From Onthophagus taurus (taxonomy: Eukaryota; Arthropoda; Insecta; Coleoptera; Scarabaeidae): a DNA stretch of 64,000 nt. The notes below the pieces were generated by a model, which was not told the origin of the DNA, searched no databases, and was given only the letters and a program-made list of their open reading frames with translations. Made by a program: the position numbers and the translations under genes. The first letter of the stretch is position 1, and each line of letters begins with the position of its first letter. Positions 1 to 64,000 of the stretch are shown piece by piece. The DNA lies in the NCBI RefSeq assembly GCF_036711975.1, contig NC_091970.1, positions 751,501 through 815,500 on the forward strand. The letters run 5' to 3'.

Positions 1-890
1 GATCTCTACTTGTAATAGTAACGCAGAGAAGAAAGCTGAGTTCTTGAACGACATGCAAAAATATTATACATATTGTCGAGACTTGGAGATGTTCCATCAA
101 TACAGTTTTTAATTGGAAAAGGAGTAAATTTGACATGAATGCCTATGAGGCTATAAGCAATGGACTATTATTACCAATGAATGTTCAAATTTAACAATAC
201 ACTCTAATCTCATGATATTTATTTTTAGATAAAGAAGTGGTCTAACATCAGAGACAGTCATTGCAAATCAATAAAAAATGTGGAAGCTGGAGCTGTTGTA
301 ATAAGACTTACTGTGTATTATGATCAGCTATTTAAACAACATTATGTCTAGAAGAGACACGCATTCCAGAACACACGTTAAATTCAGAGGAAAATGATGA
401 AGTTAATAACAGAGAAATGGTAACTGTCGTCTGTGTAGAGCCATCAAGTTTGAGAGAGATTAGAGAACTAATAAGTGAAAAGATGGCATTAATCAAGAAA
501 CTTCCAGGATATAGTTCTTCTCAACATAACAACCCAATAGCTTAATCATCAAAATAAAAAAGAGATATTAGGCAAGCATCAATCAGCAAGTTACTGCAAA
601 TTGTAAAACTGAATATTCATTTTGGAAAGCAACTAAATATCTTAAACGACCAGTAACACAAGTGCCTCCTATTGGAAACCACTTTTGCAAAGTATCTAGA
701 AATAAGATTTCATCTTAATGAGTGAGCTGATGAATTGCTGAGTCTCATTCCCAGGACTTGCCTTGATGTGATCTCAAGTACATCCTCCTAAGGAAGTTAC
801 TGAAGAAGTTGAGAAATAGATCTTGAAGCACCTCAAATCTATTACTAATCAAAGAAACTTGATATCATCTCATTCTAACTAGTTATTTTT
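1..890 (+). mobile_element. Decayed Jockey-type non-LTR retrotransposon fragments
   Basis: Short stretches, broken by stops and frameshifts, translate to peptides typical of the start of a LINE reverse transcriptase ORF2. At about 18-55 the frame reads SNAEKKAEFLNDM. At about 430-540 it reads PSSLREIRELI followed by KKLPGYS. At about 605-680 it reads EYSFWKATKYLKRP followed by PPIGN. At about 780-830 there is a second PPKEVTEEVEK-like segment. The WKATKYLKRP and P-x-EV...KKLPGY blocks are familiar from Jockey-clade elements. The blocks are not in the order of a single intact element, so at least two nested or tandem fragments are likely. No open frame remains. The family call is from remembered motifs. 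Confidence 0.6.
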
Positions 891-891
891 A

Positions 892-2500
892 AATTAGATA
901 AAATTGAGGTTGGTAGCCCTTCCTATCATTTCGATTTTTTTGACAGAAACGGTTTCTCGTCAAGTTTTAATTAATTTATTATTAATTATCTAATTATTAA
1001 GTATTTTATTATGTTTATTCTTCACGAATCGATCCTTTTTAGTTATAACTCGATGAGTAAATAGTTTTTATCAACATGAAATTCTTTTCTAAAATAATCT
1101 TGGGTTGAGATCAAAAGAAATTACCAAGATTATTGGTTTTATTAATATAATTATCACTTCAATTTTTTAGTTGAATAACAATTTAAATAATAAATTAATA
1201 ATTACATTAATATTTCCCTAAAAATTAGTTGTTTTTAAATTTCATAAAGTTGAGGTTGGTAGCCCTTCCTATCATTTCGATTTTTTTGACAGAAACGGTT
1301 TCTTGTCAAGTTTTAATTAATTTATTATTTATTATCTAATATTATGTTTATTCTTTACGAATCGATTCTTTTTAGTTACAACTCAGTAAGTAAATAGTTT
1401 TTATCGAATTGAAATTCGTTTTTAAAATAATCTTGGGTTGAGATCAAAAGAAATTACCAAGATTTTTGGTTTTATTATACTCCGTTTTTAAACCAGGAGG
1501 AGTATTTTAAATTTGTCACCAGATTGACCTTGCACGTGATTGGTTGAATGCGAGGAAGGTTCACACACAGGCAATTTTGAATTTGACGGTTAGGTTATTA
1601 ATCATTCGACAGTTTAATTTTATTTTATTTACTTTTGTAAAATTATATTTTAAAATAAATACACTCATAACTTCAATGTTAATTTGTATGTTTAGTGTTG
1701 ACGATAACAAACGAAAATAAACACAGTAATAAATAAATAAATAATTATTAATTTAAATTTACCGCCAAAATATCTAGTGATATTTTCTGGTGATTTTTGC
1801 CAGTGTAAATCTGACTTTCGCGTTTACTTCTCCTGGTTTAAAAACAGAGTATAGTTCTAGTGCAAGTGTTAGTTCTAGTTTTAATTGTTATTCAGCGCTA
1901 AGTTGTATATTTTTAAGTTTCGGGTTTAGCCCTGTGTCTTCAGACGCTGAATGTTAGGTAAGGTTAGTTTTGTTTACAAACATTAATTATACCATGAAGT
2001 TTTCTTTGGCAATTAGTAATGGCAATTATAGCGTGAAGTTTTCTTTTGTAATGTCAATTATAGCGTGAAGGAATGTTCGGTAAGTATTTCCTAGTGTAAA
2101 TCTGACTTTCGCGTTTACTCCTCCTGGTTTAAAAACAGAGTATAGTATAATTATCACTTCAATTTTTTAGTTGAATAACAATTTAAACAATAAATTAATA
2201 ATTACATTAATATTTCCCTAAAAATTAGTTGTTTTTAAATTTGATAAAATTGAGGTTGGTAGCCCTTCCTATCATTTCGATTTTTTGACAGAAACGGTTT
2301 CTTGTCAAGTTTTAATTAATTTATTATTAATTATCTAATTATTAAGTGTTTTATTATGTTTATTCTTCACGAATCGATCCTTTTTAGTTATAATTTAGTA
2401 AGTAAATAGTTTTTATCGACATGAAATTCTTTTCTAAGATAATCTTTGATTTAATTAATCTTGGGTTAAGATTAAAAGAAATTAGCTTTTATTAATATAA
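892..2500. repeat. Three-copy ~340 bp tandem repeat, split by a MITE
   Basis: A unit starting near 892, 1231 and 2232 shares the phrase TTGAGGTTGGTAGCCCTTCC, then a GACAGAAACGGTTTC block, a CGAATCGAT block and a final AATCTTGGGTT...ACCAAGAT block. The first-to-second period is about 340 bp. The second unit is interrupted at about 1476 by the composite element ending at 2144; the interrupted sequence resumes after it. No coding potential is seen. Confidence 0.75.
1476..2144 (-). mobile_element. Composite MITE element, copy 1
   Basis: The element begins TATACTCCGTTTTTAAACC and ends with the inverted form GGTTTAAAAACAGAGTATA. A complete MITE-like unit with these inverted ends spans about 1476-1853. 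It is followed by a unique segment with one copy of a ~122 bp unit (about 1854-2080) and then a truncated second MITE end (to 2144). The same architecture occurs in inverse orientation at 35168-36548. The insertion interrupts the ~340 bp repeat and is bounded by TA, as expected of a Tc1/mariner-type nonautonomous element. No transposase is encoded. Confidence 0.75.
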
Positions 2501-2960
2501 TTATCATATATTATACAACAAGACGATCGAAAATAATCGATAATACGAGACGTATTGCTTGAAACAATGCTGTTTTTTAAAGCAATACGTCGAGATCTTA
2601 TAAACGACGTTTCATAAAATTGGCATTTAATTTTGACAAACTGTTGTGAAGTTGGTTACAGTTGGTAACATGGAATTTGTGTCACATTAACTTTATTCAA
2701 AAATTTATTTAAAAAAATTAATTTAAGGAATCAATTTCAATAGTAGTCATGGACAAAGTATAGTATTTTACTCACATAATAATATATAAATTATCAACAA
2801 TATCTTTGACATAAACACCACATAATTATTAACTTTCTACATTCCATTATGATATCACTAATATTGTTGCTAACTATACAATGTTAAATCTACAAACTTA
2901 TCAAAAATAAGCCTTTTGGCTTCAAGTCCCACTTTTTAATAAAACAAAATTTGTTTAAAT
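2501..2960. repeat. Hairpin plus dispersed GACGTTTCATAAAATTG repeat
   Basis: A 12 bp perfect inverted repeat (GACGTATTGCTT at 2549-2560, complement at 2580-2591, 19 nt loop) sits beside a dispersed repeat at about 2605-2760. That repeat contains GACAAACTGTTGTGAAGTTGG and GTGTCACATT, and recurs at 38.3-38.8 kb (opposite orientation) and at 42.0-42.7 kb. The rest of the stretch is AT-rich and unremarkable. Confidence 0.6.
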
Positions 2961-3028
2961 CATTTTATTTATTTCAAAAAAGAATACAACTAACCTCAAT
3001 ACTATACAATATCATCCTTATTTTCGTT

Positions 3029-3704
3029 TTATTCCTCCTCCTCTTGCTTTTTCATCCCAGATCCAACCGGTCCATGGCGTCTCTCCCAAATCATACGATG
3101 TTTTTGCTTCATATAAGCAGAACGAACATTATGGTAAGCCCCAAGATCACCATATTTAGTAAACCAATTTGTAGAAGCCTCCTCGTAATCTTTACGAATC
3201 GGGGCGCATCTTTCAATATGATCCGGCTGTTCGTACATGTTGCATTCTTCAAAACGTTGACGCAAAATGTTAATTATTTCAGTATCGACTAACCTTTAAA
3301 AATTTGTTACATAACACTTTTTTTTAATTTACTAAAAACATTTTTTGATTAGTCTTAAAAGAAAGTTACCTGTCTCGTTTATACTGGCAATTAGCTTCGA
3401 AATAACAAGCTACATCATCGGTGTAGCACTCATCGACAGTTGGAACTCGACGCATTTTTTCGTGGTACCACGGGTATTGTTTTTGATTGGGTTCAACGAT
3501 GTTTTCTGTGCATAAATACGTATTAATATAATTAAAAAAAATTAAATTTTATTGATTAAATAAAAAAAAATTTTTTGAAGGGTTATTTTTAGGTTAAAAA
3601 GTGAGGTTATGTTTACCTCTAACCCAAACTGTTGGTCCTTCTAATACTTTATAAACGTTGTTAAAGAATCGTTCGATTACGTTTCTGGGTTGCGCTTCGG
3701 GCAT
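3029..3704 (-). CDS. NDUFB10: NADH dehydrogenase 1 beta subcomplex subunit 10 (PDSW)
   Basis: Accessory subunit of mitochondrial respiratory complex I, on the membrane-arm side. Coding exons on the minus strand are 3704-3617, 3505-3370 and 3293-3029 (88+136+265 nt, 162 aa), with GT/AG introns and consistent phase. The protein starts MPEAQPRNVIERFFNN and includes the conserved Cys-containing segment VDECYTDDVACYFEANCQY and later RQRFEECN...ERCAPIRKDY, matching the family's disulfide-forming cysteines. It ends in a Lys/Glu-rich tail, KKQEEEE. Length is close to that of the mammalian protein (about 170 aa). No presequence is expected. It lies about 170 bp downstream of Chibby on the same strand. 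Identification is from remembered family sequence and is strong. Confidence 0.92.
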
Positions 3705-3875
3705 TTTAATACGATTTTATTAACAATTTTTTGATTTATGTCACCTTCTTAAGACGATAATAAATTTAGTGATTTTGTTTTTGTTAAGTTTACCAACCTG
3801 ATTCGATTAGTTTTTAGGGTTATGTCGTTTTTCTCATTATTATTAAAACGCAATTTATTGATAAATAATTTTTAA

Positions 3876-4334
3876 TTACTTTTTTCTAAGTTTTTCTATT
3901 TCTAGTTGTTGCAAATTACTTTCAGCGGTCGTTTCCGATAACTAAAATTAAAATTTTATTCATTAATTAATCGTGAAATTAAAATCTTAGTTACCATGTC
4001 TAAAACTATTTGATAACGTAACCTCAACATATTATTTTCTTCTTCTAATTCTTCGATTTTCTTTTCTAATTTTTGAATAACTTTGTTGTTGTGCGATCCA
4101 CTACCTAATTAATTCGATCGAAATTAAATTCTTTGTGTTTTATTACGTACAATTTAGTGACTTACTTGGTATCCATTGGCCGTTATCGAAGGTGCATTCT
4201 TGGTGTCCTAATAATAACCGAACCGATCTGTTTTCGTTGAGTAATCGTTCTTGTATCTCTTCGGCGTTCCCATTTATTGAAGTTTTGCGAGGGGGAGGTT
4301 TTTTCGGCGAAAATTTGTTCCCGAAAAAGGGCAT
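3876..4334 (-). CDS. Cby: Chibby (beta-catenin antagonist / ciliary base protein)
   Basis: Small coiled-coil protein; in animals Chibby binds beta-catenin/Armadillo and acts at the ciliary transition zone and basal body. Exons on the minus strand are 4334-4166, 4104-3995 and 3941-3876 (169+110+66 nt, 114 aa), phases 1 and 0. The N-terminus MPFFGNKFSPKKPPPRKTS is nearly identical to vertebrate Chibby, followed by the conserved FDNGQWIP block (the family has FENGQWI). A heptad-rich helix, KLEKKIEELEEENNMLRLRY, then SETTAES, corresponds to the C-terminal coiled coil. The length is slightly shorter than the 126 aa human protein. It is transcribed divergently from DRG2, 280 bp away. Confidence 0.93.
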
Positions 4335-4614
4335 TATTTTTATGACAGTTATTACAATACAAACAAATTAATTATGTTTTGAATTAATTATTTAATTAAC
4401 ATTTTATTCGTAAGTTATTATTCAGAGCATCTTTTACACGATTCATTTCAACCTTAATTAATTAAACTAGAAATTTGGTTAAATTTTTATTAAACAAATT
4501 AAGTTGTTACACCTTACTTGAACATTTTGACATTGACGTTTTTTATAAATGTCAAAAAGTGGTGATCAAGATTATAATAAAACGTTATTTTAACTAAACG
4601 TTTAAGTTAAAAAC
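4335..4614. promoter_or_regulatory. Shared head-to-head promoter of Cby and DRG2
   Basis: Only 280 bp separate the two divergent start codons, so both promoters and 5' UTRs must lie here. The stretch contains an imperfect inverted pair, TTTGACATT / AATGTCAAA (around 4530-4558). No TATA element can be assigned with confidence. Confidence 0.6.
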
Positions 4615-5872
4615 ATGGGTATTTTAGAGAAAATATCGGAAATTGAGCGAGAAATATCCCGGACACAAAAGAATAAAGGTTAGATTATTATAAAAAATTT
4701 TTTTTGAGGTTATGTCAATTTAATTTTTAGCTACCGAGTACCATTTGGGTTTATTAAAAGCGAAACTAGCTAAATATCGGTCCCAATTACTAGAACCATC
4801 GAAAAAAAGCGAAAAAGGTGAAGGATTCGACGTTTTAAAAAGTGGAGATGCTCGAGTTGCTTTAATTGGATTCCCTTCAGTTGGAAAAGTACTCTTTACA
4901 ACAACATAAAATAACAACAAACTATTTTTATCGCTATTTTAGTCCACCTTATTATCAACACTAACAAAAACGGAAAGTGAAGCTGCTTCATACGAATTCA
5001 CAACTTTAACTTGTATCCCTGGAGTTATCGACTACAATGGGGCTAACATTCAACTTTTAGACTTACCTGGAATAATAGAAGGGGCTGCTCAAGGTAAAGG
5101 TAGAGGAAGACAAGTAATTGCAGTAGCTAGAACTGCCGATTTAGTCCTAATGATGTTGGATGCTACAAAAAAGGACGTTCATCGCGATTTGTTGGAAAGG
5201 GAATTAGAAAGTGTTGGGATTCGATTAAACAAAGCAAAACCAAACATTTATTTTAAAATTAAAAAGGGTGGCGGGATTTCGTTCAATTCGACTTGTCCCT
5301 TAACGAAAATTGATGAAAAATTAGTTCAATTAATTCTTCATGAATATAAAATTTTTAATGCTGAAGTTTTATTCCGCGAAGATTGTAATGCTGATGAATT
5401 AATTGACGTGATTTGCGCAAATAGGGTTTATTTGCCTTGTCTTTATGTTTATAACAAAATAGATCAAATTTCTATCGAAGAAGTGGATAGAATTGCGCGC
5501 CAACCTCACAGTGTAGTTGTAAGGTATATTTTTAATTATCTTAATTATCTAACCTATAATTTATAAATTTAAAATGATTCTAGTTGCAACATGAAACTAA
5601 ATCTAGATTTTTTGTTGGAAATATTATGGGAATATCTACAATTAATTCGGGTTTATACAAAAAAACCGGGTCAACCCCCAGATTTTGCTGATGGTTTAAT
5701 TCTAAGAAAAGGAGTTAGTGTTGAACATGTTTGTCATGGTATTCATCGCACTTTAGCGCAAGCGTTTAAGTATGCTTTGGTTTGGGGTACTAGTACCAAA
5801 TATTCACCGCAACGCGTTGGGGCGAACCATATCATGCATGATGAAGATGTTATACAGATTGTTAAGAAATAA
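4615..5872 (+). CDS. DRG2: Developmentally regulated GTP-binding protein 2 (DRG2)
   Basis: Obg/DRG-family GTPase associated with translating ribosomes. Exons are 4615-4678, 4731-4888, 4943-5523 and 5584-5872 (363 aa), with phase-consistent GT/AG introns of 52-60 bp. The start [20 protein letters not shown] and the family hallmark [18 protein letters not shown] favour DRG2 over DRG1. The P-loop GFPSVGKST (residues 68-76) is split by intron 2 after the Lys. G3 is [18 protein letters not shown], and G4 is NKID within [10 protein letters not shown]. The C-terminal TGS domain ends with the typical [11 protein letters not shown]-like terminus. Length matches the 364 aa human protein. The helix-turn-helix/S5D2L2 segment reads [10 protein letters not shown], as in DRG2. 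Confidence 0.95.
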
Positions 5873-8500
5873 TTTGTTTATTACTACTCGATTTAATTGT
5901 AAAATTGTATTGCAATATTGAAAAGAAAAATGAAAAAGAATAGGATCAATATTATACAAGAAAATGATTTATTTTAACTTTTATATATACGTACTTTAAT
6001 TTTTGTTGTAATATTTGTTAACATTTTAACCCAAAAAACTGACATACCAATGGTATGTACAGATTTCTTTTTTTTAAAGATTTTTAGTTCAACCCCTCAT
6101 CAACAGATTGCGCCACTTTATTTAAATTTTCGCCGTAATAACTTAATTGATTGGATTTAACTTAAAAATCACTCAATATATAAATATCATTATTGAATGT
6201 AGTCTTGTAGATATTTACCCCTTTAAAATAAAAATTTTTGATTTTATGTTTTTTTGTAAATCTCCTAATACTTTTTAATAAATACCTCCTCGATCTTGGA
6301 TACAACACCTAATTTTACCTCATCGAAAATGAAAATTTGGATTTTTGTACATCGTTTAGGTTTTTTCAGTAACATGGGATAATAAATAAAGTTATATTTG
6401 GAACTTACCTGTATTTATTAAGAATTTAATCTGACGTTGACGTATTCACGTTTAATTTTCGTACCAACCTAAATTTCAATAAAAATAAATTATTTTTAAA
6501 AGTATGCAACCCAATATACACTTGATTATTAGAAATAATAAATTAAATAGAATTTTCAAAAGATTTTATTTAAATTTATGCGGTATACAATAACCTGTAA
6601 CATATACACAATATCAATAAATACAATAAATACAATTCGTACCTTGTAGCCGCTTAGTTAGTGTCGGAATGTGGTGTGTTTCTTTAAAAATTAATATTTC
6701 CTTTCGTTTAAATATAATACTATTTAGTAATCGTCCTAACAGTCACTGCCAAAGGTTTTTCTTTTTTTTTTGAGATCGAAAAAGTAGATAACAAACAAAA
6801 ATTAAAAAAAATTCAAACAAAAAATAAATTTGACTATTATTTAAAAGTTTAATATTATTCATTATTATTAATTATATATAGTATATATATTTATAATAGA
6901 ATTTTTTCCTTATTTTTTGGGTTTCCACAAATTTACTTATTTTTAAGAATATTATTTTTTCTCGATTTCTTCAAGAGATAAAGAGATAGGGTTTTTATTT
7001 ATTATTTTTTCTTTTTTTGTTTTTGGGGTAAAGAATGCTGCTATTCTTGGGGTTAATGCTAAAAACGCGGGGAAAATTCGTGAAAACATCTTTCTTTTTT
7101 CGATAATTAATCAAATTTAACACAAACGACCACTGCAACTATAAAAATAAACATGTAAAAGTACAACAAGCTCCTACAATAGTATAAGTTAAGTTACTTT
7201 TTTGTATTCTTTTCACGATCGTTATTTTATTTCATCATTTAATTTTTTTTTCGTCTTAATTTTGGTCCTTAATCATTTTTTTTATCGTCTCATCAAGTAT
7301 TTTTTATTATTCTTTTCGTCTTTGTTTGATTTTTTTTTAATACAACTTCGAACTCTTTATTTTATCTTTATTTCATCTTAATTTCGTTTTCGTCAATAAA
7401 TTTTGTAGTCATCTTAGCACCTACTTATTTGTTAACACATTTTAAACTAATTTTTTTTTTTTAATTAATTAAATCTAAGATATATAGCGACCGTGTTTGT
7501 ATTTTTTTAAATTTTTTTAAATAGCAATTAACACCAATTATGTTTTTTTAAGTAAAAGTTGATTATATGAGCTAAGATTTTTCTTTTTTATCAAAGAGAT
7601 GATTTCTTTTTCGCTTCTTTGAGGAACTTTAATCAATCTTTTTTTCCTATCTTGAGAGGTATCTTTGGTTGTTGTTGTTTTTGTTGTTGTCGTTATTTTT
7701 TTTTTACAATTTCTTTTTTTGTGCGTTTTTGTCTCTGACAGTTAAGCATTTAACTTCACTTTATATTAAAGAAAAAATCCACCTTTTTAAACAATTAAAC
7801 TTTTTTTCTCCTCAAAAAGCAAAAAAGAAATCCCCCCCTTCAAAAAAATTCTTTTTATTTACACCAAATTACAACATTTTGTTCCTTAATACGGTTACAC
7901 AAACATTGATATTGATTTTTTTTAAATTTTTTTAATCTGTATAAAACTATTTTTTAAAGGAGACAATTATTACATTTTTATCTTGCTTATTTTGCCGGTT
8001 AAATACTTTTAAACATTATTAAATATATTAAAATCTACTTCTCTTAAGTTAAACACACATAGATCGCTAATTATGGTACATTCAGATGGTTTTAAAACGC
8101 CAGAAATTACAAAGTTTTACGACATTACGCTAAAGGCTGTTGTCCTTTCTTTATTTATAACAATCGCAAACAAATAAAGCGATTAGGGCTAACTAAAAAG
8201 ACATTTTTTATTAATTTATATTCTTTTTTTCAATTTTTGATTGCTAATAATTTGCTCAGAACGTTTACCGTGCAGCGAATTTCAGTTTTTAAACATTTTT
8301 CAAATTCAAAAATTCGATTTGAACCCCATCTATTGAATAATTTTCATATCAAATTTCTAATTCAACTTAATTTTCATTATATTTATAACATTAGTAACAT
8401 CATTAGTGTGTTTTGAACAATTTTCTTTTTTATTTCACATTTTTAAACGCTATTATTGTTTTTTCAAATTTTATTAAATCTTTTAAATGACAAGTTAGAT
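5873..8500. other. AT-rich gene-free stretch
   Basis: The interval contains long T and A runs and AT-rich low-complexity sequence; the only open frames (for example 7669-7935) are by-products of poly-T. The DRG2 3' UTR presumably occupies the first few hundred bases. No RNA gene, TE protein or conserved frame is recognised. Confidence 0.5.
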
Positions 8501-8503
8501 GTA

Positions 8504-11500
8504 GCGCCATCTATCGGAAAATCTCGCAAATTTCAACTGTCACTTCCTTGTAGTATTTAAATATAATTTTATAACCTTTTTATTGCTTCTCATATCTTAA
8601 GAACCAAAATAACTTTATTCGTTTTCATTTCTCTCATTTTATTACAACTGAGATATATTTTTTATGCGTAAAATTAAATTATTTGTCGCCAAGATCAAAA
8701 CGTTTTTAGGAACTTTATCGAGCATCATTCGCCCTAATTTATACCAACGCAACAAAATAAATAAATTTAGTACCTTAATAACTCATCCTTACACCATTAT
8801 TTACTTCACAATTAAAAAAAAACACGTTTTAATCACTTGGGATTGACAGCCACAATCTAGGTTAAATTTAGCGCCATCTATCGAATTATCTCAAAAAAAA
8901 CATTAAATTTTTAATTAATTATTTCTCACCTATTATTAAACATGAACTTTAAAAATTAATATTAATCATGTTTTTCTTTTGGTGCTTTTATCCAATTTAA
9001 CATCTTAGTTGTTTCTATTTTATTAACATTTTATTAATGACAACAAAAACCGCCATCTATTGGTCACCTCAATAACTAAATTAATATTTCGTTAAAAAAA
9101 ATCGATTATTACCTTTCTGCGTATTTGCTAATAAGATAACAAAGATTTATCGATTTTGATTGAGAAATAATAATTAATAATTAATAGAAGTAATTATTGA
9201 TTTATTTCGACGAAAATCTCTTCTAAAATGACAACTATAAATTGTTAGATTTAGCGCCATCTATTAACTAATTGTTTAAAAATTAAATTTAATTAACAAA
9301 AACAATAAATAATTTTATAAATAATAATAATTTATCATTAAATTATAATAATATTCGTATTTTTAAAATTTGTACAGGAAAAAATCAAATTAAACAAAAA
9401 AAATCATCAATAATTTTTTTTTTATAAATACTCACCACAATTGATAAATAAACCATAAATATATCATAACGACAAATTCTTAATCACGCATTTCGCTCAA
9501 AATATTAATTTTACGATGTTTTTGATCAACAATTTTGCTTCTAAAATGACAGATATCTTTGAAATGACAGCAATATAGGTTAGATTTAGCGCCATCTATT
9601 GAATAACGTTGTAATATCAAATAACTTAAATTAAAATTAAATGTTAATTTGTTTCTACAATCCATAAAAAAACTCAAAATATAAATATTACGACGAGATC
9701 TCCTTAATTTTATTTCATGAATTGAGGTTGCCTCAAAACTTGATAAATTAAATTCTTTTTGTTGTTAACTTTGTAAGTTATCTTAATGATTTTGGATCGA
9801 TTTAAATTGTTATGTTTCTGTTTGAGTGTATTTTTTTAATTAAAATAACAGCACGGAAATTATTAATTATTTATTACGCCATCTATTGAGTTACCTTGAA
9901 ACAAATTATTAAAAATTCATATTTAATTGTTAAACATTTTAAAGATGAACTTTCAAAATTTACTTACTTCTATGATTTCTTTGATCAATTTACTATTATT
10001 TGTCTTTATTTGTTTTTCTTTGAATTAGATTTAGCGCCATCTATTAAGTGATTTCGAAACTTTTCCTTTATTATTGATTTATTTTTGCAAATTTATTTAA
10101 AAAAAAATACAACAATAAAAGAATTTGGATTTAATTAAAAACCGCGGTAAGATCTATGGTTTCACTTTATATCTTTATTTTTTGTGTTTTAGCAGCGTTT
10201 AATTGTTCAATTTATTTTTAAACTTTGAAGCTAACATTTTCTGCCATTGATCTGCATATTTTTAAGAGTACAATGAAAAAACTTTGAATTATTGAACCGT
10301 TTAGTTAAATCCGAACACTTTTAAGCCGATTTTTCGTTTTTGAGTGGATTAATCTCAGTTTTTGATGGATTTGTCATATTTTGGTACATTTTTGGATAAT
10401 TTAATCGAATTTTATTATCTCCTATAAGTTATTGCTGTTATTTTTCGTTCCATAAAGATATAATTTTTATTATATTAAAACTGATATTCACCTTTATCTT
10501 TTTGTTAACCTTAAAACTAACAGTTTTTGCCTTTTAATTTAGCCACAATCGCCTTATTTATTTATATCGTCACTTTTAATTTACAAATTCTTTGAAACAA
10601 GTCCCCAAATTTTTCTTTTTTAATCTAAAATAGCTTTTAATCTTAAAGAGTCGAGTGTACTTGTCATGAATCTCTATCTTTGTAGAAGTATTTTGACTAC
10701 ATAAATTTGTTTTAAGTGATTTTATTTTGTGTTGTGACTCAATCGATTTATTTACGCTAAAAGTAACCTAAATAATTCTCTTTTGTAACCTTATTTCTTA
10801 TTGTTAATTTCATTAAGTTTTTCTTTGGTTATTTTATTTCTTTGGAATTGGAGTCAGCTTTATTTTTAATGTTTTTTGAGCGAATTAATCATTAATTTTG
10901 AGTGCTTTTCTGTTGTTCTTTTTGAAATTCTTTTTATAATCCTTTTTGAAAATCGTTTTTGAAAATCTCTTTTGAAACTCATTATATTCTCTTAATAAAA
11001 ACTACTAAATTCTGCGAAAACAAACGAAATGGTCCCGTTTGAAGTATTAACGCTATTTTTCTTTCTCATTTTTTGATATTTATTCACCTTTTCGCAAATT
11101 GAACCTATTTCAAAAAAAAAATTCATTTTGGTACCCCATCTATTGGATAATCTTGAAAATAAAAAATTTAAAATTCAAATATGTTTTCTTACATCTCACA
11201 CGCAAATTTTTATAATTTTCATTATTTTTATTTTTGTTAATGTGTTTTGAACAATTTTCCTTTCTATTTCTTAAGTTTCTTTTCGTGTATTTAATTAAAA
11301 TGTCATTTCGTTTAATCTATTGAATAATCCTGGAAATAAAATATTAAAAATTCAAATTTAAGTGTAATTTTTACCTTTTAAACGTGAACTTTCAAAATTT
11401 TTATTATTTTTTACGTTGTCTCTGAATTTTCCAAGTATTTTCTCTTTAAACAATTTTTTTTTGCGTGTTCCATTAAAATGACAAATAAACAGTTTAGATT

Positions 11501-12090
11501 CAGCGCCATCTATCGTACTATATCGAAAATAGGTATTTTTTTTTATTAAACTTATTAAAATATTTAAACAAATTAATTTTCATTATCAATTTGAAAGGAA
11601 TTTTTAAATATTTTTACGTTGTTTCTCAATATTCCAAGTATTTTCTCTTTTTAATTATATTTTTTGTGTGCTTCATTATAATGACAACTAAACATTTAAG
11701 ATTCCGCGCCATCTATTGGATTATTTCGCAAATAAATATTTTTTATTAAAATATTTAAACAATTTAATTTTCATCTTTAATTTTTTGTTATTTTTACGTT
11801 GTTTCTCAACATTTCAAGTATTTTCTCCTTTTATTTTTTTTTGCGTATTCATTATAACAAATAAATATTAAAGATTCCGCGCCATCTATTGATTATTTAA
11901 AAAATAAACATTTATTTGTTAAAATATTTAAACAATTTAATTTTCATTATCAATTTTTAATAATATTTTGTTATTTTTACGTTGTTTCTCAACATACCAA
12001 GTAGTATTTTCTCTTTTTAATTATTTTTTTGCGTTTTTCATTAAAATGACAACTAAACACTTAAGATTCAGCTCCATCTATTGGGTTATC
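8504..12090. repeat. Dispersed GCGCCATCTA motif series (degenerate part)
   Basis: A short GC-containing motif, TTTAGCGCCATCTATTG or close variants, recurs in otherwise AT-only sequence. Starts are near 8504, 8871, 9050, 9254, 9589, 9877, 10034, 11134 (CCCCATCTATTGG variant), 11503, 11706, 11879 and 12071 (GCTCC variant). All are in the same orientation. Many neighbouring gaps are 157-204 bp, and others (335, 367) are near twice that. Flanks are only loosely alike, suggesting an old, decayed tandem array in which the motif itself stayed more constant than its surroundings. Confidence 0.75.
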
Positions 12091-12659
12091 TCGAAAATAA
12101 ACTTATTGTTTAAACAAACTAACTTTTATTATTAATTTTCATCCTTTTTTGCAGATAATTTCCTAGTTATACTTACACTGTTATTGTTTTTAATAATTCC
12201 TTGAGTATTTCGGATCAAATTCTCAATAATTATTCGATTTCTCCAAATTTAAACAAATAATTCACAAGTCCTTGTTTTTAATTTAATAATTTAACATGAA
12301 CAGTAGTTATTCCTTCAGTTCGTTTAAGTTCATTATCAACATTTCTCATGAGATTTATTAAAACGATTCTGTGATGTACATCGTTGTAACTAAAACTTAA
12401 TCGTAATAAAATTTGTGGTTGTGTAAACCAATAAAATCACAAGATTTCATCATTTTGTTCATCAACTTTTAAGAAACACAATTTTCTTTGTTACATAACC
12501 TAAAATAAAATAATTAACCACAAATATTTCATCCCTGTTTACGTTATCATCAAAATCTTGCAAATTTTATGTAATTTTCTTTTTACTTCACATTATTAAC
12601 TTAGTTTCGCATTATTATTAATTTTTCTTCGCATAATTATTAATTATTTTCTGAAGTGA

Positions 12660-14060
12660 CAGCTATTATTCTTTCAATGACAGCTAAAACAGGTTAGGTT
12701 GAGATTTAGCGCCATCTATTGAGTTATCTCGAAAATAAAAATTTAAAAATTCAAATTTAATTGTAATTGCAACATTTTAAACGTAAACTTTCAAAATTTA
12801 TTTTATTTTATTGTTTAATCAAATTTTTGTTTCTTTCGACGTGTTTATTAATACTATTTCGATATTCCATTGAAACGACAGCGGCGAAATGAGCGCCATC
12901 TATCGGGCTATTTTTACATAATAATAATAATTTTTTTTTAATTTTAAACTTAATTCTAATTATTAATTAATTAATTTTCAAAATTTAATTATTTCTAAGA
13001 CGTCTTTATGTGTTTTAATTAAATTTGTTTCTTTTGACATATTTATTAATATTTTTTCGATATTTCATTGAAACGACAGCGACGAAATCAGCGCCATCTA
13101 TTGGGCTATTCTTTACATAATAAATAAATTTTTAATTTCATTTAATTCTAATTATTAATTAATTAATATTTGAAAGATATTTTCTAAATTTAATTATTTT
13201 TAAGACGTCTTTATGTGTTTTAATTAAATTTGTTTCTTTTGACATATTTATTAATTCTTTTTCGATATTGGATTGAAACGACAGCGACGAAATCAGCGCC
13301 ATCTATTGAGCTATTCTTTACATAATAAATAAATTTTTAATTTCATTTAATTCTAATTATTAATTAATTAATATTTGCAACATTTTTTCAAAATTTAATT
13401 ATTAATGACGTCTCTGTGTTTTAATTAAATTCTTGTTTCTTTTGACGCGTTTATTAAAACTTTTTCATTGAAACGACAGCGGCGCCATCTATCGGGCTAT
13501 TTTTTATATAACAATAAACATTTTTAATTTCAAAGTTAATTCTAATTATTATTAATTAATATTCGAAAGATATTTTCAAAATTTAATTATTTCTGTGACG
13601 TCTTTATGTGTTTTAATTAAATTTTTGTTTCTTTTGACGTATTTATTAATACTTTTTCGATGTTTCATTGAAATGACAGCGCCATCTATCGGGCTATTTT
13701 TTATATAAGAATGAAAATTTTTAATTCCAAATTTAATTCTAATTAATATTTAAAAAATATTTTCAAATGACGTCGTTATGTATTTCAATTAAATTCTTGT
13801 TTCTTTTGACACATTTATCAATTATTTTTCGATATTTCATTGAAATGACAGCGGAATCAGCGCCATCTATCGGGCTATTTTTAATATAATAAAAATTTTT
13901 AATTTCATTTAATTCTAATTATTAATTAATTAATATTTGAAAGATATTTTCAAAATTGAATTATTAGCGACGTCTTTACGTGTTTTGATTATTTTTTAAG
14001 ATTATTTTTGTGTATTCTGATAATAAAATTTTCCATTTAGCGCCACCTATTGATTTTTTT
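12660..14060. repeat. Tandem ~190 bp array with one GCGCCATCTA per unit
   Basis: Motif starts are at about 12709, 12893, 13091, 13296, 13482, 13679, 13860 and 14040; the last is GCGCCACCTA. Spacings are 184, 198, 205, 186, 197, 181 and 180 bp. Here the whole unit is recognisable: a CATTGAAACGACAGC block, then GCGCCATCTATCGGGCTATT, a TAATTCTAATTATTAATTAA block, a GACGTCTTTATGTG block and a TTGTTTCTTTTGAC block. This is the younger, better conserved end of the motif series that begins near 8.5 kb. No ORF is present. Confidence 0.88.
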
Positions 14061-15750
14061 GTAAATAAAATGTTTGACGTTTCTCGTTAATGTTGTCTTT
14101 TAGTGTTTTTTCGCATTATTTTTCCATTTAGTGTTGTGTTAAATGTTTTATTCGAGTGTTTAAAGGTAGTTTGTTGTAACAATTCCATTCATTAATTTGA
14201 AACTAATTAAAATCGGTTAAATAAAATTGTTAATCATGAAGCAATCATCCAAGTTTTAAACACTTTTCTTAAATTAAACGTTTTAAAAATTGTTTTAAAA
14301 GTAACAAATATTTATTTATAACAATGTGAAAGAAATGTTCTTTAGTAATTCGCTTTTAAATAATTTATTGCTTAAAAAATTGGAATCTTGTTCGAGATTT
14401 TCTTCAATTATTTTACAGGTTTCTGTAATTATTGCTAATAATGACCAAAAATTCATTTTGTTATAAATATTTATTCATTAAAAAAAATGTCATTATTATT
14501 GTTGTTTGTCTTTGTAGCAATAATTTCTTTTTAAAAATAAATTTTTTCTTGTTATTATTACTATAATTATTATTTCCTGAAGTCGAATTTTATTGTTTCA
14601 ATTTAAAAAAATTTCCCGCTTATTTATTAATATTAAAAAATGAGTATAAACGATGCAATTGTTAATGTAATTCAATAATTTGATAAAAAAATAATTTGTT
14701 TAAGTAATAAATAAGCGAAAAATTGAAAATTGCCTCCAGAAAAATAACTCTTAGACCATTATCGTTTTTAAATTTGTTTAAAAAAAAATGTTTCGAGAAA
14801 AATTTGTGCGTTTTTTCAAATATACCAACGACCGACATAAAATTTGTGCGTTATTCAAAACTTTCGTTCCCAAAAAAATAATCAAAAATAAACGATCAAA
14901 CGGAATCCGTCCCAATCTAATATCTCCCCCCAAAAAATCCCGATATTAATTAATTAATCAATTCAAAAGAAAAATCAAATAAACAAAAACATTTTTTTTG
15001 TCTTTTTTTATAATATTTATGCATTTTTTCTTCATTATGTCTCAATTATGTCCATCAAGTTCATCATGTTAGTTTATTTATAATATTTTTTGTTGTCATC
15101 ATCATTTTTTTATCATAAAATAAACCCCATTTAAAATATTTTTAACAATTAATACTCCGGAAAAATTTTTATTATTATCTTTATATCCTTATTTCTTCCG
15201 GTTTTAGAAATACAAAAAAAAATCAACTCAAATCCCCGAGATTAATCTCAAATTGTATATAAAAACGTGTATTATTTCATGTGTTGTGTATTTTTATGTT
15301 TTAAAAGGAAGAAAAAATGAAAACCCACCCCTAAAAGCATTTCGAGATTTCATTAACCGATTTTAAGTCGCTTATTTTGTATTATTTTCGTTTAAAGTTT
15401 TAGCAGGGACCAACGTAAAAACAAAGCTTTAATGAAAACGACTCAATCGCGGTTGATTAAAACCCCGAAATTATTTTCTTACATATCGTCACACTGTAAA
15501 CGGACAAATTCCTTTTTTAATTTATTAATTTTTAGAAGAGAAAGGATTATTCGTCCTGAATGTAACGATTTATAAGAACCCACCCCCTAAACGTTTTCAT
15601 TTTTTCTTCCAAACGTTAATACTTCAATTCGGACCCAAATCGCGTTTAAAAAAAAATTAATTAATCCTACCCTGTATTATATGTATCAATATATTAATAT
15701 ATTATTATTTTAATTTAATAAACAAGCACTGACTCCATATTAATTAATTC
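14061..15750 (-). other. 3' flank / probable 3' UTR of unc-104
   Basis: AT-rich sequence immediately downstream of the unc-104 stop codon. Several AATAAA-type signals exist on the minus strand, so the polyadenylation site cannot be chosen by eye. The part at 15.3-15.7 kb, with more mixed composition, is the most UTR-like. No other gene is seen. Confidence 0.45.
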
Positions 15751-31088
<15,338 letters not shown>

Positions 31089-31644
31089 TTCCTGGTCAGG
31101 TTAAAACCTAAACACAAAAGAACCAAATTTTATTATTATTTATTAATAGATTTTGTTTAAAAAGAAATTTTTTATCTTTATGGATAACAAAGAAATTAAA
31201 GATGGGGGAGACTCTTTCTTGCAGCATCATCAATGGGGAAAAATCAATATTGTGCAACTGCAACTCCACTACACATGCGTTTTAACGTAGCAACAAGTGT
31301 GTAATGTTAAAAATAAAAAAATTATTAATTTTTGTTGTTTTACCACGATTATTATTTGATATTATCTTAATTAATTGATGTGGTAACAAAAGTAATTAGA
31401 ATTTTGTTATCGTTTTGTTTAACATATGGTTAATTTTTTGTGATAAATCGATTAAAAGTGTTGAAATGAATCAAATTTGATCAATAAATTTAGTTAAAAA
31501 GGAATCTATTTCAACACAAAAAGAAACACAATGTAGATACGAGACGTAGTTAAGTATTGATCCATCATAATAAAACACAAAAAAGCACAAAAAAACTTTA
31601 AATATTCAAGCTTTTTATTTTTGAATCAATCAAATTGACTCACC

Positions 31645-32690
31645 TTTTTAAAACGACACCAAATCCCAATTAATCTTTCTACTTATTACGTTTAAGAGCG
31701 AATAAACGAACTACAACGATTTATACAAAATTAAAACTAAACTTTTCGACGAAATCAATTCAAAGCAACACACAATTTCGGGAAGTCGCAGCAGCCACGA
31801 CGACTACCAAGTGGATAACACTTTCGAGAGTCGACATTTCCGCCGCCAGTCAAAACCCGAAACGAGCTTGTACCCGTTCTAGGACTTTCCACCTAGTAGG
31901 ACAAGCAAGAGCGTGCGCGTTTTCCAGAAAACCCAAGATAATCAATACCGAACCGGACCAATCGCGAGTCAAGTTAACGAATCAATACTAAAACCGTATC
32001 TACGCAAGTTAGGTTTTTTTGGAACACCCTGTAGTTTGACTCGTGGATGACCCTTTAAGAATTAATCGATTTATAACAAAATTTTTATTTAAATTTATTA
32101 ACATGAAATTGTTTATTATTTATAAATAAATAAATTTAAAAAAAAATTATTGGGGTTGCTTAAAATATGGGGCGAAACGAATCAAAACCATAAAAAAGCA
32201 AGATTATAAAGGGTGATATCATATTGAGGCTCCAGCCAGTCTGACCGAGTGAGTCATCGTCGAGGTTTAAGGCCATAAACCGCCCCCGAAATGCGCAGGG
32301 TTAGTTAAAAAAATCAATGAACATGACCTAACGTACGTAGAGGCGCCTCCGCCATGTTTTATGCAATATTTTTCAGTTTCAATATTAATAAATCAAAATT
32401 TAATACGTATTATTTAAAAAAATGCCCAATAAATCACTTCTTTATGTTATCCAACACACATTAAAATATAAATAATTAAAATAAATTAAAATTATAAATG
32501 AATAAACAAAACCTAACCTCACTTTTTTTCTTATTAATTTAGTGGGCGTTAAAATTAATGACGCGGAATTTTTTTAATGTGTAATGATCAACCGGGCGAT
32601 GCTTGAATTAATTAATGTTGTTATAATTATTACTTACCTAGTTTTTAAGGAGGAAATTGACTAAAATCGACGTCGGACGTACATCAAAAC
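31645..32690 (-). promoter_or_regulatory. Probable unc-104 5' UTR exon(s) and promoter region
   Basis: Two donor-like sites exist upstream of the coding start: GTGAGTCAATT after 31645 (minus), with GC-richer sequence behind it (31.65-32.0 kb), and GTAAGTAATAAT after about 32639. The coding exon is preceded by an acceptor (TTTTGTGTTTAG), so the ATG at 31088 lies in a second exon and the first exon is noncoding. Either or both donors could mark alternative first exons; the sequence cannot decide. Confidence 0.45.
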
Positions 32691-32978
32691 ACCACACTTT
32701 GACATTTCTGCTTTGTATTGATTTGACGTGCGCAGTGGTACCAATATAAAATTTCTCACTAAATTATTTAAGAAAAAAATTAATTTAAATTATATTAATA
32801 AAATTTATTATTAATAATTATTATTAGCTTTAATTTAAAGTAATTAAAACATTTATTGGTTTAAAAATCATTAAATAAGTGTTACCAACCTTTTTTTAAT
32901 CACCATTATTAAGTGAAATTGAGGTTATGTTAATAACAACAATCAAAAAGATGTTTTTTTTAAAACATTTTAACAAAA

Positions 32979-32984
32979 TTTATT
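32979..32984 (-). terminator. AATAAA polyadenylation signal, TTLL4
   Basis: AATAAA on the minus strand about 200 nt downstream of the predicted TTLL4 stop codon (33182-33184), with no competing gene between. Confidence 0.5.
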
Positions 32985-33181
32985 GTACTTACAAAAATAA
33001 AAAAGAAAGGATACAATAAATAAGGAAGTATACGGGAATACATAACGATTGTAAACGTGGAGTTGGCAGTGAATTGCTCTGCGAGCGTTTCTTTGAGCCT
33101 TTTTTAATATCTTTTCAAGTCTCTTCTTAATTCCTCTTCCTGAAATAAACATTATAAAAAAAATGGCATTTAAAAACATTT

Positions 33182-36100
33182 CTAGGATGTTGTTGCGATG
33201 AGCGGTTGAATCACATCAGACACTATAGGTTTCACAATACTCTCTTCCGTCTTCTTGTTGGACAGAGGAGCAGGGGTCGAACTCTGCGAGTCCTAAAATA
33301 ATACAACGAAATTATTAATGATAAGTTAAATCCATAAGCTAATTTCTAAAAAAAAACTAACACTTAAACAACGCAAGCTATTAAGTAGCTTGGATTTTCT
33401 ATAAAGATGCAGAGAAAAGAAGAATTCGTTACATTTTTCTGATTACAAAAATATGGGGTTAGATAGGTCTATTTCTTATTGTTTTAGAATAAAGCTAAAA
33501 ATAAACTTTTTTTAGTGTAGTCAAAGAATTAAAATTTACAGTTTCCTGTAATCCATTTTTTGTTTTTTTATGGTTGGCAATAAATAATTTGACGTTTACT
33601 GGAAAAATAAGTCAATAAATACAAAAACAAAACGTTGCGTTAAAATAGCGGATAACAACGAATAAAATTAATTTGACGTTTACAAAGTTAGGTTTTATTT
33701 TTGTGCATAATCACGTGGGAAATTAAAAATCCTTTAATTTGAGTCCAAACACGAGACAATTATCTTAAAAAACACCCGAGATATCACACATTTAATTTTG
33801 ACATAACCTCAAAAAAGTGACAACCGGAAGTTGGTGGTGTATGTTGTTTTTTAAGATAACTCGACCGAGTTTAGGCTCATTTTAAAGGGAATTTAATGTA
33901 GATTACGAATACGATGTTGGTTTAATTAAATTCTGTCAAAATAAAGACAAAATGGCGGATAATTCAATGAAAAATGATACGATTTGAACGAAATTAAGTT
34001 CGCGGGGACTTTTAAATAAAAATATAGAATTTCGCTATTATTTAATTAAAATTATTAATCAAGATGGCGCAAAATATCAAATAACATCAATTTGACGTTT
34101 ATAAAGTGATCCAAAAATAAAGTTTTTCGTTATTACTTATAAGATATCACTATGTTGCATATTTTTATTAGCCGCACGTCTCCAAAGACGGCTAAACCCG
34201 AATGATTCTAGTTCTAGGTTAAGTGTTAGTTATAGTAATAGTGCTAGTGTAAAACTAGAACTAACATTAGACTTAGAACTAGAAACATTAGTCACATCTT
34301 AGTCATTTATGGGTTTACATCAAAAATTTTTATCAAAAATATTCAAATCAGTTGAATGGTCCAGGAGATATTAAAATGTAAACATTTAAAACTAGAGACT
34401 ATGAACGACCTGAAAGTTTCTAGGTCTAGTGTTAGTTCTAGTGATAGTGCTACTATTATTGCTAGTTTTAGTTTAAACTAACACTTATTTTAAAATTTAT
34501 TTTCTAAAAATGTTTACTACAATTTCTAAAAGAAAACTTTTCTAAATCCTATCTAAAATGTTTACCTTCCCCTATTCATCTATTACTTTAATAAATTAAC
34601 CACAAAACACAAATTTTTAAAGTTCACAAACTTACGTCGATATTGAGAGTAAACTGTGTGGAAAACATCCACAACAAACTTTTTCGCCTTACAATTAAAA
34701 TTTTGGTTAATTTTGTACCGATTAATAAAACAATAATTTTCCTTTTCATTTTGTACAGGGGGTGGCCAAATAAGCATACAAAGTACAACCAAAGTAAGTG
34801 CTGGACAACCGTCCAGTTGATCAAGATACCCAACTGATCAAAACCATTAAATCTTCTTTCATCGATATTTTAGGTTAGGAACAAGATATCAAGGCACGGC
34901 TTTCACTATCTTGTTTAGGCTTCATTTTGCTATTTTTTCATATAAAAAAAATGCCAACAGATTTAACCTTTACAAAAAAAACTCACAATTTCAAATTTAT
35001 TAAATTCTAGACATGTCAAAATGACGTTTTATTAAACAAAAAGTCACTAGGTGTGTTATAATTATTTTTGCGTTTCATGTTGGTAACCATTTTTTTTTGA
35101 CGTTTAATTAAATTGTCAATAGAAACGATCGTCGGGCAAAAGATGGCGATAGTTAACTTTCTAGTTCTATACTCTGTTTTTCAACCAGGAGGAGTAAACG
35201 CGAAAGTCAGATTTACACTAGGAAAAATCACCAGAAAATATCACGCGGTAAATTTAAATTAATAATTATTTTTATTTATTTATTTACTTATTATTGTATT
35301 TATTTTCGTTTGTTATCGTCAACACTAAACATACAAATTAACATTGAAGTTATGAGTGTATTTATTTCAAAATATAATAAAGAAGGGTTTAAGAACACAA
35401 AATTTACAATAATGACACGAAACTTGTCAATAACCTAACCTTCAAATTCAAAATTGCCTGTGTGTGAACCTTCCTCGCATTCAACCAATCACGTGCAAGG
35501 TCAATCTGGTGACAAATTTAAAATACTCCTCCTGGTTTAAAAACAGAGTATAATTGCCAAAGAAACCTTCAAGGTATAATTAATGTTTGTAAACAAAACT
35601 AACCTTACCTAACATTCCTTCACGCTATAATTGACATTATAAAAGAAAACTTCACGCTATAATTGCCATTACTAATTGCCAAAGAAAACTTCATGGTATA
35701 ATTAATGTTTGTAAACAAAACTAACCTTACCTAACATTCCTTCACGCTATAATTGACATTATAAAAGAAAACTTCACGCTATAATTGCCATTACTAATTG
35801 CCAAAGAAAACTTCATGGTATAATTAATGTTTGTAAACAAAACTAACCTTACCTAACATTCCTTCACGCTATAATTGACATTACAAAAGAAAACTTCACG
35901 CTATAATTGCCATTACTAATTGCGGAAGAAAACTTCATGGTATAATTAATGTTTGTAAACAAAACTAACCTTACCGAACATTCCTTCACGCTATAATTGA
36001 CATTACAAAAGAAAACTTCACGCTATAATTGCCATTACAAATTGCCAAAGAATACTTCATGGTATAATTAATGTTTGTAAACAAAACTAACCTAACATTC

Positions 36101-39100
36101 AGCGTCTGAAGACACAGGGCTAAACCCGAAACTTAAAAATATACAACTTAGCGCTGAATAACAATTAAAACTAGAACTAACACTTGCACTAGAACTATAC
36201 TCTGTTTTTAAACCAGGAGGAGTAAACGCGAAAGTCAGATTTACACTGGAAAAAATCACCAGAAAATATCACTAGATATTTTGGCGGTAAATTTAAATTA
36301 ATAATTATTATTTATTTATTTACTTATTATTGTGTTTATTTTCGTTTGTTATCGTCAACACTATACATACAAATTAACATTGAAGTTATGAGTGTATTTA
36401 TTTCAAAATATAATAAAAAAAGGGTTTAAGAACACAAAATATACAATAATGACACGAAACTGTCGAATTATCAATTACCTAACCTTCAATTTCAAAATCA
36501 AAATTCAAAATTGCCTGAATACTCCTCCTGGTTTAAAAACAGAGTATAGTGTTAGTTCCAACTTTAGGTTTAGAAGTGACACTAAACGTAGAGCTAGAAA
36601 CATTCGAGTTCCTAAAATGTAATAATTCCAAATACCTGTCACAACTGTTGCTCAGTTCCTAGTGATATATAGCATAAATCCCGAAAATGTCAAAATAGGA
36701 TGGGGTTTCTTAATAAAATCAATTATAACCTAAGTACTAAAACTGATGGAGAAAGACGTTATGAATAAAAAATGATCCTAATGCATCAATAAATCATGAT
36801 CCACACTTATTTCATATTTATCTATCACATAAATTCCCAAAATGCATCAATATATACTTTTTTGTTATGTTAATACAGCGGAATTCCGATAAAAGCCACA
36901 TTTTTAAATTCAATACGGCGGTTACGCCACCTAGTGATCATCTTAGAAACTTGAAAATAATTTCCAGGATTTTCTCTTACCTACTTTAGTGGTTACATTT
37001 TTTACCGCTAGTCTCTATAAAGCAGTTTCTGAGATACAGTACTTTGCACGCTTATTTGGCCAACCTGTGCTTAAAAACACAAAAATTACTCACCTTTGAC
37101 ACATTACATTGAGAACCGACTTTCAAATGGATTTTTTGCGAACATAGCCTCTTTAAAACCGCAATTCCTAAAAAAAAAACATCAAAATGATTCACTTTAA
37201 ATAATTAATTTAGAAAAAATTAACCTTTTCCCCTTTTATTCTCGTACTTAGATTCCCAAGCATCGAATAATCGATTATAATATCTCGGCTCCATAAATTT
37301 GAAATAACAATGTGTTTTCGACGTCGGAAAAATCCTATCGAACGACCCTTTCACCGTCAATTCATCCTCAGCTTGTATTAATAATCGCACATCATCACCG
37401 GTTAACGTATCTAAAATCGTTCTAAGATACTCTCTATCTTCACATTGGACATAAAAGTTATGTTTTTGGATTTCACGTTTTGTAAGCGACCACGAGTATA
37501 ATTTCGGTTCGAAACAACCGATCGGTTTGTTCGGGTCAACTGGGAATCTATTCACTTTTGGTGGTAAATGAAATTGGGCCAAATCTAATAACGCTTTAAC
37601 CAACGGTCCTTTTACGTAAGCGTCCAAAGGGGAAGCACTGTGAAGACTCGGCGAAATGTTAACCTCTAATAACCAACACTTTAATTTGTCGTCTAATAAA
37701 ATATCAACACCAAATAGTTCGTAACAATTATAACGATTATTCATGTACTCCTTGGCAAGTTGGGTGATTGGAGATTCACCACAAATCATCGTTTTAATAA
37801 CTAAATCTTCCATTTTTTTCCATAAAACTTTTGTGTCGACTCCATCCTTTTCCATAAACTCCCACAGTTTCGATAAGGTCCATTTGTGTCCTTGACATGA
37901 AAACGCGTCTTCATTTGCTGTGTACTCACTTGAATATTTGTTAATGCTGTAATTTGTTAGGTGTTTATAACGATCTTGTAAGTCTTCGACTCTATGACTG
38001 TATTTGGCTTAAAACAAATTAAATTAATTTAAAAAAAATAAATAAGATTTAAAATTTACCACTTGCGAATCTTGCTAAACCTTCTGGGTAAAGATAAATT
38101 CGTAACGGGTTGAAACTTGTTACTAAAACGTATAAACGGAGATCAAATTTGCTGCCATTGATTAGGTAAGGGTTTGAAATGTAGCGTTGAACGACGAGGG
38201 ATTGTTTTTTAGGTAATTGGGACCATTTGTTTATCACTTTAATTCCGGTACCTCTTGCGGAAGCAGGCTAAAAATTTATTTTTTTAAATAAAGTTTAAAC
38301 GTCAATGTGACACAAATTCAATGTCACCAACTTCACAACAATTTGTCAAAATTAAACGTTAATTTTATGAAACGTCATGTTTTTTTTTACGAAAATTAAT
38401 TAATTTGTACTTTGTCCACGACTACTATTGAATTTGATTCCATAAATTAATTTTTTTAAATAAATTTTTGAATAAATCTTAAACGTCAGTGTGACACAAA
38501 TTCAATCAACGGTAACCAACTTCACAACAATTCGTCAAAATTAAATGTCAATTTTATGAAACGTCATGTTTTTTTTTACGAAAATTAATTAATTTATACT
38601 CTGTCCACGACTACTATTGAATTTGATTCCATAAATTAATTTTTTTAAATAAATTTTTGAATAAAGTTTAAACGTAAAAGTGATACAAATTCAATGTCAC
38701 CAACTGTAACCAACTTCACAACAATTCATCGAAATTAAATGTCAATTTTATGAAACGTCATATTTTTTCAATGTCATTTTCAAAAATGAAAAAATTAAAT
38801 TTTTATTGCAATAAACAGATATTACTTACCGGTTTGATGATAAATATTTCATTTCCGATTCCGCTTTTTTCCTCCCAACATTGTTTCAACATTCGTAAGT
38901 CTTGTGGGATCACAAATGATTGCGGCATGAATTCGAACTCTTTGTATCCGTGTATATACATCAATCGTTGGAGGTTCCGCCACAAGCGGTCTTTTCTGCC
39001 AATTTGGAACGTACCGGGAAAATGATTAAGCTTTTGCGTTTCTTTCAACGTTTGAAATTGCGGCGATCTCATGTGTTTTCCCCAACAACCCAACCAATCG

Positions 39101-41688
39101 TTTGATTCTGAAAAAGTAAAATCATCGACAATAACATTAAATCAAATCTACTTCAAGAAGCTTCAGTATAAACCTTAACTTATAAGAAATAAATCTTAAA
39201 TCATCAAGATTTAACCAAGAAATGAAGAATGAAACCAAATTGAATATGGAGAAACAGTAATTCAATTTTTAACCATCCTGTATAAGATACTCCGATACAA
39301 CAAATGACAATCTATTTGACAACATCTGAAGAGTAATCGTGCCAACGTAGATCTTTTTTGAATGAACGTTGGCTGAGATATGGAGTTTTAAAGAGCATGT
39401 TAAAATTTACCAAAAAAAGCTTAAAACCAAAATAACTCGAAAACGAAAAACGCTAGGTACCAATAACTTTTATCAAAGTCAACCTATTTTTTTACGTACA
39501 ATTGAACGGTGTAATAAAAACTATAGCATTCCATTTAAAATAGCGAAGTTATGGTCTACTTCCGGTAGACCAGAAGTGGCGGCCATTTTGAAAATATTTT
39601 AGATCGAATGTTCTAAAATCGCGAAAAAGTTTTAACGAACAAGTTACGTGAGACACCTGTATAATAAGATATCCAACTATGGCAAAATTGAAGGCATAAG
39701 AATTTCAATTTACAGATGACAGATATCTAAGATAATAAATTTCGAAGTTAATTGAGCTGAATTTTGATTGAATCCAACTCATGGAAAAACGAACGTCAAC
39801 AAACAAGTCGCGAATACACAAAAAGATTAAATATAACGAAAAGAACATCAAACTTCCACTGCTTCCTGTAACAAAAGCATAGAGATAATAGAAACTTTAA
39901 ACACTCCGCATCTAACATATAAATTTCGTTGAAAATTGCGCTATAAATGCAACTATTATTCCTAAATTAACAAAAAAAATAATTATTACATATTCATACA
40001 CAAAAACATTACCTCATTATGTTTTAAGTTAAGTTCTTAAAGATATGAGGTTGTTCTAATACATACAAAGAGAGAGTAATAAAGGTTAAAAATAACAAAT
40101 AATTAATAATAAAAGGTAAAAATATTAAGTTAAGGATAAGGATAAAAAGGAAAATCATGCACACCTCGACTAAACTCACTTCTTACAAGGACGAAACCAG
40201 TGTTGGTTAAAGTTTTTCGAATCAAAACGGGGGTGATCGTGCTCAATTTCCATTTCAAAATTCTCTTCCCCGCCGGAATAATAAACGGTTGAGTGGCATC
40301 GTAAGTATTAAAATTAATATACGGTGGAACATGAGGAAATAAGCTCTCTCGTAGCGGCCAATTACCACTATCAGAACAAATCGGACGAGGCCCAATCAAC
40401 ATAGAACTCTCAATATTATCCAAGTTCTTCACCGGTTCGTCGATTTTAATAACTTCCTCAACAATTCTCATATTGTTTTCATCGTTTTTAACGGATTCGT
40501 CATCACTCGAAGATGATTCGCAAGTTTCTTCGTTAACCACTTTGGTTTTTGAGGAAATTGGACGCCAAAGTTTAGTTCCGATCGGTTTCGAATGCGTTTT
40601 CAAAAGAATTTTCGCTTTATCCGATTTTAATTTATCCGATTTAACGCGACGAACAGCAATTTTTTTTGGAACGGCTCCGTTGTGCTCGAAATGTTTTATT
40701 TTATCTTTCATTTCGTATTTAATCGGTTTTACGATTTCAACGGTGTTCTCTTTTTCGATGTTTTTAACCTCGATTATTTCTTTATCACAAAATTGCTTTT
40801 TAAGTTGCGCCGCGAGCATTCTAGTTTTTTGTATCTCCTGTAATTTTATTTTTAAAGCTTCAACTTCGCGGTGGTATCGTTCCCTAATCAAGTTCACGTC
40901 GTAACTTCGTTTATCGAAGAAAGTACAAGTTTCCGGTCGCGATGGGTTTTTTTGTTGCTCTTGGGGGCTAAATCCGATTGATTTTGCGTTCATGTAGATT
41001 GAACTAATTTGAGGGGGGTGATGATCGGATGAAGGTGATATTGTTTTTTCTTGCGCTTTTAACACTTGCATCTTTATGTCGCGAATCCTTTTTTCTGTCG
41101 CGGATAATGAATGGAGATTGTCAGGGGTGCTACTGCGAGATGGAACCCGACTATATCTTGGTGGGTTGGACATATTCGCGTTGTAACCGTCGATGTAAGT
41201 TGTTGGTAATTCAAACGGTTCGACGTTTGGAGTCGCGAAAGAGTTCGCGCGCGTTTTACGCGCGTTTTGACACGAACCCTCAAATCTATCGCACGCTGTA
41301 TCAAAACGATGACAATCATCAAAAATTTGACAGTTTTCATATCCTTGCCAATCGTAAGGTTGACAACAATCCATGGTTAAATTGAAACGATCATATTTTA
41401 ATTGACAACAATCTTGGAAAGTTTCGTAATCACGGTGGCATCTTGAATGCTTTTTTGGAGTGAACGTTTTCATATCTTTACCTGGATAAAACCAAAAATT
41501 AAATCAAATTTATTTGTTGCTGTAAATTAATTAGTACCTTTTCGACGGCAAAATTCGTTCGTTTCACTTTTAGTTCTTCTCCGCGGCGAATCTCGATCAC
41601 ACGTTGGACACCAAGTCGCATACGCATATTTACAAATTCTTCCATCTCTTATTGGGGGGAATGAAAATGCTACATTACACTCGGCCAT
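33182..41688 (-). CDS. TTLL4: Tubulin polyglutamylase TTLL4-like
   Basis: Tubulin tyrosine ligase-like enzyme; the TTLL4 branch adds glutamates to tubulin and other acidic proteins. Predicted exons (minus): 41688-41538, 41481-40180, 39107-38830, 38267-38060, 38007-37225, 37167-37094, 34653-34636 (18 nt microexon, uncertain) and 33292-33182; 974 aa in phase. The N-terminal ~430 residues are lineage-specific, with a Cys-rich start ([22 protein letters not shown]...DCCQPYDW) and a later coiled region. The catalytic TTL/ATP-grasp domain starts near 435: [42 protein letters not shown] (ATP loop), [24 protein letters not shown] and [11 protein letters not shown], then [12 protein letters not shown] (metal-binding Glu/Asn) near 715. 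The post-catalytic helices match TTLL4 ([18 protein letters not shown]). The C-terminal tail after exon 6 is the least certain part. Confidence 0.9.
34170..34480. repeat. Degenerate CTAGTTCTAGTGTTAG repeat cluster
   Basis: Repeated words TCTAG, GTGTTAGTT and AGAACTAACA in both orientations around 34205-34300 and 34425-34490. The GACGGCTAAACCCGAA phrase resembles the middle segment of the composite MITE elements (GGGCTAAACCCGAAAC near 36118), so this is probably a remnant of that family. It lies inside a TTLL4 intron. Confidence 0.5.
35168..36548 (+). mobile_element. Composite MITE element, copy 2 (MITE - tandem array - MITE)
   Basis: Two directly repeated MITE units, 35168-35552 and 36196-36548, each bounded by TATACTCTGTTTTT(A/C)AACC and its inverse, flank a 640 bp middle. 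The MITE units share GCGAAAGTCAGATTTACACT, AAAAATCACCAGAAAATATC and a GTTATCGTCAACACTA block. The middle holds a ~122 bp tandem array and a unique GACACAGGGCTAAACCCG segment. The element lies in a TTLL4 intron. Copy 1 (1476-2144) is the same element in the opposite orientation, with one array unit instead of about five. Confidence 0.85.
35582..36095 (+). repeat. ~122 bp tandem array inside the composite MITE
   Basis: AATGTTTGTAAACAAAACTA recurs near 35582, 35704, 35825, 35948 and 36070. Each unit contains ACCTAACATTCCTTCACGC, TATAATTGACATTA and GAAAACTTCACGCTATAATT. Units are more than 90% alike by eye. Confidence 0.9.
38290..38790. repeat. Three ~187 bp tandem units in a TTLL4 intron
   Basis: TTAAACGT...GACACAAATTCAATG begins near 38295, 38480 and 38669 (185 and 189 bp). 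Units also carry ACAACAATT(T/C)GTCAAAATTAA, ATGAAACGTCAT and CCACGACTACTATTGAATTTG. Inverse single copies exist near 2.6 kb and 42.0-42.7 kb, so this is a dispersed family that has expanded locally. Confidence 0.88.
39270..39665. repeat. Probable dispersed repeat in TTLL4 intron 2
   Basis: Contains CCTGTATAAGATA at the left and GTGAGACACCTGTATAATA at the right, plus a short palindrome, CTACTTCCGGTAGACC. This mixture is typical of nonautonomous DNA-transposon remnants in insects. No second copy is in the window and no clear inverted ends were found. The rest of the intron (39108-40179) is unremarkable. Confidence 0.35.
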
Positions 41689-41989
41689 AATTCTTTATCT
41701 ATAAAAATATATGTATTAATACATAAGTGTGAAGCAACAATTAGTAACATCATACATGTAATAGATGGAGTTTGTTATAGCAACTAAAAATGGTAAACAG
41801 AATTGTTTTCAATATTAATAATAATACTCACTAAGGTTAAGTTTAATTCAACTTGACAGACTTGAATAATTATTCGAAACGTCAAAATTTTACAAAACGT
41901 CAAGTTAATTTAATTTTTTAGGACTTTCTAAAGGTTTGATATTAAAAAACGTAAACAAATTCCATTTTTCGTATGATTTAAGGATAAAT

Positions 41990-42760
41990 TAATTAATTTT
42001 CGTAAAAAAAGATGACGTTTCATAAAATTGATATTTAATTTTGACAAATTGTTGTGAAGTTGGTTACAGTTGGTGACATTGAATTAAATTTTTGTCAACT
42101 AATACAGAACGTAGTTTAGGTTGGTATCAAACTGAAACATTTTTATGCTTATTCTCGAATGTCAAAATTTTAATTTTATCTAATAACTAATACTGTATCC
42201 GTATTTGGTGTAAATTTAAAGGATCTTTTACGTAAAATGAAATTAATTAACTGTCAGTCTAATTCAAAATGGCGCATATAACATCTGTCAATGTGAATAA
42301 ATGTCAAAATTAAATTTTTTTTATAATATAGAATTTGTGTCACATTGACGTTTAAACTTTATTCAATAATTTATTTAAAAAAAAGCTGTTTAAGTTACAC
42401 GGTCAGTTAAAAACGAAGGACCTTTTTGATCTAGTAACAAGAGAAGAAAGGAAGGAAGCCAGTTCAAGGTACATAGAAATACGAAGAAAATTTAAAAAAA
42501 TTGATAATCACAGACGTAAAAGCACAAGGAATACTAGAAAGGATGGAAGAAGCTCCAGTGAGACACATATTAAGGTATGGAAATGTACATGAAATAAAAA
42601 AACATGACATTTCATAAAATTGCCATTTAATTTTGACAAATTGTTGTGAAGTTGGTTACAGTTGATGACATTGGATTTGTGTCACATTGACGTTTAAGCT
42701 TTATTCAAAAATTTATTTAAAAAAAAGCTACTATTTTAAACAACAAAGTTCAAAAATACT
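41990..42760. repeat. Dispersed GACGTTTCATAAAATTG repeat copies with an inserted segment
   Basis: Copies of the 38.3 kb repeat family lie near 42010-42085, 42335-42370 and 42600-42725. Between the last two (about 42385-42595) a non-AT-rich segment includes GAAGAAAGGAAGGAAGCC and CACAGACGTAAAAGCAC. It gives a broken open frame of Lys/Arg-rich character and may be a TE scrap. It is in the upstream intron of TTLL4. Confidence 0.5.
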
Positions 42761-42949
42761 ACTTTTCACTAAACTTCTAACCTCACACCTGGATGAATAA
42801 ATTTAAATATACCCAAAAATCCTACAGTGTGGATTGCGTCATTTTTTATACAGATTCTTGTATAGTAGAAAGTAGGGATAGCTCTAAATGAGCCGAATAG
42901 ATGACTACAGTTTAAAATGAATGTTTAAAACTACCGGTACTTTAAAGTA

Positions 42950-43110
42950 TCATTGGCACACAAAAGGTTAAGTCAAAATCAACATTGTGCGAATAATGAG
43001 CTCTGGATTGCTTTAAAACGTGTTTTAAGATACATCAAGGGAACATTGAATATGAAACTGATCTACAAAAGAGAACAAGGGAATGTTAAACTTATTATAA
43101 ACTTGATATG
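42950..43110 (+). mobile_element. Ty1/Copia reverse transcriptase-RNase H scrap
   Basis: The plus frame reads SLAHKRLSQNQHC...ELWIALKRVLRYIKGTLNM.KLIYKR. The WIALKRVLRYIKGT block is the well-known connection between the reverse transcriptase and RNase H parts of Copia polyproteins. Only about 50 residues remain; the frame then degrades. It is inside the 5' intron of TTLL4, antisense to it. Confidence 0.75.
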
Positions 43111-43467
43111 TAAAAATAAAGTAAACAGAATTGTTTTGAATATAAATAATAATAAAAGCTGTTTCACTTACACCACTGGTTTTTAATTAAAAGATTACAA
43201 CCACCACCTCTGACAATAAGAAATTCTTTTAAAAAATTATTGAGGTTATGTTATACTTAACCTCAAAAATAAAAAATGCAATCTTAAGCCAAATAAGAAG
43301 TAAAAAAATCGAAAATATTCCCAATTTTAGCTAAATCTAACTCAAAATGGGACTCCATTTCCATTTGGAGGAGTAATTTTTATCGTATTCACTAAAACAA
43401 ATAAAAATTGGAAATAAATTCGAAACTATACTTCTCGGATTAAATTAAAAAAACGGTATTTACTCAC

Positions 43468-43918
43468 ATCATGAATAATTGACGATGATTTTAGGCCAAT
43501 CTAAGTTTCCGGTTTGATTTTTTTTCTTTGATTTAAAACGAGTCGTGAACGCGAACGGGACACAATGCGATGCAATGCGATGATGATGAAAAGAAAGCAA
43601 AGTCGGTGTTATCACGGACGTACGTCACCGATTTTGCGTTCACGTTGTTATGAAAACGAAAAGGAAGTTGATCTCACTTCACGTCGGTTGTGCCACCATT
43701 GAGATTTAAAAAATATGGTTCTTCCCGCCGAGTTTTTCAAATTATTAATTAATTAATTTAAGGAAAACTTTATACTTAATTATAATAATTAATAATAAAT
43801 AAAATCATTATATATGAGATGATTATTTAAATTAATTTTAATTCATTTACGTCATCATATTTTAGCGCCATCTACAATCATTTTTAATAATTAAGAAAAT
43901 CATAACATAACCTTAATA
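43468..43918. promoter_or_regulatory. TTLL4 noncoding first exon and TTLL4/TSEN2 promoter region
   Basis: On the minus strand a donor (GTGAGTAAATAC) follows 43468, and the TTLL4 coding exon is preceded by an acceptor (ATTTTTATAG before 41698). Sequence at 43.5-43.7 kb is GC-richer, as expected of a 5' UTR/CpG-bearing promoter. TSEN2 starts at 43919 on the plus strand, so the region is a divergent promoter. A GCGCCATCTA motif lies at 43865, about 50 bp upstream of the TSEN2 ATG. Confidence 0.5.
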
Positions 43919-44816
43919 ATGAATTTAATTTCACCAAAAAAGAAATTTAACAAAAATCTGGTTAAAACTGATTCTATTTTACCTTTTCGAGAAAAAAACG
44001 ATTTATTTGAAGGTTATTTTAACGGCTTTTCAGTTATCATCACCAATAAAAACGATGTGAAAGAATTGGTCGAAAAGGGTTGTTTTGGAAAGCCGGAATT
44101 TTCGAGGGCCGTTTCAAATCATGACCCAGAATGTGTAATTTTAAGAAAAAGGCAGTTTGAGTATCGTAAAAAGTACCCAATAGGAAAAGATTTAAAAAAG
44201 ATAATTATAGTTCCCGATAGTGAGAGTGACGATGATTATTTCACCGATTTAAAACCATTTTATGATTTTGATAAAAGCTTATTTAGCAATAACTCGTTAA
44301 TACTCTCATTACACGAAGCTTATTTCTTAGCTGTTGAGTTAAAATGTCTTAAAATCGCCAATGTTGAGAATCCTTGGGATGAATTTAAAAACATAAATCA
44401 ATATTTTATTATCGATTACGCAGTTTATTTACATTTTCGTTTAAAAAATTGGGTTATTAAATCCGGTTTGAAATTTGGATGTGATTTTTGTAAGTTTATA
44501 ATCAATGTTGTAATAAAAATCCACATAAATCTTTTTTTTAGTGCTTTACAAGCAAGGCCCTGCGTTTTATCACGCTTCTTATGTTGTAATAATAGATGTT
44601 ATCAATGAAAAGTTAGATCGCATTTTGAATTTGCAAAGAAGATCAATGGAATATAAAAATTTAATAGGTTTATATCGTTTAGCAGAAACAACAGGAAAAG
44701 AACTTTTAATTTGTCAAGTTATCCTCCCAGAAAATGTAAATTTAACATCTTGTGATTGTTTAAATTGTTTATGTGTAAATGAAGTGTTATTTCGGCGATT
44801 TATTCCATCAAATTAA
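43919..44816 (+). CDS. TSEN2: tRNA-splicing endonuclease subunit Sen2
   Basis: Catalytic subunit of the tRNA intron endonuclease that cuts the 5' splice site of precursor tRNAs in the nucleus. Exons are 43919-44489 and 44542-44816 (571+275 nt, 281 aa); intron GTAAGT...TTTTAG, split Leu codon. The C-terminal nuclease fold is clear: HFRLKNWVIKSGLKFGCDF then LLYKQGPAFYHASYVV. By alignment with human TSEN2 the catalytic triad would be Tyr193, His201 and Lys243 (TTGKELLICQVI). The N-terminal half has a YFLAVELKCLKI segment common to Sen2. It is shorter than the 465 aa human protein because the acidic middle is short, as in other insects. The 3' end meets CMC1 tail to tail, 58 bp apart. Confidence 0.93.
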
Positions 44817-44874
44817 AAGATTAAACAATATAATCTAATTTATTTCAAACTAATTTTACATAAAAACCGTTTTG

Positions 44875-45246
44875 TTACATACTAACGGGTAATCTTTGTT
44901 TTTGTTGATTAACAGGCACTCCTGTACGTCTGTACTCGCTTCTATCTTTTAAATATTCCTCTCGACATCTCTTTTTAAAATCATCATCGTTATACCACTT
45001 TGTAAGGCAATCTTTTAACTCCCCATTTTGTTTTTGGCACTTAACAACCATTAGAATACTATTATTTTTGCAACATTCAGTGAATTGTTTCACTTCTTCC
45101 GTGCATTTTTCCACTTTTGCTATTTCACGCATTTTCTTTGGTATCATAACCTCGATTTCCACCTTTCTCAATGATCTATCATCCGGATCGCCTAAACCGT
45201 GGGGCCCACCACCGTATTTTGAGGGTAAAACCGTATGTTCAGACAT
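44875..45246 (-). CDS. CMC1: COX assembly mitochondrial protein CMC1
   Basis: Small twin-CX9C protein of the intermembrane space that stabilises newly made COX1 and helps copper delivery during cytochrome c oxidase assembly. Single coding exon, 123 aa, starting MSEHTVLPSKYGGGPHGLG. The twin motif is visible: CTEEVKQFTEC and CQKQNGELKDC, each with nine residues between cysteines. Family blocks IPKKMREIAK, CCKNNSILMVVKC and EEYLKDRSEYRRTG match human CMC1, including the final LPVSM (human LPTSM). An upstream in-frame Met (45327) would add 27 hydrophobic residues and is judged to be 5' UTR. An AATAAA lies about 35 nt downstream on the minus strand. Confidence 0.94.
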   Translation of the reverse strand: MSEHTVLPSKYGGGPHGLGDPDDRSLRKVEIEVMIPKKMREIAKVEKCTEEVKQFTECCKNNSILMVVKCQKQNGELKDCLTKWYNDDDFKKRCREEYLKDRSEYRRTGVPVNQQKQRLPVSM

Positions 45247-45391
45247 TATTTTAAACGATTTAGTTGATTTTAACGAATTTGTCAATAATAATAATATTAA
45301 AGTGAGGTTAAGACGTTTTAATGTCAATTGGGTTGCCTATATTAATAAAAAAGCGAGGTTATGTTATAAAAATAAAGTGATTTTATAAATA
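45247..45391. promoter_or_regulatory. 145 bp divergent promoter between CMC1 and CDK5RAP1
   Basis: Start codons of two mitochondrial genes face away from each other across 145 bp. The stretch holds AATAATAATATTAAAGTGAGG and AAAGCGAGGTTATGTTA; the AGTGAGGTTA word recurs in the duplicate downstream of CDK5RAP1. Confidence 0.7.
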
Positions 45392-47272
45392 ATGCGTTCA
45401 AATTTAATAAAATATCCACAATTTTTAAGGAATTTTAAACGTTATCAATCAACCTCGGTTAATTTATTGAAAGATGATAAAGAAACGCATCAAAAAGAGA
45501 AAAATAAGCGAAAATTACCAGATGGACCTAACCTCAATCATTTTTTGGTTAATAACCTAAATTCAAAGAAAATCTTTTCAAAACCAAAAGAAAACGTACC
45601 GTACGTAAAAGACGTCGATTTCGGGTCAAATCGAAAAGTATTTTTCGACGTTTACGGGTGCCAAATGAACGTGAATGATACCGAAATCGTTTGGTCAATT
45701 TTAAAATCAAATAATTTCGTAAAAACGGATGTTCTTGAAGAGGCCGATGTGGTTTTAATTATGACGTGTTCGATAAGAGATAGTGCAGAAGAAAGAATAT
45801 GGGGTCGATTGGATTATTTAAGAGGGATTAGAAATAAGCGGATTAAGATAGGTAATCGCGATATGAAAGTGGGGATTTTAGGTTGTATGGCTGAGCGATT
45901 AAAAGAAAAAGTCTTAGAGAAAGATAAAACTGTTGATATCATAGCAGGACCTGATAGCTACAAAGATTTACCTAGAATGTTGGCTTTAACAGAAAATAAT
46001 CAAACTGCTGTTAATGTTTTATTATCATTAGAAGAGACTTATGCGGATATCACCCCTGTGAGGCTTAATGAAGATTCCGTAACAGCTTTTGTGTAAGAAA
46101 ATTAATTTTTTAATGTTGATTGATTTTAATTTGAATTAATTTTTAGTTCCATAATGCGTGGTTGCGATAATATGTGTACATATTGTATAGTACCTTTTAC
46201 GAGGGGGCGAGAACGTTCCCGACCTGTTAAATCAATCTTAAATGAGGTTAAATATCTCTCAGATAGAGGAGTTAAAGAAATAACCTTGTTAGGGCAAAAT
46301 GTGAATAGTTATAGAGATGTTTCAAACGCTTCAGAGATTTTTATCCCAAATACAACCCCTACACATTTAGCGAAAGGTTTTAAAACAGTTTATAAATCAA
46401 AAATTGGTGGGTTAAGATTCGCTGATTTACTCGAAAGAGTTTCCTCTGTTAATCCAGAGCTACGAATTCGCTTTACTTCGCCACATCCGAAAGATTTTCC
46501 CGACGAAGTACTCCATGTAAGTAAAAAATTATATCTTAATCTTTTTTAAATAACATTTTAAGTTTAGATGATACGAGAAAAGTCCAATATTTGTAAAAAC
46601 CTCCATTTACCAGCTCAATCGGGCAACACTAACGTTTTAGAACGAATGAGGAGAGGATATACTCGAGAAATTTATTTGGAATTGGTTGAACATATTCGAG
46701 AAATCCTTCCGGATGTTGCGTTAAGTTCCGATTTTATTTGTGGGTTTTGTGGCGAAACCGACGAAGAATTCGATGATACTTTGAGTTTAATCGAAAGAGT
46801 TCGCTACAACAACGCCTATTTATTTCCGTATAGTATGAGAGAAAAAACTACAGCTCATCGCCGTTACGAAGATAACGTCCCGGAAAAAATCAAATTAAAT
46901 CGACTCCAAAAAATGGTCTCGTTATATAGAAACATCGCGGAGACTTTAAATAGGCAAAAAGTTGGGGAATTGCAATTAATTTTAATTGAAGGGCATAGTA
47001 AACGATCTAAAAATCAATTTCAAGGGAGAAATGACTCGAATGTTAAGGTTATAATTCCTGCAGGAGAAATCCCTGTGGGTGATAGTAATTATTTAACAGA
47101 TATTAAGCCGGGGGATTACATTGTTGTTCAAATTAATGATTCTTCATCACAAACTTTGAAGGGAATCCCTTTGTATCATACTACTTTACAAGATTTTCAT
47201 TTAAAATATAAATATGTTTATCCCAAATGTCATGATGATTATATTAAATGGCATGGTGGATATTTGAATTAA
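45392..47272 (+). CDS. CDK5RAP1: Mitochondrial tRNA methylthiotransferase CDK5RAP1
   Basis: Radical-SAM methylthiotransferase (MiaB family) that converts i6A37 to ms2i6A37 in mitochondrial tRNAs. Exons are 45392-46092, 46147-46516 and 46568-47272 (701+370+705 nt, 591 aa; human about 600). The N-terminus [20 protein letters not shown] is basic and suits a mitochondrial presequence. The UPF0004 domain has three cluster cysteines: Cys90 (YGCQMN), Cys126 (MTCSIRD) and Cys165 (LGCMAERL). The radical-SAM CxxxCxxC is Cys240/244/247 ([10 protein letters not shown]), right after intron 1. [20 protein letters not shown] and [14 protein letters not shown] follow, then a TRAM domain ending near GDYIVVQI. 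All key residues are present. Confidence 0.96.
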
Positions 47273-47294
47273 ATTTGAACGAAAAAAACTTTTT

Positions 47295-47300
47295 AATAAA
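47295..47300 (+). terminator. AATAAA polyadenylation signal, CDK5RAP1
   Basis: AATAAA 23 nt after the CDK5RAP1 stop codon, followed by a GTGTGT-type downstream sequence. Confidence 0.65.
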
Positions 47301-47344
47301 GATGTGTGTAATTTATTGGTGAAGTTGTTTAAAACCTTTCCTCT

Positions 47345-47640
47345 ATTCTTTATTATTTAAATGAATTTGTAAATAATAATATTAAAGTGAGGTTATGTTA
47401 TTAAAGTGAAGTTAGGTTATGACGTTTAATTAAAAAAAAAAAGTTAGGTTATGTTGTTAAAGTAATTTTTTTTAAATAATGCGCTCAAATTTAATAAAAT
47501 ATCCACAATTTTTATAAGCAATTTTAAACGTTATCAATCAACGATAGTTAATTTATTGAAAGGTGATTAAAAAAGAAATGGACCTAACCTCAATCATTTT
47601 TTGGTTAATAATTTAAATTCAAAGAATCTTTTCTAAACCC
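47345..47640 (+). pseudogene. Degraded duplicate of the CDK5RAP1 promoter and first codons
   Basis: The segment repeats, in order, the AATAATAATATTAAAGTGAGG promoter block, then AAATAATGCG.TCAAATTTA, ATATCCACAATTTTTA, TTTTAAACGTTATCAATCAAC, TTAATTTATTGAAAG and CCTAACCTCAATCATTTTTT of the parent (45281-45595). A block of about 45 nt is missing after the GATGATAAAG-like part. An extra base in TTTTTATAAGC shifts the frame, so the copy cannot encode the start of the enzyme. It begins about 75 bp after the parent's stop codon in the same orientation: a local partial tandem duplication. Confidence 0.88.
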
Positions 47641-48249
47641 TTCCTGTATAATTATGATATACATTCAGATATAAGATTTTAAGAAAATTACATAAATGCT
47701 TTACCTGGAAGTTTTGACTGCATTTTCACTTAAAAGTTATTATCCACCGATGGAAGTCATTTAAACAAACATTGTTGGTCTATCAGTGCCACATAAACAC
47801 GCGAAAAAGCTAAATATAAGCCACTTCATTTAATTATTGTTAAAGTGAAAAACTTTATCACTTTAATATCAACTTTGAAATGTAATTTGATTACAACGCC
47901 ATCTAAGCAGCGTGAATCAACCGTTGTTTAAAATTACTTGTAATTTAAGATCTAATATAAAATTTAATTTAAATATTAATTCTAATTTAACATATTCATC
48001 ATAAATTAAATTTAAAATTGTTAATATTTTAGAAAACCATATAATCAACATTGACGATTATAAGATGGCGCCACTTAACGTTTTAAAAATCAAAAATTAT
48101 TTTAACGATTTTTTTGATATTTACTTCAAAATAATACTGTTTGAAATATCTCTATGCGATAATAATAACGTTAAAAATGTTGGTAACATTAACTAGGACG
48201 ATTTTACAGTGGTATTTTTTTTATTTTATTTTTTTTTATAGGTTATGTG
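47641..48249. other. Intergenic stretch without recognisable genes
   Basis: AT-rich; contains CGCCATCTAAGCAGC at 47899 and GATGGCGCCACTT at 48064, both resembling the GCGCCATCTA motif (the second in both orientations at once). Nothing else is recognised. Confidence 0.4.
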
Positions 48250-48625
48250 TCAACTGTCAAGTTTAGTTGGTTATAAATCGCGAGTAAAGTAAAAAACCGA
48301 CCAGTTCTTTCACTGTGGCATTCCGTAATGGCTGCCACCGCGTCCAGAGAAAGCGTTCGTCGCGAGGAGTCGAAAAACGGCGGCAGTCGTTCCGAAAGCG
48401 TCGTCGGCGTCGGTTTATTTCGAGTATAGAGCGCGTAAAAAAACGAAGGATCTTCACAAAATTCGTCTTCTCTTCAAGGTGTAGTTGTAAGTTTTTCTGG
48501 TGGTTTGGCGGTTACAACTGGGTTTCGCCGTCACCGTGCTTTTCGAGTGCCATGTAACACCTGGACCTGTTGAATGCCCCGTTACGAGGACCCCGGAGGG
48601 CGGAGCGTGGACACGTAGCGAAAAG
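48250..48625 (+). promoter_or_regulatory. GC-rich noncoding first exon of the ANKRD6 gene, with uORF
   Basis: An abrupt GC-rich island with many CpG (for example GTCGTCGGCGTCGG) ends at a donor, GCGAAAAG|GTACGTTA. The next acceptor in frame with a gene on this strand is at about 52121 (TTTTTTTGTAG), so this fits a first exon separated by a 3.5 kb intron. It contains an ATG at 48328 opening a 33-codon uORF (MAATASRESVRREESKNGG..., stop at 48427-48429). Confidence 0.6.
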
Positions 48626-49099
48626 GTACGTTATTTTTTAGTTTCACCATTCCCGAAGGTCTCTCTCTCGGTGAGGTGAAGATAAATCTTCCCCGGACGC
48701 CTATTTAAATATTTACCGGAGTTGTGTGTTCTTCTTTCGTCCCAGACCCCGATTTGCTTTTTTAGAAGTAAACTCTATTTATTTTTATTTTCAACGTCTG
48801 AGTATTTAACAAAAATAATAGCGTATTTGATTGTAAATAACTAAATATCGTAACGAGATCGTAGACGATTGTTTATTTTCGATGGAAGGTCATTTTGAAA
48901 TATTTACCTTTATCGCTGTTTTTTAACGCCGTCTTTTAAAAATTCCGGAAATTACAACCTTTAAACGGATTGTACGTCATCGTTTATGACGTTATCGCTT
49001 AAACAATCCTGAAAAGTTATAAATAAACATTTTCAGGACCTCCTCTAACTTTGCCAAGTTCCTCACAATCGGTCTTTTTACCAAGAATTCATAAAAAAC

Positions 49100-49510
49100 A
49101 CCTTTGCAAACTGAATTAAAATATGATTCATTTCCTAGAAATAAAATTGTTTAATTTAAATTTAAATAATTATAAATAATTATAGAATTTTGCTCCCTAC
49201 TTTATCGGCATGATTGATTGTCATTTTGAAATTGTCAAAGTGACACTTTCTTCTACAAGTTTTTAATTTTTAACGTCCTTTTAATCTAGTTTAATCTAAT
49301 ATATAATATAATATCTTCTAAAAAAAATGTTTAATTTAAATTTATTTAAATTTTTATAAATAATTAATGAAAAATTGATTTTGTTCCCTACTTTATCGGC
49401 ATGATTGATTGTCAAAGTTGAAATTGTCAAAGTGACACTATCTTCAAGAAGTTTCTAATTTTTAAATCGATTTTAATCTAGTTTAATCTAATATAATCGT
49501 TGAATACGAT
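49100..49510. repeat. Two-copy ~192 bp tandem duplication
   Basis: CCCTACTTTATCGGCATGAT with TTGAAATTGTCAAAGTGACAC appears near 49194 and 49386, about 192 bp apart, with similar flanks (AATCTAGTTTAATCTAATAT). It lies in the first intron of ANKRD6. Confidence 0.8.
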
Positions 49511-49631
49511 ATTTTTAATGATGATTGTCCGAAAAATGATATGTAAGTGATCTTTAATTAATTTTGGTTGCATAAACAAATTATGATAATATAACCTTAC
49601 TTTTAAAAAAATAATCGCAATTTTTTAATCA

Positions 49632-49883
49632 TTATTTTAATTCTAGAACAATTGTTTGATCCGAAAGAAACTGTTGAATCCATTTAACCTGTTCTGGTAT
49701 GCGAAACTGCTTTTCAAGCTTTTTTACAATGATTAACGGTCGTAACGGAAGTTGAGCTAAACGCACTCGAAACAGTGTCAACTCTATTGTGGTTTGAATC
49801 TCATCCAGAAATAATCCGAATAAATCTAAAATGTATGTGTCATCGGAAACAATAAGTACATTTTCGAAGCCAAGTGCTATTTG
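49632..49883 (-). pseudogene. Unrecognised coding-like fragment
   Basis: An 83-codon open frame without ATG on the minus strand reads, in part, GFENVLIVSDDTYILDLFG, EIQTTIELTLFRVRLAQLP and QVKWIQQFLSDQTIVLELK, then a stop. Composition (GC about 40% in a 25-30% background) and amphipathic character look like real coding sequence. Upstream in frame are stops (TAA just before). There is only a weak acceptor-like TAG. I do not recognise the family. It may be the 3' end of a retroposed or decayed gene in the intron of ANKRD6, antisense to it. Confidence 0.45.
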
Positions 49884-50759
49884 TTATAATCTATATTAAG
49901 AAGACAATTTTCGAATTTAGAACGGAGTTAATAAAAATCGATTTTTTATGAACTTAAAAGTTTATTGAACGGAATGATTTTCAATGGACAGAGAGATCAT
50001 TTTTACTATGCGACCTTCACGTCCGAAAGCGTTCCAGTAAACTAAAAATAGTTCTTGTTGGGGAACTCCGCCGTTCTACGCCGCGTTCATTTTGTTTTAT
50101 AAACAATCGGCGTGCGGGCTAAGTTCTTTTGTCATCGGCACGACTCGAAATTAACTAACGATTTACGAACAGAACCCTTTTAATTCTTATAAATAGATAT
50201 TTCAGGGACGAAATTCGATTAAATCGCGTTTGGTACGATTAAAATTGATTGATCGTCGAAGGGTTTGCTTAAAAAAGCTTTGTTTAAAACGAATGGAATT
50301 AATATAATGATTATAAATAAAGACATCATCAATATGTGTACTAAAAATGAACGTAAAGAAATCGTAAAAACAACTTGGAGCCTTCTCAAGATCATTTTCA
50401 ATCGTTTTTTTGTGTAAACTTTCTATTTAGAAACATACAGGGTGGTTTCAAAGTAAATAAAAGTATCTAAAAGATGTTAAAAATGCTTCACGCTTCGTGT
50501 TTAGACACCTGTTTATGATGAAGTTTTAAGAAGTACCAAAGAAGATCAAAGAAAAGGAAGCGATTCTTTAATTCCAAAACGTCAATGAGAGAGTTTTACT
50601 GCGTATAATCATTGCGGTGACTCAATAGAACCCGAAAACTTAAAGTGATTATTATTGCTGTTAGAAAACGTTTGTGGATAATTCAAGTCGTATTTTGTAT
50701 ACTGATGCAACCGATTCGTCGTTTTGGACAATTCAAAAATAAGTTCTGCATCAAACCAC

Positions 50760-51480
50760 CATCTTGGAAGATGTCTAAACACTGAGATGAAAGTCTCTAT
50801 ATTGTTGCAAAGGTCTACATGTTGAAAATAGACGATTAAATACTAAAGATGGAAGACTAGATACTCTTAATATATAACTAGATAGTGCTTGCAGAAGACT
50901 GGATATTGCTCATAGAAGCCTGGGCACTGCTTATTTTGTTTGCAAAGGACTGAGTGCAGAAAATAGACGATTAGAGAATGGTTGCAGAGTGCTAAATATT
51001 GAAATGAAAGGTTAGATAGTCTTAGCTAGTGATGGAACTGAAAGTGATTTTTCAAAGCGGCTTTTTGTATTAAAAAGAGGATATTTTAATTAATAATTGG
51101 TGAAATTTCCACAAGGATCCTTCAAGAAATTAATTTTATAGCAAATTTTGAAAGTTATCGATGCAGATTGCAAAATTGAAATTTTTTCAAAATTTCAAAT
51201 ATTGTTTTCTCAAAAACTAAAAGTAATTTTTCAAAATGGGTTTGTTCATTGGAAAGAGAACACTTTTCTTATTCAAGAATTTTATTTTATAGGAATTTTT
51301 AAAACTTAATCGGCGAAAATGTAAAACATAAAATATGGAAGCCTATATACTGTTTGCTGAAGACTAAATACTGTTGGAAAAGACTAAATGTAGTTGGCAG
51401 GAGTCTAACTATTAGTAATGGGATTCTATACTCTCCTAAGACTACCTATTGCTTGCAGAATCTTTACATAAAGTCCTCTG
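50760..51480. repeat. Degenerate short-word repeat (AGACTAGATACTG-like)
   Basis: Words such as AGAAGACTGGATA, AGACTAGATACT, GCTTGCAGAA and AAAATAGACGATTA recur irregularly, as in an old, heavily diverged minisatellite. No coding sense. The rest of the intron (49.9-52.1 kb) shows only an AGTTC microsatellite near 51698. Confidence 0.5.
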
Positions 51481-52128
51481 TTCTATGAAAAATCATAAAA
51501 TCGAGAATGAAATACGGCCCTGTATATAAATGAACACATCCTACGCAAAATTGATTTTATTGCTTTATTTAAAATTCGAAGGTCTCTCTGACATAACCAC
51601 AATCAACTTTTAAATAATAGTATCAACCGCTCCCGTAAGGAAGGGCTAATACAATATCGAAAAAAAAAATTACAATGATTCATTTTTGACGAGTTCAGTT
51701 CAGTTCAGTTCAACGTCGCCGCGTCCCAAGAATAGTTTGGTTTTGAAACTTTGTCTCCTCCCATACATAGTTAGCGAAGGTGTTTTAGTACTATTTATAC
51801 GGATATTCCTCAATATACTTTTTTTCTACGCTCCTTGTTGAAGTTGGTTTTTGGGTCAAGGTTATTACCGATGCGGTTGTTGGAAATCGTTTTTAAGTAA
51901 GCTTTCTCGCGAAAGTAAACGGCCCCGATAAAACATTAGACGACTGACAGACGCCGTCTAGATGTTACTGCGAGAAGCTGAAAAAAAATTACTTCTAAGA
52001 AGGTCAATTTCTGTTTAACATCAACTGTGGTGAAACTGTTATAGAAACTCGAAAACTATTAAAAAGTACTTCTATATAATAGAAACTTAATTGAATGATT
52101 TAATTTAATTTTTTTTTGTAGTTGTAAG

Positions 52129-52146
52129 ATGCATGACACCGGATGA
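52129..52146 (+). promoter_or_regulatory. Five-codon uORF overlapping the ANKRD6 start
   Basis: ATG CAT GAC ACC GGA TGA: its stop codon overlaps the main ATG (ATGA, 52143-52146). A second upstream ATG at 52133 opens a third frame that overlaps the coding sequence for 72 codons. So three start codons in three frames lie within 15 nt. Confidence 0.6.
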
Positions 52147-55100
52147 TAGGGGGCGTGTCGGCCGCGGGTGGAGCTGCTCTAAGGGCGGCGGCCGGCGTCG
52201 GCGATGCCCCCGCGTGCTCCCGTCTCCTCGGCCACGCTCGTTGCGTGCGTTTCAGCAGGGACGAACTCGGGAGGTCGGCATTGCATTTATCAGCAAGCGG
52301 GGGTCACGTGGCGGTCGTGCGATTGCTTTTGGCGGCAGCCGCCCCCCGTGAAATCGACAGCCCCGATGGTGCCGGATGTACAGCCCTTCAACGGGCCGCC
52401 GCTGATGGTCACGAGGACGTAGTAAAACTCTTAATATCACGAGGAGCTGATGTCAATAAACAGGATAGTGTGGTAAGCTAAAATAAATACCTTTCATACT
52501 TTTTACTACGAGTAACGCGAATTTATATAGGCAACCAAATATGCGTAGTGTGTTTGTGTGTAGCATAAAAATGTTGAAAAATGTTTGTTTTTGAGATGAC
52601 ACCTCCTCTATTTCATGGTTTCCTCCTCCAACTCAACGACACATTTTGTTCAATCTATATAACCTTTGTCTATTCGCCTTAACCAGTTCAATGGGATTGA
52701 ATTGGCAATGGTATTGAATGGTTTTTGAGGCCCCACTCATTGGCAAGTTCACCAAGAGTCCACATAGCAATATTTTTTCTGTTTATTGACTCCACAAAGA
52801 AGTTGACATGATGAAGATAAAAACCTATTAGAAATAAACCCATAGGATACGGAAAGACTATGCACGAAAATACGATGTTTTAATTTAAATTTGAATAATA
52901 TAGGTACATAATTTTTGTATGACGGCAATAGTTATGGATTTATAAAGGGTAAGCCGTGTATTGTAGCGTTAGTATTCCAAAATTAGCTGACGCGGGCGAC
53001 CAAAATGTGTATTTATCCTTGGAGAAACACGAAGAAACGCTTTATTTTTATAAATCTATTACAAAACGTATAGGCATGGAAACTTTATTCGCAAATTTAT
53101 TGATTTGTACACAAATGTACTTTAGAGAAGAAAGGAAGGCAATAAAACTTGTTGCAATTAGTGGTTCACTCAGATCATTAATGTTTTTATTTTCGTCGAA
53201 AATGATACTTTCTCCATAAATTATAATCTGTTTTTTAGTTAAATCAATTGTCAAAGTGTCGTCAAGTTGGTATTGAAAGTAAAAGCGCATGTCGTGACTT
53301 TTACTTTAATTGTGTGCCACCACTGTCTATCAAATTTGTTAAGATTGATTAAAAAACAATTTTCATATAATTTTTTTGCTGCTAAATCTACCATAAAAAT
53401 GTTAAGAAAGGGTGGAACGGGATGTCAACTGTCTAAACGCGAAAAAAACTCTATAATTAGGTATTGTGAAGAAGTACAGACGGAGACACCAAATACGAAT
53501 TTAAAATATATATGTGATAAAGCTTCACGTATTTTATATTCAACATAATTGTATTAGGTTCACAGCACGACGGTTTTTAAAATTATTCAAACCTACAAAA
53601 AATATCAAACTGTAAAAAAACCAAAAACACTGTAAAATGAACTACAAAACGGATAATAATTTATATTTTATTACAGAAGAGTTAGGAAGACAAATACTTA
53701 ATGATTTACTTAATTTTGCAAGAAATGAATGTGATTTTACTAATGGTAGATCAAAATTACATAAAATTATAAAATCTATGGGATATAGATATAAAAAGAT
53801 TAGCAATAGAAAAGTGTTAATTGAACAACCACATATAGTTTCAAAAAGAATTAAATTTTTAAAGACATATTTGCAATACCTAGAATCCGGAGAGTATACT
53901 TTTGTTTTTCTTGACGAAACTTGGATTTACGAAAATGGCACCCAAAAATGAAAATGAAAGATTCGGTATTCCGCAAAGAGCAGAAGGCGAAGGAAAAAGA
54001 TTTACAATCTTGCACGCAGGCACTTCGTCAGGGTTTTTGCCAAATTGCGATCTCTTGCTCAGTGACAACACGGAGCACAGAGATTATCATAAAAATATGA
54101 CGTCAATTATTTTTATGGAATGGGTGAAAAATCAATTACTTCCAGCATTAAATAATTTGGGTGCGAAGTGTGCGGTAGTAATGGATAATGCTCCATATCA
54201 CTCAAAACAAATCGAGAAAGCTCCAAGTTTCTGCACAAAAAAAAATGAACATAATATACAGTTTGAACCAACTTTAAATAAAAAATCGTTATGGGAAATA
54301 ATCCGTTATTACAAGCCTCAAATTGAAAAATCCTTTGAAATTGACAAATTAATAAGAGACCATGGCCATACTGTTCTTCGCCTTCCTTCATACAATTGCC
54401 AATATAATCCCATTGAACTATGTTGGGCGTTCTTAAAAACTTATTACAATAAACATGTTCAGTCCAGCTCGGGGAAAAAGATCTGTCGTGTCAAGGAGAC
54501 TTGGCAAAAAGCTCTTGGTCATTACACTCCGGAGATGTGGGCAAATAGTGTTCGCCACTGTGGAGAACTAATTAAAAAAGATTGGACAACATTAATGGGA
54601 AATTCATTAATAACTGATATACCTCCTGTCATCATCCAACTAGCGGAAGACTCAGATTCTTCCAGTAATTCTGATTTTTAAACAATATTCAAATTTTAAT
54701 TATAGCACTTAATTATGTTATCTTAATATATTGCTCACGAGTTTTAATTTCAAAACGTAGATATTAGCCAAGTGACGAGAGATTAGTGGCATGGTGTGCA
54801 ATCTTACTACTATAAAAATGTAGACCGAGATTTAGTACCCTCACAATCCACTGGATGACGTTGTAGACTGAATTTGCAGCAATCTGCATTATCTACACAA
54901 ACAAAGCGCTTGAAACCATAGAAAAATTTATGTGTAACGTCAAACTCAGAGGTGAAAGCAAACGTCACATTTTTGTTTTGTCGTTTAGTGTGATAACCCC
55001 GTTGTATAAGCAAATTTTCTTCCTTACGTTCATTTGGCTTAGTGTTTTATATTCTTTAGTTAAGTATTTAAATAAGTTAGGGCCACTTTTACCACCTCTT

Positions 55101-58100
55101 GATAAGTTTATCCGATAGATAAATTGGCGCTCTCAGCCAATGAGAGCAATATACGTTAAAAATTATGAATATTATCTTGGAAAAACTTTAAATTAATATT
55201 TTTTCCTATTTATTTGGAAAATGCGCTTTACCTCCTCAAAATAAAGTAATGGTATAAATCGGTATAGAAATACCTATATTTAAATTTCGCGCTTTAACTT
55301 AATTAGTTCCCTCACAATCCCCTTGGGAGCGCTTGTACCAAAAAATAGTGGGGAGATCACCTTCTATATACATAATACATATAAATTTTTCTATGATTAG
55401 TGGCTTCGTCTTTAAAGTGACAATCAGTGACAACTTCGTTTAGAATATACATAACCTTACTTATTATTTAGTGGAAAATATTATAAAGCGTGGTCATAGA
55501 ACATGGTATCTAGGGTGGTACAGACCGTTTTTTTATAAAAATTTGGCAATGACAATTGATTTAAATAAAAAACAAACTATATTTTCTTGTTTGTTAGGTG
55601 CCAAAGTCGTATCCTATCATTATGCAGGTGTCAGCGCATAGAAAAATTTATATATATTATGTATATAGAAGGTCATCTCCCCACTATTTTTTGGCACAAG
55701 CGCTCCCAAGGGGATTGTGAGGGAACTAATTAGGTTAAAGCGTGAAATTAAAATATGGGTATTTCTATACCGGTTACCATTACTTTATTTTGAAGAGGTC
55801 AAGCGCATTTTCCAAATAAATAGGAAAAAATATTAATTTAAAGTTTTTCCAAGATAATATTCATAATTTTTAACGTATATTGCTCTCATTGGCCGAGAGC
55901 GCCAATTTATCTATCGGATACACTTATCAAGAGGTAGTGAAAGTGGTCCTAACTTATTTAAATACTTAACTAAAGGATATAAAACACTAAGCCAAAAGAA
56001 CGTAAGGAAGAAAATTTGCTTATACAACGGGGTTATCACAACTTATCACACTAAATGACAAAACAAAAATGTGACGTTTGCTTTCACCTCTGAGTTTGAC
56101 GTTACACATAAATTTTTCTATGGTTACAAGCGCTTTGTTTGTGTAGATAATGCAGATTGCTGCAAATTCAGTCTACAACAGTCTACAACGTCATCCAGTG
56201 GATTGTGAGGGTATTAAATCTTGGTCTACATTTTTGTAGTAGTAAGATTGCACACCATGGTGTCAGCGTTTGAGTCGAATTTCTTCTTTAATTGTTTTGG
56301 TTTTAAGTTATACGCAATACATCCAAATACTTTTATTTTCTTGAAGTTAATTTTCTTTTGATAAAACATTTCTGCTGGTAGCTTATTTTCTTTTAACGCT
56401 GTTGTTGGAGATCTGTTTACTAGATAAGCAGCACAATTTTGATAATAAACCTTGATATCTCAAGGAAAATCGCTGCTTTTTGCGAAATCTAAACATGCCT
56501 TTGTCATGATAAGAATATTTTTTAATATAGAATATTTTTATTTTTTTTAGCATGGAAATAGTGCTTTACATGAAGCTTCATGGAAAGGTTACAGCCGAAC
56601 TGTATCAATTTTAGTGAATTCCTCTTGTAATTTATCTCAAATGAACGCGGGCGGATTTACCGCGTTACATCTTTGTTGTCAAAACGGTCATAATCAATCG
56701 TGTAGAGAATTATTATTGGGCGGATGCGATCCGGACATTCAAAACAATTACGGTGACACCTCTTTGCATACGGCCGCTCGTTACGGTCACGCTGGGGTTA
56801 CCCGAATTTTAATTTCCGCCCAGTGTCGAGTTTCCGAACAGAACAAAAACGGCGACACCGCGTTACACATAGCGGCTGCGATGGGCAGACGAAAATTAAC
56901 TCGAATTCTTTTGGAAGCCGGTTGCGATAAATCGGTGCGAAACAAACAACACGAAACCGCCGAAGATATAGCGTTAAGAAAGGATTTACACGAAATCGTC
57001 AACATTTTGGATCAACAGCAATTAGCGTCGGAAAAGATGAAGAAAGATCGGAAAAAAATCAAAAAGCGGTCCAAGAGTAAAGTTCGATTTGATTCGACGA
57101 AAAAAAACGAGGCTTCGTCGAAAGATGACGTCGATTTAGAAAAATCGAAACATTGGTCGCCGTACGGTTGTCATTATTACCCGGATCCGGAAGCGTTTCC
57201 GGCGCCGCGATTAGATTCGCTTCCTTCGGAACCGTTAAAACGGGGGGAGCAGTATTATTTGGATTTGGCGGGAAATATTCGGAAAGGGCCCGTGGGGGTT
57301 GGGTACACGTGTTATTGTGCCCCGCTTTTCCGGCATTTGGAGGCGCGCATGGAGAAGGATAAGCGAGAGCTCCAAAAGGCACAAATGCGTTTGGGGCAAC
57401 GCGTCGCCGGATTGGAACAAAAAATTAGCCGGGGGATGCATGGAAGGAGATCGGAACGAATTCACAGTATGCGAGAGCAGCAACAAACGAGTCTTCCGCG
57501 ATCGAGAAGTCTTGAAATGTTGGATGGAAATTGTAAGATACCGTTACACACTGCAAGGTGAGTTAAATTATTTTATTTTAACCTTTTGTGTCCCGATGGT
57601 ACTTTAGGTAGTTTTAAACACTCATTTTAAACTGTAGTCATCTATTCGGCGCATTTTATTATGGATTTAATATGAGATCTTAACTAATTATTTAAAAAAA
57701 TTTAATTAGAAGTATGGATGAACTAGAAAATCAACAACAACAACAACAAGAACCCAGGAAAACCGTAAAAGAATTAATCGCCCAAATCCAAAAGAAAGAA
57801 GCAGCCTCTTCGAAAACAGCAGAAAATTCAGAAAGTAGCGACGACGAAGAAGATCCACCACTACAACAACACCCAACGCAACCTTCTTATCAATGCGGCA
57901 CATCGCTCAATCAATCTTCCAACCACCACCACCACCCTCAACATCATTCGATTGCAACAAATCCGCCGAGTTATGAGAATGTTCCCTCCATGGACGCACC
58001 ACCTCGCAGTCGTTCCGGCTTATATAGTCCAACAACAATGGCATCACTGGTCGATTCAAAAATGCGTTACATCGAACCTGTGGTGCGTGTTCAAGAATAC

Positions 58101-58385
58101 GACGTGCGTCGTTATAATGAAGTTAGTGCTCGGTTTGCGAAGTTGCGCACCTTAGACAATAACAATACGAAAAGTAATGCGTTGGAGGGTTCTTCGAGGC
58201 TCTTGGATTCGAATAAGATGTTTGAAAGTACGACGAGAATGTTGGATAATCCGCAGGATAATGTCGATCGGGATACAAATAATGATTCCGGGTATAGTAC
58301 AAAAGTGTATGGGAGCTCGAAAGGGAATTCGCCGAGTTTATCCGGATTGGATAATGATTGTTTAGGTGCGTCAAGTTTAGTTTAA
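52143..58385 (+). CDS. ANKRD6: Ankyrin-repeat protein ANKRD6 / Diversin (Diego-like)
   Basis: Ankyrin-repeat adaptor; vertebrate Diversin and fly Diego act in Wnt/planar-cell-polarity signalling with Dishevelled. Coding exons are 52143-52472, 56551-57557 and 57710-58385 (670 aa), phases 0 and 2. An in-frame stop at 52134 supports the start at 52143. About six ankyrin repeats fill residues 45-245: GRSALHLSASGGH, CTALQRAAADGHEDVVKLL, GNSALHEASWKGYS (a nearly exact Diversin block), FTALHLCCQNGHNQS, GDTSLHTAARYGHAG and GDTALHIAAAMGRRKL. A basic KKDRKKIKKRSKSK stretch, a conserved EQYYLDLAGNIRKGP...YTCYCAP block and a coiled coil (KRELQKAQMRLGQRVAGLEQ) follow. The last exon is low complexity, with QQQQQQ and HHHH. 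Coding exon 1 is far more GC-rich than the rest. Confidence 0.88.
52930..53300. other. Unclassified overlapping open frames in ANKRD6 intron
   Basis: Plus 52956-53219 (87 codons) and minus 53290-53048 (80 codons) are both open here. The minus frame reads LDDTLTIDLTKKQIIIYGES and SLKYICVQINKFANKV, which looks moderately protein-like. Neither is recognised. They abut the transposase remnant and may belong to the same mobile element. Confidence 0.3.
53399..54681 (+). pseudogene. Broken Tc1/mariner-superfamily (IS630-like) transposase, DD76E
   Basis: DDE transposase of a cut-and-paste element, inserted in the ANKRD6 intron. The pieces are 53399-53548 (N-terminal DNA-binding start, KLSKREK-like), 53637-53951 (HTH remainder through the first catalytic block FVFLDETWIYENG) and 53902-54681 (rest of the catalytic domain). 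The first Asp is in LDETW, the second in VVMDNAPYH, and the Glu in YNPIELCWAFLK; the second Asp and the Glu are separated by 76 residues instead of the usual 34-41. Frame changes near 53548-53637 and near 53940 (just after ENGTQK) break the protein, so this copy should be inactive. The downstream GKRFTILHAG block is in the other frame. Confidence 0.88.
54790..56259. repeat. 1.47 kb imperfect palindrome (foldback element)
   Basis: The left arm, about 54790-55395, is matched in inverse order by the right arm, about 55637-56259, across a 241 bp unpaired centre. Matching blocks include CATGGTGTGCAATCTTACTA (outer end), CACAATCCACTGGATGACG, GCAGCAATCTGCATTATC, TAAGTATTTAAATAAGTTAG and CTCACAATCCCCTTGGGAG (inner). 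A few substitutions and a small duplication (CAGTCTACAA twice) separate the arms. Harbinger-like MITE ends (GGGCCACTTTTACC at 55081, AAAGTGGTCC at 55947) lie symmetrically within the arms. No protein is encoded. Confidence 0.93.
56262..56505 (-). mobile_element. Ty1/Copia integrase scrap
   Basis: The minus frame reads NCAAYLVNRSPTTALKENK, then PAEMFYQKKINFKKIKVFG and CIAYNLKPKQLKKKFDSNA. The AYLVNRSPT...KVFGC.AY pattern is the C-terminal end of the Copia integrase core. An in-frame TGA precedes it (after SSDFP), and it breaks off exactly at the outer edge of the palindrome, suggesting the palindrome inserted into, or recombined with, a dead Copia copy. Confidence 0.8.
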
Positions 58386-58478
58386 TATATTTTTGTATTA
58401 CCAAGGATGAACAATTTTTTATTAAGTTTACGAATAATTTATTTTATATTTTATATAGGTAATTGTTTTTTAGGTGTG

Positions 58479-58553
58479 TACAGGGTGGTGTTTAAAAAGA
58501 TTATTTAATATAAATTAATCTATTTTAATTTACGATTTAAGAACCACCCTGTA
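58479..58553. mobile_element. 75 bp hairpin/MITE with mariner-like ends
   Basis: TACAGGGTGGT at the left and ACCACCCTGTA at the right form a perfect 11 bp inverted repeat around an AT-rich centre. Such ACAGGGTG ends bounded by TA are common to mariner-derived MITEs. A single TACAGGGTGGTTT occurs at 50439. It lies in the ANKRD6 3' UTR/flank. Confidence 0.6.
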
Positions 58554-59072
58554 CGTATTATTTATATTGACAGAAGTAATAAAAAATTGTATTTGCAACG
58601 GTTAATTTTGTACACTTTAAAAATTAGATAATGTGCCTTATTAATTAAGATGTAATTGTTCACGGACGTTTACTCGTTATATTTGTTGTTTTAGAGAGAT
58701 TATTTTTTTATAGAAAATGCCTAAAAACAAAAAAAGGAAAAGTGTATACGTACTAGTTTATCATTACAAAACAGAAATTTTTAATAATCGAATCACTCCT
58801 AATAAAATTACACACATCTTTATTTAATACATTTTTGGTATCTCTTCCTTTTCCAGAATTTGACTTTTCATCCCTAATCCAATTTTCCTTTAAGAAGAAT
58901 GACACCCGTTTTGTTTCGAGATGGTGAAAGCTGATTTTTTACAGAAAATAACAGAAATCGTAACCAGACGTAAATTATAAAGGTAAGGATTAAACACACT
59001 TCTTTAATTTCTAAGATACCATTTCTTGGAGTCGATTTAAATTTTAAAAATTCTTATAAAATCCAATCTTCA

Positions 59073-62000
59073 CTTTTAGTAAGTTTGAACTTATTAAAAA
59101 GATTTTCTTTATTAAACATGCAATAATTTGGATCAATTTGACATCTCTATCTCCTATCAAAATCGTTTCTGACATCTGTCAAAGTAATATCAAAGAATCT
59201 TCATTTTTGGTAAGTTTGAACTTATTTTAAAGGATTTTTTTAATTAAATATCCAATAATTTGGATCAACTTTAATTAATTTTAATCGTCTTTAACTATCG
59301 TCAATATCGTCCGTGACATCTGTCAAGTTAATCCTTAACGGCATCACTCACAATCAATTTTGATATCTTTTAACATCGTTCTTAATCATTCTCTAAATCG
59401 TTTTGCACAATTTCGACTCATTTTAACATTACCTCTAACTACAACTCAATATCGTGCTGACATCTATTAACGTCATCTCTAACTGCTGCCAAAATCATTT
59501 CTGACATCTGTCAAGGTAATATCGAAAAATCTTCATTTTTGGTAAGTTTGAACTTATTTTAAAAGATTTTTTATTAAATATCCAATAATTTGGATCAATT
59601 TTAATAGTTCTTAACTACTGTGAATATCGTCCGTGACATCTGTCAAGTTAATCCCTAACAGCATCACTCACAATTAATTTTGATATCTTTTAACATGGTT
59701 CTTAATCATTCTCTAAATCGTTTTGGACAATTTCGACTCATTTCTCATTTTAATATTACCTCTAACTACAACTCAATATCGTCCTGACATCTATTAACGT
59801 CATATCTAACTGCTGTCAAAATCATTTCTGACATCTGTCAAAGTAATATCGATAAATCTTGATTTTTGGTAAGTTTGAACTTATTTTAAAAGATTTTTTA
59901 TTAAATATCCAATAATTTGGATCAATTTTAATGGTTCTTAACTACTGTGAATATCGTCCGTGACATCTGTCAAGTTAATCCCTAACAGCATCACTCACAA
60001 TTAATTTTGATATCTTTTAACATGGTTCTTAATCATTCTCTAAATCGTTTTGGACAATTTCGACTCATTTCTCATTTTAATATTACCTCTAACTACAACT
60101 CAATATCGTCCTGACATCTATTAACGTCATATCTAACTGCTGTCAAAATCATTTCTGACATCTGTCAAAGTAATATCGAAAAATCTTGATTTTTGGTAAG
60201 TTTGAACTTATTTTAAAAGATTTTTTATTAAATATCCAATAATTTGGATCAATTTTAATGGTTCTTAACTACTGTGAATATCGTCCGTGACATCTGTCAA
60301 GTTAATCCCTAACAGCATGACTCACAATCAATTTTGATATCTTTTAACATCGTTCTTAATCATTCTCTAAATCGTTTTGGACAATTTCGACTCATTTCTC
60401 ATTTTAACATTACCTCAAACTACAACTTAATATCGTCCTGACATCTATTAACGACATATCTAACTGCTGTCAAAATCATTTCTGACATCTGTCAAAGTAA
60501 TATCAAAGAATCTTCATTTTTGGTAAATTTGAACTTATTTTAAAAGATTTTTTATTAAATATCCAATAATTTGGATCAATTTTAATGGTTCTTAACTACT
60601 GTGAATATCGTCCGTGACATCTGTCAAGTTAATCCTTAACGGCATCACTCACAATCAATTTTGATATCTTTTAACATCGTTCTTAATCATTCTCTAAATC
60701 GTTTTGGACAATTTCAACTCATTTCTCATTTTAACATTACCTCAAACTACAACTTAATATCGTCCTGACATCTATTAACGACATATCTAACTGCTGTCAA
60801 AATCATTTCTGACATCTGTCAAAGTAATATCAAAGAATCTTCATTTTTGGTAAGTTTGAACTTATTTTAAAAGATTTTTTATTAAATATCCAATAATTTG
60901 GATCAATTTTAATGGTTCTTAACTACTGTGAATATCGTCCGTGACATCTGTCAAGTTAATCCCTAACTGCATGACTCACAATCAATTTTGATATCTTTTA
61001 ACATCGTTCTTAATCATTCTCTAAATCGTTTTGGACAATTTCAACTCATTTCTCATTTTAACATTACCTCAAACTACAACTTAATATCGTCCTGACATCT
61101 ATTAACGACATATCTAACTGCTGTCAAAATCATTTCTGACATCTGTCAAAGTAATATCAAAGAATCTTCATTTTTGGTAAGTTTGAACTTATTTTAAAAG
61201 ATTTTTTATTAAATATCCAATAATTTGGATCAATTTTAATGGTTCTTAACTACTGTGAATATCGTCCGTGACATCTGTCAAGTTAATCCCTAACTGCATG
61301 ACTCACAATCAATTTTGATATCTTTTAACATCGTTCTTAATCATTCTCTAAATCGTTTTGGACAATTTCGACTCATTTCTCATTTTAATATTACCTCTAA
61401 CTACAACTCAATATCGTCCTGACATCTATTAACGTCATATCTAACTGCTGTCAAAATCATTTCTGACATCTGTCAAAGTAATATCGAAAAATCTTGATTT
61501 TTGGTAAGTTTGAACTTATTTTAAAAGATTTTTTATTAAATATCCAATAATTTGGATCAATTTTAATGGTTCTTAACTACTGTGAATATCGTCCGTGACA
61601 TCTGTCAAGTTAATCCCTAACAGCATGACTCACAATCAATTTTGATATCTTTTAACATCGTTCTTAATCATTCTCTAAATCGTTTTGGACAATTTCGACT
61701 CATTTCTCATTTTAACATTACCTCTAACTACAACTCAATATCGTCCTGACATCTATTAACGTCATATCTAACTGCTGTCAAAATCATTTCTGACATCTGT
61801 CAAAGTAATATCAAAGAATCTTGATTTTTGGTAAGTTTGAACTTATTTTAAAAGATTTTTTATTAAATATCCAATAATTTGGATCAATTTTAATGGTTCT
61901 TAACTACTGTGAATATCGTCCGTGACATCTGTCAAGTTAATCCCTAACAGCATGACTCACAATCAATTTTGATATCTTTTAACATCGTTCTTAATCATTC

Positions 62001-62225
62001 TCTAAATCGTTTTGGACAATTTCGACTCATTTCAACATTACCTCAAACTACAACTTAATATCGTCCTGACATCTATTAACGACATATCTAACTGCTGTCA
62101 AAATCATTTCTGACATCTGTCAAAGTAATATCAAAGAATCTTCATTTTTGGTAAGTTTGAACTTATTTTAAAAGATTTTTTATTAAATATCCAATAATTT
62201 GGATCAATTTTAATCGTTCTTAACT
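59073..62225. repeat. ~327 bp satellite-like array, about 9-10 units
   Basis: The marker TTTTTGGTAAGTTTGAAC recurs near 59203, 59535, 59869, 60190, 60518, 60844, 61170, 61498, 61825 and 62145 (gaps 320-334). Each unit also carries two TGACATCTGTCAA palindrome-like words, TTTGGATCAATTTTAAT, CTCTAAATCGTTTTGGACAA and CGTCCTGACATCTATTAACG. Most units are nearly identical; the first is the most diverged. The array fills the gap between the convergent ANKRD6 and papi 3' ends. Confidence 0.95.
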
Positions 62226-62510
62226 ACTTCATTGTACAATCTTGTAGTTAGCACTGGTTTGGAACATGGTGAAAAACTTTAATCTGTATAATTGAAAATA
62301 GAATAATTTGTATTTAAGCAAAACCTTTAATAATATAACATAACGTCATTTATTAATAATAACTTCAACAAGCTAATTTTGAAAATTAATGATTAATTCA
62401 AGGCACAAATCTTTTTTTACGGTTAAGTATCTACATTTTTAATACTATCTCAAAAAGAAACCGCTATTTACAAACAAAAATTAAATATGTTTTGTACGAT
62501 ATAAAAAAAA

Positions 62511-63990
62511 TTAACACGACTCGAGGCTAACATTACTCATACTAGTAGCCCGACTTCCCATTTCTTCCTTTTTAAACACCGCGTATCCATGTCTGACCAA
62601 TTCCTCCCCAATATTTCTATCCTGATCGTTACTGACGTCGAATAATTCGACTCCAGGGACAGGAGAACCTTCGCGTTTTGCCCTTACTTTCTCGCGAACA
62701 GTGTACCCATTAATTTTCGCCGATAATTTTTTCCATTGAGCCACATGAGTCCATTCTTCAAATTTATCGACCGCTTCTTCCGACCAAGAACCCTCCGTAG
62801 GTTCCACCCTACCCAAATAACATTCAATCGCTTGAAAATGAAGTTGAAGAAAATCAGTGCGAAGTTCGTAAGCGTCTGAACATTCTGTAGTGTCTGTATC
62901 GCCGTAATCAACGTAATAAAGCTCTACTTGGGAGTTATGAATTTTTAAAACTTCAGCTCTATACCTAAATTTCAAAAAAATTAATTTTAAAGAAAATCTT
63001 TTGTGTTAGAATTCTTTTTTACCATTTATTATCATATTTAAAAAGTGCAGCAACTAAATCACCAGGTTGGAGATTATCAAGGATGTGAAAATCGCGATTA
63101 TCTTTTTTTGAATAATACTCAGTCATATCTTCAACTAATTGATCGAGTTCAGTGGCTTTAGGGCTTACTAATTGTACCCAAAAATGAGAAGGATCAATCA
63201 TTGCTGATACATACACATCAAATTGAGAATCAGGTTGTCCTAAAACCACAAAAAATTAATTAATTAATTATTAAAGGAATTTGTTAAATTGAAAATCTAA
63301 CCAGGTAAAGGTGAAATTCTTTCAACTTTAGGACTCTCAACTGAATTAATAACGCCCCCATTTTTAGCAGGAGCCCTAGGTTCTCTTTTTGCTAAGCTAT
63401 TTTCCATTTTTTTATGTACACTATCAAACTTATTAATGATATCTTCAATATAAGCTTTGGCCAAATTGATTTGTTCCTTAGTTCCCCTAATAAATAATCT
63501 CCTCATTGCTGCTGATTTATCATCATTAGCAAAATTGATTTTTGCCCCTGAGAGGCTAGAAATCTCTTGAATTTGTTCCCCACATCTTCCAATTATTTTC
63601 CCAACACATCTATGTGGAACCTCCATATCAAAACATTCCACCATCGGTTGATTTCGAACGAAATCCCTAATAAGGTTCTCTGCCATAATACATCCTTCAG
63701 CTGAGCCACTAATCACAAAAATTTTCTCTGGGTTATTCTCAAGATCCTTGGTGTTAATTCGCGTGTTTGATTCATCTTGAATCTTTTTAATATTGCTTCC
63801 ATTTCGACCAATTAACGCTCCAACAACACCTTTTGGCACTCCAACATGTACTATCTTGTGTTTACCCGCTCTCGGGATTGTGTTATTATAATCATCGTCT
63901 TCGTCGGATTTAAAAAGAAGATAAATCAAATATCCAGCTATTCCTACGACGGTAATCCCTAGGGTTGTTGTTAATGCTTTTGTGGGCAAG
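62511..63990 (-). CDS. papi: Tudor and KH domain protein Papi/TDRKH, 3' part
   Basis: Mitochondrial outer-surface scaffold of the piRNA pathway that binds PIWI proteins through its Tudor domain and aids piRNA 3' trimming. Visible exons (minus) are 63990-63302, 63239-63023 and 62964-62511, in phase. The first visible exon follows an acceptor (CTTTTAG), so the start codon lies beyond the right edge of the window. Order: an N-terminal membrane segment (TTLGITVVGIAGYLIYLLF), KH1 with GALIGRNGSNIKKI, KH2 with GKIIGRCGEQIQEI, a linker, and an extended Tudor domain (FWVQLVSP...GDLVAALFKYDNKWYRAEVL, VELYYVDYGDTD). The C-terminus ends in SMSNVSLESC. Both GXXG loops and the aromatic Tudor positions are present. 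Confidence 0.92.
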
Positions 63991-64000
63991 CTAAAAGATA

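What the first reader, a model, noticed from the sequence alone, without database searches (positions are those of the whole stretch)
8504..14060. About 20 CTCF-like GCGCCATCTA sites, same orientation, about 190 bp apart
In an almost GC-free background the motif TTAGCGCCATCTAT(T/C)G recurs about 20 times between DRG2 and unc-104. Eight sites at 12709-14040 are spaced 180-205 bp, and the older ones at 157-204 bp or near double. In the older part the motif is better conserved than its surroundings, which hints at selection or at being the part that is recognised. Its reverse complement, TAGATGGCGC, resembles the insect CTCF core (AGGTGGCGC type). One site per nucleosome-length unit between convergent genes could be an insulator or nucleosome-phasing array. 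Single copies also sit near the TSEN2 ATG (43865), at 18632 and upstream of the ANKRD6 first exon (48064).
Basis: partly seen in the sequence, partly recalled or inferred. Interest (0 to 1): 0.75.

Follow-up and report, generated by a model that had tools for sequence, protein, structure and literature searches.

The report
Tandem array of CTCF-like sites
Between two genes that face each other lies a decayed tandem repeat in which little but one short motif, resembling the docking site of the genome-folding protein CTCF, has been kept from unit to unit, which suggests a boundary element built from repeated DNA.

Summary
Twenty-two head-to-tail units (8322-14052, all on +; 16 of 21 spacings 158-205 bp) carry the 14-mer AGCGCCATCTATYG or a decayed form, between the 3' ends of DRG2 (+) and unc-104 (-). 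In 8 old units the motif is 0.888 identical, while the flanks are near chance (0.33) except for the nearest 10 bases upstream (0.59) and a partial downstream signal (0.35-0.45). The reverse complement, C(A/G)ATAGATGGCGCT, fits the CTCF core: 14 array sites match the published consensus with at most 2 mismatches, against 0.01 in shuffles. Human CTCF binds the same core elsewhere (PMC2921154). YY1 long forms, BEAF and CENP-B fit poorly. The period is ordinary here: five other arrays in the window have 163-197-bp units and lack the motif. In the young and mid blocks the motif does not stand out by identity alone. My reading: a local minisatellite whose CTCF-like sites are kept by selection, probably as a multi-site boundary, like the mammalian DXZ4 array, which is conserved only at its CTCF motif. 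Binding, boundary activity, species and genome-wide counts could not be tested.

The parts
8322..14052 (+). whole tandem array, 22 recognisable units, head to tail, mostly 158-205 bp apart
8322..8335 (+). decayed motif AACCCCATCTATTG, 2 mismatches
8503..8516 (+). motif AGCGCCATCTATCG, 0 mismatches
8870..8883 (+). motif, 0 mismatches
9049..9062 (+). motif ACCGCCATCTATTG, 1 mismatch; best array hit of the recalled CTCF matrix under uniform background (16.55 bits)
9253..9266 (+). motif, 1 mismatch (final G to A)
9588..9601 (+). motif, 0 mismatches
9875..9888 (+). motif, 2 mismatches
10033..10046 (+). motif, 1 mismatch (final G to A)
11132..11145 (+). decayed motif, 3 mismatches
11317..11330 (+). 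decayed unit placed by spacing (185 bp from both neighbours); of the motif only ATCTATTG is left nearby
11502..11515 (+). motif, 0 mismatches; start of the mid block
11705..11718 (+). motif, 1 mismatch
11878..11891 (+). motif, 1 mismatch
12070..12083 (+). motif, 1 mismatch
12708..12721 (+). motif, 0 mismatches, after a 638-bp gap
12892..12905 (+). motif, 0 mismatches; start of the young block
13090..13103 (+). motif, 0 mismatches
13295..13308 (+). motif, 0 mismatches
13481..13494 (+). motif, 1 mismatch
13678..13691 (+). motif, 0 mismatches; the stretch between the upstream GAC(AG) box and the motif seen in neighbouring units is missing, the motif is kept
13859..13872 (+). motif, 0 mismatches
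14039..14052 (+). motif with CACCTA (AGGTGGCGC-type core), 1 mismatch; last unit
18631..18644 (+). isolated perfect motif inside unc-104, between reading-frame stretches 17643-18347 and 19089-19319 (so probably an intron); best hit of the recalled CTCF matrix in the window (19.48 bits)
18979..18992 (+). second motif in the same gap, 1 mismatch, 348 bp from the first
15751..20032 (-).

Best explanation
The stretch is a local minisatellite that grew by tandem duplication, judged by eye in at least three rounds (old units at 8.3-11.3 kb and 12.7 kb, a mid block at 11.5-12.1 kb, a young block at 12.9-13.9 kb). Each unit brought one binding site for the zinc-finger protein CTCF (read on the - strand, C(A/G)ATAGATGGCGCT). 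Most of the rest of the old units drifted to near randomness while the site was kept by purifying selection, so protein binding at several sites in a row is the likely function. The most probable job is a multi-site boundary in the roughly 10-kb gap between the convergent genes DRG2 and unc-104: CTCF bound at many equally oriented sites recruits partners and separates the two gene domains. Shown here: the array, retention of the motif in old units, fit to the CTCF consensus. Inferred: binding by CTCF, selection rather than some mutational or conversion process, boundary function.
For: 22 units in one orientation. Old units: motif identity 0.888 in 8 units; upstream flank from -100 to -11 at 0.29-0.33 against 0.33 by chance. 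If the motif had decayed like the aligned flanks (identity 0.400-0.423), 6 or more of an assumed 16 slots keeping 13 of 14 letters has P 1e-15 to 3e-13; at 0.60, about the value of the nearest ten upstream bases, P is 7e-4. Flank models without the motif, built from young units, find 9 places with E below 0.1; all 9 have the motif within 60 bp downstream with at most 1 mismatch, and 3 of them (9932, 11355, 13911) were not in the training set. In young plus mid blocks, G/C columns kept the majority base in 72 of 75 cells inside the motif against 245 of 292 outside (Fisher P 0.004; cells are not independent; first of two cuts for the young block). CTCF: the consensus CCASYAGRKGGCRS (passage of PMC6746451) matches 14 array places with at most 2 mismatches against 0.01 in shuffles. 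The recalled JASPAR matrix puts 15 array sites among the window's top 22 with uniform background (column-permuted matrices: mean 0.77, largest 13 in 100) and 13 with window background; scores 13 array sites at 10 bits or more against 0.007 in shuffles; fits the profile of 21 units best in this one register and orientation (0.540, next 0.182; 0 of 1000 permuted matrices reach it, largest 0.500), and its information per column follows the unit's conservation (rho 0.60, P 0.006). The core TAGATGGCGC lies in the human CTCF site at EBV Qp that bound CTCF in EMSA, a figure legend also naming a footprint (passages of PMC2921154), and in a CTCF site printed in PMC5739101 (passage). CTCF predates insects (abstract of PMC5094011) and the fly motif resembles the human one (passages of PMC3491045). 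Outside the array, sites of 10 bits or more are also in excess: 5 against 0.48, largest shuffle 3.
Against: No binding or contact data. In the 21 units with a readable motif matrix position 7 is A, where the consensus has C or G, so none is a perfect match (0 places at 0 mismatches). Several old variants are poor for CTCF (position 5 changed at 9253 and 10033, positions 17-18 at 9875; core broken at 8322, 11132, 11317); 17 of 21 units scanned satisfy YAGRKGGCRS. In young and mid blocks 20-32 windows are better conserved than the motif. Old units were found by their motif, which pushes their conservation up; the slot calculation meets this only under an assumed number of slots. The mid upstream model's one non-training hit (12763, E 0.71) and two weak young-model hits outside the array (E 0.18, 0.37) have no motif within reach. 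Partial conservation also reaches beyond the CTCF core. Outside the array the consensus at at most 2 (4 against 0.87, largest shuffle 6) or 3 mismatches (18 against 10.9, largest 20) is not clearly enriched. In flies CTCF contributes to fewer than 10% of domain boundaries (passages of PMC7880997). No call established the host taxon, so presence of CTCF is assumed.
Confidence: 0.5

Rival explanations
1. A neutral, decayed minisatellite or short satellite array of the common roughly 160-200-bp type; the motif looks kept because units were found by it.
For: Five other arrays with 163-197-bp units lie in the same window without the motif. Young and mid blocks show no outstanding motif conservation by sliding identity. 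Satellite units are commonly of nucleosomal length (start of the abstract of PMC8122249 in listings).
Against: Flanks of old units are near chance identity while 6 of an assumed 16 slots keep 13-14 of 14 letters. All 9 places found by the young flank model at E below 0.1, 3 of them non-training, lead to the motif. The motif recurs outside the array beyond chance: exact 14-mer 1 against 0 in 300 shuffles, exact 10-mer 2 against a mean of 0.013.
Confidence: 0.2
2. The motif is kept for a different DNA-binding protein: a Pho/YY1-type factor (GCCAT core), an unknown zinc-finger or other factor, or a satellite binder of the CENP-B kind.
For: GCCAT is present in 17 of 21 units. Matrix position 7 is A in the units, unlike CTCF. 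Partial conservation reaches beyond the CTCF core (-10 to -1 at 0.593 and +14 to +38 at 0.44-0.45 in old units), and a GACAG box upstream is shared by many units.
Against: YY1 forms AAGATGGCG and GATGGCGGC are in 0 of 21 units, BEAF CGATA in 7 of 21, DREF and GAF in 0 of 21, the CENP-B box in 0 places of the window on either strand (these strings are recalled). The conserved GCGC side and the C(A/G) side are both CTCF-like.
Confidence: 0.2
3. The array is the central repeat block of a non-autonomous Helentron-type element (HINE), and the motif belongs to the element's own biology.
For: Satellite-like arrays are spread in this way in the Pacific oyster (abstract of PMC7492417); several satellite-like arrays occur in this window.
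Against: No second copy of the unit elsewhere in the window at E below 0.1; among the 25 longest of 248 inverted repeats I saw none that brackets the array with arms that are not AT-rich. Neither excludes an element without terminal repeats, and the rest of the genome was not searched.
Confidence: 0.1

Closest known systems
Mammalian DXZ4/Dxz4 macrosatellite
   Same: [quoted passage not shown] abstract of PMC3218863).
   Different: Primate DXZ4 units are about 3 kb, GC-rich and X-linked, and CTCF is shown to bind; here units are about 190 bp and AT-rich, the chromosome is unknown and binding unproven. DXZ4 was compared between species, this array only among its own units.
Drosophila CTCF-dependent domain boundaries
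   Same: CTCF-type motif in a gene gap; fly CTCF is required for some physical boundaries, with strength generally proportional to occupancy (passages of PMC7880997).
   Different: That they are not minisatellite arrays is recalled. [quoted passage not shown]
Igf2/H19 imprinting control region and chicken beta-globin HS4
   Same: CTCF sites acting as insulators (recalled).
   Different: Few sites, no decayed satellite (recalled); their consensus is printed as CCGCGNGGNGGCAG and CCGCTAGGGGGCAG (passage of PMC6746451).
Alpha satellite with CENP-B box
   Same: Short conserved protein site in nucleosome-length monomers (recalled).
   Different: CENP-B box letters are absent from the window.

Membership tests
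CTCF binding site | match to CCASYAGRKGGCRS | tested here: met
   14 array places with at most 2 mismatches (0.01 in shuffles), 3 of them with 1, none with 0; a constant mismatch at the S position. Met as a near match, not a perfect one
CTCF binding site | conservation per column follows CTCF matrix information | tested here: met
   rho 0.60, P 0.006 over 19 columns, 21 units, matrix recalled from memory
CTCF binding site | bound by CTCF of the species | not testable with these tools
   no occupancy data; species not established; no genome held
DXZ4-type CTCF tandem array | CTCF motif in the tandem unit | tested here: met
   22 units; 17 of 21 scanned hold YAGRKGGCRS
DXZ4-type CTCF tandem array | conservation restricted to the CTCF motif | tested here: inconclusive
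   seen among old units of this array, with partial conservation just outside the motif; not tested between species; not seen in young and mid blocks
DXZ4-type CTCF tandem array | CTCF occupancy and a contact boundary | not testable with these tools
   no data among the tools
DXZ4-type CTCF tandem array | kilobase macrosatellite unit at the locus next to PLS3 | tested here: not met
   units about 190 bp; neighbours are a DRG-type GTPase and a KIF1A-type kinesin. It is not DXZ4; it resembles it
YY1/Pho site | AAGATGGCG or GATGGCGGC | tested here: not met
   0 of 21 units; the bare GCCAT core is met in 17 of 21
CENP-B box satellite | TTCGNNNNANNCGGG | tested here: not met
   0 in the window, both strands
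Helentron/HINE central repeats | shared flanks or termini, many copies | tested here: inconclusive
   no second copy in 64 kb at E below 0.1, no clear terminal repeats among 25 of 248 pairs shown; no genome

The most novel reading that the evidence does not exclude
It would be an independent counterpart of DXZ4 at the scale of single nucleosomes.
Probability: 0.25. Interest if true: 0.75.

Novelty: new variant of a known kind. Interest (0 to 1): 0.55.

Why it matters
A natural ladder of 15-20 co-oriented CTCF-like sites of graded age and quality at one locus would let one measure how sites add up to a boundary, whether a CTCF array phases nucleosomes, and how satellite DNA is recruited as regulatory DNA. 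It would also suggest that the DXZ4 principle, a tandem array conserved only at its CTCF motif, arose outside mammals.

Tried and rejected
Whole-genome motif count: no genome is held for the window, so enrichment was measured only inside the window against shuffles.

Relatives: a two-motif pattern with a 168-197-bp gap gave 9 stretches in viral contigs and 56 in genome contigs. All 65 loci were checked for the 14-mer AGCGCCATCTATYG; 0 of 65 hold it. The 56 carry bacterial or archaeal titles (one is an unnamed uncultured bacterium), the 9 show no organism; their genes were not examined. They are taken as unrelated.

Nucleosome-length spacing as evidence of function: rejected, since five other arrays in the window (Tandem Repeats Finder score 120 or more) have 163-197-bp units without the motif. 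Their best 14-column windows reach 0.96-1.0 because their units are still 85-95% alike, so they are no control for motif retention.

CENP-B box, long YY1 forms, DREF, GAF: absent from the units; BEAF CGATA only in 7 of 21. Structured RNA: no Rfam match at gathering threshold in 5800-16000. Terminal inverted repeats: only AT-rich pairs among the 25 shown of 248.

Papers: ten searches. Most lists were cut to the top rows (for example 20 of 407); judged by titles and abstract starts, none of the listed papers describes this motif as a tandem array in an arthropod. This is an open-access library only and no proof of absence.

Rows dropped: the profile labelled all uses 20 of 22 units (11317 and 14039 left out); the matrix comparison and the consensus check use 21 (11317 left out); all 22 rows are counted but 11317 is out of register there. 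The flank models ou and od were trained on the same units that they found, so I do not count them as evidence.
Full report
Observation. The 10-mer GCGCCATCTA with at most one mismatch occurs 25 times in the window against 0.64 in shuffles; 19 of the 25 lie at 8504-14049 on the + strand. Allowing decayed copies gives 22 units from 8322 to 14052, all in one orientation. Spacings are 181, 367, 179, 204, 335, 287, 158, 1099, 185, 185, 203, 173, 192, 638, 184, 198, 205, 186, 197, 181, 180; 16 of the 21 are 158-205. Tandem Repeats Finder, which does not know the motif, sees two blocks, 11552-12102 and 12807-13991. The array sits between the last coding stretch of a DRG-type GTPase on + (TGS domain, ending at 5872) and the last coding stretch of a KIF1A-type kinesin on - (PH domain, lowest end 15751), so between converging 3' ends.

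Age structure. A young block (12892-13859, six units), a mid block (11502-12070, four units) and old units (8503-10033 and 12708) share, by eye, a core GTTAGATTTAGCGCCATCTATTG-ATTATCTCGAAAATAAA and, in many units, an upstream GACAG box. In 8 old units the upstream flanks from -100 to -11 are at chance identity (0.29-0.33, chance 0.33), -10 to -1 at 0.59, the motif at 0.888, the downstream flank at 0.44-0.45 falling to 0.35. In an aligned set of 11, decayed units included, motif and other columns are 0.806 and 0.400, and 1 of 135 windows scores above the motif window. In the young block the contrast is small (0.938 against 0.818 or 0.861, C/T at the Y position counted as a difference), and 20 of 214 or 32 of 192 windows are higher; the mid block has 0.877 against 0.756 and 31 of 208 higher. 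Pooled G/C columns in young and mid blocks are nevertheless better kept in the motif (72 of 75 against 245 of 292, Fisher P 0.004, cells not independent).

Is retention an artefact of finding units by the motif? Two checks. First, flank models without the motif. The young upstream model gives 11 hits at E up to 1. Nine have E below 0.1; all nine are in the array with the motif within 60 bp downstream, and three of them (9932, 11355, 13911) were not used for training. Two weak hits outside (E 0.18, 0.37) lack it. The mid upstream model gives its four training units and one weak hit (12763, E 0.71) without the motif within reach. The young and mid downstream models each add one weak non-training hit (12734, E 0.68; 12723, E 0.31), both next to the motif at 12708. 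Second, a slot calculation: if the motif had decayed like its flanks, the observed 6 of an assumed 16 old slots with at least 13 of 14 letters has P from 1e-15 (flank identity 0.40) to 7e-4 (0.60). The aligned flank identity is 0.400, or 0.423 within 30 columns; the ten bases just upstream are at 0.593. So selection, or a process acting like it, on the motif is the better reading; the slot number is an assumption.

What binds? On the - strand the unit reads C(A/G)ATAGATGGCGCT. The human CTCF consensus printed in PMC6746451 (passage) is CCASYAGRKGGCRS. In the array 0, 3, 14 and 20 places match it with at most 0, 1, 2 and 3 mismatches; shuffles give 0, 0, 0.01 and 0.21. Outside the array the counts are 0, 1, 4, 18 against 0.007, 0.05, 0.87, 10.9. 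The vertebrate matrix, recalled from memory, ranks array sites high (15 of the best 22 with uniform background, 13 of the best 22 with window background; permuted matrices mean 0.77, largest 13 in 100 runs with uniform background), finds 13 array sites at 10 bits or more (0.007 in shuffles) and 5 outside (0.48). It fits the unit profile best in one register and orientation, and its column information follows the unit's conservation. The same ten letters lie in a human CTCF site that bound CTCF in EMSA (passages of PMC2921154) and in one printed in PMC5739101 (passage). Against this, matrix position 7 is A in the 21 units with a readable motif where CTCF wants C or G, and several old variants are poor CTCF sites. 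Long YY1 forms, DREF, GAF and the CENP-B box are absent, BEAF CGATA is in 7 of 21; the bare GCCAT core of Pho/YY1 is in 17 of 21 units.

The spacing. Arrays of 163 (16170-17567; also read as 324 or 487), 189 (21781-22767), 197 (26016-26534), 195 (27445-28137) and 189 bp (38281-38768) lie in the same window, none with the motif. Unit length near a nucleosome is therefore ordinary here and cannot be used as evidence for phasing.

Mechanism. Tandem duplication multiplied a CTCF-type site; old units lost nearly everything else; young units are a later expansion. A row of co-oriented CTCF sites in a gene gap suggests a boundary. Fly CTCF is required for some physical boundaries, in proportion to occupancy and with at best weak direction, but for fewer than 10% of all boundaries (passages of PMC7880997). 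The step from motif to function is inference.

Comparison. The nearest known thing is DXZ4, where a tandem array downstream of PLS3 is conserved among mammals only at the CTCF motif (abstract and section 10 of PMC3491370; abstract of PMC3218863). The present array is not DXZ4 (unit size, genes), but it shows a like pattern among its own old units. No relatives were found in the two collections scanned.

Noticed in passing
window 18631-18992: Two isolated co-oriented motifs, 348 bp apart, within the unc-104 gene between two reading-frame stretches; the first is the best site of the recalled CTCF matrix in the whole window.
   Followed up: partly
window 16170-17567, 21781-22767, 26016-26534, 27445-28137, 38281-38768: Five further tandem arrays with 163-197-bp units and no GCGCCATCTA motif; this region is rich in short satellite-like arrays.
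   Followed up: partly
window 59142-62228: Tandem array of a 327-bp unit, 9.4 copies, 96% matches, with TGTCA/TGACA words in the unit.
   Followed up: no
window 54790-56259: Long inverted repeat (arms in four pieces, 94-99% complementary, about 240 bp in the middle), like a foldback or MITE-type element.
   Followed up: no
window 36922-36940 (-): Isolated CTCF-like site TGATCACTAGGTGGCGTAA, 14.5 bits with the recalled matrix.
   Followed up: no
window 20904-21773 and 35551-36093: Tandem arrays with 423-bp (2.1 copies, 91%) and 122-bp (4.5 copies, 97%) units.
   Followed up: no
whole window: CpG observed/expected 1.37 at 30% GC, so no sign of CpG depletion.
   Followed up: no
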